From an uncultured Pelagibacteraceae bacterium (GTDB lineage Bacteria; Pseudomonadota; Alphaproteobacteria; Pelagibacterales; Pelagibacteraceae): a DNA stretch of 64,000 nucleotides. The notes under the pieces are model-generated. The model saw only the letters and a program-made list of their open reading frames with translations. It searched no databases and had not been told where the DNA came from. The stretch lies in the NCBI GenBank assembly GCA_902626245.1, contig CACOED010000001.1, positions 1 through 64,000 of the forward strand. Direction: 5' to 3'. The position numbers and the translations under genes were made by a program. Shown here piece after piece: positions 1-64,000 of the stretch. Positions within the stretch are counted from its first letter, which is position 1, and each line of letters starts with the position of its first letter.

Positions 1-1107
1 CCTTCCTATAATTTCGTCTCTATCCATATAATAACCTTGTAGATGTCTGTGACCTGAATTTGGATCGAATTCAGTTCTTCCATGCAAAACTCTTCTATTA
101 TTAAACGAAAAAATATCACCTGGTTCAAGTCTAAAATTTATTTGAAATTTATCATCGTGCAAAAGATTTCCAAATCTGTGATGCGCTTTATAAACTTTAT
201 CCATAACATCTGGATGGCAATCTAAAGCATCCATAGTTGCTACACTAAATCTTATATCATTGTAATCACCGTCTTTGGTTAAAGAAATTGCTGGCCCGTA
301 AAAACTTCTGTAGGCTTCTTGCGTATAATCTTTATCTCTAAATTTAAGAGGTATATTCACTAATGTTTCAAATATTTCTTTTTCATTATTCCTTAAATAA
401 TCTGCAACAGCAAAGGCATCTACTGCTGATGAGTTTCCACCTTGTGCAGAATTAATTAAACAATGTAGAAATTGATATCCTGGTGGATTCTCAAACCAAG
501 GTAAATCCATATGATTCCTTAGAGCATGTGCTGAGTAAGCTGAATTGTTTGGCTTTGGAATATTTATAACCTCAAAAGGTGTTTTAAAAAAAGTTTCTCT
601 AGTGTGACTTATTCTGTTTAAAACTTTAAAAGCAGATTCTTTTTCCGTTGGAGCATTTTTAACAATTGCAATTCCTTTATAATGTAAAAGTTCTAGCCAA
701 TTTATTAATCCTTCTTTCGAATTAATAATTTCTTCATGATCTATACTAATAAATTCTAAATTTTTTTGAAGTGAGCAGTTCCATAATTGATAAGGAGAAA
801 TATATTTTTTTTTATTGTTTATCGTATAACAGTTTTTTCTTAACCACTCTTGATCGTAATAACTTGTGTGATTTCCTTCACTCCACTCAATTTCTAATTT
901 TCCTTCGTTATTAATTTTACATTTTTTTGGTTCTATATTTGTTGAAACTTCAAGTATATTAAACATTCTATGCCTTGAATCCTTATCATGAGCTGTGGGA
1001 CAGTTGTCCCTTAACCACATAAAATGAAAATTACTTTTCTCACCATCACTCCATTCAATATTTAAAGCTGAGCCATTTTTTTTAACTTTTGAAATTTCTA
1101 TTGCCAT
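1..1107 (-). CDS. gamma-butyrobetaine dioxygenase-like / TauD-family 2OG-Fe(II) oxygenase, C-terminus truncated at window edge
   Basis: Absent from the ORF track because it runs off the left edge. Reverse-strand reading starts MAIEISKVKKNGSALNIEWSDGEKSNFHFMWLRDNCPTAHDKDSRHRMFNI and ends in ...FRLEPGDIFSFNNRRVLHGRTEFDPNSGHRHLQGYYMDRDEI, with the GBBH N-terminal domain (WLRDNC) and TauD motifs. Confidence 0.85.
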   Translation of the reverse strand, partial: MAIEISKVKKNGSALNIEWSDGEKSNFHFMWLRDNCPTAHDKDSRHRMFNILEVSTNIEPKKCKINNEGKLEIEWSEGNHTSYYDQEWLRKNCYTINNKKKYISPYQLWNCSLQKNLEFISIDHEEIINSKEGLINWLELLHYKGIAIVKNAPTEKESAFKVLNRISHTRETFFKTPFEVINIPKPNNSAYSAHALRNHMDLPWFENPPGYQFLHCLINSAQGGNSSAVDAFAVADYLRNNEKEIFETLVNIPLKFRDKDYTQEAYRSFYGPAISLTKDGDYNDIRFSVATMDALDCHPDVMDKVYKAHHRFGNLLHDDKFQINFRLEPGDIFSFNNRRVLHGRTEFDPNSGHRHLQGYYMDRDEIIGR

Positions 1108-1282
1108 AAATTATATTTATTTTAATTAAATTTGTTTTCAATTCAATTTATAATTGAATTTCAATAATTTTTATGGATTTTTTCTTACTTTATTAACAGC
1201 AATTAATCTTATTAAAGGTTGTATTTTAATGCGTATCAAGTTTTAATACGACCAGTTTAAACTAATAATATGGAGGGAATTC

Positions 1283-2308
1283 ATGAAATTTCTTAAAAAA
1301 ATATTTCTTTCAATTGCATTTATTGCAGTAGCTTCATTTGCTACATCAAGTGCAAATGCTAAATGCAAAGTGCATTTGGGAGATTTTGATTGGGATAGTG
1401 CAAACGTTCATACAGCTATCACAAGTTATATTCTTGAACATGGATATGGATGCGATGTTGAAGTAACTAAAGGTAGTACAAGTCCAATTATGGCAGCACA
1501 CTATGATCAACAAATTGACATTGTTACTGAAGTTTGGAGAGATAATATAGTGCAAATGCACGAGGAAGCTGTTGCTGCTGGTAAAATTATTGAGTTAGGG
1601 ATTAACACTCCTTCATCAACTCAAGGTTTCTATGTAGATAAACCAACTGCAGACAAGTACAATTTAAAGTCTGTAGAAGATATGAAAAACCCAGAAATTG
1701 CAAAATTATTTGCTGATCCTGAAGCACCAGGAAAAGGTAGAATGACAAGCTGCATATCAGGATGGACTTGCTACACTATTAATATGGTTAAGCACAAAGT
1801 TTATGGCTTAGATGAATACTACACTAACTTTGACCCAGGTTCAGGAGGTGCATTAGATGCTGCTATTGCAGGTGCATTTAAAAAAGGTAAGCCGGTATTT
1901 TCTTACTATTGGACACCAACAGGCTTAATGGGCAAAGTTGATTTAGTTCAGCTTGAAGAGCCAGAATATAAAGCTGACTGCTGGACAAAAATGATGGCTG
2001 TTGTAGAAAAAATTAAAGCTGATGGCCCAGATGCATACACAGATACTTGTGCAAGTGCATATGTAAATATGGCTTTAACAAAATCTGCATCAACAACTTT
2101 TTCAAGTAAAAAATCTAATAAAAAAATCTTAGACTTTATTAGAGCTTATTCTGTCCCAACTCCAGATGTAAACAGATCACTTGCTTACTATATGGATGAA
2201 TCAGGTGGTGACATGGAAGCTACTGCTAAACATTTCTTGTCAAATACTGGTATGTGGAAGAAGTGGGTTCCAGCTGATGTTGCAGCAAAAGTTGTGGATA
2301 CACTATAA
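1283..2308 (+). CDS. proX: Glycine betaine/proline-type ABC transporter substrate-binding protein (ProX/OpuAC family)
   Basis: Signal peptide, CHLGDFDWDSANVHTAITSYILEHGYGCDVEVTKGSTSPI, followed by permease and ATPase; SD ggaggg upstream. Confidence 0.85.
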   Translation: MKFLKKIFLSIAFIAVASFATSSANAKCKVHLGDFDWDSANVHTAITSYILEHGYGCDVEVTKGSTSPIMAAHYDQQIDIVTEVWRDNIVQMHEEAVAAGKIIELGINTPSSTQGFYVDKPTADKYNLKSVEDMKNPEIAKLFADPEAPGKGRMTSCISGWTCYTINMVKHKVYGLDEYYTNFDPGSGGALDAAIAGAFKKGKPVFSYYWTPTGLMGKVDLVQLEEPEYKADCWTKMMAVVEKIKADGPDAYTDTCASAYVNMALTKSASTTFSSKKSNKKILDFIRAYSVPTPDVNRSLAYYMDESGGDMEATAKHFLSNTGMWKKWVPADVAAKVVDTL

Positions 2309-2330
2309 CTTTTAAAACAATTTTTTATAC

Positions 2331-2359
2331 TAAGAGCCCTTGCGGGCTCTTAGTTTTTT
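2331..2359 (+). terminator. Rho-independent terminator-like hairpin after proX, upstream of proW
   Basis: TAAGAGCCC-TTGC-GGGCTCTTA followed by GTTTTTTA. Confidence 0.8.
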
Positions 2360-2371
2360 AAGAGAAAAATA

Positions 2372-3388
2372 ATGGGAAAATATAAAAAACATATTTTGTA
2401 TTCACTATATTTAATTGCTTTTTGTGCTATGGTTTATGTTGCATATACAAGCTCAAAATATAGACCCGAAAGTGTTTCAATTTTATTTACAGATTTATCT
2501 TGGCTAGGTAATTGGCCTAAGTGGCTAGATCTTCCATTAATGCCTTTTTTAAATGACGGTTTTGATAACCTTATAAGAAAATATGGAATGTTTTTTGAAG
2601 GAATTAATAATTTCTTATTAGGTCTTTATACAGATATGAAAAATTTTATGGTTGGATTGCCTTGGCCATTACTAATGATTTCGGTAATTGCTCTTGCATA
2701 TTTTGCAAGTGGAAGAAATATGGGTACTACAATTATGGTTGCTTTCTGTGTTTTCTTTCTTGGTTTTTTAAGTCCTAGATATTGGGATAAATGTATTATG
2801 ACGACTTGTATAGTTGTTATTGGAATGTTGCTTTGTTTGGTAATTGGTATTCCTGTTGGAATAATGATGGCTAGAAATAAAAAAGTAAGAAATGCAATAT
2901 TACCAATTCTTGATTTAATGCAAACAATTCCAAGTTTTTGCTATTTAATTCCAGGAATTTTATTATTTGGTTTGGGTGCAGTTCCAGCTATCTTTGCAAT
3001 ATTTGTTTATGCTGTACCACCATTAATAAGATTAACCGATCTTGGAATTAGATTGGTCGACACAGAAGTTGTAGAAGCAGCGGAGGCTTTTGGGGCTAGT
3101 AAAAAACAAAAATTGTGGGGAGTGCAATTGCCTTTAGCCCTTCCAAATATAATGCAAGGAATTAACCAATGCACCATGATGGCTTTAGCAATGGTGGTAA
3201 TCGCTTCGATGATAGGTACTAGAGGAATTGGAGATGAAGTTTTATTAGGATTACAACAATTAAACGTAGGTATGGCTACTGAAGCAGGTATTGCAATTGT
3301 TTTACTAGCTATTATATTCGACCGAATTACACAATCTTACGGAGAAAAAATTCAAGAAAGAACAAAAACAAAAAAAATAAAATTATAA
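2372..3388 (+). CDS. proW: Glycine betaine/proline ABC transporter permease (ProW family)
   Basis: Multi-TM, typical EAA region VVEAAEAFGASKKQKLWGVQLPLALPNIMQGINQ. Confidence 0.85.
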   Translation: MGKYKKHILYSLYLIAFCAMVYVAYTSSKYRPESVSILFTDLSWLGNWPKWLDLPLMPFLNDGFDNLIRKYGMFFEGINNFLLGLYTDMKNFMVGLPWPLLMISVIALAYFASGRNMGTTIMVAFCVFFLGFLSPRYWDKCIMTTCIVVIGMLLCLVIGIPVGIMMARNKKVRNAILPILDLMQTIPSFCYLIPGILLFGLGAVPAIFAIFVYAVPPLIRLTDLGIRLVDTEVVEAAEAFGASKKQKLWGVQLPLALPNIMQGINQCTMMALAMVVIASMIGTRGIGDEVLLGLQQLNVGMATEAGIAIVLLAIIFDRITQSYGEKIQERTKTKKIKL

Positions 3389-3392
3389 AAAT

Positions 3393-4442
3393 ATGAGTAA
3401 AATTGAAATAAAAAATGTCTATAAAATTTTTGGAGATCAGCCTTCTAAAGTTCTTCCAATGGTTCAAGATGGAGCAACAAAAGAAGAAATTCTAGAAAAA
3501 ACTGGACATACAGTTGGTTTAGATAATGTTTCTTTATCTATAGAAGAGGGAGAAACTTTTGTATGTATGGGGCTTTCAGGTTCTGGAAAATCAACTCTTA
3601 TCAGACACATAAATAGATTGATAGATCCAACATCAGGTGTTGTATCTGTTGAAGGAACTAATGTAATGGATTTGGATCCAAAAGGTCTCATTGAATTTAG
3701 AAGACATAAAATGAGCATGGTCTTTCAAAGGTTTGGTTTGTTTCCTCACAAGACAGTCCTAGAAAATGTCGGTTATGGTCTTGAAGTTCAAGGACAAAAA
3801 CCAGAGGAGAGAAATAAAACTGCAATGGAAAAAATTGAATCTGTAGGTTTAAATGGATTTGAACATCAATATCCAAATCAATTATCTGGTGGAATGCAAC
3901 AAAGAGTTGGTTTAGCTAGAGCACTTGCAACAAATACAGACATTATGTTAATGGATGAAGCTTTTTCTGCATTAGACCCTTTGATAAGAAGTGACATGCA
4001 AAAACAATTAATAGATTTACAAAGTGAATTAAAAAAAACAATAGTGTTTATTACTCATGATTTAGATGAATCATTAAGATTAGGTGATCATATTGGAATA
4101 TTAAATGGCGGAAGACTGGTACAAGTAGGTTCACCTATAGACATCATTATGAATCCTGCTGACGATTATGTTGAAGCTTTTGTTAAAGATGTAAATAGAG
4201 CAAAAGTTATCAAAGCAAAAATTATTATGTCTCCAGTTAATTCATCTAACGGTATTGATAAATCAAATCTTATTAAAGTCCAAGAAGATCAATTTTTAGA
4301 TGAATTTTTACCAAAAGTAGTTTGTTCAAATGCAAACTGCGAAGTAGTAGATAAAAATGGTAATGTAAAAGGATATTTAACACAAAAAGAACTTTCAAAA
4401 GCCTTAACAAAAGAACATATGGCTGATGCCGCTAAGTCTTAA
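3393..4442 (+). CDS. proV: Glycine betaine/proline ABC transporter ATPase (ProV family)
   Basis: Walker A GLSGSGKST, signature LSGGMQQRVGLARA, Walker B IMLMDEAFSALDP; C-terminal CBS-like extension. Confidence 0.9.
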   Translation: MSKIEIKNVYKIFGDQPSKVLPMVQDGATKEEILEKTGHTVGLDNVSLSIEEGETFVCMGLSGSGKSTLIRHINRLIDPTSGVVSVEGTNVMDLDPKGLIEFRRHKMSMVFQRFGLFPHKTVLENVGYGLEVQGQKPEERNKTAMEKIESVGLNGFEHQYPNQLSGGMQQRVGLARALATNTDIMLMDEAFSALDPLIRSDMQKQLIDLQSELKKTIVFITHDLDESLRLGDHIGILNGGRLVQVGSPIDIIMNPADDYVEAFVKDVNRAKVIKAKIIMSPVNSSNGIDKSNLIKVQEDQFLDEFLPKVVCSNANCEVVDKNGNVKGYLTQKELSKALTKEHMADAAKS

Positions 4443-5211
4443 AAATAAAAAAATTATTATTTCAGCTGGAGCTTCGGGAATTGGTTGGTCGACTGCAAAG
4501 ATTTGTCTCTCAAAAGGAGCTACCGTTTATATTTGTGATATTGAAAGTAAATATTTAAAAAAAGCACAAAAACATCCGTTAAATAAAAAGAAATTATTTG
4601 CATATGAATGTGATGCTTCTGATGAGTATGCGGTTTCAGATTTTTTTGATAAAATTAAAAAAAAAACAAAAAAAATCGATGCTTTAATTAATAATGTAGG
4701 AATTGCAGGCCCAACTGGAAGTATAGAAAAGTTAAGCTCTGAAGATTGGGAAAAAACATTGAAAATAAATGTCATAAGTCATTTTTATTTTACAAAACTT
4801 GCAATACCAATGCTTAAAAATAATAAAAGAGGCTCTATCATAAATATTTCCTCTACCGCAGGAATTATGGGTTTTGCTTTACGTTCTCCTTATGCGGCGA
4901 GTAAATGGGCGATTATAGGATTAACAAAAACTTTAGCTATAGAACTAGGTAAATTCAAAATTCGAGTAAATGCTGTCTGTCCAGGAACTATTAAAGGAGA
5001 CAGAATGGATAGAGTAATTAAAGATAAAGCAAAATTTTTGAATGTATCAAAAAAAATAATCGAAAAAGATTTTTTATCTATGGCTTCAATAAATTCGTGG
5101 ATTTCTCAAGAAGATATTGGAAACATGTGCTCGTTTTTAATTTCAAAAGATAGTGAAAAAATATCAGGTCAGGTCTTTCCGGTGGATGGAAACACTATAA
5201 GAGCAGACTAA
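4426..5211 (+). CDS. Short-chain dehydrogenase/reductase
   Basis: SAGASGIG Rossmann motif, NNVGIAG, SST...YAASK catalytic motif; start overlaps the proV end. Confidence 0.85.
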   Translation: MPLSLKNKKIIISAGASGIGWSTAKICLSKGATVYICDIESKYLKKAQKHPLNKKKLFAYECDASDEYAVSDFFDKIKKKTKKIDALINNVGIAGPTGSIEKLSSEDWEKTLKINVISHFYFTKLAIPMLKNNKRGSIINISSTAGIMGFALRSPYAASKWAIIGLTKTLAIELGKFKIRVNAVCPGTIKGDRMDRVIKDKAKFLNVSKKIIEKDFLSMASINSWISQEDIGNMCSFLISKDSEKISGQVFPVDGNTIRAD

Positions 5212-5221
5212 TAGTTTTATT

Positions 5222-6109
5222 TTACTTATAATTTTTTAATTTTAATTTTTCTCTAGTTTCTGCAGGTGTCATAGTTGATACTCCTAGATCATTAACAATT
5301 CTAATTGCTTTTTCTACTAATTGAGCGTTGGTTGCTAATTTACCTTTTTCTAAATATAAATTATCCTCAAGACCTACTCTTGGATTGCCACCCATAATTA
5401 CAGTTTGGGCAACAAAAGGCATTTCATTTTTTGAAATTGCAAATCCTGACCAGACACCTTCTTTTGGCATAATGTCTTTCATGGCTTGCATTGCCAAAGG
5501 TGTTGCTGGCGCTCCCCATGGTATTCCTAAACACATTTGAAACATAGGTGGATCATTTAACAAACCTTCTTTATATAGTTGTGAACCAAACCACATATTT
5601 CCCAGGTCAAATGCCTCTATCTCGGGTTTTACATTTATCTCTTGTAATCTTTTTGCCGCTTTTCTCAAATCATTCGGTGTATTTACTGTAATGACTGAAC
5701 TATCTCCAAAATTTAAAGTTCCACAGTCTAGTGTGCATATTTCAGGTAAAAACTGTTCTGCATTTGCAATTCTTTCCATAACATTTGCCATATCTGTCAT
5801 TGGGCCAAAATCAAGAGGGTCTTTTCCCTGCCCTATATCTAAATCTCCACCCATGCCTGTAGTCAAATTTAAAACAACATCGGTATCACTTGATCTTATT
5901 TTATCGACTACTTCTTTATATAAATCTAATCTTCTACTTGGCGTTCCATCTTCTTCTCTTACATGTATATGAGCAATTGCAGCTCCAGCCTTTGCCGCTT
6001 CAATTGCAGCTGTAGCAATTTGATCAGGTGTCTTTGGTAAATCTGGATGTTTGCCAGCCGTATCGCCTGATCCAGTAACTGCACAAGAAACAAAAACTTT
6101 TTTACTCAT
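5222..6109 (-). CDS. BKACE family (DUF849) beta-keto acid cleavage enzyme, resembling 3-dehydrocarnitine cleavage enzyme
   Basis: SCAVTGSGDT, AHIHVREEDG, NLTTGMGGDLDIGQGKDPLDFGPMTD, EICTLDCGTLNFGD, VGLEDNLYL. Confidence 0.85.
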   Translation of the reverse strand: MSKKVFVSCAVTGSGDTAGKHPDLPKTPDQIATAAIEAAKAGAAIAHIHVREEDGTPSRRLDLYKEVVDKIRSSDTDVVLNLTTGMGGDLDIGQGKDPLDFGPMTDMANVMERIANAEQFLPEICTLDCGTLNFGDSSVITVNTPNDLRKAAKRLQEINVKPEIEAFDLGNMWFGSQLYKEGLLNDPPMFQMCLGIPWGAPATPLAMQAMKDIMPKEGVWSGFAISKNEMPFVAQTVIMGGNPRVGLEDNLYLEKGKLATNAQLVEKAIRIVNDLGVSTMTPAETREKLKLKNYK

Positions 6110-6155
6110 TAATAAAATATTTTTGCAATTAAATTATACCTATTTAAATAAATAA

Positions 6156-6929
6156 TCAATTCAAGAGACTATTGACAGATGAAGGCTTAATTGGTTTAAA
6201 ATTTCTACCATGTTTATAATCAGGTCTTGCAAATTTAGTTTGAGCATTATCACATGGATTTAGAATAGCAGAAAAGATAGCTCTATCCATAGGGGACATA
6301 TTTTGTGCTGAACCGTGTACTAAATTATCAACAAAAATTAAGGCTGTACCTGCTCTACCTCGAGCAGAAACAATTCCATTTTCTTTTACTAAATCTCTTA
6401 CTGTTTGTTGGTTAACAACCCATAATGGATAATTTGTTGTGATTGTATCAAGTTTTGACGGGGCTGAACCATATTTATGAGATTTAGGAATAAAAAAAAG
6501 AGGACCATTAAATTCTGTAACATCATCAATGAAAACATGTAAATTTAAAGCTAAAGGTTTCGGCACCCCATCTTCTCCAGAGTGAGTAGCAAAATCATAA
6601 TGCCATTGCCATACCTCCCCAGTGAATGCCGCTTTAACATTTATTTTTGTCTGTTGAATATAAAGACTATTTCCACGTATTTGGCATGCGGGTTCAAAAA
6701 AATTGGGATGTCTGGTCAGATCAGAAAAAAAACTACTTCTGAGATGTAAACCCATAGCAGTTCGAACAACTCCAGAGGATTTTTCTATTATATTAGCCTC
6801 TGTTTTTTCATCAAAAACAGTTTTCATTTCTTCTCGAATTTTATTTACTTCTTTTTTTGAAAAACAATTTGGCAGAATAATATATCCAAGTTCCTCAATT
6901 TCTTTGAGTTGTGTTTCGTTAAGCCTCAT
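6156..6929 (-). CDS. Phytanoyl-CoA dioxygenase (PhyH) family protein
   Basis: WQWHYDFATHSGEDG (HxD), HGSAQNMS distal His, overall PhyH layout. Confidence 0.8.
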   Translation of the reverse strand: MRLNETQLKEIEELGYIILPNCFSKKEVNKIREEMKTVFDEKTEANIIEKSSGVVRTAMGLHLRSSFFSDLTRHPNFFEPACQIRGNSLYIQQTKINVKAAFTGEVWQWHYDFATHSGEDGVPKPLALNLHVFIDDVTEFNGPLFFIPKSHKYGSAPSKLDTITTNYPLWVVNQQTVRDLVKENGIVSARGRAGTALIFVDNLVHGSAQNMSPMDRAIFSAILNPCDNAQTKFARPDYKHGRNFKPIKPSSVNSLLN

Positions 6930-6995
6930 TTTTTACTGTATTAATTGCACAATTGTTCATATTTTTTTCTAAAAAAATATACTATCATAATACTT

Positions 6996-7724
6996 ATGGA
7001 AAGATCAGAAATATTAAATGATTTAGCGGCTGTTTTTAGATGGACAGCTAGATTGAATATGCATGAAGGTATTGCAAATCATTTAAGTGTATGTTCGCCT
7101 GATGAAGGAGGTGGTTTTTATGTAAATGGGACTGGAATGCATTTCAGTAAAATAAAAGCTAGCGATCTAATTCTAATAGAAGACAAAAATTTTGAAGAAA
7201 TGAAAAAAAAACCAGAAATTGTTGACCCAACTGCAATTAATATTCATGGAACAATTCATAAAAAAGTTCCAAATGCAAAATGTATATTACATGTTCATTC
7301 AAAATATGCATTGGCGCTTTCATGTTTAAAAGACCCAACTCTTCCACCAATAGATCAAAATACTATGCGATTTTATAATCGTGTAGCTGTATATAAGGAG
7401 TTTGGTGGTTTAGGATTTGAGGAAGAGTCTGAAAAAATGGCAAATAGTATCGGTAATTACAATATACTTTTATTAGCCAACCACGGAATATTAACAGCTG
7501 CCCCTACAATTGCTCAAGCCTTTGATGATTTGTATTACTTTGAAAAAGCTTGTGAAACATACATAACTGCTTTATCAACAAACAAAGAATTAAATATAGC
7601 AAGTCCAGAAATTGCAGAAAAGACTGCTCAAGATTGGGAAAATTATTCTACTGACATGGGTGAACTCCACCTTAAAGCAGTAAGATCTATCTTAGACTCT
7701 GAAGACCCCAGTTACAAAAAATAA
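6996..7724 (+). CDS. Class II aldolase/adducin family protein
   Basis: HEGIANHLSVCSPD, NIHGTIHKKVPNAKCILHVHSKYA, LLLANHGILTA. The track ORF starts at 6945; in-frame ATG at 6996 (MERSEILNDL) is the more likely start. Confidence 0.85.
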   Translation: MERSEILNDLAAVFRWTARLNMHEGIANHLSVCSPDEGGGFYVNGTGMHFSKIKASDLILIEDKNFEEMKKKPEIVDPTAINIHGTIHKKVPNAKCILHVHSKYALALSCLKDPTLPPIDQNTMRFYNRVAVYKEFGGLGFEEESEKMANSIGNYNILLLANHGILTAAPTIAQAFDDLYYFEKACETYITALSTNKELNIASPEIAEKTAQDWENYSTDMGELHLKAVRSILDSEDPSYKK

Positions 7725-7735
7725 CAAAATATCAG

Positions 7736-8197
7736 ATGAAAAGACTAATAATTATTTTATTATTTATTACTACTCCTTTGTATGCAGAAAAAATAGAAAG
7801 ACTTGGTTACTACAATATACAAGAAATTCTCGGGGATGATAATTTAACTTATAAAATAATTAAAGGTTGTGTATCTATGAACTCTGCAGTAACTGAGATT
7901 ATCAAAGAAGAACATCCAGATTTAGCAAAAGAATTTTTTGAAACAGCTAATTATCTTTATCCATTTGGAATCTTAGTCTTAAAAAAAATAAAAAATATAA
8001 ATCATCAAGAAGCTGAGAAAGAATATTTTTTTGGTGTAGATAATCTTACAGATAGTTACATAACCTTTATGAGAGAAAACGGAGAAATAAATAAAAGTTT
8101 TTTTAAAGGAACATTTTTAGGTGATGATTTAAATTTCTGTAATGAAATTAGAGGTGCTATAGAAGTGTCAATTTCTCACTCCCAAAAAACTGAATAA
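7736..8197 (+). CDS. Hypothetical secreted protein
   Basis: N-terminal signal-like sequence MKRLIIILLFITTPLYAEK. Confidence 0.55.
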   Translation: MKRLIIILLFITTPLYAEKIERLGYYNIQEILGDDNLTYKIIKGCVSMNSAVTEIIKEEHPDLAKEFFETANYLYPFGILVLKKIKNINHQEAEKEYFFGVDNLTDSYITFMRENGEINKSFFKGTFLGDDLNFCNEIRGAIEVSISHSQKTE

Positions 8198-8497
8198 TTA
8201 ATTTGTTTTTTTGAATTTTGGTATTTTTGATTTCTTTTTTTTCTTTTTCTTAGGTATTTTAGATTTTTTAGAATCAGAAGATCCGTCTCCACTAGAAACT
8301 TCTTCTATTGCTTCCAAGATTTCTTTACATTCAGTAGAGTTACAAAAATAAGTAGATCCAGTTTTAGTGTTATATAAATAAGCTCCACAATTATCTTTTT
8401 TTTTAATAGTACAATTAGTTGGCTCAAGTCTATATTCGGCAAATAGACTAGTTGAAGAGAATAAAAATAAAGTCAAAACTAAAAAAAATTTTTTCAT
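8198..8497 (-). CDS. Small secreted Cys-containing protein with Lys-rich C-terminal tail
   Basis: Signal peptide MKKFFLVLTLFLFSSTSLFAEY; four Cys; tail KKSKIPKKKKKKKSKIPKFKKTN. Confidence 0.5.
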   Translation of the reverse strand: MKKFFLVLTLFLFSSTSLFAEYRLEPTNCTIKKKDNCGAYLYNTKTGSTYFCNSTECKEILEAIEEVSSGDGSSDSKKSKIPKKKKKKKSKIPKFKKTN

Positions 8498-8705
8498 AAC
8501 AAAAATTAATTAAAAAAAATACTTTTTACAACTTGTATTAGAATAAATAATTAATTATTTCTAAACCCAACTTAGTATATTTTTTACATTAAAAACAAAC
8601 AAAAATTTTACGTCTAAAATTTATATATAAAAAAGAGAACTTCATAAATATGGATATATGTATCCTTTAATGAGATACTTATAATAATTAAGGAAAGGAG
8701 AGACA

Positions 8706-9908
8706 ATGAAGATAAAGAAAATGTTATATGTTGTTCTTTTCTCATGGTTTTTTGGAATATTTTCATCTGCTTCTGCTGGAGAATTATGCAAGGAGTGTCT
8801 AAGTAAAGTTCCTCAAGATATGAGAGATTATGTATACAACATGGACTTCATGGACAGTGATCAGCCACTAGGCGAAGCTGTAATGAGAAAATGGAAAAGT
8901 CCTAGAAAACCACCTTGGACAATAGGTTATGCCAGCACATATGCTGGAAATACTTGGAGAAAAGGTGCAATGGAACGTTTAATGGAAGTTGTTTATCCAA
9001 AATGGAAAGCGTTAGGAATGGTTGATGAAATCGTTATAACTCAATCAAATTTGGATGACTCTTTACAAATCCAACAAATGAGACAAATGATTGATGGTGG
9101 AAAAGTTGATGCTATAATTATTTGTTGTTCTAATATAACTGCTTTAAACACTACAATTAAATATGGTTGGGAAAAAGGTATACCAACACTATCATTTACA
9201 GGCTTTACTACATCTCCATATTCAATCAATACATCTGTTAACTACAGATTAGTTGGTTACTATGTGGGTGCGTGGATGGCAGAGTTAATTGGTGAAAAAG
9301 GTAACGTAATTGTTATGGAAGGAATTCCAGGTTATTCAGCATCTGACCAACAGAACAAAGGTGTTTTAGCTGCGTTAGATGAATACCCAAATGTTAAAGT
9401 TGTTGGACAATTAGCACATAACTGGACTTCTCAAATTGCTCAAAAAGAACTATCACAATGGTTATCAACTAATACGAAAAAAGTTGATGGTATTGCAGTT
9501 CAATCATCAGGAGAGACAGGAACATTACAAGCTCTACTTCAATCAGGGCTTGATCCAATCCCACCAATTGCTTTAGGTGGTGAATTAGGAGCTCTTTGTT
9601 ATTGGAGACAAAATCCAGATTATATCGATGAAGCGATATATGCATGGCCTCCAGGAGATGAAATTGAGTTAGGTATGGAAGTAATGATAAGAACACTTCA
9701 AGGTCAAGGTCCTAGAATCCAATCTATATTGGTTGGACCAGCTACTAAGAATTTTGATGAAATTAAAGCAATCTTAAATGAAGATTGTGATAGAAATTCT
9801 ACTGGTTGGGATAACCCAGGAATGGAAAAATGGGCGCCAAGATCTTATGTAGAAGCGTTCTTTGATAACCCTTCTGATCCGGAGAAATACGATCCAAAAT
9901 CTCACTAA
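8706..9908 (+). CDS. Sugar-type (RbsB-like) ABC transporter substrate-binding protein
   Basis: Signal peptide; periplasmic binding protein type 1 features (IGYASTYAGNTWRKGAMERL, GEKGNVIVMEGIPGYSASDQQNKGVLAAL); precedes RbsA-like ATPase and permeases; SD aaaggag. Confidence 0.8.
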   Translation: MKIKKMLYVVLFSWFFGIFSSASAGELCKECLSKVPQDMRDYVYNMDFMDSDQPLGEAVMRKWKSPRKPPWTIGYASTYAGNTWRKGAMERLMEVVYPKWKALGMVDEIVITQSNLDDSLQIQQMRQMIDGGKVDAIIICCSNITALNTTIKYGWEKGIPTLSFTGFTTSPYSINTSVNYRLVGYYVGAWMAELIGEKGNVIVMEGIPGYSASDQQNKGVLAALDEYPNVKVVGQLAHNWTSQIAQKELSQWLSTNTKKVDGIAVQSSGETGTLQALLQSGLDPIPPIALGGELGALCYWRQNPDYIDEAIYAWPPGDEIELGMEVMIRTLQGQGPRIQSILVGPATKNFDEIKAILNEDCDRNSTGWDNPGMEKWAPRSYVEAFFDNPSDPEKYDPKSH

Positions 9909-9924
9909 TACTTAAATTAAAAGT

Positions 9925-11670
9925 ATGAGTGCAGAACAAAATATAAAAGACAACACCTCTAAAGAGGTGTTGTCTTCAAAATCAGATACAGTTGCAGGAG
10001 ATATTTATGTACAAGATGTTCATAAATATTTTGGAGTAACCAGGGCATTAAATGGAGTAAATTTTAGTGCAAACTTTGGCGAAATCCACGCGATTGTTGG
10101 AGGTAATGGGTGTGGAAAAAGTACACTTGCAAAAGTCATGTCAGGTGTTTTGCCAATTGATAAAGGTAAAGTTTCTGTCTTAGGTCATACACCTACGTCG
10201 CCTGTAATGGCTAGAAATATGGGAATAGCAACTGTATTTCAAGAAGTCATGATCGCTGAAGAAGCATCGGTTGTTGATAATTTATTTGTTGGTTCAGATG
10301 ATTTTTGGTGGAAAAATTTTACTCAAAGAGAAAAGGTTTTAAAAGCTCAAGAAATTATGGAAGATCTTGTTGGCGAATATGTTGATCCATATACACAGGC
10401 TTTTAATCTATCATTACCTATTAAAGCATGGATTACAATTGCTAGAGCTTTCTTACGTGAAAATACAAAAGTTCTAATACTTGATGAGTCTTCAGCTGCA
10501 CTTGATTTTGACTCAACTGAAAGATTATTTAAAAAAATGAGAGAATTAAGAGACAACGGTGTAGCTGTGTTTATTGTTACCCACAGAATTGCAGAATTAG
10601 TAAGAATAAGCGACAAAGCAACGGTAATGAGAGATGGTAAAGATGTTGGCGTATTAGAAAAAAAAGATCTAAATGAAAAAAATTTAATTGGTTTAATGAC
10701 AGGAAGAGCAGAAACAGGAGAAAAATCTAAATCTATTGCCGTGCAAACTAAAACTGAAAAAGTAGTTTTGAGAGCAGAAAATTTGGTTGTTTGGCCAGAT
10801 AGTAAGCCTGTAAATTTTGAGGTAAAGAGAGGTGAAATAGTAGGTGTAACAGGATTGGATGGAAATGGACAAGATGATTTTGTTAAAATTTTAGCAGGTG
10901 TTCAGGAAGCTCATGGAGGTACTACAGAAATTTTAAACAGTAATGAGAATTTTTCAAAATATAATTCTTTAGATGATGCAAAAAAAAATGGGATATCTTT
11001 CGTTTCTGGTGACAGAAAAAAAGAAGGAATACTTCCAAACTTAAGCATTTATGAAAATTTAGTGGTTCCCCTGTATAAAAAAACAAGTAGAGGAGGTTTT
11101 TTAGGTTTTGTAGATTGGCTTGAGTTAAATGGAATATTTGATTGGGAAGTAGATAGACTTAGTATTAAAACTGGTCCTAGTGATAATTTAATAGGATCTC
11201 TAAGCGGAGGAAATCAACAAAAGGTTATGATAGCAAGATCATTTGCACAACATCCTAAAGTTTTAATTTTAAACGATCCTGCAAGAGGTATAGATGTGAG
11301 TACTAAGAGAGACTTATATGTCCACTTAAGAAAATATGTAGAAGAAGGCAATACAGTTATTTTTTTATCCAGTGAACTAGAAGAATTTATAGGGCTTTGT
11401 CCAAAAGTCATGGTTTTTAGAAACGGAACAGTTTTCGATATATTTGAAAATGAAGATGTAAATGCTGATACTTTGTTAGAAGGAATGTTTGGACAAACAT
11501 CTGGGATTGGTGAAACAACAATTTCTAGTAAATCAAATATGCCTTCTGAAGTGCCTGTAAATAGAAAAGTTATTAATAAAATTCCTGAGAAGAAAAAAGT
11601 AAAAATAGTAGATTTTGATAAAGAAAATAATAAAGAAAATAAAACAAAAATAAAAATAAAAACATTTTAA
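9925..11670 (+). CDS. Sugar-type (RbsA/MglA-like) double-domain ABC ATPase with Lys-rich C-terminal tail
   Basis: GGNGCGKST, second domain LSGGNQQKVMIARSFAQHPKVLILNDPARGIDVSTKRD; tail ...KKKVKIVDFDKENNKENKTKIKIKTF. Confidence 0.85.
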   Translation: MSAEQNIKDNTSKEVLSSKSDTVAGDIYVQDVHKYFGVTRALNGVNFSANFGEIHAIVGGNGCGKSTLAKVMSGVLPIDKGKVSVLGHTPTSPVMARNMGIATVFQEVMIAEEASVVDNLFVGSDDFWWKNFTQREKVLKAQEIMEDLVGEYVDPYTQAFNLSLPIKAWITIARAFLRENTKVLILDESSAALDFDSTERLFKKMRELRDNGVAVFIVTHRIAELVRISDKATVMRDGKDVGVLEKKDLNEKNLIGLMTGRAETGEKSKSIAVQTKTEKVVLRAENLVVWPDSKPVNFEVKRGEIVGVTGLDGNGQDDFVKILAGVQEAHGGTTEILNSNENFSKYNSLDDAKKNGISFVSGDRKKEGILPNLSIYENLVVPLYKKTSRGGFLGFVDWLELNGIFDWEVDRLSIKTGPSDNLIGSLSGGNQQKVMIARSFAQHPKVLILNDPARGIDVSTKRDLYVHLRKYVEEGNTVIFLSSELEEFIGLCPKVMVFRNGTVFDIFENEDVNADTLLEGMFGQTSGIGETTISSKSNMPSEVPVNRKVINKIPEKKKVKIVDFDKENNKENKTKIKIKTF

Positions 11671-12176
11671 TGAAAAAAGAAAATAAAATTAATTATTATA
11701 ACGACGAAGACAAAGTTAATTTTGAAAAATTAAATAATTTTAATAAATTTAATTCTAAAAATATAAAAAGTGCCGAATTAAATAATTTTAATACTAGATA
11801 CTCTAATTCCGATAAAAATTATTTTAATACTATTCTTAAAATTGATGAGAATACATCATTGTTAAATAATAGTAATAAAGAAAAAAAATATTATAATACA
11901 TCAGATTTTAAAAAATTTGATCAACTCAATAATTTTCCTGAGTATAATAATAAAATAGATTATCAGAATAAAGAAAATTTGGGTTCTGGAACAAAATATA
12001 AATCAAGTGATTATGGTGAATTTAATAAAATAATTCAAACAAAAAATAATGAAAAAAAAACTAAAGACCAGAATAAAAAAATTAAAGTTATTGATTACGG
12101 AAAAATAAAAGAAAATGAAAAAAAACTTAAGAACAAAATTGGGGTAGAAAAAATAAAAATTGTTTATTTTGATTAA
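11670..12176 (+). CDS. Orphan Asn/Lys-rich repeat protein with four Y-x3-D-x3-F-x2-[IL] units and C-terminal KIKIVYFD
   Basis: ORF between ABC ATPase and permease, start overlaps the ATPase stop by 1 nt; units YNDEDKVNFEKL, YSNSDKNYFNTI, YNTSDFKKFDQL, YKSSDYGEFNKI. Confidence 0.7.
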   Translation: MKKENKINYYNDEDKVNFEKLNNFNKFNSKNIKSAELNNFNTRYSNSDKNYFNTILKIDENTSLLNNSNKEKKYYNTSDFKKFDQLNNFPEYNNKIDYQNKENLGSGTKYKSSDYGEFNKIIQTKNNEKKTKDQNKKIKVIDYGKIKENEKKLKNKIGVEKIKIVYFD

Positions 12177-12178
12177 AT

Positions 12179-14500
12179 ATGGAAATAGCAGATAAATTAA
12201 AAAAAACCTTTAGATCAAGTGTGGATACTTCATCAAATAAGTATCTAATGGTTCCAATTTTTATTTTTTTTTCTTTATTAATATTTGCTTTGATTAGAAG
12301 TCCAATAATTATTTCCCAATCAGGAATTGGAAGTGCAATTATGCTTACAGCTCCTCTAATTTTAACTACTTACGCATTAACATTTATAGCAATGGCGGGA
12401 AGAGGTGGAGTAGACTTATCAATTGGTCCTTTTATGGGATTTATAAATGTAAGTAGTATCCAGTTATATGCTGCGGGTTACCTACAAACACCCATCGGTT
12501 GGTTTATTTATGCAATTGCAATGGGTTTAATTTGGCAATTATTTTATGCATTGATTGTTTGTTTTGTAAGAGTTTCCCCAATCATTGTCTCTTTAGCAGG
12601 GTATTTAGCTTTTGCGGGAATTAACATTGTAATCTTACCAAGACCAGGAGGAATAGCCCCCGATTGGCTTATTCCATGGGGTGAAGGTTTTACAATTTTT
12701 AATGAAATCTTCCTATTAATGATTTTGGCTACAATATTATTTTATATAATTACTCATACTGCATTCTGGGGTCATTTAAAGTTAATGGGTGCTGATGAAA
12801 GAGCTGCTTTTACAAGTGGAGTTAAAATTAATTTAGTAAGAATTGTTGCACACATGATTGCAGGAATTTTTGCAGCTTTATCTGCAATATGTTTTACTGC
12901 CCTAGTTGGTTCGGGAGACCCCTTACAGGGAACTAAATATACATTATTAGGTATAACAGCTTTAGTTCTAGGAGGAGCAAGCCTTGCTGGGGGTCGTGGA
13001 GGTGCATTTGGTGCAATATTAGGTGCTCTTAATTTATACTTGATTAACTACATTTTGGTTACATTTAAATTTGAAAGACTTCAGAGTTTTGTTTCTGATT
13101 TGTCATACGGAGCAGTTTTAGTTATTGCTTTATTGGTTAGTTTAATTCTACCTTACGTTACAAGAATAACAAAAGGTTTATCTGTAATGGTCTTTTTTAT
13201 TCTTATGGCATTTGCTGGATTATTTGTTGTAATTCATCAAGTTTATGATCAGCCAATAGTTGTTGAAAAAGTAGTTGAAGAGAAAAAAGATGATGACAGA
13301 AGAGGAAAAAAAATAAGAAAAGTTGATGCAACAGGAAACATAATTGTTGAAGAAGGAGAAGAAGGTACTACAACAGGTACAGGGACTGCAAAAGGTGGTT
13401 CACTTGCAGGGCATGGTGTAGTTCAATTTTCTGAAACACCAGGGACTATTGTATTTTATGTAATTCTAGGTCTAGCAGGTGTTGCTTTAATGCTTTATCT
13501 ATTAGCTGTTCACAGGAGTCCCTCTACTATCACTTTTGCTGTTGTGGTCGTAATTATAGCTGCTGGTTTAATTTTTGATCCAGAAGATAAAGATAAAGAC
13601 TTATTAAAAGATACAGAAGGAATAACTTTACAATCTAATCAAATAAGTAGTATTGAAACTTCCGCTCCTCAATATTTTAGTTTGGAAAAAATAAATTATT
13701 TAACTAATATTTCAGAAGGTGTTCTAATTTCTGGAACAACATACAGTATTATTTACTTAGCTGGAGTAGTATTGCTTGCTTCACTTTTGGTGATTACAAT
13801 GCTTCCTCAATTTAATGCAAGAACAAAATCTACTGCGATGCTTTTTTTTCTTGCAGCTCTATCATTGGTAATTTTAAAAGGTGTGTCTTATAATAATTTA
13901 ATAGAAAGCTCAGACAGTAGCTTTTTTGGTATTCAAGGATATGGTGTTATTTTAGTATGTTTACTTCTTTTTGTTATTACAGCTCCATTTGCACATTCTA
14001 AAATAAAAAATTTAACAAATGTTTATATCTTTGGATTTGGTGTACTAGCAATAATTGCTACTTATTTCGTAGGTGGAAATACTTTTATCTCTGATGATCC
14101 ATCACTTTATCAACCAAGAATAATTAGTGAATTAAATATAGGTGACCTTTCACAAATTAAATATGAAGCTACAAAAAGATTTTTTTACGAAACAGTAAAT
14201 TCTGGTTACTCACAGGTTGCATTTAGTATTTTAGCTGTTTTCTTAGTACAATATTTTTTATTTTTAAATATGGGCCATAAAGGAAGCTATAAAAGATTTG
14301 CTCCGTATATGTATATTGTTATCTTTGCAAGTCTTTTATGGTCAGCGATATTTTATTCAGTTGGATACTCTTTTTATAAAATTTTAGCTGTATTTATTAT
14401 TGGAGTACCGCTTACTCCTTTGGTATGGCAATTCATGAGAATATACAGGGAGAAAATAGCTCGTGATAATAAATTAAGTCAATGGGAAGAGGTAAAATAA
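12179..14500 (+). CDS. RbsC-like ABC permease with a ~440 aa extra C-terminal membrane region
   Basis: BPD_transp_2-like N-terminal ~330 aa (GRGGVDLSIGPFMGF, LGGASLAGGRGGAFGAILGAL), then charged loop and further TM segments. Confidence 0.8.
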   Translation: MEIADKLKKTFRSSVDTSSNKYLMVPIFIFFSLLIFALIRSPIIISQSGIGSAIMLTAPLILTTYALTFIAMAGRGGVDLSIGPFMGFINVSSIQLYAAGYLQTPIGWFIYAIAMGLIWQLFYALIVCFVRVSPIIVSLAGYLAFAGINIVILPRPGGIAPDWLIPWGEGFTIFNEIFLLMILATILFYIITHTAFWGHLKLMGADERAAFTSGVKINLVRIVAHMIAGIFAALSAICFTALVGSGDPLQGTKYTLLGITALVLGGASLAGGRGGAFGAILGALNLYLINYILVTFKFERLQSFVSDLSYGAVLVIALLVSLILPYVTRITKGLSVMVFFILMAFAGLFVVIHQVYDQPIVVEKVVEEKKDDDRRGKKIRKVDATGNIIVEEGEEGTTTGTGTAKGGSLAGHGVVQFSETPGTIVFYVILGLAGVALMLYLLAVHRSPSTITFAVVVVIIAAGLIFDPEDKDKDLLKDTEGITLQSNQISSIETSAPQYFSLEKINYLTNISEGVLISGTTYSIIYLAGVVLLASLLVITMLPQFNARTKSTAMLFFLAALSLVILKGVSYNNLIESSDSSFFGIQGYGVILVCLLLFVITAPFAHSKIKNLTNVYIFGFGVLAIIATYFVGGNTFISDDPSLYQPRIISELNIGDLSQIKYEATKRFFYETVNSGYSQVAFSILAVFLVQYFLFLNMGHKGSYKRFAPYMYIVIFASLLWSAIFYSVGYSFYKILAVFIIGVPLTPLVWQFMRIYREKIARDNKLSQWEEVK

Positions 14501-14501
14501 A

Positions 14502-15905
14502 ATGAGGAGATCTGCTTTTCTTTTCTTTAAAGGATTAGGCCTTTTATTTGCAATCTTATGCGGTATTGGTACCGCTGTGCTTGGTTGGTTCGATGGAGCT
14601 GATTGGATGAATATTGTTGCATATTCTATTGCTGTAACAGGATTAATACTATGGGGATGGTACCATTTCTCAGTAAGATGGATTAATGAAGATTTAAAAC
14701 AAAATATATTTACTAAAATGCCTAAAGAAGAAAAAGAAAGGCAAGATAGTGAAGATGAAGAAAATTTCTTTTTTAAAAATATTAAAGAACATAAATGGAA
14801 AACTGTAGCTTTTCTTGGAGTAATTTTAATATTTATATTCGTCTCTTTTATCGCAGACAATTTCTTTTCAGGAAGAACTTTAGTTTCATTTCTAATTTTC
14901 CTTGCATTTGTAATATTTATGGGAGTTATAAGCAGGTTTATCAAAGGAACTAAAAGTGTTTTTGTTGGTATATCAGTTTTAATTGGTCTCTTTATAATTG
15001 GATCTTTAACTATTCCTGGTTTCTTAACTTTAATGAATATGAAGTCGATGCTAGTTTTTGCAGCTTTCTTAGGTTTAGCTACTGTTGGTCAAACTTTTGT
15101 TGCATTACTAGGAGGATTAGATCTATCAATACCTTTTGTTATTGGATCTATGAATGTTGCGTTAATGTCTTTAATTTCAAAAGGAGTTCCTCCTTGGTTA
15201 GCTTGTTTAGCTATTTTATTATTAGGTGCTTTAATAGGATTAGTAAATGGAATTTTAAGTTTTAGACTTCAAGGACAAGCTTTAATCTTAACTTTAGGAG
15301 TTGGTTTTTTTGTTAAAGGTGGAGTTCAAATACTTGTAGCAATGGGAACTTTTTCTGCTGGTACAGTTTTTGGTGTAGTACCGCCTTGGATGACTAATTT
15401 AGCGTCAATGAATGGTAAAACCATTGGTCTTCCAATACCTCCTGTTGTTATTATTTGGATAGTTGCAAGTATAATAATAATTGTTGCTCTGCGATTAACA
15501 AAATGGGGTAGACATTTATACGCTTTAGGAGGTAGTAGATTATCCTCTTCAAGGTTATCAATATCAGAGAAAGGTTATTGGATTGGAGCTTATGTTATAA
15601 GCGGATTTTTTGCAGCTTTAACTGGAGCACTTCTTTTAGGTTGGAGTGGAGGAGGGTTTGTTGGAGCTGGTGATATTTATTTATTCACAACAATAGCTGC
15701 TGTAGTAATCGGTGGCACATCTTTACTTGGTGGCTATGGAGGATATGGACTAAGTGTAATAGGTGTCTTAATTTTACAAATTGTAACAACTGTATTAATT
15801 GGATGGGGTTTAAGTTGGGAAGCACAGCAATTTATACTAGGTTTATTAATTATACCAATGGTAGCTCTTTACGCAAGGTCGCCACATATTAGGTCGCAAA
15901 TATAA
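14502..15905 (+). CDS. RbsC-like ABC permease with N-terminal extra TM region
   Basis: LGGLDLSIPFVIGSMNV, VVIGGTSLLGGYGGYGLSVIGVLIL; ~150 aa N-terminal extension. Confidence 0.8.
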   Translation: MRRSAFLFFKGLGLLFAILCGIGTAVLGWFDGADWMNIVAYSIAVTGLILWGWYHFSVRWINEDLKQNIFTKMPKEEKERQDSEDEENFFFKNIKEHKWKTVAFLGVILIFIFVSFIADNFFSGRTLVSFLIFLAFVIFMGVISRFIKGTKSVFVGISVLIGLFIIGSLTIPGFLTLMNMKSMLVFAAFLGLATVGQTFVALLGGLDLSIPFVIGSMNVALMSLISKGVPPWLACLAILLLGALIGLVNGILSFRLQGQALILTLGVGFFVKGGVQILVAMGTFSAGTVFGVVPPWMTNLASMNGKTIGLPIPPVVIIWIVASIIIIVALRLTKWGRHLYALGGSRLSSSRLSISEKGYWIGAYVISGFFAALTGALLLGWSGGGFVGAGDIYLFTTIAAVVIGGTSLLGGYGGYGLSVIGVLILQIVTTVLIGWGLSWEAQQFILGLLIIPMVALYARSPHIRSQI

Positions 15906-15917
15906 GGGGGGGATGAA

Positions 15918-16637
15918 ATGACAAAAATAAATTGTGATATGGGAGAAAGTTTTGGAATTTACAACGCTGGTAACGACGAACAAATAATGCCGTTGATAGA
16001 TGTTGCTAACGTTGCATGTGGTTTTCATGCATCTGATCCTAATCATATGAGAAAAACAGTAGAATTAGCAAAAAAAAATAAAGTAAAAGTTGGAGCCCAT
16101 CCATCTTTTCCTGACTTACAAGGGTTTGGAAGAAGAGAAATGAAAATGCCAAAGTTAGATTTAAAAAATATGATTATGTATCAAGTTGGTGCTCTTAAGG
16201 CATTCTTAGATGAGTATAATATGCCATTAAATCATATTAAACCTCACGGATCATTATATGTTATGGCTTCAAAAGATGAAGAAATTGCAAGAGCCATTGC
16301 TGATGCTGTCGAAACTTTTAATGTCAGTATTTATGGCATGGCAAATACAGTTCATGAAAAAATTTATAAAAAGGAAAGAAAGTTAGACTTTATTGCAGAA
16401 TTTTATGCTGATTTAGATTATGACAAAGACGGAAAACTTGTAATAGCTAAAGGAAAAAATGCAAAATATAGCAGTAAATTAGCAGTAAATCGTTGTTTAA
16501 GAGCTATAAAAGAAAAAAAAGTTAAAAATACAAGTGGTACAGATACAGATGTTGGTTGCGATATAATTTGCGTTCATTCAGATACTCCCAATGCTGTTGA
16601 AATAATCAAAAGTTTAAAAAAAGCACTTAAAAAATAA
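15918..16637 (+). CDS. pxpA: 5-oxoprolinase subunit A (LamB/YcsF family)
   Basis: INCDMGESFGIY, VANVACGFHASDPNHMRKTVELAKKNKVKVGAHPSFPDLQGFGRR; SD gggggg. Confidence 0.9.
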   Translation: MTKINCDMGESFGIYNAGNDEQIMPLIDVANVACGFHASDPNHMRKTVELAKKNKVKVGAHPSFPDLQGFGRREMKMPKLDLKNMIMYQVGALKAFLDEYNMPLNHIKPHGSLYVMASKDEEIARAIADAVETFNVSIYGMANTVHEKIYKKERKLDFIAEFYADLDYDKDGKLVIAKGKNAKYSSKLAVNRCLRAIKEKKVKNTSGTDTDVGCDIICVHSDTPNAVEIIKSLKKALKK

Positions 16638-16643
16638 AAAAGT

Positions 16644-19097
16644 ATGAAAAAAATTCTAATTGCAAACCGTGGGGAAATTGCCTGTAGAATTATTGATAGT
16701 TGTAAAAAACTTAAGTTTCACTCAATCGCAGTTTATTCTGACATAGACAAAAATAGCAAACATGTAAGAAAAGCTGATGAGTCAATTCATATAGGTGCAT
16801 CAAAAGCTCAAGAAAGTTATTTAAATGTAGATAAAATAATTGAAGCAGCAAAAAAATTAAAAGCTGACGCTATTCATCCTGGTTACGGCTTTTTAGCAGA
16901 AAACGAAAAATTTGCACAAAAAGTAATTGATTCTGGAATTACTTGGATAGGACCCAAGCCAAATACAATTGTCTCAATGGGTAACAAAGATATAGCAAGA
17001 GATTTAGCTTTGAAAAGTAATTTACCAATTTGTCCAGGCTTAAATAATAAGGATTTAGAAAATAAAGATTTAGAAAAAAAATGCAATGAAATTGGTTTTC
17101 CTATTCTAGTAAAAGCTAGCGCTGGTGGAGGTGGAATAGGAATGCAAATTGTTAATGATTATGGAGAATTAATTAAATCTGTAGAAAAAACAAAAAATTT
17201 AGCTAAGAAAGCTTTTGGTAACAGTGATATCTTTTTAGAAAAATTTATAAAAAATGCAAGACATATAGAAATACAAATATTTGGTTTTGGTGAAAAGAAA
17301 GCTGTACATTTTTTTGAAAGAGACTGTTCAATTCAAAGAAGATTTCAAAAAATTATAGAAGAAAGCCCAGCACCAAAGATAGATGAAAAAATTTTAAATG
17401 AAATGGCACAAAGTGCAGTTAACTTTGCAAGTAATCAAAGTTATGAAGGTGCTGGTACGATAGAGTTTATCTATGATGTGGATGAAAAAAAATTCTACTT
17501 TTTAGAAATGAATACAAGAATTCAAGTAGAACACCCTGTTACAGAAAGTATAACCAACTCAGATTTAGTAGAGATGCAAATAAAGTTTGCATTAGGTATT
17601 GATCTTGATTTGATGGAACAAAATAAAATTAATAGGAGCGGTCACGCAGTTGAATGTAGATTGTATGCAGAAGATCCTTCAAAAAACTTTCTTCCTTCCC
17701 CAGGAAAAATTACAAAACTAAAAATTCCAAACTTAGGCTTAACAAATATTAGATTGGATATTGGTGTTGATGAGGGGGATGAGATATCTTTTTATTACGA
17801 TCCAATGATAGCGAAGATCATTTCTAAAAGTAAAAATAGAACTGAAAGTATTAATAATATGATAAATTTTTTAAAAGATCTTGAAATTGAAGGTATTAAA
17901 ACAAATAAATCTTTTTTGATATCTGTTCTCCAAAATAAAACTTTTGAGGATGCTAACTTTAATACAAAATTTATTGAAAATAATTTAACTTTATTTACAG
18001 AAAAAAAAGAAATTAACTTAAAAGACAAACAGCAAAATAAAAATAATGAGCAAAAATATAGCGATAAAGATGTAAAAGCATTTGAAAAAATTATTTCAAA
18101 AACTCCAAAAATTAAAAATGGTCAAGACTATACAGAAAAAGACTTAAAAGAATTTGAAAATATTGTTTCATCAAAAAGTAAAAAGAAGAAAACTGATGAA
18201 AATACTGAAGTAAACAACGTTCCAGGCAAAATTTACGATATTCCTAAGTTCTTACCCGCTGGTGATAAATATATGCTTATTGAATTTGGAAATGTGATGA
18301 ATTTAGAGCTTAATTTTACCGCTCAAAATCTAGCAAAGGCAATAAAAGACCATAAAGTTAAAGGTGTTTACGAAACATCTCCATGTTTTGCTTCTATGAT
18401 AGTTCATTATGAACCTGAAGAAATAAAATTTAATGAATTAAAAAATGAACTTATATCTCTAATCAACTCATTAGGGCCTTCGGATGATATAGAAATAAAT
18501 AGTAGAATTTTTTCTTTTCCAACTGTTTATTTGGATAAATGGACTAAAGAATGTATTGAAGATTACTCAAACAAAATAGCTAAAAAGAAACCTGATCCTG
18601 AACTTATAACCGAATTAAATAATCTTGAGAATATTGATCAGTTTGTAAGAGTTCATTCAAGCACAGAATATTGGGTAGCAGCGATAGGTTTTTGGCCAGG
18701 CCTTCCGTTTATGATGGCTCTTGATCCAAGGTGTAAACTGACTGTTCCAAAATATAATCCTCCAAGAACTTGGACTCCAAAAGGAACTGTTGGTATGGGT
18801 GGTGCTTCAACTTGTATTTATCCAGATCGTCTACCAGGTGGTTATCAAATTTTTGGAATTATCCCTGTTCCTATCTGGGATACCAAAAAAAGTTTTCCAG
18901 TATTTGAAAATAATATATGTCTTTTTCAACCTGGTGACAGAGTAAAATTTGTACCTACTACTTATGAAGAGTTTGACCATGTGTCAAACAAAATAAAAGA
19001 TGGGACATATAACTATAATATTGTTGAATATCAAAAATTCTCAGTAAAAAATTATAAAAGTTGGTTAAAAAAAATCGACCATTCAAAGAGGTTTTAA
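16644..19097 (+). CDS. Fusion: biotin carboxylase (AccC-like) + Lys-rich linker with two repeats + 5-oxoprolinase subunit B (PxpB/KipI)
   Basis: ILIANRGEIACRII, FLEMNTRIQVEHPVTE; C-terminal FWPGLPFMMALDP...NPPRTWTPKGTVGMGGASTCIYP...GGYQIFG. Confidence 0.9.
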   Translation: MKKILIANRGEIACRIIDSCKKLKFHSIAVYSDIDKNSKHVRKADESIHIGASKAQESYLNVDKIIEAAKKLKADAIHPGYGFLAENEKFAQKVIDSGITWIGPKPNTIVSMGNKDIARDLALKSNLPICPGLNNKDLENKDLEKKCNEIGFPILVKASAGGGGIGMQIVNDYGELIKSVEKTKNLAKKAFGNSDIFLEKFIKNARHIEIQIFGFGEKKAVHFFERDCSIQRRFQKIIEESPAPKIDEKILNEMAQSAVNFASNQSYEGAGTIEFIYDVDEKKFYFLEMNTRIQVEHPVTESITNSDLVEMQIKFALGIDLDLMEQNKINRSGHAVECRLYAEDPSKNFLPSPGKITKLKIPNLGLTNIRLDIGVDEGDEISFYYDPMIAKIISKSKNRTESINNMINFLKDLEIEGIKTNKSFLISVLQNKTFEDANFNTKFIENNLTLFTEKKEINLKDKQQNKNNEQKYSDKDVKAFEKIISKTPKIKNGQDYTEKDLKEFENIVSSKSKKKKTDENTEVNNVPGKIYDIPKFLPAGDKYMLIEFGNVMNLELNFTAQNLAKAIKDHKVKGVYETSPCFASMIVHYEPEEIKFNELKNELISLINSLGPSDDIEINSRIFSFPTVYLDKWTKECIEDYSNKIAKKKPDPELITELNNLENIDQFVRVHSSTEYWVAAIGFWPGLPFMMALDPRCKLTVPKYNPPRTWTPKGTVGMGGASTCIYPDRLPGGYQIFGIIPVPIWDTKKSFPVFENNICLFQPGDRVKFVPTTYEEFDHVSNKIKDGTYNYNIVEYQKFSVKNYKSWLKKIDHSKRF

Positions 19098-19104
19098 ATA
19101 AAAT

Positions 19105-20232
19105 ATGGTTCAAGTAATTAAAAAAGGTCTAGAAACATCTGTTCAGGATTATCCTGGAAGAATTGGAACTTTAAACCAAGGTTTTCCCTCTTCAGGTCCA
19201 ATGGACAGTTGGTCTTTCAGACTTGCAAATGTTTTAGTGGAAAATGAAGCTGGAGCAGCTGCATTAGAATGTCAGTTTATGGGTCCAACACTTAAATTTG
19301 ATAGTGATAGAATTATTGCAATTACTGGAGCTGACATGCGTCCAAAGATAGATGGAAAGCTTGTTCCATTATGGGAAAGTTTGTCAGTCAAAAAAGATCA
19401 AATTTTAGAAATGTCTTATGCAACTATAGGTGCAAGAGCTTACATTGCCTTTTCTGGAGGAATTAATACTACGCCTTGGCTTGGTTCAAGATCTACTTTT
19501 CACAAAGCAGGAGTTGGTGGAATAGATGGTAAAGCAATACAAGATGGTCAAATTATCCCTTTGAATAAATCTAAGTCATATCCTGGTAGAAAAATTAAAA
19601 AAGATTCTATCCCAGTAATGTCTACAAATAAAAAATGGTCAATAGAAGTTGTTAAAGGACCAAATGATGATTGGGTAGATGAAAAAGGACATAAAATGTT
19701 TTTAAATGCTGACTGGAAACTTCAGTCTAAAAGTGACAGAACAGGTTATAGGTTAGATGGGCCAAAATGGTCTTTTGCTGAAAAAGCAACTAACAAAGGT
19801 TTAGAGCATGGAACTTATCCCTCAAACATTATCGATCAAGGATATCCTGCGGGAGCAATAAACTTGGCCGGACAAACTCCAATTATTTTAGTCAATGATG
19901 GTCCTAGTATGGGTGGATTTATTGTTCCTTACACTGTTCCTTCGGCATCTTTTTGGAAACTTGGCCAAGCAAAACCAGGTGATAGTTTTAATTTTGTTAA
20001 AATATCTGTTGATAAAGCTCAAGAATTACGATCGGAACAAACCCAAATTTGTAGTGAAATTAGTGTGATATCTTCGAAAAAAGACAATGATTTAAATCAA
20101 AAAAAGAAAAAAATAAAAATTGATCATATAAAGATTGTTGATTTTGACAAAGAAAAAATGAACGAAAAAATAAGAACTAAAATAATGGAGAGAAAAGGAA
20201 TGAAATCAATTAAAATTAGATATTTTGATTAG
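19105..20232 (+). CDS. pxpC: 5-oxoprolinase subunit C (PxpC/KipA, AHS2) with C-terminal KIVDFD...KIRYFD tail
   Basis: VIKKGLETSVQDYPGRIGTLNQGFPSSGPMDSWSFRLANVLV; GASLEC-type core; tail IKIDHIKIVDFDKEKMNEKIRTKIMERKGMKSIKIRYFD. Confidence 0.9.
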   Translation: MVQVIKKGLETSVQDYPGRIGTLNQGFPSSGPMDSWSFRLANVLVENEAGAAALECQFMGPTLKFDSDRIIAITGADMRPKIDGKLVPLWESLSVKKDQILEMSYATIGARAYIAFSGGINTTPWLGSRSTFHKAGVGGIDGKAIQDGQIIPLNKSKSYPGRKIKKDSIPVMSTNKKWSIEVVKGPNDDWVDEKGHKMFLNADWKLQSKSDRTGYRLDGPKWSFAEKATNKGLEHGTYPSNIIDQGYPAGAINLAGQTPIILVNDGPSMGGFIVPYTVPSASFWKLGQAKPGDSFNFVKISVDKAQELRSEQTQICSEISVISSKKDNDLNQKKKKIKIDHIKIVDFDKEKMNEKIRTKIMERKGMKSIKIRYFD

Positions 20233-20249
20233 ATAGATGAAAGATACTT

Positions 20250-20468
20250 ATGACAACAGAAGTTAAAACAACAGTACCTGGAAATATGTGGAAAGTTTTA
20301 GTTAAAGAAGGTGATGTAGTTAAAAAAGGAGATACATTATTTATTATGGAAGTAATGAAAACAGAAGTACATCATGATTCACCAGTTGATGGAACAGTAA
20401 CAAAAGTTAATGTTGTAAATGATCAGGAGGGCATTGATCCAGATACAGTTGCTGTAGTAATTGAATGA
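20250..20468 (+). CDS. Biotin carboxyl carrier protein (biotinyl domain)
   Basis: PGNMWKVLVKEGDVVKKGDTLFIMEVMKTEVHHDSPVDGTV; biotinylation-type Lys in EVMKTEV. Confidence 0.9.
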   Translation: MTTEVKTTVPGNMWKVLVKEGDVVKKGDTLFIMEVMKTEVHHDSPVDGTVTKVNVVNDQEGIDPDTVAVVIE

Positions 20469-20665
20469 CAAACAAGAAAGTTGAATACTTAAAATTAATT
20501 AAAAATCTTTCAGATGATATAGGTATATCTGAAGAGGAAACAAAAAGTTTAGTTGATATTGCGTTATCTTCTTCAGACCCAAGGTATGTAAATTATGAAG
20601 AATTAAAAGATGAAATTACAACTTTTCTAGTTATAAATATATTTTCTTTAATTTGTAAATTATAA
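20465..20665 (+). CDS. Small hypothetical protein at the end of the carboxylase operon
   Basis: 4-nt overlap (ATGA) with BCCP stop. Confidence 0.5.
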   Translation: MTNKKVEYLKLIKNLSDDIGISEEETKSLVDIALSSSDPRYVNYEELKDEITTFLVINIFSLICKL

Positions 20666-20670
20666 ATCTT

Positions 20671-21264
20671 ATGCAAGACCAAATGATATTATACAATGGT
20701 CCAAATTCACCCTTTGGAAGAAAGACTAAAATTACAGCTTTAGTACAAGAAATTAATTTAGAAGAAAAAATTATAAATGTATATGAGTCTGATTTTTTAG
20801 ATAAACATAATCCCTTGAGAAAAATTCCAACACTTCTAGTTGGACAAGATTCAATTACAGATAGTGATAATATATGTTTGTACCTAGATTCAATTTCAAA
20901 AAAAAATACTTTGTTTCCCAAAAAACATTATTGGCGAATAATGAATATAACTTCTATCGCTAATGGTTTAATGGAAGCAGTACTAGAAAGAAGAATGGAG
21001 ACTATAAGACCAGAAAGTGAAAAGAGTAAAAATTTTATCAGTAAACAAGAATTTAGGATTAAAAGAACCATTGAATGGTTAGAAAACAATTGGAACAATT
21101 ATGATGAAAATAATTTAACTATGGATCAAATAGCAATAGGTTGTGCATTAGATTATACAATCTTTAGATACAATGATGAGTGGAAAAATAATAATAAAAA
21201 TCTAACTATTTGGTTTGAAAGATTTATAAAAAATCAATTCATGAAATCGACCATGCCAGTTTAA
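20671..21264 (+). CDS. Glutathione S-transferase-like protein
   Basis: LYNGPNSPFGRKTKITALVQEINLEEKI...NPLRKIPTLLVGQDSITDSDNICLYLD thioredoxin-fold N-domain. Confidence 0.8.
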   Translation: MQDQMILYNGPNSPFGRKTKITALVQEINLEEKIINVYESDFLDKHNPLRKIPTLLVGQDSITDSDNICLYLDSISKKNTLFPKKHYWRIMNITSIANGLMEAVLERRMETIRPESEKSKNFISKQEFRIKRTIEWLENNWNNYDENNLTMDQIAIGCALDYTIFRYNDEWKNNNKNLTIWFERFIKNQFMKSTMPV

Positions 21265-21270
21265 AAAAGA

Positions 21271-22107
21271 CTAATCGTAATAAAACATTGGTGCTTTTTT
21301 CCAGTCTAACCATGCAACTGGATCATGGCCCCATACAACTTTTGCATCTGTTTCTTTAGCAACTTTTCTTAATTTTTTTACTGACACCGCAGCGTCAGAT
21401 GAGGATGTAACTAATCCTGGTAAACATTTATCACACCAATGATCTCCTGTATAAACTGCATCTCCAGTTAATAAAATATTTTTTGTTTTTGGTAAGTTAA
21501 CTAATACGGATTGATGACCAGGGGTATGTCCAGGCGTATAAATTAATTTAATTGCTCCATCGCCAAAAACATCATAAAAATCTGTTTTTCTTCCTTGCAG
21601 AAATTTCCACCTTATGTTTGGTTTATCGAAATCAGCTCTTATATATGCTGGTTGAGAAAACCAGTCTGGATTAAAAGCATAATCATATTCAGTTTTTTGT
21701 GTTATGTAAGTTGCATTTGGAAAGTGCCCAAGAGCGCCCGAATGATCTAAGTGTAAATGTGTTTGTATTACATATTTCACATCCTCGGGTTTAGTATTAA
21801 CTGTTTTAACCATATCACGGCACCATTCCGATGGCTTCATCACCGGATCATAAGCTTTTATAACATCTCCCCAATGTTTATGTTTATCTAATGCTACTTC
21901 TATTGGCATTCCTCCGTCTATAACAACATCTCCTTCTGGATGTTTAATTAAAAACCATGGTACGGGTATCTCGTAAGGCTCTTCTCCCTGGTTCATTTTG
22001 ATAAATTTCACTTTGGTTTTTATAGATCCAGTCTGAAACATATAAAGTTTAATTCCAGTATTAAACTTAGTTGTACTTTCAAATATATCTTCGTTTTTTA
22101 TTTCCAT
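21271..22107 (-). CDS. Metallo-beta-lactamase-fold lactonase resembling AttM/BlcC
   Basis: QTHLHLDHSGALGHFPNA metal motif, PGHTPGHQS, LLTGDAVYT; N-terminal KLYMFQTGSIKTKVKFIKMNQG matches AttM-type layout. Confidence 0.8.
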   Translation of the reverse strand: MEIKNEDIFESTTKFNTGIKLYMFQTGSIKTKVKFIKMNQGEEPYEIPVPWFLIKHPEGDVVIDGGMPIEVALDKHKHWGDVIKAYDPVMKPSEWCRDMVKTVNTKPEDVKYVIQTHLHLDHSGALGHFPNATYITQKTEYDYAFNPDWFSQPAYIRADFDKPNIRWKFLQGRKTDFYDVFGDGAIKLIYTPGHTPGHQSVLVNLPKTKNILLTGDAVYTGDHWCDKCLPGLVTSSSDAAVSVKKLRKVAKETDAKVVWGHDPVAWLDWKKAPMFYYD

Positions 22108-22115
22108 AAATTATC

Positions 22116-23285
22116 CTACCAAGCTGCCTCATAAATATTTAGTGCATCAATTTCTGTAACTTCTCTAGGGTTGTTAATTAAAAGACGTGTTTGCTTCATT
22201 GCGTCTGAAGCCATTTTCTTACATGCACTCTTTGGGATATTTACTTCTCTCAGTTTTTGTGGAAGACCAATTTTTTTAGATAAACTCTCTAGTCTATCGA
22301 TGAATTCTGAGCACACTGCTTGACTTCCCTGATTAGTATTAATGTCAGGAAATAAAAATGGTGCTAACTCTGAGTAATCATGAGTTGCCTTATTACTTAC
22401 ACTATTAAATCTTAACACATAAGGAAGTACTAAAGAATTTGAAAGCCCATGAGAAATATGAAAAGTTCCACCAATGGGATATGCAAGAGCATGAATGGCC
22501 GCAACTGGAGAATTAGCAAAAGCTTTGCCAGCTAACATTGCTCCTATCAACATATTTCCTCTTGCTTCAATATTTGAACCTTCAAATACTGCTTTTTCTA
22601 TAGATCCACCAAGTAATTTTAAAGCTTCTATTGATAACATTTTCGAAATAGGATTATTATTTTTACTTGTAGATGCGTATGCTTCAATTGCATGGACCAT
22701 AGCATCAATTCCTGTTGCTGCTGTAGTACCTGCTGGAAGACCTAAAGTTAAATCAGGGTCTAAAATAGCTAAATCAGGTAATATCAGTGAAGAAGAAACT
22801 CCTTTTTTTTCTTCCTCTCCAACAGTTATAATTGATACAGGCGTAACCTCTGATCCTGTACCTGCGGTGGTTGGAATTAGAACAAGAGGTAATCGTGGTC
22901 CTTTTGCATTTGCAACTCCCCATGCTTCTTCTAAATTTTCACCAGATCCAAGTATTAAAGCTGTAAGTTTAGCTACATCCATGGAAGATCCTCCTCCAAA
23001 ACCAATAACACCTGTTGCTTTAATTTTTTTTCCAACTTCAATTGCTTTAAGAAGAGTTTTTTTGGAAGGATCTGCTTCAACGTCATCAAAAATTTCAACT
23101 GAACTAATTTTTTTTAATTCTTTTAAAGTTTGCTCTGTTAAGCCCAATGACATTAAACCTTTATCAGTTATAAAAAGAACACTTTGACCTAGTTTGTTAG
23201 AAATTTCTTCACAAGAATCTTTTGCTTGACCACTTCCATATCGAAGACCAGGTGTTGTATTAAATTGAAAAGAATTTAAAGTCAT
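22116..23285 (-). CDS. Iron-containing alcohol dehydrogenase (AttL/BlcB-like candidate)
   Basis: GFGGGSSMDVAKLTALIL, PTTAGTGSEVTPVSII, IHALAYPIGGTFHISHGLSNSLVLPYVLRFN. Confidence 0.85.
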   Translation of the reverse strand: MTLNSFQFNTTPGLRYGSGQAKDSCEEISNKLGQSVLFITDKGLMSLGLTEQTLKELKKISSVEIFDDVEADPSKKTLLKAIEVGKKIKATGVIGFGGGSSMDVAKLTALILGSGENLEEAWGVANAKGPRLPLVLIPTTAGTGSEVTPVSIITVGEEEKKGVSSSLILPDLAILDPDLTLGLPAGTTAATGIDAMVHAIEAYASTSKNNNPISKMLSIEALKLLGGSIEKAVFEGSNIEARGNMLIGAMLAGKAFANSPVAAIHALAYPIGGTFHISHGLSNSLVLPYVLRFNSVSNKATHDYSELAPFLFPDINTNQGSQAVCSEFIDRLESLSKKIGLPQKLREVNIPKSACKKMASDAMKQTRLLINNPREVTEIDALNIYEAAW

Positions 23286-23291
23286 AAATTA

Positions 23292-25358
23292 TTACACAAA
23301 GTAAACATAAAATATTATTGAAAATATTGCTATTCCTATAAGAATTAAAATCCACCCATATCCTGTGCCAACTTTGTCAATATAATTTACTTCTCCTTGG
23401 ACCTCGTCTGGCGGTTGATACAAATCATTAGCTTGAATAGGTTTGTTTGGCAAAGTTGATAAATCCATTTTGTTAGATAAAAACCAAATTAAGCCAATTC
23501 CAAAAAACCACCATATTAATTGATATCCCCAAATAGATGGTATTTTTAAAATCCACGCTTCATATCCTGCTCCAGGTTCTCCAAAAAAATTATTGCCTAA
23601 AACTTGTCCAGGTCCAACACCAAAAAACAACCAAACTAAAGCTATTACGTAAGCAAATGATCTTAATTTCGTTCTACTAGGATGTAGGCCCATATGATCA
23701 TTTAAAAAATCATGAAATTTTTGTCTATGAGATCTGTACATATCAATCTTGGTAATATTTGAAAAACCAGAAATAGAGAAACAAATAAATACGTTAAATA
23801 TTAAACCCCATACCCCTGAATGAATTGTTAAAGGCCATCTCCCCCAAGGTAATCTGTTTCCAGTAATTTGCTGTCCAATCGTTTCAGTTAAAATAACAAT
23901 AATGATTCCGATTATCAAACCAGACATTGCTGCTCCTTTGGTAATCCAAGGAAACCATAACAATCCTAATAAAACAATAATAAACTGAAAAGCTATTGAT
24001 ATCGAAATTCCACTAAAAATTACCATTGCTGGTTTAGCAAACGTAGCTAAATATAGTGAAGCTAAAAAAATTAATAACATAATAATTCTAGCAACAGCTA
24101 GTTCTTTTTCCCAAGATATATTTTTATTTACATAAGTTTTATATAAGTCTCTAGTAATAATACTGCCGGAAGTCATTAATAGCGCTGAAGATGTTGATTG
24201 TAGAGCTGCTATTATTCCAACTCCTAATAAACCCGTTAACCAAAGAGCATTTTCGTCCATTAAATTTATAATATTATAAATTATTAATGAACGATCATTA
24301 TTTTGTGTCTCTGGGAGCAGATTTTTAATTGCTAACCCATTACTGTTTATTTCTGGATTAGCTCCTAACAAACTTGCACCAATACCTTGGAAAGTTGTAA
24401 AAATAAATAATAATAAACCCACTACTACTGCAGAACCCCATACTTGATAATATGAAAATACTTTTGGATGTTTTGCAGAGTAACTCCACATAGAAAAAGA
24501 AGGAGAGAGGATAATACCCATAAATGTTACTGTAAAAGTAAATATCATCATTGCTGTCCATGGACCGCCGACTGCTTCGTTTTTACCTAAACCTGCAACC
24601 CATTGAATAACTCCTGGTAATGCAAAATATCCATTATAGTCTCCTCCTCCGTAGCCATTTGTATTTCCCCATGAACTAATTGAAGTGCTTGCAATTTTTG
24701 CTAATGATCTACCAAATGAATCTAAATCCCCAATGAAAGAATAAATAATAATTCCTAAAACAATAACAGTTACAAAATATAACCATGACTGAACTACACC
24801 AACGCTAACAATTGATTTAAATCCCCCTCTTGTAACATAAAAAAGAACAATTGTAGAAACTACCCACATTCCCATTTCTCTAGAGACATAACCTTCACTT
24901 AAAATATTTATTAAATAACCAGTTGCTCCGAAAAAAACTGCTATAAGCGGAATTGCTACGAAAAAAGTTACTAAAACAGATAAAACTCGAATAGTGTCGC
25001 TTTTATAATAATCATAATACATTTCACCTGGTGTAATATATCCAAATTTTCTACTTAACATCCACTGACGCTTAAAAAAAAATATACTTCCAAGCGGCAC
25101 TGTTATTGCAATAAAAGCTGTTCCTACATATTGAAAACCATCGTTAAAAATTAAATTTGTTTGAGATATTACGGTTAAACCTGAAAAAGTAGCTGCTGTT
25201 GCGGCAAAGAAAAAAACCCAAGAAGAAACATTTTTATTTGCTAAATAAAATTTTTCTGGACTATCAGAATTATAATTAGATCCTCTTACACCCCAAAAAA
25301 AACAAAATGCGGCATAAATTAATATAAATATTAACAACCAAAGAGATTTTTCGGACAT
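23292..25358 (-). CDS. Sodium:solute symporter (SSS) family transporter
   Basis: Many TM segments; FFAATAATFSGLTVISQTN, ALQSTSSALLMTSGSIITRDLY. Confidence 0.8.
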   Translation of the reverse strand: MSEKSLWLLIFILIYAAFCFFWGVRGSNYNSDSPEKFYLANKNVSSWVFFFAATAATFSGLTVISQTNLIFNDGFQYVGTAFIAITVPLGSIFFFKRQWMLSRKFGYITPGEMYYDYYKSDTIRVLSVLVTFFVAIPLIAVFFGATGYLINILSEGYVSREMGMWVVSTIVLFYVTRGGFKSIVSVGVVQSWLYFVTVIVLGIIIYSFIGDLDSFGRSLAKIASTSISSWGNTNGYGGGDYNGYFALPGVIQWVAGLGKNEAVGGPWTAMMIFTFTVTFMGIILSPSFSMWSYSAKHPKVFSYYQVWGSAVVVGLLLFIFTTFQGIGASLLGANPEINSNGLAIKNLLPETQNNDRSLIIYNIINLMDENALWLTGLLGVGIIAALQSTSSALLMTSGSIITRDLYKTYVNKNISWEKELAVARIIMLLIFLASLYLATFAKPAMVIFSGISISIAFQFIIVLLGLLWFPWITKGAAMSGLIIGIIIVILTETIGQQITGNRLPWGRWPLTIHSGVWGLIFNVFICFSISGFSNITKIDMYRSHRQKFHDFLNDHMGLHPSRTKLRSFAYVIALVWLFFGVGPGQVLGNNFFGEPGAGYEAWILKIPSIWGYQLIWWFFGIGLIWFLSNKMDLSTLPNKPIQANDLYQPPDEVQGEVNYIDKVGTGYGWILILIGIAIFSIIFYVYFV

Positions 25359-25372
25359 TTAATCCTTTCACT

Positions 25373-25741
25373 TTAGGTACAACGCATTGGCGCTGACTCG
25401 CCACGTTCTTTTTTTATTCTTTCTGCTTCTTCCTGTGCTTTTTCAATTGAATTAAAAACTTTATCTTCAAACAAAATAAAAGGTTTTGCTCTATCGGCAT
25501 TAAGTTGCGCCACACACCATTCTTTACCAGGTTTTGTACACATTACCATATACGCTCCTGGTATGGGTCCATACCGTCTATTGTTTAATGTAAAAAGGCA
25601 CTTAGCAAGTTCGGTCAATTTATCTTCATCTAAATTTCCTAAAGCATTCTTTTCTAATTCATTCAATGGTGTAACATTGTCAGATCCTAGCACGCTTTTA
25701 CCGCCTGTTCCTTCTGGTCTTGTAAATTGAGGTTTGTCCAT
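25373..25741 (-). CDS. Hypothetical protein adjacent to DMFase-like large subunit
   Basis: Its start overlaps the DmfA2-like stop by 1 nt; soluble 122 aa protein. Confidence 0.6.
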   Translation of the reverse strand: MDKPQFTRPEGTGGKSVLGSDNVTPLNELEKNALGNLDEDKLTELAKCLFTLNNRRYGPIPGAYMVMCTKPGKEWCVAQLNADRAKPFILFEDKVFNSIEKAQEEAERIKKERGESAPMRCT

Positions 25742-28098
25742 TATGGTAGTGGTCCTTCTTTTAAAAATCCTTTAATAGCATTCTCTAAAATTTTAGAAAC
25801 GTTATTGTTATAATTGTTGTATGATAAACTTCCACACCAAGATAATGAACCTGGAGCAAACAAAGCTCCGTCATTTGGGGTTTTGTAATAAATCATGTCA
25901 GCTCTAACCATTGGGTTCTCTGTACCTCCGCCGTAAAAACCTCTAACTGTAAAATGAATTTCCTCATTAACTTGCATCATTAAATTTGTATGGTTTTCAG
26001 ATCTTGCTAGTAAATATGCGTTATGCGGAGTTCCAAATTCTAGATCATATCTATCAAGTTCTAAACCTGCGGCGCCACCACCTACTAAACCAAAATCTCC
26101 AATAACTTCATCTTCGCCTACTCCATCAAAGATCCATGAACATTCAGGTCTTTTACTATCAGGACATCTTTTATAATAAGAACCAACATCAAAACCATAA
26201 GCTGTGAAAGTTAATCCACAAACTTTTGATGGTATTCTTCCTCTTGCTCTCCACATCCCTCCATATTTTCCGTCAAAGGCATTGTTGTATTCACCCGGAT
26301 TTGCAGTCCATGCTCTTGTGCCAGCTTCTCCTTTTCTTACTTCAATTATATTTGGATTGTCAGGATGGTATTCGCTTATCCAGTAAAATCCATCGGATCC
26401 TAGATATATCCATCTACCTCCATTTAATTGGTATTGTTCATAGGCTGCTAACATTTTTTCTGAGCTATACTCAGGGTGCGAACCCGTTAAAACGCATTTG
26501 TATCGATTTAATAATTCTACTCCTTCTAAATGTAAATCTTCATCAGTTACTACATCAAAATCAATTTTTTTCTCTTCCAACCAGTCAGTTAAATGCAAAT
26601 CTGCATTTAGTTGCCAAAGCGAAGGTGATAGCCAATGTCTATATTTAGGTCTCATATTTAAAATTGGTCTTAGTCTAGAAGAGATAGCAACACCACTGCC
26701 ATCAGAATGTTTAGAATATGTTGATAAACCATACTCTCTATGTTCATTTAGATATAAATCTGATGCAGCTAAAACAGGAACTTTTCCTGCTAGCAATTGT
26801 GCTACAACTGAATTTGTTCCTAGATTGTCGTTAGAATATGCTAAATAACTATTCGTTGGCAATACAAAACAAAGTTTAGATGTTGCTTTTCCTTTTGGTG
26901 GTTTTATTACAAATGGAATAAAATCCTCCGTTTCCGCGGACTCTTCACCATTGATTCTTAATCTTGCAGCATAAACTCCACTTCGAATTAAATCAGGAAC
27001 TTTATATGTAAAGTCTACATCCCATCTTGCATCGTCTATATCATCATCATGAAAATGAATAGCACCATATTCTTCTGGTTTGTGATGAAAAACCATTTCA
27101 TCTGCAGTCCAGTTATAACCTGTCATACCTCTACATGGTAAATTAATAATAAATCCATTTAGGTGATTAGATGTGGTATCAATTATATATGTAGAAGCTA
27201 TGTTTTTAGTAATGTTTGCATGAAAGTCCCATGCTCCTATTACTTCAGATCTAAGTTCAGATGTACAACCACTATATCCTCTTGCTAAAGACTCTATTTC
27301 AGATTTTGATAAAGCTTTTTTACTTAATCTTGGTCTGTCTATTTTACCATTATAAGTTAAAGTTTGCTCTGGCAATTCAATTGGATTTAATGCTTCTTTA
27401 TAATGTCCTCCATGAATATGCCTGCCTGATCTATCGTTTAATGTGCATGCTGACATTAAAAAAGGAGCATCATTAGCTCTAGGTTTTAGATTATTTACTG
27501 ATTCAACATAAGAAGTTGTTTCATCTGCTGGATGAAGTAAAGACATCCCTAATCCGCCATTTGTAGGAGTGACACACGGTTCTTGATAAAGTTTTAATTT
27601 TCCTGTTTGAGCGTCGTAAGTAGCTGCAACCAAATACCAAACTTTTCTCATTAGTTCTTTTTCACTCGAAAGAGTGGTTACTTGACCGCTTCCATCTCCT
27701 ATCATTACTGATAAGCATTTATTCTCATCTATAAAAAGACCATAACCACTTTTAGCTTTATCATTCCATTTAGTAAGAATTCCCTGTTTACCTTTTTCTG
27801 GTGTAGTTGGAAAAATATAAGCTTGTAGAGTGAAACTTGTTGTATTCAATCTATCGTCTTGAGGAATTATTATATAAGAGCCTCCATGAATTCTCTGATT
27901 TCTTCCTTGAAATGTTTTATTACATTCAGCACCTATTTCTTCGTCTTTATAACCAGGACCTTCAGGATTGGTATCTCCATGGATAAGTCTTACAATTTGT
28001 ACATCGTAGTTTTCGTTTTTTTCTGCATTTACATAAAACTTAATTTCCTCTCCAGGAAAAGCTTGGTACTTATCACTGTAGCCAGTAATTCTTAACAT
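25741..28098 (-). CDS. N,N-dimethylformamidase large (beta) subunit-like protein
   Basis: N-terminal GYSDKYQAFPGEEIKFYVNAE, concanavalin-like domain (SFTLQAYIFPTTPEKGKQGILTKW), C-terminal LCFVLPTNSYLAYSND...YKCVLTGSHPEYSSEKMLAAYEQYQLNGGRWIYLGSDGFYW. Confidence 0.8.
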   Translation of the reverse strand: MLRITGYSDKYQAFPGEEIKFYVNAEKNENYDVQIVRLIHGDTNPEGPGYKDEEIGAECNKTFQGRNQRIHGGSYIIIPQDDRLNTTSFTLQAYIFPTTPEKGKQGILTKWNDKAKSGYGLFIDENKCLSVMIGDGSGQVTTLSSEKELMRKVWYLVAATYDAQTGKLKLYQEPCVTPTNGGLGMSLLHPADETTSYVESVNNLKPRANDAPFLMSACTLNDRSGRHIHGGHYKEALNPIELPEQTLTYNGKIDRPRLSKKALSKSEIESLARGYSGCTSELRSEVIGAWDFHANITKNIASTYIIDTTSNHLNGFIINLPCRGMTGYNWTADEMVFHHKPEEYGAIHFHDDDIDDARWDVDFTYKVPDLIRSGVYAARLRINGEESAETEDFIPFVIKPPKGKATSKLCFVLPTNSYLAYSNDNLGTNSVVAQLLAGKVPVLAASDLYLNEHREYGLSTYSKHSDGSGVAISSRLRPILNMRPKYRHWLSPSLWQLNADLHLTDWLEEKKIDFDVVTDEDLHLEGVELLNRYKCVLTGSHPEYSSEKMLAAYEQYQLNGGRWIYLGSDGFYWISEYHPDNPNIIEVRKGEAGTRAWTANPGEYNNAFDGKYGGMWRARGRIPSKVCGLTFTAYGFDVGSYYKRCPDSKRPECSWIFDGVGEDEVIGDFGLVGGGAAGLELDRYDLEFGTPHNAYLLARSENHTNLMMQVNEEIHFTVRGFYGGGTENPMVRADMIYYKTPNDGALFAPGSLSWCGSLSYNNYNNNVSKILENAIKGFLKEGPLP

Positions 28099-28120
28099 TG
28101 AATAAGCCTCAATAAATTAA

Positions 28121-28540
28121 TCATCCACCATGCCTCTCAAGTAAATCCACAACTCTTTTTAAAAAGATTGCATGCTCACATGCTTCTTCTGATGAAAAAG
28201 ATTCTTCTAATATCTCAACTGGTTCACCTCTTACACCTGTTACGATTCCAATTCTATAATCTTCAAAATCTTTTTTACAAATGGTTACATACTTTTTAAT
28301 GTGCATAGGCTGGCGTCTAAGCTTGTCTAATACTATTTGTAATTCTTTACTATGTTCAACCATTGGCTGACCTTTGTGAGGTTGTGGAGCTCTTCCTACT
28401 GGTGTTGCTCTATGCTCCTCTATTAATTTATTTCTCATTTTCTCATCTCTAAGAAGAGGTAAAACATATTTTTCAGTTATAAAATCATCAGTACTTGTAT
28501 GACCTAGATCTAGCTGTACTCCTGTTTTATCTTTTTTCAT
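28121..28540 (-). CDS. N,N-dimethylformamidase small (alpha) subunit-like protein
   Basis: EEHRATPVGRAPQPH...LDKLRRQPMHIKKYVTICKKDFEDYRIGIVTGVRGEPVEI...SSEEACEHAIFLKRVVDL resembles DmfA1 as remembered; adjacent to the large subunit. Confidence 0.7.
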   Translation of the reverse strand: MKKDKTGVQLDLGHTSTDDFITEKYVLPLLRDEKMRNKLIEEHRATPVGRAPQPHKGQPMVEHSKELQIVLDKLRRQPMHIKKYVTICKKDFEDYRIGIVTGVRGEPVEILEESFSSEEACEHAIFLKRVVDLLERHGG

Positions 28541-28562
28541 TGCAAACCCCCTTTTTTAATAA

Positions 28563-29417
28563 TTACTTATTAGTCCTTTCTTGAATTATTTTTAAAGCTT
28601 CAATTAAATAAACTCTAAATACTTCATGATTTTCACTCATTGGGAAATGGCCAATATCGGTCATTTCAATATAAACCCCTCCTTTAATTTGCCTTGCTGT
28701 ATTTTCTGTTGCTTCGGGGGGAGTTAGATAATCATAAGTTCCAGTTAACATTATTACTGGACATTTGTGCCCGTCAATATTTTTTAATTCATTTCTTAAA
28801 TCGTGATCAACTGAATAAAAATATAAATCTCCTTTAAATGCCTCTGATCCCTGTGTGTAATAATGCCATGTCAACCATCTATCTTTTTCTGGTGATTGTG
28901 GTGCCATTAAATCCCATGTTCCACTTGCACAAACTTGTGCTGCATTAGCATGAGGATGTCTCCACCAATCTAAATAAAATCCTGGTGCATAATCTGCAGC
29001 TTCAACTGGAATAACTGCTCTAAATTTATTTGGATGCCTTAAAGCAAGTTGTAGAGCTACATTTCCCCCGAATGAGGATCCCATAAATATTGGATCTTTC
29101 AAACCTAAAGCATCACATAATTTAACAATAAAATTACAATAATGTTCTGCAGTTAACTTGTATTCTTCTTTCCACCATTCTTTATTGTGTGGAGGATCTG
29201 ATTTTCCATGTCTTGGTAAATCGTATGCTATAACATTATAATTTTTTGTAATTTCTTCATCTTCTAAAAGACCTCGCCATTGGTGATTATGACATCCCGC
29301 AGTATGTTGACAAATTAGTGGAATACCCTTCCCATTTTGTAAATAAAAAACTTTATATTCACAATCGTCTACTTCTATTGTTACATAACGTCCAACTACG
29401 TCGTGATGTTTTACCAT
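28563..29417 (-). CDS. Alpha/beta hydrolase
   Basis: GSSFGGNVALQLA nucleophile elbow, YDLPRHGKS, GHFPMSENHEVF. Confidence 0.85.
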   Translation of the reverse strand: MVKHHDVVGRYVTIEVDDCEYKVFYLQNGKGIPLICQHTAGCHNHQWRGLLEDEEITKNYNVIAYDLPRHGKSDPPHNKEWWKEEYKLTAEHYCNFIVKLCDALGLKDPIFMGSSFGGNVALQLALRHPNKFRAVIPVEAADYAPGFYLDWWRHPHANAAQVCASGTWDLMAPQSPEKDRWLTWHYYTQGSEAFKGDLYFYSVDHDLRNELKNIDGHKCPVIMLTGTYDYLTPPEATENTARQIKGGVYIEMTDIGHFPMSENHEVFRVYLIEALKIIQERTNK

Positions 29418-29448
29418 TTAGTTTCTCCTATAAAATTATAATCCTTCA

Positions 29449-29838
29449 TTAAACTGGAACTCCTGTTTTTCTTAACAATTCAAATTGAACTGTAAAATTT
29501 CTTAAATTTTTCATTAGAATTAAGTGATTTCCTTCAATTTTTAAATCTCTTAAAAAACTAGCTGACCATATTCCGTGGTACATTGGTTTGGGCATTGGCT
29601 GACCAAATTCTCTCCATGTTTTTGCTGAAGCTCTTAATGCAAAATCGTAAGGGTCTAATGGTGACGGATTTGTATTAATATTTTTTACTTTACCATCGTG
29701 CATTTCTATTATCACTTTTGCATTTTCCATATCAAACATAAAAGAGCATGTATAATATTTTGCCATAGCTTTGATGGTCTCATCGCCGTTAGTAAGATCT
29801 TCATATTTTTTTGCCCAATTTTCAATTTCTGTACTCAT
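29449..29838 (-). CDS. Small SCP2-like (sterol carrier-like) protein
   Basis: Layout ...KYYTCSFMFDMENAKVIIEMHDGKVKNINTNPSPLDPYDFALRASAKTWREFGQPMPKPMYHGIWSA suggests an SCP2-type fold; tentative. Confidence 0.45.
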   Translation of the reverse strand: MSTEIENWAKKYEDLTNGDETIKAMAKYYTCSFMFDMENAKVIIEMHDGKVKNINTNPSPLDPYDFALRASAKTWREFGQPMPKPMYHGIWSASFLRDLKIEGNHLILMKNLRNFTVQFELLRKTGVPV

Positions 29839-29855
29839 AAAATATTTAATTTAAA

Positions 29856-31844
29856 TTATTTGTTTTTTGGATTATTGGCTCCTTTTAAATTTTTTGCATC
29901 TTCACCAAAGTTCATATGATAATCTTTTTTTGGATTTCCATAATCACCAAGGATATTTCGGATGTTACTAATTTCTCCAGGATTCATTCCAATTTCTTTA
30001 AGAAGACTATCTAAAAACGGTTGATGAGCTCTATATCTTAAAGCTGAACTAACTACGTTATCTGCCAAGTTTCCTCCTCCACCTTTAGATCCACCAGAAG
30101 CAGCTGATCCGCCACCTCCCGAAGGTGAAACACTTGTTCCGCTAAATCCAGGAAGACCACTGACATCAACAATTTTAATGTCACCAATATTTGCCATAGG
30201 TTTAACACTCTCTCTAATAATTGACTCAATTTTTTCAGCAAGTTTAATTCTTAATGCACTTCTTCTATTTGCATCACTTCTGACGTTTTCAGCAAGGTTT
30301 AAAGCTTCCTTACCTGCAGCATCTATTTCATATCTTAGCTTAGCAGCCATAGTAGCATATTTATCTTGCTCAGCTTTTGCAGACGCTTCTATTACATCAA
30401 CTTGTTTAATTCCTTCGGCTTTTTCTATGTATCTTGTCGAATTAGCTTTTTCTTCAGCTTCTACAGCTTTAGCTCTAGTATTTTGTTCTTCCGCCTTGGA
30501 AGCAAGAACCTCCTTAGATTTTTCAATTATTTCTAATTCTTTTTGATGTTCTTCAATCTGAATTCTTTTCGCTTTTTCAATATCTAAAGTTCTAACTTCT
30601 TTTTCAGACTCTATTCTATGTGAGTCTATATTTCTCTGCTGGGCAATTTTAGCGTTTTTAATTTCTTGTTCAGAAATTATTTGTGCTTCCTCAGCTTCTT
30701 TTTGTCTTTCTGATTGCTCTTTTATAATAGATGTTTTTTCTTGTGCACGTTTTATATCTACTAATCTTTGTTTTTCTAAACGTGCATATTCACTTTCTTT
30801 ATCCAAATTTAAAATCTTAACTTCAGTTTCAAGATCTTTTTGTCTTATGTCAAGAGCTGCATTTTTTTCTAGTTCATTCTGCTCTTTTCTTCTTTTCTCA
30901 ATTTCTTCTATTAACCTTGTTTCTGTGAGTTTTCTTTCAACTTCAATAACTTGATTTTGAGAAATTTTTGCAACTTCAATTGCTTCTTGACTTTTGATCT
31001 CTGCTTCCTCTGCTTCTCTTTCTTTTTCTGCTCTTTGTTTTATAGATTCAGTTTTTTCATTAGCCTTTTGAATAGCAACTTCTCTTTCTTGTTTAAATTT
31101 CGAAAACTCCTCATTTTTTTTAATTTCTAATTCTTTTTGAACAGTTTCTAAATTTTTATTTTCAATAGATATTTTTGTATCTTGTGTAATATCGTTTCTT
31201 TTCTTTTTCCTAGTTTCAATTTGTTCAGTTAATTGTGTTAAACCTTGCGAGTCAAAAGTATTTGCCGGATTAAATTGTTCTATAGGAGTTTGATCTAAAG
31301 AAATTATTGAGACTGTTTCTAAAGCTAATCCTGTATGACCAATGGACTCATCAGCAATTTTTGTAACTTCTTTTACAAACTGTCCCCTGTTCTCTTGTAT
31401 TTCGTCTAGAGTCATTTTTGCTGCAACTTCACCTAAAGCATCTGCAAAACGACCTTGAACTACTTCTCTTAAATGTTCAGGATCAAGTGTTCTATTACCT
31501 AAAGTTTGTGCTGCAGTTGAAACAGCTTTGGGATCAGGTGGAACTTTAGTAAAAAATTCAGTAACGAGTTCAGCTCTCATTCTGTCTTTGGTTATTAATG
31601 ATTTATCTCCACCTCTTTTTATAGTTATACTCAATGTTCGCATACCTACTTGAGTAATATTATGAATTATTGGTAGAACAAATGCACCACCTGATATAAC
31701 AACTTTTTCTCCTAGCATTCCCGTTCTTACAAATGAGACTTCCTTTGAAGATCTTCTGTAAAGCCAATGCAATAAATAAACTATTATTGCTATTGCAAGT
31801 GCTAATAAAATTATCGCTGCTATTATATCTGCTCCTCTAGTCAT
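29856..31844 (-). CDS. Flotillin/YqiK-like SPFH-domain protein with long coiled coil
   Basis: N-terminal TM, GEKVVISGGAFVLPIIHNITQVGMRTLSI, extended E/K-rich coiled coil, Gly-rich C-terminal segment. Confidence 0.85.
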   Translation of the reverse strand: MTRGADIIAAIILLALAIAIIVYLLHWLYRRSSKEVSFVRTGMLGEKVVISGGAFVLPIIHNITQVGMRTLSITIKRGGDKSLITKDRMRAELVTEFFTKVPPDPKAVSTAAQTLGNRTLDPEHLREVVQGRFADALGEVAAKMTLDEIQENRGQFVKEVTKIADESIGHTGLALETVSIISLDQTPIEQFNPANTFDSQGLTQLTEQIETRKKKRNDITQDTKISIENKNLETVQKELEIKKNEEFSKFKQEREVAIQKANEKTESIKQRAEKEREAEEAEIKSQEAIEVAKISQNQVIEVERKLTETRLIEEIEKRRKEQNELEKNAALDIRQKDLETEVKILNLDKESEYARLEKQRLVDIKRAQEKTSIIKEQSERQKEAEEAQIISEQEIKNAKIAQQRNIDSHRIESEKEVRTLDIEKAKRIQIEEHQKELEIIEKSKEVLASKAEEQNTRAKAVEAEEKANSTRYIEKAEGIKQVDVIEASAKAEQDKYATMAAKLRYEIDAAGKEALNLAENVRSDANRRSALRIKLAEKIESIIRESVKPMANIGDIKIVDVSGLPGFSGTSVSPSGGGGSAASGGSKGGGGNLADNVVSSALRYRAHQPFLDSLLKEIGMNPGEISNIRNILGDYGNPKKDYHMNFGEDAKNLKGANNPKNK

Positions 31845-31856
31845 AATTGTTCCTCC

Positions 31857-32561
31857 TTAAATCTGTTTTCCTTTCCTTGTGTCTTGTATGGCTGCACTAT
31901 AGATAATCATTCCAAATATTATTTTATTTAAAAAATCAGCTAAATTATAAATTACATTTAAACTATTTATGTTTGCTCCACCTGCTAAGTGTTCAATAAA
32001 ATATCCAATATGATAAATTGAGAAGCCTATTGTTATAATTAGCCTATTTGCAAAAAAAGCCATTTGCACACTTTCGTTCCCACATGATGCATTTTTCCTT
32101 CCAGTATCTCCCATGTAGAGTTCACCAATAATATAGAGCCATCCTACAATACCTACCAAAAATCCTAAGGTTACACTCATATATCCGTAAGCTCCTAAAA
32201 GTTGAGCTATTACCCACACCAGAGTACCTACTAAAAGACGCCAAAACATTCCTCTTTTAATATCTGTAACTGAATTAAGCATTACATAAAAAGTCAAAAT
32301 TGTTAGTGGAAAAGTTAACAACCAATCAATGTATCTTAATGCTATTGGAGCCTGTCCATTTAAGACCCATAAATTCTTTGCATAAAAATAATGTATGGAT
32401 GACATTAAAGCGATAACACCAACCAGGTTCATTACTGTTGACCATCGACTTGATAATCGGCCTCTTTCTAAAAAGAAGAAAATTGCAGCACCTATCATTG
32501 CAACAGATATCAGCCAGAAAGAACCCCCTACAATATCCTGTGGTAATAATAGCTTATTCAT
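31857..32561 (-). CDS. Microbial rhodopsin, proteorhodopsin-related, divergent active site
   Basis: Seven TM; helix C RYIDWLLTFPLTILTFY; helix G NSLNVIYNLADFLNKIIFG with retinal Lys. Confidence 0.93.
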   Translation of the reverse strand: MNKLLLPQDIVGGSFWLISVAMIGAAIFFFLERGRLSSRWSTVMNLVGVIALMSSIHYFYAKNLWVLNGQAPIALRYIDWLLTFPLTILTFYVMLNSVTDIKRGMFWRLLVGTLVWVIAQLLGAYGYMSVTLGFLVGIVGWLYIIGELYMGDTGRKNASCGNESVQMAFFANRLIITIGFSIYHIGYFIEHLAGGANINSLNVIYNLADFLNKIIFGMIIYSAAIQDTRKGKQI

Positions 32562-32686
32562 AATTCCGCAATATTCCCTTTATTAAAATAATCTAATTAA
32601 CTAAAGAGTTTCTCATAAATCAAATTAAAAATATCATATATTTTTTACTTATATTTTATAGAAGTTTATTAACTATTATTTGCAAC

Positions 32687-32707
32687 AAAAAAAAAATTTT
32701 TTTTTTT
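32687..32707. other. Consecutive A10/T11 homopolymer tract in divergent intergenic region
   Basis: aaaaaaaaaattttttttttt read directly. Confidence 0.9.
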
Positions 32708-32714
32708 AAAATAC

Positions 32715-32768
32715 AATTCTTGGTAGAATTTTTTTTTAAACTCGAAATAGAAGAATAATTTTATTTCG
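32715..32768. promoter_or_regulatory. Two inverted repeats between rhodopsin operon and parA-like gene
   Basis: AATTCT-TGGT-AGAATT (32715-32730) and CGAAATA-N12-TATTTCG (32743-32768). Confidence 0.45.
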
Positions 32769-32798
32769 ATAAAGTTTTAATAAATATATTATTAAATA

Positions 32799-33437
32799 AT
32801 GTTGTCAAAAGTTATAGCTATTTCCCAACAGAAAGGTGGAACAGGTAAAACAACATTGGCTGTTCACTTGGCAATGGGTTTTATTAAATATCATAATTTT
32901 AAAGTTGCGGTAATTGATACTGACCCTCAAGGAAGTCTTGGGAAATGGTTTATGATAAGAACAGAAAATAAAATATCAAATACTAATTTAACTTTTAAAA
33001 CTGCAAGTTTGTGGGGTGCACAATATGAGTCAAAAAATTTAAAAAAAGATCATGATGTAGTTATTATTGATACGCCTCCAAAAATAGAATCTGATGCACG
33101 CCCTTCAATAGAAGCCTCTGATTTAGTTTTAATTCCAATGAGTCCGTCTCATGTTGACTTCTGGGCCACTGAAGCAATTATAAATATTGCAAAAAAAGCA
33201 AATAAAAAAATAATGATTCAAATAAATAGGGCAAACCAAAGATCAAAACTAATTATTAAAACTAATGATTATATCAAAAGTCTCAATGTACCATCAATTG
33301 ATACAATAATTGGAAATAGACAAATTTATGCTTCATCTATGGGGGAAGGAAAAACAGCAATTGAAAAACAAAGAAAAGGTAGTGCTGTAGATGAAATTAA
33401 AAAACTTTCAGATCAAATTTTAGCAGAATTAAACTAA
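32799..33437 (+). CDS. ParA-family ATPase (orphan, no ParB seen)
   Basis: SQQKGGTGKTTLAVHLA deviant Walker A, VAVIDTDPQGS, VVIIDTPP. Confidence 0.9.
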   Translation: MLSKVIAISQQKGGTGKTTLAVHLAMGFIKYHNFKVAVIDTDPQGSLGKWFMIRTENKISNTNLTFKTASLWGAQYESKNLKKDHDVVIIDTPPKIESDARPSIEASDLVLIPMSPSHVDFWATEAIINIAKKANKKIMIQINRANQRSKLIIKTNDYIKSLNVPSIDTIIGNRQIYASSMGEGKTAIEKQRKGSAVDEIKKLSDQILAELN

Positions 33438-33439
33438 AA

Positions 33440-33907
33440 ATGTCTCTTCTTCTGAAAACTACAAAAATAATTAATGATTGGACTGATTACAACGGTCATA
33501 TGAATTTATCATACTATATTTTAGTATTTGACAAGGGTGCTGAAGTGATTCTATCAAAGTTTAAAATGGGTGAACATTCTGCAAAAACAGAAAAAAAAAG
33601 TACAATGGTTGTTGAAACTCATACTACTTATAATAATGAAGTCAAAGAGGGAGAGGAAGTAGATGTTTTTCTATCTTTTTTTGATCATGATAAAAAAAGA
33701 TTACATTACAAATTAGAAATGTACGAAAAAAGTAAAAAAATTTTATCTGCTACAACTGAAGTTTTATCTTTATATATTGATCTAAATTTCAGGAAAGTAG
33801 CTGAATTTGAAGAAGAAAAACTAAGGATAATGGAACAATTTATCGAAGAAAATAAATCAAAATTTAAAATTGATAACTTACAATTTTCAAATAAACTTAA
33901 AAAATAA
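33440..33907 (+). CDS. 4HBT thioesterase, betainyl-CoA thioesterase-like candidate
   Basis: INDWTDYNGHMNLSYYILVFDKGAEVIL...VVETHTTYNNEVKEGEEVDVFLSFFDHDKKRLHYKLEMY. Confidence 0.7.
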   Translation: MSLLLKTTKIINDWTDYNGHMNLSYYILVFDKGAEVILSKFKMGEHSAKTEKKSTMVVETHTTYNNEVKEGEEVDVFLSFFDHDKKRLHYKLEMYEKSKKILSATTEVLSLYIDLNFRKVAEFEEEKLRIMEQFIEENKSKFKIDNLQFSNKLKK

Positions 33908-33924
33908 TTAAAAAAAAAATATTT

Positions 33925-34758
33925 ATGGAAGTAAAGTTATTATCAGGTGCTTTAGGAGCAGAAATTAAAGGTATAGACCTTAAAGATACATCTGATAAAA
34001 ATTTCAATATAATTAATAATTTATTATTAGAACATAAAGTTATTTTTTTTAGGGACCAGCCTTTAACAACGGATCAACATATTGCACTTGCTGAAAAATT
34101 TGGACCATTGGAAACTCATGCCTATGTTAAAGGTTTAAATGACTATCCAGAAATCGTAAGAATTATAAAAGCTGAAGATGAAAAAAATCAATGGGGCGAG
34201 AATTGGCACAGTGATGTGAGTTATAATTTTAAGCCTACTAAAGCGGTAATACTTAAATCCATTAAAATTCCTCCAGTTGGTGGGGATACTTGTTTCTCTA
34301 ATATGGAGCTTGCGTGGGAAACTTTGGATGAAAAAATAAAAGATAAAATTAAAGATAAAAAAGCAATTCATAGTTCTCTGGGTGCCGAATTTTTTATAAA
34401 AAATTATAAAAAAATGGAAGGCAATAATAAAAAAAATTATGATGAATATTCTAACGAACATCCAATTGTTAGAACTCATCCAGAAACAGGGAAAAAGATT
34501 TTGTATGTTAACTGGACCTATACAAAAAAAATAGTGGGTATGAATAAAGAGGAAAGTGATGAAATTTTAAAACAAATTTTTGAACATCAGGCAAGACTTG
34601 ATTTAACTTGTAGATTTAACTGGACAGAAAATACAGTTTGTATTTGGGATAATAGAAGTGTTATTCATTATGCAATAGCAGATTTTTATCCAGGAAAAGG
34701 TCTTGGCTATGAAAGAGTAATGGATAGAATTGCTGTTGAAGGAGACAATCCTCAATAA
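33925..34758 (+). CDS. TauD/TfdA-family 2OG-Fe(II) dioxygenase
   Basis: LGAEIKGIDL, IFFRDQPLTTDQHIALAEKFG, NWHSDVSY (HxD), VCIWDNRSVIHYAIADF. Confidence 0.88.
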   Translation: MEVKLLSGALGAEIKGIDLKDTSDKNFNIINNLLLEHKVIFFRDQPLTTDQHIALAEKFGPLETHAYVKGLNDYPEIVRIIKAEDEKNQWGENWHSDVSYNFKPTKAVILKSIKIPPVGGDTCFSNMELAWETLDEKIKDKIKDKKAIHSSLGAEFFIKNYKKMEGNNKKNYDEYSNEHPIVRTHPETGKKILYVNWTYTKKIVGMNKEESDEILKQIFEHQARLDLTCRFNWTENTVCIWDNRSVIHYAIADFYPGKGLGYERVMDRIAVEGDNPQ

Positions 34759-34761
34759 GAA

Positions 34762-35298
34762 ATGCATATATTAGATAAAATTATTTCTAATTTTAAAAAT
34801 AATAAATCTCTTTATATCGGTGAAAAAGTTACAATGTCTGAACATATGATTCAGTCCGCTATGTTAGCTGAAAAAGCAAAATCTAAAGATGTTTTGGTTT
34901 GTTCTTGTTTGCTTCATGATTATGGGCACTTTATTATAGAAAATCCCGATGAATTAGTAAAAAATAATGTGGATGGTAATCATGAAAGTATTGGTTATGA
35001 ATATCTTAAAAATTTTTTTAAAAAGGAAGTGGTTGAACCAATAAAATACCATGTATTGGCTAAAAGATATTTAGCAAATAATAAAAAATACTATAATCAA
35101 CTATCGGGTGCATCGAAGATAAGTTTAAAATTACAGGGTGGTGTATTAAATAAAAAACAAATGAATGAATTTGAAAAAAAACCGTTTTTTAAAAATGCAA
35201 TAAAACTTCGAAAGTTTGACGAATTGGCAAAAAAAACAAATATAAAAATAAAATCTATTAATGATTACAAAGATCTATTAAGCTCCCAACTTTTATGA
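34762..35298 (+). CDS. HD-domain protein resembling PhnZ/TmpB diiron oxygenases
   Basis: YIGEKVTMSEHMIQSAMLAEKA, CLLHDYGHF, KYHVLAKRYL, LKLQGGVLNKKQMNEFEKKPFFKNAIKLRKFDELAKK. Confidence 0.8.
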   Translation: MHILDKIISNFKNNKSLYIGEKVTMSEHMIQSAMLAEKAKSKDVLVCSCLLHDYGHFIIENPDELVKNNVDGNHESIGYEYLKNFFKKEVVEPIKYHVLAKRYLANNKKYYNQLSGASKISLKLQGGVLNKKQMNEFEKKPFFKNAIKLRKFDELAKKTNIKIKSINDYKDLLSSQLL

Positions 35299-36881
35299 AA
35301 TTTGATTATATAATTATTGGGGCTGGATCAGCTGGATGTGTTCTTTCAAATAGATTGACAGAAAATCAAAATAATAAAGTTGCTGTATTCGAAGCTGGAG
35401 GATCAAGTGATATTTGGAAAGTAAAAATGCCACTTGCTTTACTTTATACTATGCACGATCCAAAATATAATTGGAAATATTATTCTGAACCAGAACCAAA
35501 TTTAAACAACAGAAGATTATTTTGTCCTAGAGGAAAAATGATTGGTGGATGCTCAGCACATAATGGAATGGTATTTGTAAGAGGAAATAGAAATGATTAT
35601 GAGAGATGGGAAAACTTTGGCCTAAAGTCTTGGTCTTATGATAAGGTTCTACCTTATTTTAAAAAGATTGAAACATGGTCAGGTGGAGAAAATCAATATA
35701 GAGGCTCACTTGGTCCTCTTACAGTCAATCAATCTAAAAATGATAATCCTTTATTTAAAGCATTTATTAATTCAGCTTCAGAAGCTGGTCATACTATTAA
35801 TCCTGATATGAATGGTGAAGAGCAAGAAGGTTTTGGTATGTTTGACACTACAATTCACGAAGGTCAAAGGGCTAGTGTGTCAAAATGCTATTTAAATCCT
35901 GCGAAAAAAAGAAAAAATTTAAATGTTTTTTCAAATTCATTTGTAGAAAAAATTATTTTTGATGGAAAAAAAGCAATTGGAATAGAGGTCAAAATTAAAA
36001 ATAAAGTTCAAAAAATTTATGCTGAAAAAGAGATAATATTAAGTGGTGGTTCAATTAATTCACCTCAACTATTAATGCTCTCAGGTGTAGGTGATGCTAC
36101 TCATTTAAAAGATAAGGGAATAAATGTTGTTAACGACTTGAAAGGAGTTGGTAGAAACCTTCAAGATCATTTGGAGACATACATCATGCAAGAATGTAAA
36201 ACACCTGATACTCTTTATACTTATACAAAATTAATCCCAAAAGTTATGGCAGGAATTCAATGGTTTTTATCTAAATCAGGACCATGTTCTAAATCTTTTT
36301 TAGAGGCTGGAGGTTTTGCAAAATCTTCTCCGGAAAGAGAAATAGCAAATATTCAATTTCATTTTTTTCCATCATTTGTTATTGATCATGGTTTAGTTAA
36401 TCCAAGCTCACACGGATATCAATTACACGCAAGCCCAAATCATCCAAAAAGTAGAGGATTAATAACTCTAAACTCTTCAGACCCTTATGATTATCCAAAA
36501 ATATTATTTAATTATTTGGAAGATGAGGATGATTTAAAACAAACAAGAGAGTGTATTCATGTTGCAAGAAAAATCTTAGGTCAACCTTCTTTAGTAAAAC
36601 ATTCTGGTAAAGAAGTTGGTCCAGGTTCTGATAAAAAAAGTGATGAAGAATTAAATGAATATATAAGATCTAAGGCTGAAACTGCTTATCACCCATGTGG
36701 TACTTGTAAAATGGGTGTTGATGATATGGCAGTAGTTGATGAAAATTTAAAAGTTAAAGGAATGCAAAACCTAAGAGTTGTTGATGCTTCAGTTATGCCA
36801 GAAATTCCAAGTGCAAATTTAAACGCTCCAACCTTGATGATTGCTGAAAAAGCTTCTGATTTAATACTAAATAATATTTAA
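35295..36881 (+). CDS. GMC oxidoreductase (choline dehydrogenase-like)
   Basis: DYIIIGAGSAGCVLSNRLTE, GGCSAHNGMVFVRGNRNDYERWE, LSGGSINSPQLLMLSGVG, YHPCGTCKMG. Confidence 0.9.
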   Translation: MKFDYIIIGAGSAGCVLSNRLTENQNNKVAVFEAGGSSDIWKVKMPLALLYTMHDPKYNWKYYSEPEPNLNNRRLFCPRGKMIGGCSAHNGMVFVRGNRNDYERWENFGLKSWSYDKVLPYFKKIETWSGGENQYRGSLGPLTVNQSKNDNPLFKAFINSASEAGHTINPDMNGEEQEGFGMFDTTIHEGQRASVSKCYLNPAKKRKNLNVFSNSFVEKIIFDGKKAIGIEVKIKNKVQKIYAEKEIILSGGSINSPQLLMLSGVGDATHLKDKGINVVNDLKGVGRNLQDHLETYIMQECKTPDTLYTYTKLIPKVMAGIQWFLSKSGPCSKSFLEAGGFAKSSPEREIANIQFHFFPSFVIDHGLVNPSSHGYQLHASPNHPKSRGLITLNSSDPYDYPKILFNYLEDEDDLKQTRECIHVARKILGQPSLVKHSGKEVGPGSDKKSDEELNEYIRSKAETAYHPCGTCKMGVDDMAVVDENLKVKGMQNLRVVDASVMPEIPSANLNAPTLMIAEKASDLILNNI

Positions 36882-36883
36882 GG

Positions 36884-39160
36884 ATGGAAGAAACTTTTGT
36901 TTTAGCTTTTCAAAATCATAAAAAAAATAATTTTCAAACTGCCGAAAATCTTTACAAAAAAATATTAAAAAAAAATCCAGATCATTTTGAAACTACATAT
37001 TATTTAAGTAAATTATTTGCTCAAACACAAAGGTTTAATTTAGCAAAGCCAATGCTTGAAAAAGCGATTCAACTCAAACCAGATTATGCAAAGGCACATA
37101 ATAATCTGGGAATAGTATTTACTAAATTAAGAGAAAATCAAAAAGCAATAAATAGTTTTAAAAAAGCAATTCAAATCGAGCCAAATTATTCCGATGCTTA
37201 TTACAATCTTGGAATAGTGATGCAAGAAATGGGAGAGCATAAAGATGCAATTATTAATTATGAAAAAGCGATAAAACTTAAGCCAGATTATGTAAAAGCA
37301 TATAATAATCTTGGGATAACACTACAGGAATTAGGAAATCATAAACAAGCAAAAATTTATTATGAGAAAGCTATTCAACTAAAACCTAATTATTCAGATG
37401 CCTACTATAATCTTGGAAGATTGATACAAGAACTCGGAGAGCATAAAGACGCAATAACTAATTATAAAAAAGCGATACAGCTTAAACCAGATTACGCAAA
37501 AGCGCATAACAGCCTCGGTATTGCACTTCAAGAATTGGGAGAACACAGAAAAGCGATAAGCGCTTACAAAGAGGCAATTTTAATTGTTCCTAATAGTATT
37601 ATTATTAATGGTATATCAGATTTATTTAAATCAATTAAATTAGGTAACATAACAGAGGATAATAGTGATGAACTTAAGAAATTATTTTTATTTTTATACA
37701 AAAAAAATAATATAAATCATGATAATATTTTTCATAATTCAAAATTACTATTATTTTATGGAGAAAATGAAGATCAATTAAAACAAACCATTCTTATAGA
37801 TTCTCCATTACTAGAAAATAAATTAATACAAAATTTATTAGATGATGAGCTTTTTCTTTTAATGCTCCAAAAATCTTTGATAGCAGACAAATTTTTAGAA
37901 AAATTACTTACAAAAATTCGAAGTGAAATACTTTTTAATTTAATGGACTCTAATAAAAATATTTTAAATAAATATTTTGATTTTATAATTTCACTTGCAG
38001 AGCAATGTTTTTTAAATGAATTTATTTTTAGTCAAAACAAAAAAGAAATTAGTTTTGTAAATAAATTAAAAAATAAAATAATAAATAACAAAGAAATTAA
38101 CGAGTTGGAGGTATCAATCTTGGGATGTTACATGCCATTAAATACATCAAAGAAAATTATTAATAAACTAATAGACTTTAAATCAAATAATATTTTATTT
38201 AATAATTTAATTACTACACATATTAAAGAACCTCTCGATGAAATTAAGTTAACAAATTCTATTAAATCTTTTAGTACAATTAATGATAATATTTCTAAAA
38301 AAGTAAGAGAACAATATGAAGTGTATCCCTACCCTAGATGGAGATATGTTAACAAATATTCTCAAGCAAATTTTTTATTTCAATTAAATGATGAAATAAA
38401 ACCTAATCAAATCAAATATAATAATAAATTTCTTCATCCAAATGTTCTTATTGCAGGTTGTGGGACAGGACAGCATATTGCATCTGCAGAAAGATATCTC
38501 AATTCTAAAATACTTGGTGTTGATATAAGTCTAAAAAGTCTTGCTTATGCAAAAAGAAAAACATTAGAATTAAATTTTAAAAATATTGAATTTCTACACG
38601 CAGATATATTGGAACTAAAAAGCTTAGATAGAAAGTTTGATATTATAGAATGTGTGGGAACCCTTCATCATATGAAAGATCCCTTAAATGGACTAAAAAT
38701 ATTGTTAAATTTATTAGAACCGCATGGATTCTTAAAACTAGGTTTATACAGTAAAATTGCAAGACAAAATATAATTAACGCAAGAGAATTAATTAAAAGA
38801 CGAAAAATAAAAAATACACCAGAGGATATTAGAACTTTTAGAGACTCAATTTTAAATGAAAAAGAAAATCAACCACTACAAAAATTATTTAATATTAAAG
38901 ACTTTTACTCTACGTCAATGATAAGAGATTTGATATTCCATGTTCAAGAACATCGTTTTAACTTACCAGAAATTTCTAAAATTTTAAAAGATTTTAATTT
39001 GGAATTTCTTGGTTTTATAAATCCATCAATCAAATTTGAATACTCAAAAATATTTTACAAAGATAAAAAAAATATTTCTTTAGATAATTGGAATAAATTT
39101 GAAATGGATAATCAAGAAGCTTTTTCTAATATGTATCAATTCTGGATAAGGAAAGCTTAA
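36884..39160 (+). CDS. TPR-repeat protein fused to SAM-dependent methyltransferase
   Basis: Tandem 34-aa TPR units (AIQLKPDYAKAHNNLGI...); C-terminal VLIAGCGTGQHIASAERYLNSKILGVDIS, ECVGTLHHMKDPLNGL. Confidence 0.88.
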   Translation: MEETFVLAFQNHKKNNFQTAENLYKKILKKNPDHFETTYYLSKLFAQTQRFNLAKPMLEKAIQLKPDYAKAHNNLGIVFTKLRENQKAINSFKKAIQIEPNYSDAYYNLGIVMQEMGEHKDAIINYEKAIKLKPDYVKAYNNLGITLQELGNHKQAKIYYEKAIQLKPNYSDAYYNLGRLIQELGEHKDAITNYKKAIQLKPDYAKAHNSLGIALQELGEHRKAISAYKEAILIVPNSIIINGISDLFKSIKLGNITEDNSDELKKLFLFLYKKNNINHDNIFHNSKLLLFYGENEDQLKQTILIDSPLLENKLIQNLLDDELFLLMLQKSLIADKFLEKLLTKIRSEILFNLMDSNKNILNKYFDFIISLAEQCFLNEFIFSQNKKEISFVNKLKNKIINNKEINELEVSILGCYMPLNTSKKIINKLIDFKSNNILFNNLITTHIKEPLDEIKLTNSIKSFSTINDNISKKVREQYEVYPYPRWRYVNKYSQANFLFQLNDEIKPNQIKYNNKFLHPNVLIAGCGTGQHIASAERYLNSKILGVDISLKSLAYAKRKTLELNFKNIEFLHADILELKSLDRKFDIIECVGTLHHMKDPLNGLKILLNLLEPHGFLKLGLYSKIARQNIINARELIKRRKIKNTPEDIRTFRDSILNEKENQPLQKLFNIKDFYSTSMIRDLIFHVQEHRFNLPEISKILKDFNLEFLGFINPSIKFEYSKIFYKDKKNISLDNWNKFEMDNQEAFSNMYQFWIRKA
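37050..37580 (+). repeat. Tandem ~102-nt TPR-encoding repeats
   Basis: About five near-identical 34-aa units: KPDYAKAHNNLGI / EPNYSDAYYNLGI / KPDYVKAYNNLGI / KPNYSDAYYNLGR / KPDYAKAHNSLGI. Confidence 0.8.
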
Positions 39161-39202
39161 AAGTTTTTAGAAAATAAATATATATAATTAAATTTTAATT
39201 AT

Positions 39203-39763
39203 TTAGTTTTTATATTCAAAATTTTGTGTGTTTTCATTAATGCTTATAAGTTTTGCTTTATTTCTCAAATGAAATTTTGTTGCCATCTCTGTTAATGGAG
39301 ATAATGTAACCAATCTATTTAAATGATTAGATTTTTTAATCATTTTAAATACTTCTTTAACAATTAATTTCCCTCCTCCTTTTTTTTTTGACCATACGGT
39401 ATAAGCTATTGCAATTTGTCCAACTCTTTGATCTCTCTGAGCGCTTTGTAAAAAAGCGTCCTTACTCAAATTATCTAATTCTTTGACAGTTTTTGGTATT
39501 TTATTTGTAAATGCAAAACACATAATTGCATGAATTTCATTTTGGTATTTTACTCCATAAATTTTTCTTCCATAACTTGTTCTAAATTCATTATCCAACT
39601 CTGGTCTTACAGGGTCCTCTTTTACATTGCATTCTCTTAAGCTTACTAATTCAGCTCCCTTAACCCAATCAAAAAAATTGTTAAATCTTTTTTTTATAAT
39701 CTGTTTATTTTTTCTTATTCTAGCTTTTAATCGAGTTTTTACATTTTTCTCAATACTGATCAT
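39203..39763 (-). CDS. Hypothetical protein, possibly acyltransferase-like
   Basis: Single ORF in a codirectional block; no confident family motif. Confidence 0.5.
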   Translation of the reverse strand: MISIEKNVKTRLKARIRKNKQIIKKRFNNFFDWVKGAELVSLRECNVKEDPVRPELDNEFRTSYGRKIYGVKYQNEIHAIMCFAFTNKIPKTVKELDNLSKDAFLQSAQRDQRVGQIAIAYTVWSKKKGGGKLIVKEVFKMIKKSNHLNRLVTLSPLTEMATKFHLRNKAKLISINENTQNFEYKN

Positions 39764-39806
39764 ATTATTTAATTTAAATGTTATTGATAATATTAATTAT
39801 TGAATT

Positions 39807-40250
39807 TTAATGACAATGTACATTGTGCATTTTAAGCATGTAGTAATTATATGGCCATGGTGTTAAGAAGCCAACAACCAACATAATAGGTACTACCCAA
39901 AAGTTCAAAATAGCGCCACCAGTTAATAAATAATCTGTAAAATTCATTGCAACTTCCATAGAAATCATTGAAATAAAACTCATACTTATTGCAGTTTTAA
40001 ATGATTTTATTAAACTAAAATTTTGTCTCATTAAAACAAAAGTTTCGAGAGCAATACTTGTTATCAATCCATTAATTATTGCTAATAACATTATGCCAAA
40101 TAATGGAAATGATATTTGGCTTACTTGAAAAAAAAGTATTGTCCCAAAATCACCAATGGAACAACCTAGTAAGCACCATGCTGTATTTTTTGCACTTTTT
40201 TTCCAAGTATGTCTACAAGACCAGTTAAAATTTAAAGTTTTTGTATTCAC
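39807..40250 (-). CDS. Membrane protein, DUF4396-like
   Basis: KKSAKNTAWCLLGCSIGDFGTILFF, four or so TM segments, WPYNYYMLKMHNVHCH end. Confidence 0.6.
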   Translation of the reverse strand: MNTKTLNFNWSCRHTWKKSAKNTAWCLLGCSIGDFGTILFFQVSQISFPLFGIMLLAIINGLITSIALETFVLMRQNFSLIKSFKTAISMSFISMISMEVAMNFTDYLLTGGAILNFWVVPIMLVVGFLTPWPYNYYMLKMHNVHCH

Positions 40251-41233
40251 TTATTTAAATTAATACTTATTAAGCAAATAATTTCAAACATGATTGATGC
40301 CGCAACCATAGATGTGATGTTATTTGGATTATCTTTTGTAGGCATCAAGCACGCAACATCTCCTCCAATAACATTTTTTCCTTTTAAACACTGAATTAAT
40401 TTTCTTGCTTCATCCATATTGAATCCTCTAAAGGCTGGCTCAAGATTTGCTGTTCCTGGAGCAACTGTTGCATCTAAACAATCTAAATCAAAAGTAACAT
40501 AAATTGGATTATCTCCCAATCTATCTAGGATCATCTTTGAGCATTTTTCATGACCTAATTTTTTGTATTCATCAATAGTTATAACTTGATATCCAATATC
40601 ATAACTTGCTTGTAGCCAATCTAATGTTCTTGGATTTCCTCTAATTCCAATTTGTGTACTAGTATGTGGATCGACATTTCCTTGTTTTACTAAATAAGAT
40701 GCCCAATGAGCAGCAGATTTTTTAGCTCCCAAAAAATGATCTAATTTTTCATAACAATCAGTATGAGCATCAAAATGTACTAAAGTAATTTTTTTTCCTT
40801 TTGTTAATTTTGAATTTTTTTTTGCTAAACTTTGAACAATTCCTCCGGTGACTGAGTGATCTCCTCCAATTGAAACAACTGGTTTTTCTGCTTTTTCAAT
40901 ATGATCATAAAAACTTGAAATTCTTTCAATACATTTTTCATTATTATTTGCTTCAGGAAATGGAACATCTCCTAAGTCATGAATTTTATGCTCCTTCCAT
41001 GGATCGATTTTGTATTCAAAATGTGATCTTCTTAGCATTGCTGAAATATTTCTTACAGCTCTTGGTCCTAAATGTTGGTCTCTTTCTGTTGTACCATTTC
41101 CAGTGCTATGAGGCACTCCAACTAAGGCAATATCACAATTTTTTGGGTCTGGATCATTTTTACATCTAAACAAAGTTGGTATTCCCCACCAATATAGGGT
41201 TTCCATCATTATTTTATCTTCATCAGAAATCAT
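40247..41233 (-). CDS. Agmatinase/ureohydrolase-family protein
   Basis: VSIGGDHSVTGG, VHFDAHTDCY, VTFDLDCLDATVAPGTA metal-binding motifs. Confidence 0.88.
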   Translation of the reverse strand: MISDEDKIMMETLYWWGIPTLFRCKNDPDPKNCDIALVGVPHSTGNGTTERDQHLGPRAVRNISAMLRRSHFEYKIDPWKEHKIHDLGDVPFPEANNNEKCIERISSFYDHIEKAEKPVVSIGGDHSVTGGIVQSLAKKNSKLTKGKKITLVHFDAHTDCYEKLDHFLGAKKSAAHWASYLVKQGNVDPHTSTQIGIRGNPRTLDWLQASYDIGYQVITIDEYKKLGHEKCSKMILDRLGDNPIYVTFDLDCLDATVAPGTANLEPAFRGFNMDEARKLIQCLKGKNVIGGDVACLMPTKDNPNNITSMVAASIMFEIICLISINLNK

Positions 41234-41295
41234 TAAATTAATATTACATAATTATTAAAAATTTAAAGAAGAAAAAAACTATGATATAGGGGCGA

Positions 41296-42246
41296 ATGTC
41301 TTCAAAAAATAATAATCCTAGGGGAATTATTTTTATATTAATATCCATGCTGGTTTTCTCAGTGCAGGATGGGATTATGAAGCATATCTTTAGTTTTGTA
41401 TCACTGTACGAGGTTTACTTAGTTAGAACTGTAGTTAGCGTTATTTTAATTTTATTTTATTTAAAATTAACAAACAAACCAATAGTATTTAAAACTCAAT
41501 ATCCATTATTAACTTTTATTCGTGTGATTCTTTTCTTTTTTGGATTTAGCTCTTTTTATGTTTCATTATCTGTATTGCCTTTAGGTTTTGCAACAGCCTT
41601 GTTTTTCGTTACCCCTTTTTTAATTACAATATTTGCACATTTCTTTTTAAAAGAAGAGATAGGAATAAGAAGATGGTCTGCAGTGGTTGTGGGATTTATT
41701 GGTGTATACATAACATTAAATCCTGATTTTAATAATTTTAATTATTTAAGTTTATTACCAATTTTGTGTGCATTTTGTTATTCGTTATCAATGATAATTA
41801 TAAAAAAAACCTCTGATAAAGATAGTGTTTACACTCAAACATTTACTTTTTATTTTGGGGCAATAATTTTTAGTACTATTTTCTATTTTTTAATTGGAGA
41901 TGGACAATATAATACTTCAGATCATCCTGCTTCCCAATTTATCTTTAGAGAATGGTTTGTGGACTTAGAATCTAGTATATTATTTATGGTTGCAACTGGA
42001 TTGACAGCTACTGTAGCTTTTCTTCTTTTGTTTAAAGCTTATAGCATAGCATCTCCTGCAGTAGTTTCTCCTTTTGAATATTCAATATTGTTATGGTCGC
42101 CTTTAATAGGTTGGATATATTTTAATGAGATTCCAAGTTTAAATACGGTCATTGGAATAATAATAATTGTCTCTAGTGGTATTTATATTTTTATGCGTGA
42201 AAAAGCTCAGGACCAATCAATTGCTTCTGAAAAACCTCTAAGATAA
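41296..42246 (+). CDS. EamA/DMT-family transporter
   Basis: Ten TM-type layout with duplicated EamA domains. Confidence 0.8.
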   Translation: MSSKNNNPRGIIFILISMLVFSVQDGIMKHIFSFVSLYEVYLVRTVVSVILILFYLKLTNKPIVFKTQYPLLTFIRVILFFFGFSSFYVSLSVLPLGFATALFFVTPFLITIFAHFFLKEEIGIRRWSAVVVGFIGVYITLNPDFNNFNYLSLLPILCAFCYSLSMIIIKKTSDKDSVYTQTFTFYFGAIIFSTIFYFLIGDGQYNTSDHPASQFIFREWFVDLESSILFMVATGLTATVAFLLLFKAYSIASPAVVSPFEYSILLWSPLIGWIYFNEIPSLNTVIGIIIIVSSGIYIFMREKAQDQSIASEKPLR

Positions 42247-43215
42247 ATGACAAAAAATATAATCCCTACAATTAATATTTCTACAATAATAAAAAATGGT
42301 TATGAAAGCCAAAGTTCAATTAAAATAATAAATAAAATTAAAAAAGCTTGTATTGATATAGGTTTTTTTCAGATAACTGGTCACGGCATAAGTCAAAAAA
42401 AAATAAAAAATATTTGTAATGTAGGGAATAAATTTTTCAATTCATCTGATAAAAATAAAAGAAAACTTTCGCCAAAAAAATGGAATCCTAGAAATAAAAA
42501 TATTTACAGAGGATATTTTCCAAATGACGTGAATGGAAAAGAAGGCTTAGATATTGGTGATCTAAAAGTTACAAAAAAGTATGCCAATAATATTAAAAAT
42601 CAATATATTGAATATATTGATCTAAAAAAATCTATAGACAAAAATTCAATTAAAATATTATCAAATTATTTTGATGAGGTTTATGATTTATGTGAAGTTC
42701 TGTTTCAAGCTATAATCAAGCTTTACAAAAAAGATATTAAAATTTCAAAAAATGCATTTTCTAGATATAAAACTTTAAGCACATTAAGATTTAACTACTA
42801 CCCTAATCAATTAAAACCTATTGAGATATCAAAACAAGATGGTGTTGCTCTTGGATGTGAAACTCATGTTGATAGCGGTATATTTACAGTTCTTTATCAG
42901 GACAAAAAAGGTGGTCTTCAGGTACAGAATAGAAAAAATCAAAAATGGTATGATGTTCCATTTAATAAAAATGCCCTAGTGGTAAATACTGGAAGAGCAT
43001 TAGAATTTTTAAGTGAAGGTAAGTTTAAAGCAACAAACCATCGTGTACTTTGGAATAAAAAAAAGAGAATGTCTATACCTTTCTTTTTTGAACCATCTTA
43101 TGATTTTAAAATGAATAAATCTTATCTAAATGGTACAAAATCAAATGACAAGGGTTTGGTGTACGAAAAATTTTTAAATCTATCTCTTAAAAAATTTATT
43201 GAATACCAAAGATAG
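42247..43215 (+). CDS. Isopenicillin N synthase-like 2OG-Fe(II) oxygenase
   Basis: GFFQITGHGIS, CETHVDSGIFTVLYQDKKGGLQVQN, VVNTGRALEFLSEGKFKATNHRV. Confidence 0.85.
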   Translation: MTKNIIPTINISTIIKNGYESQSSIKIINKIKKACIDIGFFQITGHGISQKKIKNICNVGNKFFNSSDKNKRKLSPKKWNPRNKNIYRGYFPNDVNGKEGLDIGDLKVTKKYANNIKNQYIEYIDLKKSIDKNSIKILSNYFDEVYDLCEVLFQAIIKLYKKDIKISKNAFSRYKTLSTLRFNYYPNQLKPIEISKQDGVALGCETHVDSGIFTVLYQDKKGGLQVQNRKNQKWYDVPFNKNALVVNTGRALEFLSEGKFKATNHRVLWNKKKRMSIPFFFEPSYDFKMNKSYLNGTKSNDKGLVYEKFLNLSLKKFIEYQR

Positions 43216-43217
43216 TT

Positions 43218-45578
43218 TTAGTTATTTCTAATCTTATAGTTTGTATAATTAAAATAACCGAAAATTATTAATAAAATTAATGAGAATATATAAACTACGT
43301 CTTTATTTGGTCGATCAAAATTTTCTGTTTTTAATTCTGTGATTATATCATCCATCTCTAAACCACTTTTTTTAGCCTCACCTTTCCAGTCGAGTGTATC
43401 TACAAAAATTTTATTATCTTTTTTAGCTAAATTTATACCATAATTTTCTAAATTAAATTCTTCATCGAATGTACCTTTTTTTATTTCAAAAAGTTTATAT
43501 CTTTCTCCATAAGGGCTAGGTCTTGTTACTTTTATATGAACATCTTTATTTGGCTGAAAGGAAACTATACTTGCATCATTTAAATTTACGTAATTAAATT
43601 TTGGATAAAATTTGTTTAAAACAAATTCTGGTGACAAAAAAGATATTGATATTACAAAAAATACTATTATCTCGAACCATCTTAACTTATTAATAAACCA
43701 TCCTTGGGTAGCTGCTGAAAAAACTAATATTCCTATTAAAGATGTTATAATTACTAAAATTGCATGCCAAATATTTTCTATACCAATTAATAATAGTTCG
43801 TGATTAAATAAAAATACAATAGGCAAAACTCCCGTCCTTAAACTATACCATAGTGCTTGAACTCCTGTTTTTAATGGATCTCCTCCAGATATTCCTGCAG
43901 CAGCATAAGATGCCAAACCAACAGGTGGTGTTACATCTGCCATTAAGCCAAAATAAAAAACAAATAAATGTACAGCTATTATAGGAAAAATATATCCTGA
44001 TGCGTTTCCTACATCTACCAATACCATAGACATTAACGATGCAACAACCACATAATTGGCGGTTGTAGGCAATCCCATTCCAAGTAATAAGCATAAAATT
44101 ATTGTTAGTAAGAGTAAAATTATTACATTATCTTTTGCAATAGATTCAATTACAATAATTAAGTTTGTGCTTAAACCTGTAGATCCAACTGCTCCGACAA
44201 TTACTCCTGCTGTAGCTATTGCAACCCCAACAGCAATCATATTAATTGCTCCTTTTTGCAAACCTACAACTGTTTCATTCCACCAAAGAGAAAGGTTTTC
44301 TTTTAAATTATTATTTTTCCTTGATGTAATTACTTTATATAAAAAATTTACTGAAACTAGTGATATCGTTGCATAAAAAATTGAATAGGAAGCGGTAAGT
44401 CTTAGATAAACCAACAAATAGATCAAAACAAATATTGGAATTAAAAAATGAAGACCAGATAAGAAAGTTTCTTTTAGCTTTGGTAATTTATCTTTTTCAA
44501 TTCCTTTCAGTCCAAGTTTTAGTGCTTCAAGATGTGAAATATAAAAAAGAGCTATATAAGAAATTATTGCTGGTAAAAATGCATGTTTTACTATTTCAAA
44601 GTAAGTTACTCCTATAAAACTTGCCATAACAAATGCAGCTGCACCCATAACGGGAGGCATAATTTGTCCATTAACAGATGAAGCAACTTCAATTGCGCCA
44701 GCTTTTTCTTTTGAAAATCCTGTTTGTTTCATAATTGGAATTGTAAATGTTCCAGTAGTAACTGTATTTGCAACAGAAGAACCTGAAATCATTCCAGTCA
44801 TTCCAGATCCAAGAATGGCGGCTTTTGCAGGTCCTCCTCTTGTTTTTCCAACCATTGCAAATGCCAAATCTAAAAAATATTTTCCTCCTCCAGCTGTTTC
44901 TAAAAATGCACCAAACAACACAAATAAAAATATAAAATCCACAGAAACTCCAATTGGGATTCCAAAAATTGCTTCTTGGTCAAACCACTGAAATCCGACA
45001 AGTCTCTTTAAAGATAAACCACCGTGCGATACAATTTCAGGAGCATATTGTCCATAATAAGAAAACAATAAAAAACATACTGCAATAACTACTAATGGTA
45101 TCCCAATTACTCTTCTTGTTGCCTCTAATAAAATTAAAATTCCAGTTGAGCCAATTATTAGTTCAATCGGGATGCTATAATTATTGTATTTTAATATATA
45201 TAAAACACCGCCTCTATCAATTAAGTCATCATAAAAAAAGTAAATGTAAAGACAACATGATATTCCAATTATGCCAATCGTAATATCAATGAAATTAACT
45301 TTTCCTCTTTTGAAAGTTGGAAAAATTAAAAATGCTAACAAGAGAGCAAATCCTAAATGAATTGCTCTTGCTGGTAAGCCTTTGAACATTCCAAAATCAA
45401 ACATAAAAGGGAATGGAGACGCGTACCAAAGTTGAAAAAATGACCAAATAATTGCTATTGTAGAAACAATTTTAAGATGTAAGCCAGTAAGTCTTTTTGT
45501 TGGTGAAAGATCCTCGTCAATTTTTGCCTGTATATTAGTATTGACCGATTGATTCATTTTAAAATCATATACTAACAA
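43218..45578 (-). CDS. TRAP transporter fused 4TM/12TM permease (TAXI type)
   Basis: Large multi-TM; GSGMTGMISGSSVANTVTTGTFTIPIMK, LLGMGLPTTANYVVVA. Met8 (MNQSVNTN, about 45557) may be the true start. Confidence 0.88.
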   Translation of the reverse strand: MLVYDFKMNQSVNTNIQAKIDEDLSPTKRLTGLHLKIVSTIAIIWSFFQLWYASPFPFMFDFGMFKGLPARAIHLGFALLLAFLIFPTFKRGKVNFIDITIGIIGISCCLYIYFFYDDLIDRGGVLYILKYNNYSIPIELIIGSTGILILLEATRRVIGIPLVVIAVCFLLFSYYGQYAPEIVSHGGLSLKRLVGFQWFDQEAIFGIPIGVSVDFIFLFVLFGAFLETAGGGKYFLDLAFAMVGKTRGGPAKAAILGSGMTGMISGSSVANTVTTGTFTIPIMKQTGFSKEKAGAIEVASSVNGQIMPPVMGAAAFVMASFIGVTYFEIVKHAFLPAIISYIALFYISHLEALKLGLKGIEKDKLPKLKETFLSGLHFLIPIFVLIYLLVYLRLTASYSIFYATISLVSVNFLYKVITSRKNNNLKENLSLWWNETVVGLQKGAINMIAVGVAIATAGVIVGAVGSTGLSTNLIIVIESIAKDNVIILLLLTIILCLLLGMGLPTTANYVVVASLMSMVLVDVGNASGYIFPIIAVHLFVFYFGLMADVTPPVGLASYAAAGISGGDPLKTGVQALWYSLRTGVLPIVFLFNHELLLIGIENIWHAILVIITSLIGILVFSAATQGWFINKLRWFEIIVFFVISISFLSPEFVLNKFYPKFNYVNLNDASIVSFQPNKDVHIKVTRPSPYGERYKLFEIKKGTFDEEFNLENYGINLAKKDNKIFVDTLDWKGEAKKSGLEMDDIITELKTENFDRPNKDVVYIFSLILLIIFGYFNYTNYKIRNN

Positions 45579-45580
45579 AA

Positions 45581-45610
45581 AAAAGGCCCAATATAAATAT
45601 TGGGCCTTTT
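45581..45610 (-). terminator. Intercistronic hairpin between TAXI binding protein and TRAP permease
   Basis: Perfect palindromic stem AAAAGGCCCAATA-TAAA-TATTGGGCCTTTT. Confidence 0.75.
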
Positions 45611-45626
45611 AATTTTATTAATTAAA

Positions 45627-46631
45627 TTACATCAATCCAACTTCTTTATAATATCTAATAGCGCCTTCATGTAAAGGAGCTGATAAACCATCAGCTATCA
45701 TATCTTCCTTTTTTAAAGGTGCAAAAGCAGGATGTTGCTTTCTAAAATCATCGAAATTTTCGAAAACCGCTTTTACTACTAAATAAACTAGGTCAGCCTC
45801 AACAGCATTGCTAGTAACGACAGTAGCTTTAACACCAAAAGTAGTTACATCTTTTTTTTGTCCAGTGTAAGTACCTTTAGGTATTGTTGCAGCAGCATAA
45901 TAATCTGCACCATCAATTAAACCTTGAACAGGTCCACCTGTTAAGTTAATTGGTAATGCTTTAGCTCCACAAGTTGCTGCTTGTTCCATCGCACCATTTG
46001 GAAATCCTACTGAATAACCAAAAGCATCTATTTTACCGTCGCAAAGAGCTTTAACTTGTTCAGATGAAGTAAGTTCAGTTGTAGATTTAAAGTAACTGTT
46101 ATCTACTCCCATTGCTTTCATAAGTTCTTCCATAGTTCCTCTTTGACCAGAACCAGGGTTACCTATGTTAACAACTTTACCTTTTAAACCTTTAAAGTCT
46201 TTAACTTTTGCTTTTTTTCTAGCCCAAATTTGGAAAGGTTCGTTGTGAACTGAAAAAACAGCTCTTAGTCCTTTAAACTGTTTTCCTTCCCATTTACTTG
46301 ATCCATTAAAAGCATGAAATTGCCAGTCAGATTGAGCTACACCAAATTGAAATTCACCCTCTTTAATTTGACCAATATTATAATTTGATCCTCCTGTTGA
46401 TGGAGCTGTGCATCTATAAGCTTTATCTATTCCTTTTTTTCTTCCGTGTTCTTTTGCTATTGCTGATTTATGCAACATTTTGCAAATAGCATTTCCTGTT
46501 TGGAAATAAACTCCAGTAGGTCCACCAGTTCCAATTGTAAAGAACTCAGCAGATTTTGCTACAGTTGAAAATGAAAATGTAGAAACAACAAGAGCTAAAA
46601 CAGCAGAAAAAGTAGTTATTATTTTTCTCAT
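45627..46631 (-). CDS. TAXI-family TRAP transporter solute-binding protein
   Basis: FFTIGTGGPTGVYFQTGNAICKM, CTAPSTGGSNYNIGQIKEGEFQFGVAQSDW. Confidence 0.9.
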   Translation of the reverse strand: MRKIITTFSAVLALVVSTFSFSTVAKSAEFFTIGTGGPTGVYFQTGNAICKMLHKSAIAKEHGRKKGIDKAYRCTAPSTGGSNYNIGQIKEGEFQFGVAQSDWQFHAFNGSSKWEGKQFKGLRAVFSVHNEPFQIWARKKAKVKDFKGLKGKVVNIGNPGSGQRGTMEELMKAMGVDNSYFKSTTELTSSEQVKALCDGKIDAFGYSVGFPNGAMEQAATCGAKALPINLTGGPVQGLIDGADYYAAATIPKGTYTGQKKDVTTFGVKATVVTSNAVEADLVYLVVKAVFENFDDFRKQHPAFAPLKKEDMIADGLSAPLHEGAIRYYKEVGLM

Positions 46632-46722
46632 GTCTTCCCCTCCTTATTATTTAATATAAAAATGTACCTATTTAAATGAATGTTGTCTAGTTTAGAATTA
46701 TTATAATCTTTAAGGTTGTATT

Positions 46723-47946
46723 CTAATTATTTGACCAATCTTTAAGTCTATTTGTACCTTCAATTATTTTGGGGGCATATATTTTAATTTTATCATAATT
46801 AATTTCCTCATTATGAACAGTATTCTTCATGAAGTTTTCTCCATCAAAATCTGTAAAGCTTAGTCTAGCTAACATTCTATTTTGAGAAAAACCAAAATCA
46901 GAACCTGGTAATAATGCAACTCCAGTTTCTTTTAAAATGCTATTACACATTTCGCTAGATGTTGAAAATTTTTTATTAACAAACTCAGGTAGAAGATAAA
47001 ATCCACCTTGAGGTTTATTAATTAATACGTTGTTAGATTTCAAATTTTCATAAACATAATTTCCTACTGATTTTAAAATATTTTTTGAATGATTAATGTA
47101 ATCTGCATGCTCATTGTTGTGTGCTGCTATTGCTGCATATTGAATTGGAGAACTTACTGAAGAAAATGTTTCACTAGCCAAAACTTTAAGCTGACTTGTT
47201 ATTTCAGATAAATTACTTGGTAATATAAAGTATCCTAATCTCCAGCCTCCTGCTCCACACCATTTACTTAAACCGGTACTTATAATTGTATTTTGTGGAC
47301 AATAATTTGATATAGATTTGTAATTATCTTCAAAAGTTAATTCTGAATAAATTTCATCAGATAGAAAAAAAAGATTATATTTTTTTGCTAATTTTGAAAT
47401 TTCATCTAAATTTGTACATATCTGTCCAGATGGATTATTTGGAGAGTTAAGAAAAATTAAATATTTTTTTTTCTTATCTTTTTTAATTATATCCTCTATT
47501 TCTTTAGCAGTTGGAAACCAATTATTTTCACTTTTTGTTTCAATCCATTTAATTTTATTCCTTCCTATGATTGCTTGTGGTGCATAAGACACCCAGCTTG
47601 GAGTTGGAAGAATTATTTCACCATCGAATAAAATTTGTAATAAAAACATTAACTCTTTTGATCCTGGCCCGATAATTATGTTTGAGCTTGAATATTCTTG
47701 ACCTTTCTTTTTTGAAATATATTTTGCAATAGAAATTCTTAAATCCTCAAGTCCCTGCATGGGAAGATACTTATTTTGATGAGCATTATTTTTCAATTCA
47801 TCAATAATTTTTTGTGGTACTTTGAATGGTGATTGGCCAAAACCAAATTTAAATATTTTTTTTCCTTCACTTTCTAGTTTATTTGATTTTTCATTAATAA
47901 GAAGAGTGGATGAAGGTTTTAAATTTTTAATAAAATCTTTGATCAT
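46723..47946 (-). CDS. Class I/II pyridoxal-phosphate aminotransferase
   Basis: FLNSPNNPSGQICTNLDEI, LSDEIYSELTF, ISTGLSKWCGAGGWRLGY. Confidence 0.88.
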   Translation of the reverse strand: MIKDFIKNLKPSSTLLINEKSNKLESEGKKIFKFGFGQSPFKVPQKIIDELKNNAHQNKYLPMQGLEDLRISIAKYISKKKGQEYSSSNIIIGPGSKELMFLLQILFDGEIILPTPSWVSYAPQAIIGRNKIKWIETKSENNWFPTAKEIEDIIKKDKKKKYLIFLNSPNNPSGQICTNLDEISKLAKKYNLFFLSDEIYSELTFEDNYKSISNYCPQNTIISTGLSKWCGAGGWRLGYFILPSNLSEITSQLKVLASETFSSVSSPIQYAAIAAHNNEHADYINHSKNILKSVGNYVYENLKSNNVLINKPQGGFYLLPEFVNKKFSTSSEMCNSILKETGVALLPGSDFGFSQNRMLARLSFTDFDGENFMKNTVHNEEINYDKIKIYAPKIIEGTNRLKDWSNN

Positions 47947-48028
47947 TTTTTATATAATTATGATACTAAATAGAAATATAAGAGTATATGCAAAATGTAT
48001 TATATATAATAATTAAGGATAATTAGTA

Positions 48029-48336
48029 ATGTCTAAAATAATAGTTCTAGCAAGTTTTCATCCAAAAAAAGATAAAGTTAATGAAGTTAAAGAAATAATA
48101 TCGTATATGATAAAACCTACAAGGCTAGAGGAAGGTAATGAACTTTACAATTTTTATGAAGAAAAAATAAAGATGGTAAAATTATATCTTTTCACCTTTT
48201 TGAAATTTATAAAAATTCTGACGCTCTAGATTTTCACAGAGAAACAAATCATTACAAAGATTATAGATCTAAAATAGAAGATTTGCTGGAAAAGCCTAGA
48301 GAGGTAAAAGTTTTAAATTCGATAGATTCGATATAA
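48029..48336 (+). pseudogene. Frameshifted antibiotic biosynthesis monooxygenase (ABM/YgiN)-like gene
   Basis: MSKIIVLASFHPKKDKVNEVKEIISYMIKPTRLEEGNELYNFYEEKIK continues in the -1 frame from 48172 as DGKIISFHLFEIYKNSDALDFHRETNHYKDYRSKIEDLLEKPREVKVLNSIDSI*. Confidence 0.75.
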
Positions 48337-48339
48337 ATT

Positions 48340-49365
48340 TTAATAACCAAGCTTTTTATCTACTTGATTTGATAATTCTTTATTCTCAATAAAAAGTTTT
48401 AAATTATTAAAGAATATACCAAGTGTTAATTCGACATAGTTCCCGTCGTCGTCTGAAGATACGTGAGGTGTAATAACTAAATTGGGAGTATCCCAAAGTT
48501 TTGAGCTTTTATCTAATGGTTCATGAGAAAATACATCAAGTATTGCTCCCGCTATTTCATTTTTCTTAAGTTTATTACTTAACGCATCATAATCCATCAC
48601 AGATTGTCTTCCTATATTTACAATTCCACATGTAGTTTTAAGCATGTCGAGCCTTTTTTTATTAATTAAATTTTTAGTTTCAGGTGTTTCAGGAAGTGCT
48701 AAATATAAAAAATCAGCCTCAGGCAAAATACTATCGATTTTATCTATCGTGATAATTTTTGAACAGCCTTCAGCTTTTTTCCCTCTTTTATTAACTCCTA
48801 TAACATTTGCACCTAATTTTGAAACATGTTTTGCCATTGATCCCCCTAGTGATCCCGTGCCAACTACAACTATTGTTTTTCCATGAATTGGATTACTAAA
48901 TAATGAAACAAATTCTTTATTTTTTTGGTGGGTAATTAATCTTGTCATGTGATTTTGTAGCATTAAAATACTCATTAAACCAAACTCGCCAGCTTTTTTA
49001 GCATGAGCTCCACTGCTATTGGTTAAAACTAAGTCATCACTCATCCAGTCCAAAGGAAGCAAATGTTCGATACCTGCGGAAATAACATGAATCCACTTAA
49101 GTTTTGGTGCTATCTCTTTAAGATTTTTTGTTGGAAAATTCCAAGCCAACAAAATATGTGAGTTTGAAATTGATTTTTTAAAATTTTCCTCATCCCAATC
49201 AAAAAAAACTTCTATTTTTTCCCTAATTTCTGGGAATTTATTGAGAATATTTTCAAAACGATCCTTTGTAATTGTAAAATTTTTTTCTCCTTCAGCATCA
49301 GTGGGAAATGATCCTGGCGCCCAATGATTATTTTTAATATGAATTTTTATTTTTTTATTTTTCAA
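48340..49365 (-). CDS. D-2-hydroxyacid dehydrogenase family protein
   Basis: IVVVGTGSLGGSMAKHVSKLGANVIGV, LPETPETKNLINKKRLDMLK, AILDVFSHEPLDKSSKLWDTPNLVITPHVS. Confidence 0.88.
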   Translation of the reverse strand: MKNKKIKIHIKNNHWAPGSFPTDAEGEKNFTITKDRFENILNKFPEIREKIEVFFDWDEENFKKSISNSHILLAWNFPTKNLKEIAPKLKWIHVISAGIEHLLPLDWMSDDLVLTNSSGAHAKKAGEFGLMSILMLQNHMTRLITHQKNKEFVSLFSNPIHGKTIVVVGTGSLGGSMAKHVSKLGANVIGVNKRGKKAEGCSKIITIDKIDSILPEADFLYLALPETPETKNLINKKRLDMLKTTCGIVNIGRQSVMDYDALSNKLKKNEIAGAILDVFSHEPLDKSSKLWDTPNLVITPHVSSDDDGNYVELTLGIFFNNLKLFIENKELSNQVDKKLGY

Positions 49366-50711
49366 AATGCTCCATTCTTTTCCATGTTAGACAATTCTTT
49401 TATTATGAATGAGTCACGATCTTTATTGGACATTTTTTCCGAATCAAATTGTAGTTTCATCACTGCAGCTCCAATTGATTTTATAAATTTTCGATCGTCA
49501 ATATTTCTTTTTGGCACTCTTAATACTGTATCTTGACCGTATGTTTTGATTGTGTCGTCACTATTTTTAAATTGTTTCGGTTCTATTCCTTCTTGTAAAG
49601 ACTTAATTGATTTTCTTATATTTCTTCTGTAAGCCATTATCCCATGGTCAGTTGGCATTAGATGCTCACCTTTGTGAGAACTTATAGATCCCATTCCTTC
49701 AACTGCTTCAGTATCACCTGGGCTCTTTTGTTTTTCTTCAAATGTTCTATCGACCGTTTCACCAGCTTCTATTCTTTCATATCCCTCTTTATTATCATAT
49801 TCTATTGGATCTCCTCTTTCTCCAAAATTAGCCCATGCAATTGCCATACAATTGTGATCATCTACAGGAACTACCCATCTTGTAAAAGAACTTCTTCCAA
49901 AATATTTAGTTTTTGTTCCATCTGCTGCGAATGCAGAACCTGCCTGAGTAAAATTAGGCAATATTAATTCATTAATTCTGACCCATACATTATCATCAAC
50001 TCTTCTTATATTAGCACCAAGATATTGGTTGTCTCTTTCATAAAATTCAATCTCTCCTACTTCTGCAAAACCTTCAGAAAATTGAATACCTGAACTTTGG
50101 CCATGTAGAAATGATGTATGTACAGGATCCATAATTGCATCAAGTACCTGTATCCAATTACATTTATAACTTATCTTGTAAGGACTTCTTTTGTCGTAAG
50201 AAGTTTCATATGCATCATAATGTGGAAACTCAGGAACTTTTTCTGGAGGTCCCATAAAAGCAAAAATTATTCCATTAAATTCTTTTATTGGATAAGCACC
50301 TAATTTAAATTTTTCCCTTACAAATTTTGCTTGTTTTGAATCAGGATCTTCTCCTGGTGTTTCTAAAATTTCACCATCAGGAGAAAATAACCATCCATGA
50401 TAACAACATCTTATTCCTTTTGACTCAGTTTTACCAAAAACTAACGAAGCTCTTCTATGTGTACAAAACTTATGAATAAGACCAATTTTATTTTCTGTAG
50501 TTTTAAAAATTACTAAGTCTTCTCCAAGTACTCTTATTTCTAAAGGAGTATGTGTAACATCTTTTGATAATGCCACTGGATGCCAATACCTTCTAAGATA
50601 TTCACCTGCAGGAGTACCATGATCGGTATGAGTGAGTAACTGATCATAACCAGGGTTTTGTGCCTGAATGTATCCTCTGTATTTATTTTCAAAATTCACC
50701 CTTATCTCCAA
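49362..50711 (-). CDS. Rieske non-heme iron oxygenase, phthalate-dioxygenase-like oxygenase subunit
   Basis: Rieske motif CTHRRASLVFGKTESKGIRCCYHGW. Confidence 0.9.
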   Translation of the reverse strand: MEIRVNFENKYRGYIQAQNPGYDQLLTHTDHGTPAGEYLRRYWHPVALSKDVTHTPLEIRVLGEDLVIFKTTENKIGLIHKFCTHRRASLVFGKTESKGIRCCYHGWLFSPDGEILETPGEDPDSKQAKFVREKFKLGAYPIKEFNGIIFAFMGPPEKVPEFPHYDAYETSYDKRSPYKISYKCNWIQVLDAIMDPVHTSFLHGQSSGIQFSEGFAEVGEIEFYERDNQYLGANIRRVDDNVWVRINELILPNFTQAGSAFAADGTKTKYFGRSSFTRWVVPVDDHNCMAIAWANFGERGDPIEYDNKEGYERIEAGETVDRTFEEKQKSPGDTEAVEGMGSISSHKGEHLMPTDHGIMAYRRNIRKSIKSLQEGIEPKQFKNSDDTIKTYGQDTVLRVPKRNIDDRKFIKSIGAAVMKLQFDSEKMSNKDRDSFIIKELSNMEKNGAF

Positions 50712-50795
50712 AATAAACCTTAATATATCTAAGATATATTTTATTGAAATAGAGTTAATTCACAAATAAATTCAAAAAATAAGCTATTTTTTGTT

Positions 50796-51932
50796 ATGCC
50801 AGTAATAAATAAAAATATTAAAATTAAATCACCAAAAAATAAAAATACAATATTTGGCCTTCCAGCAAAATCTTATACTGACAGTGATTTTTGGAAAAAA
50901 GAGTGTGAAACTGTTTTATCTGATGGCTGGCTATTTGTTGCTTTTGCAAATGAATTTAAAAAAGCTGGAGATGTAAAACCAATTTTTATAGCTGGAAAAC
51001 CAATCCTAATTCTAAAAAATGAGAATAATGAAATTACTGCTTTTCATAATGTCTGTAGCCATAGATGTTTAAAATTAGTAAATGAGGAAAAAAATATTGG
51101 TAAAATTATTCGTTGTCCCTACCATGCTTGGTCTTATGATCTTCAAGGAAATTTAAAAGCTGCACCTCACATTGGAGGTACAGATATACATAGGCCAAAA
51201 GGATTTAATTTTAAAAATCATGGACTTAAAAAAATTAGAATTCATATTTGGCATGATTGGGTATTTATAAATATAAATGGAAAAGCAAAAAAATTTGAAG
51301 AATACGCAAAAACTTTATTTTCAAAATTTAAAGACTTAGATCTAAGTAAAATTAAATATGAAGCAACTTTAGATTTTGGAAATATTAATTCAAATTGGAA
51401 ATTTCTAATTGAAAATTTTATTGAACCATATCATGTTCAATTTGTTCACAAAACCACTACAAATCAACCACTAAGAGATCATTACACAATTGTGGACGGT
51501 ATTTGTTATGGAAGTGGCGTTGATGTTGCTAAAGAAGACAATAAAAATAGTAGTGCCTTATCAGTATCTTCTAAATATCTTTCTTTATTTCCAAACTTTA
51601 TAATTGGAACTTATTATCCTAATCAGATAGGTGTTTATTTAAATATTCCTATCGGTCCAGGAACTACAAGCCAAAAAAGAATAATATATTCAACTGGTGG
51701 AAAACCTATGTCTAAAGAAGAGATTGATATTACAAAGAAGATATGGTGGAGTGTACATAAAGAGGATCATGAAATGTGCGAAAGACTACAGGAAGGAAGA
51801 TCGTCACCTGCTTCAAATGATGGAGGATTATTATCTCCCCATTGGGAAAAAGGAGTTCAAAAATTTCAACAATTAATAATACAAGCAACTATGAAATCAA
51901 AAAAAATAATGAAAGGTAAAAAAAATGTCTAA
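50796..51932 (+). CDS. Rieske aromatic-ring-hydroxylating dioxygenase alpha-subunit family protein
   Basis: Rieske motif CSHRCLKLVNEEKNIGKIIRCPYHAW; NWKFLIENFIEPYHVQFVH iron site. Confidence 0.9.
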   Translation: MPVINKNIKIKSPKNKNTIFGLPAKSYTDSDFWKKECETVLSDGWLFVAFANEFKKAGDVKPIFIAGKPILILKNENNEITAFHNVCSHRCLKLVNEEKNIGKIIRCPYHAWSYDLQGNLKAAPHIGGTDIHRPKGFNFKNHGLKKIRIHIWHDWVFININGKAKKFEEYAKTLFSKFKDLDLSKIKYEATLDFGNINSNWKFLIENFIEPYHVQFVHKTTTNQPLRDHYTIVDGICYGSGVDVAKEDNKNSSALSVSSKYLSLFPNFIIGTYYPNQIGVYLNIPIGPGTTSQKRIIYSTGGKPMSKEEIDITKKIWWSVHKEDHEMCERLQEGRSSPASNDGGLLSPHWEKGVQKFQQLIIQATMKSKKIMKGKKNV

Positions 51933-52341
51933 AAATATTAATGAAGGTTATAGATTAGCTCATACAATGATAAGAGTTAAAGATTTAGAAACTTCCTTTA
52001 ACTTTTATTGCAAAACTTTAGGAATGAAAGTGTTAAGAAAAACTGATTATCCTGATGGAAAGTTTACAAATGCTTTTATTGGCTATGGACTTGAAAATGA
52101 GTCTCCTTGCCTTGAATTAACTCATAACTGGGATCAAAAAGAAGATTACGAAAAAGGAAATGGATGGGGACATATTTGTATTGAAACTCCAGATGTTTAC
52201 AAAGCCTGTGAAGATCTTGCAAAACTTGGGGTTAACATTACTCGTAAGCCAGGTCCAATGAAACATGGAACAAGAGTAATTGCTTTTTGTGAAGATCCAG
52301 ATGGATACAAAGTTGAATTAAACGAACCAATAAAAATATAA
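51925..52341 (+). CDS. Glyoxalase I-like (lactoylglutathione lyase/VOC) protein
   Basis: HTMIRVKDLETSFNFYCKTLGMKVLRKTDYPDGKFTNAFIGYG...LELTHNWDQKEDYEKGNGWGHICIE...EDPDGYKVEL. Confidence 0.88.
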   Translation: MSKNINEGYRLAHTMIRVKDLETSFNFYCKTLGMKVLRKTDYPDGKFTNAFIGYGLENESPCLELTHNWDQKEDYEKGNGWGHICIETPDVYKACEDLAKLGVNITRKPGPMKHGTRVIAFCEDPDGYKVELNEPIKI

Positions 52342-52343
52342 AA

Positions 52344-52754
52344 TTGAAAGGAATATTAATGTCTAAAGAACCACAACTTTATAAATTTAAAGATATTGAA
52401 AATAGACTTCATACATTAGAACCAGGTAAATCTTACATTAAACCATTTGTTACAAGTAAAGTAAGTAACACTATGTGTGGAGGATTAAATTTTTTAAATA
52501 AAGTATCTGTACCTTGGGATTTAACTTGTGATGAAATTATTTACTGCATGGAGGGAACTTTTAGACTAACTTGTGATGGTAAATCCTATATTTGTAATCC
52601 TGGAGATGTACTTTATATTCCAAAAGATAATCATATAGCCTATGAATGTGACGAAAAATGTGTAATATTTTATGCTGCTTATCCTCATGATTGGAAACAA
52701 AAAGCTGGAATAACATTTGTTCCTGGAATTGACCCAGAAGATATGCCAAAATAA
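52344..52754 (+). CDS. Cupin-domain protein
   Basis: DEIIYCMEGTFRLTCDGKSYICNPGDVLYIPKDNHIAYE. Confidence 0.8.
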   Translation: MKGILMSKEPQLYKFKDIENRLHTLEPGKSYIKPFVTSKVSNTMCGGLNFLNKVSVPWDLTCDEIIYCMEGTFRLTCDGKSYICNPGDVLYIPKDNHIAYECDEKCVIFYAAYPHDWKQKAGITFVPGIDPEDMPK

Positions 52755-52762
52755 TTTAACTA

Positions 52763-54184
52763 ATGAAAAATAAAATATATTACGAAAATTTTAAAGACGC
52801 TGTAGAAAGAAATAAAAAACAAATTCCTTTAATTTACAAAAAACTTAAAACTGCTGGTGTGCAATACGTCATGTCGAGTTGGATAGATTTACATGGTATT
52901 CCAAAAACTAAACCTGTACCGATGAGTGATTTTGAACAGCTATGTTTGGGTAAAGGTCCACAATTTGCAGTACACTCAATATCCTTTGTACCTGAATTAA
53001 CTCCCGCCGATTCTGATCAAATAATGTTGCCAGACTTAAATAGTGTTTACATTTGTCCTTGGGACAAAACAATGGCTATAATTTTTGCAGATCTTTATTG
53101 GGAAGATAAGCCCTATAATGTTTGTCCAAGACAAGCTCTAAAGCGTGCAATGCAAAAAGCGCAAGACGCAGGTTATAAAGGAATGTGCGGTATTGAGCCT
53201 GAATTTATTGCAATGAAATATGGAGAAGACGGAAAACCTGTTAAAGCTATTGATAGTGACCCAATAAATGGAATAAGACCTAGAAGACAGGCATTTGGAT
53301 ACGATGTTGAATATTCATTAGATTCTATGCACTTTTTAAAAGAACTAATTGATATACTTGAAGAATTAGGTTGGAATTTACATGATGTTGTTGCCGAGGG
53401 AGCTTATTCACAATTTGAGTTAGATTTTCATTATACAAACTTATTAGAAATGGCAGATAGATTAGTTTTCTTAAGAATTCTTTTAAAAGAAATTGCCAAA
53501 AAAAATAATATGTTTATTACTTTTATGCCAAAACCCACTATAGGGGACTGGAGATCAGGCGCACATATTAATTTTTCAATGGAAGATATAAATAAACCCG
53601 GAAAAAATATTTTTACTGATGGAAAAGGCTGGTCAAAACAATCAAAACATGCAGTAGGCGGTCTCATGAAAAACTCTGAGGCGCTAACAGCAATTACATG
53701 TTCAACGGTGAATTCATATAATGGTTTAGTTCCTAGAGTTGGAGGTTTTGAAGGAGGAACAGTAACTTGGGCGCCAACTAATATTACATATGGTCACAAT
53801 AATAGATCAGCACAGTTTCGTTTACCACAAAACAGATATTGTATTGAAAATAGAGCAGCAGATATGACAATGAACGTTTATTTGGCTTTAGCAATGACAA
53901 TTTCTTCAGCAATGGATGGTATTAAAAATAAAATTGATCCTGGGAAACCAACTGATCAAGATTTATATCAAATGACTGATGTAGAGTTTAAAAAATTGGG
54001 AATCAAAAGACTTCCCAAAAATTTAATGCAAGCAATAGAAGCATTGAGAGTAAATAAGTTATCTGATGAGGTTATGGGGCCTGTAATGAAAAAATCTTTT
54101 TTATCTTATAAAAATGATGAATGGGAGCGTTATCACCAAGCGGTTACTGATTGGGAAGTAAAAGAATATCTAAGACTTTACTAA
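52763..54184 (+). CDS. Glutamine synthetase family, GlnT/type III-like
   Basis: GIEPEFIAMKYGEDG, VAEGAYSQFELDFHY, SGAHINFSM, NRSAQFRLP. Confidence 0.85.
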   Translation: MKNKIYYENFKDAVERNKKQIPLIYKKLKTAGVQYVMSSWIDLHGIPKTKPVPMSDFEQLCLGKGPQFAVHSISFVPELTPADSDQIMLPDLNSVYICPWDKTMAIIFADLYWEDKPYNVCPRQALKRAMQKAQDAGYKGMCGIEPEFIAMKYGEDGKPVKAIDSDPINGIRPRRQAFGYDVEYSLDSMHFLKELIDILEELGWNLHDVVAEGAYSQFELDFHYTNLLEMADRLVFLRILLKEIAKKNNMFITFMPKPTIGDWRSGAHINFSMEDINKPGKNIFTDGKGWSKQSKHAVGGLMKNSEALTAITCSTVNSYNGLVPRVGGFEGGTVTWAPTNITYGHNNRSAQFRLPQNRYCIENRAADMTMNVYLALAMTISSAMDGIKNKIDPGKPTDQDLYQMTDVEFKKLGIKRLPKNLMQAIEALRVNKLSDEVMGPVMKKSFLSYKNDEWERYHQAVTDWEVKEYLRLY

Positions 54185-54187
54185 TTA

Positions 54188-55198
54188 ATGAAAAAATACG
54201 AAAAGTTTAATTTAGGAAATGTTAAACTTTTATCTGGAAAAATTTTAAAATCAGCACAATTAGTTTACAAAACATATGGCGAGTTAAATAAAAGTCGTTC
54301 AAATGTAATAATTCTTCCTACATTTTATACCGGTAGCCATATTAGAAATGAAGGTTTTATAGGTAAAAATAGAGCAATTAATCCAAATAAATATTTTATT
54401 ATATCCATTAATATGTTTGGAAATGGTTTGTCATCTTCACCGACTAAAACTATTAAATCTCAATCTGGTCCAAAATTTCCAACAATATCGTTGTGGGATA
54501 ATATTTATTGTCAGCACAAACTTGTTACTGAAAAACTGAAAATTAAAAAAATTGCTCTAGTTACTGGTTGGTCTATGGCGGGTTGTCAATCATATCAATG
54601 GGCAGTTCAATATCCTAGTATAGTTAAAGCAATTCTTCCTTTTTGTGCATCATCAAAGACTTCGATACACAATCACGTTTTCTTAGAAGGTGTTAAAGCA
54701 GCACTTACTGCTGATAAAAAATTTAATAAAGGAAATTATAAAAAGCAACCTGTCGAAGGATTAAAAGCGTTTGGAAGAGTATATGCGGGTTGGGCTTTCT
54801 CCCAGGATTTTTATAGAGAAAAACTTTATAAAAAACTTGGTTTTAAAAATGCTGAGGAATTACTTAAAGACTGGGCAAATGACCATGCAAGAAACTGGGA
54901 TGCTAATAATCTTTTGTCTAAACTTAAAACCTGGCAATTAAATGATATTAGCAAAGGTCCTATTTATAAAAATAATTATATAAAAGCTCTTAAATCAATA
55001 AAAGCTAAAACAATTCTTATGCCATGTAATCAGGATTTGTACTTTAGAACTGAAGACAATAAATTTGAAAAAAAATTTATATCTCGTTCATCTTTAAGAC
55101 CTGTAGATTCTCCATTTGGCCACTGTGCTGCCAACCCTGGAAATGACAAAAATTTTGAAAAGCAACTAGATAAAAACATTAAAGAGTTGCTAAATTAA
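54188..55198 (+). CDS. Alpha/beta hydrolase of homoserine O-acetyltransferase (MetX) family
   Basis: VYKTYGELNKSRSNVIILPTFYTGSH, VTGWSMAGCQSYQWAVQYP, GHCAANPGND. Confidence 0.8.
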   Translation: MKKYEKFNLGNVKLLSGKILKSAQLVYKTYGELNKSRSNVIILPTFYTGSHIRNEGFIGKNRAINPNKYFIISINMFGNGLSSSPTKTIKSQSGPKFPTISLWDNIYCQHKLVTEKLKIKKIALVTGWSMAGCQSYQWAVQYPSIVKAILPFCASSKTSIHNHVFLEGVKAALTADKKFNKGNYKKQPVEGLKAFGRVYAGWAFSQDFYREKLYKKLGFKNAEELLKDWANDHARNWDANNLLSKLKTWQLNDISKGPIYKNNYIKALKSIKAKTILMPCNQDLYFRTEDNKFEKKFISRSSLRPVDSPFGHCAANPGNDKNFEKQLDKNIKELLN

Positions 55199-55302
55199 TA
55201 TCTTAAAAAACGTTGAAAATTTAGTAGAAGAAGATAGTATCATTTCATAAAGCGATACATAACTCGTCGTAATTTCTAAAGTACGAAAGTGGGATCGGTC
55301 GT

Positions 55303-55326
55303 CTTTAAATTAATTTTTAAAGGAGG
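55303..55326 (+). promoter_or_regulatory. Hairpin touching the ribosome-binding site upstream of the luciferase-like gene
   Basis: CTTTAAA-TTAATT-TTTAAAG (55303-55322) overlapping aaggagg (55320-55326). Confidence 0.35.
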
Positions 55327-55331
55327 CTTTA

Positions 55332-56501
55332 ATGAAATTTGGTTACTTCTGTAACACTACTAACTGGACACACAAACCATACGATAAAATTTTAGACGAA
55401 ACTAAAGAAATTACAGAATATTGTGATAAAAATAATTGGAATTCAATATGGTTTACTGAGCACCATTTTAATCATGAAGGAATGGAGTCTTGTACAAATC
55501 CTCTAATGCTAGGAACTGACGCGGCTGCAAGAACAAAAAAAATTAGAATAGGACAAGCGGCAAATGTTATTACTTTTCATAATCCAATTAGACTGGCAGA
55601 AGATATAGCTACACTGGACCAACTTTCTAAAGGAAGAGTTGAAGTTGGTGTCGCTAGAGGAATTTATGGAAGAGAAGCGATCAATCTAAATATTGAAGCT
55701 GATATGAAAGACCAAGCAAAAAATTTTAGGCTTTTTGCTGAAACATTAGAAGTTTTAAAAAAAGCATGGTCAGAAAAGTTTTTTAGTCATAAGGGTGAAT
55801 TTTATACATACCCTCATCCAGATCACGTGTGGCAGCACGATATGAGCCCTCCAAGTGAAGAGTTTATGAACATGGATGATAATACGATAAAAAAAATTAG
55901 TGTTGTTCCTAAACCTTATCAAAAACCATATCCTCCAATTCACCAAGTTGTAGATGGTATTAGATCAATTGAATGGGCAGCACAAAATGGAATAAATGTT
56001 ATTATGTGGATACCTACAGTTAAAGCTCTAAAAATAAAATTTGAAGCTTATAAAAATGCAAGATCTGAAGCAGAAAAAAGAAATGTTCCTATGGGCGAAG
56101 GTGTATCTCTAGTAAGAGATATGTTTGTTGCGGATACAATGGAGGAGGCTAGAGAAAAAGCAGGAGAACATATGGTAAATTATATGAGATGGGTATGTCA
56201 TTGGAGAGGGTTAGGTAATCATATGGATCCAGATGAAGAATTACCAATAACTAAAGGAAAATTAGATTTACTAAGTTATGATTTTCTTCATAAACGAAAT
56301 ATGTTATTTGGAACACCTGAGTATGTAATAGAAAAAATTCATGAACTTAAATCGGAATTAAATTTGCAAAATTTACAAGTATGGTCCAATTTTCCTGGGG
56401 TAAAACATGAAGATTGCATGAAAAGTATTAAGTTATTTACCGAAAAAGTAATGCCTAACTTCAAAGATGATTTAAATACTGAAGTAAAAAAAGTTTCGTG
56501 A
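55332..56501 (+). CDS. Luciferase-like flavin monooxygenase (LLM)
   Basis: NSIWFTEHHFNHEGMESCTNPLMLGTDAAARTKKIRIGQAANVITFHNPIRLAEDIATLDQLSKGRVEVGVARG. Confidence 0.88.
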   Translation: MKFGYFCNTTNWTHKPYDKILDETKEITEYCDKNNWNSIWFTEHHFNHEGMESCTNPLMLGTDAAARTKKIRIGQAANVITFHNPIRLAEDIATLDQLSKGRVEVGVARGIYGREAINLNIEADMKDQAKNFRLFAETLEVLKKAWSEKFFSHKGEFYTYPHPDHVWQHDMSPPSEEFMNMDDNTIKKISVVPKPYQKPYPPIHQVVDGIRSIEWAAQNGINVIMWIPTVKALKIKFEAYKNARSEAEKRNVPMGEGVSLVRDMFVADTMEEAREKAGEHMVNYMRWVCHWRGLGNHMDPDEELPITKGKLDLLSYDFLHKRNMLFGTPEYVIEKIHELKSELNLQNLQVWSNFPGVKHEDCMKSIKLFTEKVMPNFKDDLNTEVKKVS

Positions 56502-58195
56502 TCAAAGGAAAGAGCCTAACCGGTGGCCAAGCTGCAATTAAATCCTTAAAAAAAGAAAAAGTTAAACATGTTTTTGGTTTAATTGGCTCCGCAACTATGG
56601 AAATGTTTGATGCTCTTTATCATGAAAAAAGTATAAAATTTATTGGTGTTCGTGATGAAAGAACAGGAACACATATGGCGGATGGATACGCAAGAGCTTC
56701 CAACCAACCAGGTATAATACTTGCTGGACAAAATGGTCCTGGTGCTACAAATTTAGTTACAGGACTTGCACAAGCAAAAGCAGCATTTTCTCCGGTTGTT
56801 TCTATTGCTGGTTCATATTCTACAAAAGATAAAATGGAAGATGCTTTTCAAGGTCTTGACCAACAATCTTTGTTTAAACCGGTGACAAAAAAAACTTGGA
56901 CAGTTAAAAATACTAAAAAAATTCCAAAAACTTTTAGTGATGCTTTTAACTTGGCAATGTCACCCAGAAGAGGACCTGTATGTATTAATTTACCAAGAAA
57001 TATTTTGGCAGAAAAAGGAAATTTTAAAATCAACGAGAAAAATCAATCTTTTGATAATCAAAACTCAACTAAAGCAAAATCAAATTATATAAAAAAAGCT
57101 GTAAAGATTATCAGTAATTCAAACAAAACTGTTATTATTGCTGGTGGTGGAATTAAATATACATCAAAATATAAAAATGTAGTTAAATTGGCAGAATTAT
57201 TAAACCTTCCAATAGTAACTGCAGCTGGTCATGGAGATGCTATACCATTTAATCATAAACTAAATGCTGGTCAAATGGGTCCGAGAGGTAATCCAGTTGC
57301 ATCCAAATTAGTTAAAGAGGCAAGTGTTATAATTGCTCTTGGAACAAGGCTAGGATTTAATTCAACGTTTTATTCTTATGAAAATATAAATAAAAGAGCA
57401 AAAATCATACAAGTTGAATTAGAAAAAAGAATGATAGGGAGATACTTTCCTGTAGCATTGGGAATTTATGGTGACGCTGCCACAATAGCTGACCAATTAT
57501 ATAAAGAAATTAGGAAGCAAAATATTAGTCTTGATATAAAAAAATGGACCAGTAACTATTTAAAAGAAAGAAAAGATTTTTTGTTCAGCAGAGATAAATT
57601 TAAACAGAAAAATTTTCCTATTCAACCCAACAGCTTGTTTAAACAATTAAGACAAGTACTTCCTAAAAACTCTGCAATAACCTTGGATGCAGGTACACTT
57701 TGCTTACAAGCGACAGATGCTCTTGAATATTATGATCCTCCATCTTTATTTACTCCTTTAGATTTTGGTTTGGTTGGTTTTTCTTTTGCGTGTGGTTTGG
57801 GTGTAAAAATTGCAAAACCTAGTAAAAAAGTAATTAGCCTTATGGGAGATGGCGGTTTTGGAATGACAATTTCAGAACTAAGTACAGCTGTTGAATATAA
57901 AATTAATACAATAACAATAGTCATGAATAATAAAAGCTGGGGTGCTGAAAAAGCTTATCAAAAAGATTTTTATGGAAAAAGATACTTAGGAGCAGATATT
58001 AGCAGTCCACCTTTTGATAAAGTTGCAGAGCTATATGGCGCTAAAGGTTTTAAGGTTAAAAAAGTTTCAGAAATTAACCAGGCAGTTAGAGAAGCTTTAA
58101 AAATAAACAAACCAGTAGTCATTGATGTTGATGTAGACCCAAAAGCACTATACAGTTTTAGAAGAGATAGTTTTAAACATAGATCAAAAAAATGA
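56498..58195 (+). CDS. Thiamine diphosphate-dependent enzyme (acetolactate synthase-like superfamily)
   Basis: VFGLIGSATMEMFDALY, GPGATNLVTGLAQAKAAFSPVV, GDGGFGMTISELSTAVEYKINTITIVMNN; GTG start overlapping the previous stop. Confidence 0.88.
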   Translation: MIKGKSLTGGQAAIKSLKKEKVKHVFGLIGSATMEMFDALYHEKSIKFIGVRDERTGTHMADGYARASNQPGIILAGQNGPGATNLVTGLAQAKAAFSPVVSIAGSYSTKDKMEDAFQGLDQQSLFKPVTKKTWTVKNTKKIPKTFSDAFNLAMSPRRGPVCINLPRNILAEKGNFKINEKNQSFDNQNSTKAKSNYIKKAVKIISNSNKTVIIAGGGIKYTSKYKNVVKLAELLNLPIVTAAGHGDAIPFNHKLNAGQMGPRGNPVASKLVKEASVIIALGTRLGFNSTFYSYENINKRAKIIQVELEKRMIGRYFPVALGIYGDAATIADQLYKEIRKQNISLDIKKWTSNYLKERKDFLFSRDKFKQKNFPIQPNSLFKQLRQVLPKNSAITLDAGTLCLQATDALEYYDPPSLFTPLDFGLVGFSFACGLGVKIAKPSKKVISLMGDGGFGMTISELSTAVEYKINTITIVMNNKSWGAEKAYQKDFYGKRYLGADISSPPFDKVAELYGAKGFKVKKVSEINQAVREALKINKPVVIDVDVDPKALYSFRRDSFKHRSKK

Positions 58196-58779
58196 GATTA
58201 GAATTAAGAAAGTTTACAAAATTTGTCGATAAGACATTTATTGAAGGTGGAAAAGAAGCAAAAGAACCTGTCCTGCTAGTTTCTGTTGCGGCAGTTTTTA
58301 AAAATCCTTGGGATGGTCAAGGATATGTTGAAGATCTTAAACCTATAATTTTAGACTTAGCTCCAAAACTTGGTGATATTTTAGTTCCAGAATTAATTAA
58401 AGAAATTGGTTCACCAGATAAAATTCTAGCTTATGGTAAAGCGGGTATTGTCGGTTTAAATGGAGAGATCGAGCATGCGTCTGCATTTATTCATACTTTA
58501 AGATTTGGAAATAAGTTTAGAGATGCAGTGGGCGGAACATCTTATTTAAGTTTTACAAATACAAGAGGACCTGCGGGATCAAAAATTTCTATACCAATGA
58601 TGCATAAAACAGATTCAGGTTTAAGACCGTATTATCTAACACATGAATTTACTATTCATGATGCTCCGTTCGATAATGAAATAGTAATTGCTATTGGTGG
58701 AGCTTCTAGTGGAAGAGCACATGCAAGAACAGGTGATAGATATCAAGATATGAAAGAAATGGGCATTGAAGCTAAATAG
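58192..58779 (+). CDS. DUF1185 (amino acid synthesis) family protein
   Basis: VLLVSVAAVFKNPWDGQGYVEDLKPIILDLAPKLGDILVPELI...YGKAGIVGLNGEIEHASAFIHTLRFGNKFRDAVGG. Confidence 0.75.
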   Translation: MRLELRKFTKFVDKTFIEGGKEAKEPVLLVSVAAVFKNPWDGQGYVEDLKPIILDLAPKLGDILVPELIKEIGSPDKILAYGKAGIVGLNGEIEHASAFIHTLRFGNKFRDAVGGTSYLSFTNTRGPAGSKISIPMMHKTDSGLRPYYLTHEFTIHDAPFDNEIVIAIGGASSGRAHARTGDRYQDMKEMGIEAK

Positions 58780-58783
58780 ATAA

Positions 58784-59557
58784 ATGATCAATGCTAAAGA
58801 CTCAAAGAATACTTTTTATATTCTAAATAAAAAAGAGAATACTCCAGTAGTTTTAATTCATGGTGTAGGACTTAATCATAAAATTTGGGAGCCTCAGATT
58901 AATTCATTTAACAATACTGTATTAGTGTATGATATTTTAGGACATGGAAATACACCATTAACAAAATCACAAATAAGTTTTGATGATTTTTCATTGCAAT
59001 TACTAAACTTAATTGATGAATTAAAATTTGAAAAAATACATTTAGTTGGTTTTTCAATTGGTTCATTAATAGCAAGAAATTTTGCATCCAAATATAATGA
59101 TAGACTAGAATCTTTAACTTTACTTTGCTCAGTTTTTCAAAGAAGCAACGAACAACAGCAAATAGTCAATGATAGATTCGAATTATCAAAAAAAAGCAGA
59201 TCTTTATCAAAACAAGCTCTTAAGAGATGGTTCACAGATGATTATATAAATAAAAATCCAAATACTTATAAAAAAATTTGTTCTATACTTGAACAAAATG
59301 ATATGAAAAATTTTTTAAAAGTTTATGAGCTTTTTGTTAAACACCAAGATAATGAAATATTTGAAAATATAAAAACTAAAACATTGGTTATGACTGGAGA
59401 AAATGATATTGGATCAACTCCAGAAATGTCTAAAAATTTAAGTAAAAAAATCGCTAATTCTAAAGTTAAAATAGTAAGCAATGGAAAACATCTCTGTAGT
59501 ATTGAGTGTGCAGATGATGTAAATAACGCTATACAGGAACATATAAAAAATGACTAA
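58784..59557 (+). CDS. Alpha/beta hydrolase (3-oxoadipate enol-lactonase-like)
   Basis: VVLIHGVGLNHKIWEPQI, LVGFSIGSLIARNFA, GKHLCSIECADDVNNAI. Confidence 0.85.
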   Translation: MINAKDSKNTFYILNKKENTPVVLIHGVGLNHKIWEPQINSFNNTVLVYDILGHGNTPLTKSQISFDDFSLQLLNLIDELKFEKIHLVGFSIGSLIARNFASKYNDRLESLTLLCSVFQRSNEQQQIVNDRFELSKKSRSLSKQALKRWFTDDYINKNPNTYKKICSILEQNDMKNFLKVYELFVKHQDNEIFENIKTKTLVMTGENDIGSTPEMSKNLSKKIANSKVKIVSNGKHLCSIECADDVNNAIQEHIKND

Positions 59558-61031
59558 ACTTAAACAATATAAAATGTTTATCGATGGAGAATGGGTAGAC
59601 TCTGATACTAAAAAAACTTTTGAAACTTTAAATCCAGAAAATAATAAGCCATGGGCTATAGTTCCTGAAGCAAGTGCAAGTGATGTTGATAGAGCAGTGA
59701 AAGCAGCACAGAAAGCATTTGAAGGAGAATGGCCAAAGTTGTTACCAAGAGAAAGAGGTAAATATTTAAGAGCAATAGCAGATAAGCTTAGAAAGAATGC
59801 TGAGTTGCTTGGAAAAATTGAAACTATTGATACTGGAAAATTATTTAGAGAAACAAAAAAACAAGCAAACTATATTGCTGAATATTATGATTATTATGCC
59901 GGCATGGCAGATAAAGTTGAAGGTACAGTTTTGCCTATAGATAAACCAAATATTCAGGCAATAACCACAAGAGTACCAATAGGTGTTATAGCAGCAATTA
60001 TTCCTTGGAATTCACAGATGCTATTAACAGTAACTAAACTAGCGCCTGCTTTAGCAATGGGAAATACTGTTGTTATAAAATCATCAGAGCTAGCGCCTGC
60101 AGTTTTATTTGAATTTGCAAAATTAGTTGAAGAAACAGGAATACCAAAAGGTGTTGTGAATGTTGTTACAGGTTATGGTGACCCATGTGGAAAGGCGCTA
60201 ACAACACATAATTTAGTTGAAAAAATTGCTTTTACAGGTGGGCCAGAAACCGCAAGACACATAATTAGAAATTCAGCTGAAAATTTATCTGAGGTAAGTC
60301 TGGAACTTGGAGGAAAAAGTCCTGTAGCAGTATTTGAAGATGCTCATCAAGAAAATGCAATAAATGGTATTACGGCAGGAATTTTTGGTGCAAGTGGTCA
60401 AAGTTGTATTGCTGGTTCAAGACTTTATTTACAAAAAGGAATTTATAACGAATTTCTAGATAAGCTTGCTGAAAGAGCAGAAAAAATAAAAATTGGTGCA
60501 CCGATGGATCCTAAAAGTGAAATGGGACCAATTAGTAATTTTAAGCAATTAGAGATTATAGAAAAAAATATTAAATTGACTGTAGAACAAGGAGGAAAAA
60601 TTAAATGTGGGGGTAAGAGACATTCGTTTTCAAATGAAGGATATTATTTCCCTCCGACTATTATTGAATGTGATAATCATAATCTTCCAACGGCAGAAAA
60701 CGAACTATTTGGTCCAGTGCTATCTGTAATGAAGTTTGAAAATGAAGAAGAAGTAATAAGTAAAATGAATGATAACCAATATGGTTTATCCTCTGCTGTT
60801 TATACAAGTGACTTTTCAAGAGGCATGAGAGTATCCAAGGCAATTAGAGCAGGAATTACATTTGTAAATACTTATAGATTAATATCTCCATCTGCTCCAT
60901 TTGGTGGTATGAAAGATAGTGGCTATGGTAAAGAAGCAGGAATTGAATCTATAAAAGATTATACAAGAGTAAAAACAACTTGGTATTATACTTCAGATAA
61001 ACCAACTCTTGATCCATTTTCAATGAGATAA
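59550..61031 (+). CDS. NAD(P)-dependent aldehyde dehydrogenase
   Basis: PWNSQMLLTVTKLAPALAMGNTVVIKSSE, LELGGKSPVAVFEDA, GASGQSCIAGSRLY. Confidence 0.92.
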   Translation: MTKLKQYKMFIDGEWVDSDTKKTFETLNPENNKPWAIVPEASASDVDRAVKAAQKAFEGEWPKLLPRERGKYLRAIADKLRKNAELLGKIETIDTGKLFRETKKQANYIAEYYDYYAGMADKVEGTVLPIDKPNIQAITTRVPIGVIAAIIPWNSQMLLTVTKLAPALAMGNTVVIKSSELAPAVLFEFAKLVEETGIPKGVVNVVTGYGDPCGKALTTHNLVEKIAFTGGPETARHIIRNSAENLSEVSLELGGKSPVAVFEDAHQENAINGITAGIFGASGQSCIAGSRLYLQKGIYNEFLDKLAERAEKIKIGAPMDPKSEMGPISNFKQLEIIEKNIKLTVEQGGKIKCGGKRHSFSNEGYYFPPTIIECDNHNLPTAENELFGPVLSVMKFENEEEVISKMNDNQYGLSSAVYTSDFSRGMRVSKAIRAGITFVNTYRLISPSAPFGGMKDSGYGKEAGIESIKDYTRVKTTWYYTSDKPTLDPFSMR

Positions 61032-61033
61032 AA

Positions 61034-61891
61034 TTGTCTTTTAAACATACAGCAATAATTGTCCTAGTAATGTTCTTTTTAGGAAGTGCATATCCTTTGG
61101 GTAAATTTGGCTTAAATGCATCTGTTAATCCAATTTTATTTGGAGCTTTAAGAATGATTATAGTTTTTTTATGCTTGATACCTTTCTGTAAAATAAAAAT
61201 GCCAAAAAAAAAATATTATCTACCTCTTTTAGGATTTTCTATTTGTATGGGTGCAGGAGTAAATATGTTTTTATATTTATCATTAGATGTTGCTTCAATC
61301 TTGGCTCCTATAACAATTGGCGCTCAATTATCAATTCCTTTAGCAATTATTCTAAGTTCTCTATTTCTTAGTGAAAGTATTAGTTTTAAAAAATGGATTT
61401 TAATATTTGCATCATTTTTTGGAATTATTTTAATAGCATTTGATCCAAAAATTTCAGAAGAAATCTTAGCGACATTATTAATTTTTGCTATGGCATTTTT
61501 TTATGGTTTGTCACAAGTATTCTCAAGATATCTTAAAGATCTTGATGTAAAATTTACTAATGCTTTTATGGGTTTAGTTGGTTTTATTATATTAATTATT
61601 ATTTCCCACTTGTTTGAAGGAAACGTAATTCATCAAATATCTAATATCAAAATAAATGGTTGGTTAGCGGTATTGTATGCAGGAGCTATAATTTCAATAT
61701 TTGGGCATATGATGATGTTCTATTTATATAAATTTTATCCTGTAGGAATGGTTTTACCTTTTTATGCTTTATTTCCAGTTTTTGGCTTAATACTAACTTT
61801 TATAATTTTTAGGGAAATTCCAACGGTCATAATGGTCACTGGTGGAATTATTGTTGTACTATCAGTGTTTATGCTTCAAAAAATTAAATAA
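61034..61891 (+). CDS. EamA/DMT-family transporter (TTG start)
   Basis: Duplicated EamA-like TM arrangement; codirectional, 2 nt after ALDH stop. Confidence 0.8.
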   Translation: MSFKHTAIIVLVMFFLGSAYPLGKFGLNASVNPILFGALRMIIVFLCLIPFCKIKMPKKKYYLPLLGFSICMGAGVNMFLYLSLDVASILAPITIGAQLSIPLAIILSSLFLSESISFKKWILIFASFFGIILIAFDPKISEEILATLLIFAMAFFYGLSQVFSRYLKDLDVKFTNAFMGLVGFIILIIISHLFEGNVIHQISNIKINGWLAVLYAGAIISIFGHMMMFYLYKFYPVGMVLPFYALFPVFGLILTFIIFREIPTVIMVTGGIIVVLSVFMLQKIK

Positions 61892-61964
61892 TTTATCATT
61901 GAAATATTGTTTTAATCATACTCTAATAACTTTTTATAAATTGTTAACAATTAAAGGGAAAATT

Positions 61965-63155
61965 ATGAGAAAATTAATTTTAGCTGTATTTTTATTTGCA
62001 TCATCATTGGTGTCAAATTCTTATGCAGATGGACATGCGATTAGAATGGGAATCATTCTAGGATTTACAGGTCCTATAGAATCACTTACTCCTGCTATGG
62101 CAGCTTCTGCTGAGCTTGCTTTTAAAGAAGCTTCAGATTCAGGATCGTTGCTAGGGGGTAAAACAATTTCAGTAGAAAGAGCTGATTCAACATGTGTTGA
62201 CTCTGCTGCTGCTACGACTGCAGCTCAAGGATTAGTAGACGGTGGTGTTGTCGCTATAATGGGAGCTGACTGTTCTGGAGTTACAGGTGCAATTGCAACT
62301 AATGTTGCTGTGCCAAATGGAGTAGTAATGATTTCTCCATCTGCAACTTCTCCAGGATTAACTACTTTAGATGACAACGGATTTTTCTTTAGAACTGCTC
62401 CGTCTGATGCAAGAGGTGGTGCAATCTTGGCTGACATTACTAAAGACAGAAAAGTTAAAAGTGTAGCGATTACTTATACAAATAATGACTATGGTAAAGG
62501 TTTATCGGATGTTTATGAAGCAGCTGTTAAAGCTCATGGCATTAAAGTAACTACTGTTCTTGCTCACGAAGAAGGTAAAGGTGACTACTCAGCTGAAGTA
62601 GCAACATTAGCGTCTGCTGGTGGCGATGCTGTTGCTGTGCTAGGTTATCTTGACCAAGCTGGAGCACAAATTATTCAAGGTTCTCTAGATGCAGGATCAT
62701 TTGATAGATTTATTCTATCTGATGGTATGATCGGAGATTCATTAACTGATAAATTTGGTAAAGCTTTAAACAAATCATTTGGTTCTCTACCTGGATCAAC
62801 TGGAAAAGGTGCTGGAGTTTTTGCTGATGTAGCAAAAGCTGCTGGTATTGATTCTTCAGGTCCTTACACAGGGGAGTCTTATGATGCTGCTGCTTTAATC
62901 ACTCTTGCTATGCAAGCTGGTGGAAAAGCTGACAGAGCTACTGTTCAAGCAAATGTTATGTCTGTAGCAAATGCGCCTGGTAAAAAAATATACCCAGGTG
63001 AATTAGGAAAAGCTTTAGATTTATTAGCAAAAGGAAAAGCCGTAAACTACGAAGGTGCAACAGGTGTTGAACTTACTGATGTTGGTGAGGCATTTGGTTC
63101 TTTCTTAGAAAAAGAAGTTAAAGGCGGTAAATTTAAAACTAAAAAACAAAGATAA
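61965..63155 (+). CDS. Branched-chain amino acid-type ABC transporter substrate-binding protein (LivK-like)
   Basis: In-frame ATG at 61965 gives signal peptide MRKLILAVFLFASSLVSNSYADG (track ORF begins at 61842); IRMGIILGFTGPIESLTPAMAASAELAFKEAS. Confidence 0.88.
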   Translation: MRKLILAVFLFASSLVSNSYADGHAIRMGIILGFTGPIESLTPAMAASAELAFKEASDSGSLLGGKTISVERADSTCVDSAAATTAAQGLVDGGVVAIMGADCSGVTGAIATNVAVPNGVVMISPSATSPGLTTLDDNGFFFRTAPSDARGGAILADITKDRKVKSVAITYTNNDYGKGLSDVYEAAVKAHGIKVTTVLAHEEGKGDYSAEVATLASAGGDAVAVLGYLDQAGAQIIQGSLDAGSFDRFILSDGMIGDSLTDKFGKALNKSFGSLPGSTGKGAGVFADVAKAAGIDSSGPYTGESYDAAALITLAMQAGGKADRATVQANVMSVANAPGKKIYPGELGKALDLLAKGKAVNYEGATGVELTDVGEAFGSFLEKEVKGGKFKTKKQR

Positions 63156-63170
63156 TATTTAATTCTTTAA

Positions 63171-63205
63171 AACCTCAGCGAAGAAATTCGCTGAGGTTTT
63201 TTTTA
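63171..63205 (+). terminator. Rho-independent terminator after livK-like gene
   Basis: AACCTCAGCGAA-GAAA-TTCGCTGAGGTT followed by T-run. Confidence 0.88.
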
Positions 63206-63275
63206 TTTAAAAAATATATTTATCAGATAAATACATCAAAAAGGCTAATGCCATTCCTAAAAGTAAATATTTCAT

Positions 63276-64000
63276 TTAATTTTTAATTATTTTCTCCGGT
63301 AAAATTCCTTGTGGTCTAAATCTCATTATAACCAATAGCGCTATTCCAATCACTAAAAATCTAAAATAAGGAGCACTATTTATTAAATGTACTCTAATTT
63401 CATTTGTTTCTGGTAAATGCGCTGTGAAAAGATTAATAAAAAATAGTGCTATTGGTGCTGCTTCAACCCATAAAAACCAAACAACAAAGCCACCTAGAAT
63501 CGCTCCAAAATTGTTTCCAGTTCCTCCTACTATTACCATGACCCAAATTACAAAGGTGTATCTCATTGGTCTATAACTTCCAGGTGTAAATAATCCATCA
63601 TTAGTTACCATCATAGCCCCTGCTATACCAACTATCGCTGAACCTAAAATAAATATTAACAAATGCTGTTTAACAACATTTTTTCCCATAGCTCCTGCAG
63701 CTTCTTCATTATCTCTTATTGCTCTCATCATTCTCCCCCATGGAGAGTAAAGTGCTTTTTGAGTAACAATTAATAAAATTATAACAACAGTTAAAAATAA
63801 ACCTGTAAAACAAAGTTTTACATAAACTGAAGAAGCATCAATAACTAACTGGTTTAAAACTTCTTGTTTTTCTGAAACAGAATTAATTAATGCTAATTTT
63901 CCAGAGTGAAATTTTTCAACTAAATCTATAAACCACTGTGATTGCTGAAGATTAATTTCATAGGGTGCTGGCCTTTTAAGCCCAATTACATTTTTAACTC
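63276..64000 (-). CDS. Branched-chain amino acid ABC permease (LivM-like), N-terminus beyond window
   Basis: Reading frame remains open upstream of the track Met (...SPWGRMMRAIRDNEEAAGAMGKNVVKQHLLIFILGS) to the window edge. Confidence 0.85.
   Translation of the reverse strand, partial: VKNVIGLKRPAPYEINLQQSQWFIDLVEKFHSGKLALINSVSEKQEVLNQLVIDASSVYVKLCFTGLFLTVVIILLIVTQKALYSPWGRMMRAIRDNEEAAGAMGKNVVKQHLLIFILGSAIVGIAGAMMVTNDGLFTPGSYRPMRYTFVIWVMVIVGGTGNNFGAILGGFVVWFLWVEAAPIALFFINLFTAHLPETNEIRVHLINSAPYFRFLVIGIALLVIMRFRPQGILPEKIIKN

Follow-up and report, generated by a model that had tools for sequence, protein, structure and literature searches.

The run of ten genes headed by a rhodopsin in the window (the whole stretch of DNA that was analysed, 64,000 nucleotides) is the flotillin-associated rhodopsin (FAR) cluster already published for SAR11, and its gene order is that of the published reference AG-390-L03. 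The island extends past the borders drawn in the original prediction into a convergent operon, and we read the whole, with a probability of roughly one half, as a flotillin-anchored import and catabolism unit assembled by shared tail tags. This reading builds on observed gene order, co-conservation, tags and residue changes, and from these we infer the docking, its hub, the substrate and a non-light role of the rhodopsin. The FAR gene cluster was described in Pelagibacterales, HIMB59 and Pseudothioglobus by Haro-Moreno et al. 2023 (PMC10308929), whose main text gives ten co-stranded genes with 16 nt from rhodopsin to flotillin, lists a sterol-carrier-like protein, a sodium symporter, DMFase, PxpA and biotin-dependent carboxylases among the FAR genes, and presents metatranscriptome reads showing co-transcription of rhodopsin and flotillin. 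The earlier remark that rhodopsins of this group are usually solitary is wrong for the present clade, whose defining feature is an adjoining flotillin gene.

The ten open reading frames lie on the minus strand from 32561 to 21271, exactly where they had been placed, and the junctions, counted from the rhodopsin, are 12, 17, 31, 22 and 22 nt, a 1-nt overlap, and then 14, 6 and 8 nt, confirming the claim of gaps of about 31 nt or less, with the 1-nt overlap as the single one. The family assignments are also borne out (Bac_rhodopsin, SPFH/flotillin, alpha/beta hydrolase, DMFA2_C, SSF, Fe-ADH and MBL lactonase). The first gene encodes the FArhodopsin of 234 aa (31857..32561), whose best PDB matches are 9r21 and 9r23, 'flotillin-associated rhodopsin' (E ~1e-89), and 12 nt away on the same strand is the gene for a 662-aa flotillin/SPFH protein (29856..31844; Pfam Flot E 3e-30, Band_7 E 1e-10) with 78 orthologous loci. 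These are followed by a small SCP2-like protein of 129 aa (29449..29838), 70–97% identical across families, and a 284-aa alpha/beta hydrolase with a GxSxG motif (28563..29417; Pfam Abhydrolase_1 E 2e-21), which is the most conserved of the cluster proteins (80–97%). Next are a DMFase-type small subunit (28121..28540; PDB 6lvb_B E 1.4e-6, and the small-subunit profile), the adjoining large subunit (25741..28098) and a protein of 122 aa (25373..25741); the run is completed by an SSS-family symporter of 688 aa (23292..25358; Pfam SSF E 1.6e-20), an Fe-dependent alcohol dehydrogenase (22116..23285; Pfam Fe-ADH/ADH_Fe_C) and an AttM/BlcC-type metallo-lactonase (21271..22107; PDB 9kho, 326 bits). 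The SCP2-like label comes from weak matches: three homologues match Pfam SCP2 at E 0.05–0.14 (13–14 bits, below the gathering score of 21.3 bits), the window protein has no match to it, and the best fold matches of a low-confidence model (pLDDT 58) are SCP2 proteins, none of them significant. A paralogous pair of an SCP2-like protein (24–27%) and an adjoining hydrolase (44–47%) is seen in several families (L281, L282, L283, L285, L286), with rhodopsin and flotillin absent nearby.

Because the gene order is kept in relatives, the ten-gene run is not a chance arrangement. Internal promoters and terminators within it show no clear excess over shuffled sequences, with, for example, 7 terminator-like sites against 5.1 (sd 2.0) in the shuffles. 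A spacer of 237 nt (32562..32798) separates the FAR operon from a divergent ParA-like gene and is the presumed promoter region; its conservation among the 40 SAR11 loci compared is patchy and AT-rich. An operator shared between spacers was considered and rejected, the rhodopsin spacer being conserved only in AT-rich patches. The divergent ParA-like ATPase (32799–33437) is retained in nearly all SAR11 FAR loci and could position the complex. Flanking the FAR island in many SAR11 genomes, and in the window at 33925–36881, are a TauD dioxygenase, a phosphonate-type HD oxygenase (171 bits against a cut-off of 214.6) and a choline-dehydrogenase-like GMC oxidase, with phosphonate or methylamine use as a possible function.

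The convergent operon is encoded on the plus strand at 8706–20232 and comprises an ABC importer, a 168-aa protein and PxpA/carboxylase genes. The importer is of the sugar type, with a substrate-binding protein (8706..9908; Peripla_BP_4 E 3e-38), an ATPase carrying a bipartite C-terminal tag (9925..11670; Pfam ABC_tran) and two permeases (12179–14500 and 14502–15905; BPD_transp_2). Between the ATPase and the permeases is the 168-aa protein (11670..12176), which is rich in lysine and asparagine (K 21%, N 19%), contains repeats, ends in the tag IKIVYFD and had no match in a Pfam search; it is probably a disordered multivalent linker. The rightmost three genes encode a PxpA (LamB/YcsF) family protein (15918..16637; Pfam E 8e-90, and above the NCBIfam PxpA subfamily cut-off), a biotin carboxylase fused to a PxpB/CT_C_D domain (16644..19097; Pfam), and a PxpC/CT_A_B subunit, also with a bipartite C-terminal tag (19105..20232; Pfam). 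The PxpB and PxpC equivalog cut-offs are missed in the window (89 vs 145.6 bits and 180 vs 500 bits, respectively).

The flotillin of the cluster is present in 9 of the 396 genomes of the family, and in 3 of the 140 that are of good quality, and the cluster is therefore an accessory island. A scan of a collection of 85,462 species genomes yielded 78 SAR11/HIMB59 loci, all 78 with the rhodopsin–flotillin pair. In seven the contig ends before the amidase could appear; the other 71 all contain the SCP2-like gene with the hydrolase and the small with the large DMFase subunit, the amidase being close to rhodopsin–flotillin, and an uptake-plus-catabolism unit tied to flotillin, as had been proposed, is upheld to this extent. 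The HIMB59 loci differ from those of SAR11 in having ABC permeases and PxpA/carboxylase genes directly upstream, a relocated symporter and no Fe-ADH. A Caspian MAG bin (casp150-mb.165) contains both SAR11-type and HIMB59-type FAR clusters (L112, L142) and is probably a mixed bin. Through a flotillin survey of the phylum plus a hydrolase survey, the module was also found in two further families of Alphaproteobacteria, here called f66 and f71, whose genomes are larger. The f66 genomes (G750, G579, G672) have the order importer, rhodopsin, flotillin, SCP2-like, hydrolase and lactonase with a symporter nearby, and the f71 genomes (G943, G1258, G1222, G1303, G1246) have a like gene set; the importer adjoins rhodopsin and flotillin in seven of the eight, the eighth (G1246) being split across two contigs. 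Since all eight have rhodopsin–flotillin and SCP2-like–hydrolase–lactonase without the amidase, the amidase is an add-on. The predicted bond between rhodopsin and amidase half stands, being unbroken in the readable SAR11/HIMB59 loci and absent from all eight genomes in which the module was found outside them.

Unrelated proteins of the cluster (the ABC ATPase, carboxylase subunits, the disordered 168-aa protein and the lactonase) carry a common tail tag, IKIVDFD ... IKIVYFD. In the window it reads VKIVDF...IKIKTF-end in the ABC ATPase, IKVIDY...IKIVYFD-end in the 168-aa protein and IKIVDFD...IKIRYFD-end in PxpC; in HIMB59 it is VKVVDF...IKVKYF-end in the ATPase and IKIVET...IKVVYFD-end in the biotin carboxylase; the ATPase of f66 genome G672 has IKIVET...VKVVYFDD-end; and in f71 the ATPase has IRIVEFG and the lactonases have N-terminal tails with one to four copies. 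The same bipartite tag is borne by the carboxylase in HIMB59 but by the ATPase in f66. There is also a second motif, Y-x3-D-x3-F, with four copies in the 168-aa protein (aa 10, 44, 75 and 110), two in the carboxylase linker, and further occurrences in the N-terminal tails of the HIMB59 lactonases. Where ORFs had been trimmed to their first start codon, the strict motif A1 overlooked some of the f71 tails, and those were read directly. Within the last 65 residues, two tags are present in 3 of the 19 window cluster proteins, compared with not even one copy in 787 SAR11 and 181 GC-rich background proteins taken from genome samples. Motif enrichment gives Fisher p values of 1e-5 to 5e-8, but the tag patterns were written after the sequences had been inspected and these values are therefore a guide only; the recurrence of the tags in four lineages, of which two are GC-rich, is the stronger argument. 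In our reading the tags have a docking role and would assemble a complex at a flotillin patch. It is unlikely, though by no means far-fetched, that the tails instead mark proteins for degradation, bind membranes or were copied from gene to gene by recombination; many are C-terminal, basic and aromatic, and the tagged genes are neighbours, but the tails are retained on different proteins in both AT-rich and GC-rich genomes, and in the lactonases they are N-terminal too, in up to four copies.

The large subunit of the amidase scores 637 bits to DMFase 6lvb and 444 bits to N-acetyl-(R)-beta-phenylalanine acylase, and the DMFase iron ligands Y399/Y440/E521 (PMC7686228) are conserved in the alignment as Y421, Y461 and E543, with H541 near E543. 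Dimethylformamide is a candidate substrate, and related enzymes act on other amides. The 122-aa protein is, judging from profile comparisons, a second, divergent DMFase small subunit: hhalign pairs it with the small subunit at 97.9% (E 6e-13) when wider families are included and at 51.7% with profiles of SAR11/HIMB59 only, and hmmsearch gives E 6e-10 vs 0.5 for the best shuffle. A low-confidence model (pLDDT 61), from an alignment that left out two plasmid-derived rows, has DMFase small-subunit chains as its top fold matches, at non-significant scores. Among the loci examined this paralogue accompanies the FAR-type amidases and those of family f82 and Aminobacter, and no others. Of the 386 Alphaproteobacteria sampled, 63 have a DMFase-type large subunit, and at the DMFase-type loci examined outside SAR11/HIMB59 no rhodopsin was found beside the large subunit. 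Plasmid p1 of Aminobacter niigataensis DMFA1 has four consecutive genes (L078:9232-14345), with no rhodopsin, for a flotillin (31% identical), the small and the large subunit and a 122-aa homologue, the flotillin being immediately upstream of the two subunits. In the second DMFase of the window genome (G000:C10:4368-8321, the same as L072:4368-8321), as on an Agrobacterium pAt plasmid (L080:8281-9936), a branched-chain-type ABC permease carries the small subunit at its C-terminus, and the fusion is encoded upstream of the large subunit. The p1 arrangement and these fusions tie the amidase to membrane transport.

The lactonase passes the NCBIfam AttM/BlcC equivalog cut-off (NF045700, 398.9 vs 390 bits). 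The Fe-ADH is above the cut-off of no single NCBIfam model, resembling 4-hydroxybutyrate dehydrogenase (NF058672, 231 vs 500 bits) and its relatives below cut-off. No succinate-semialdehyde dehydrogenase (SSADH) is among the ten genes of the window, and no ALDH of the SAR11 genomes reaches the SSADH cut-off (best 480–501 bits vs 646); one HIMB59 ALDH does, outside the cluster. In two f71 clusters an SSADH near the lactonase passes the model (705 and 687 vs 646 bits), and in f71 locus L172 SSADH, lactonase and Fe-ADH form the trio of blcABC, which degrades gamma-butyrolactone via 4-hydroxybutyrate to succinate semialdehyde. A gamma-lactone/4-hydroxybutyrate route is suggested because of the lactonase, the Fe-ADH and, in one family, the SSADH. 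Degradation of N-acyl-homoserine lactones, in which the lactonase would open the ring and the DMFase-type acylase or the hydrolase would split the amide, is improbable, although it is in keeping with a lactonase of the AttM family, a DMFase relative that is an N-acyl amino acid acylase, the cleavage of both AHLs and GBL by BlcC, and an acyl-CoA ligase that adjoins the SSADH in L172; no LuxR-type regulator was seen in the window cluster, the other families have no amidase, and AttM-type lactonases are promiscuous.

The window rhodopsin has a D79-T83-T90 motif and retains the lysine, K213, as do all 77 of the SAR11/HIMB59 copies. The DTE motif of proton-pumping proteorhodopsin, with its proton-donor Glu, is not present in the 40 SAR11 copies, which have T90 in that place. 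Compared with the separate proteorhodopsin of the same genome, encoded outside the window (G000:C13), the window protein has F84, Q120, F180 and H184, which fill positions of the retinal pocket, in place of V, G, W and P, and T90 in place of E, and all five residues are fixed in the same 40. The FAR rhodopsins form a group in the tree (support 98/98), with the proteorhodopsins apart (100/99). PDB entries 9r21 and 9r23 are unlike at the positions aligned to 84 and 120 (H/V and E/G); presumably the depositors put these two sites to the test. In SAR11/HIMB59 the rhodopsin is under very strong purifying selection (median dN/dS 0.013, compared with 0.012 for the hydrolase and 0.015 for the DMFase large subunit). 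In f66 the lysine of the rhodopsin is kept and the pocket residues are mostly proteorhodopsin-like, so that some members may use light. In f71 the lysine is replaced by R or L and the counterion by G or T, and these lysine-less proteins are under purifying selection (dN/dS ~0.2); in the tree their long branches fall within neither the FAR nor the proteorhodopsin group, and their FAR membership is therefore by gene context and not by the tree. Lysine-less FArhodopsins adjoining flotillin figure in an earlier report on freshwater metagenome contigs. Each of the five f71 genomes has a single rhodopsin and no proteorhodopsin, and beta-carotene dioxygenase is absent from G943, G1222, G1303 and G1246, with a partial match in G1258. 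It had also been remarked that retinal-synthesis genes are missing; the window indeed has no beta-carotene dioxygenase, but the genome has one elsewhere, plus its normal proteorhodopsin.

Judging from these residue changes, the window rhodopsin probably no longer functions with light. The proposal in PMC10308929 that FArhodopsin and ordinary proteorhodopsin form hetero-oligomers in flotillin rafts, aiding proteorhodopsin in dim light, agrees with the presence of both rhodopsins in SAR11 and HIMB59 genomes, but is quite improbable given the near-complete f71 genomes that have the module with a lysine-less rhodopsin alone. Least probable of all is the light-linked module of the original prediction, in which a rhodopsin active in light would power symporter uptake and amide breakdown through proton-motive force or a signal, because while it could explain the invariant K213, the operon shared with the symporter and the f66 homologues, the proton donor is lost, the pocket positions are filled by residues fixed in SAR11, a DTT rhodopsin neither bound retinal nor pumped in E. 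coli in an earlier attempt cited in PMC10308929, and lysine-less forms persist within the same module.

In the flotillin-anchored unit that we favour, the ABC importer and the SSS symporter would import a small compound of the carboxylate, amide or lactone type, and the lactonase, hydrolase and Fe-ADH, with SSADH in some lineages, would convert a gamma-lactone-like product to 4-hydroxybutyrate and on to succinate semialdehyde. The DMFase-type amidase and the PxpA/biotin-carboxylase set would have been added in SAR11 and HIMB59, widening the substrate range. Flotillin would collect the proteins of the unit in a single membrane patch, where the tail peptide of the ABC ATPase, the carboxylase subunits, the 168-aa linker and, in some lineages, the lactonase would dock onto one common partner, and the SAR11 rhodopsin may be a structural or non-light component of the same patch. 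More tentatively, and at somewhat short of even odds, ocean bacteria that rank among the most abundant would have a membrane import/catabolic complex that owes its assembly to a portable, bipartite docking peptide together with a linker that is disordered and multivalent, the rhodopsin having become a retinal-free structural subunit adjoining flotillin. If true, streamlined bacteria with few spare genes keep a scaffolded metabolic complex and have reused the rhodopsin fold without light. The tag offers a direct and cheap handle on what FAR clusters do, in that the binder of IKIVYFD would be the hub, and the amidase-free and lysine-less members set the core of the module apart from its add-ons.

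The window agrees with the FAR cluster of PMC10308929 in rhodopsin clade, flotillin neighbour and ten co-stranded genes; the main text of that paper makes no mention of tail tags, the 168-aa linker, a second small subunit, or amidase-free members in near-complete larger genomes, and we have not found the tag system or the amidase-free/lysine-less members in near-complete genomes in the literature consulted. The amidase has the large and small subunits and the 2-Tyr-1-Glu iron site in common with DMFase (DmfA1A2) and, unlike it, an extra small-subunit paralogue; it also has a flotillin in its neighbourhood, as does the amidase on Aminobacter niigataensis plasmid p1. With PxpABC 5-oxoprolinase/urea carboxylase the convergent operon shares PxpA, PxpB-like and PxpC-like domains, but its PxpB is fused to a biotin carboxylase. 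Finally, the lactonase and alcohol dehydrogenase of blcABC (attKLM) of Agrobacterium are shared with the window and its SSADH with f71, whereas the window cluster has no SSADH and has in addition an importer, flotillin, rhodopsin and amidase.
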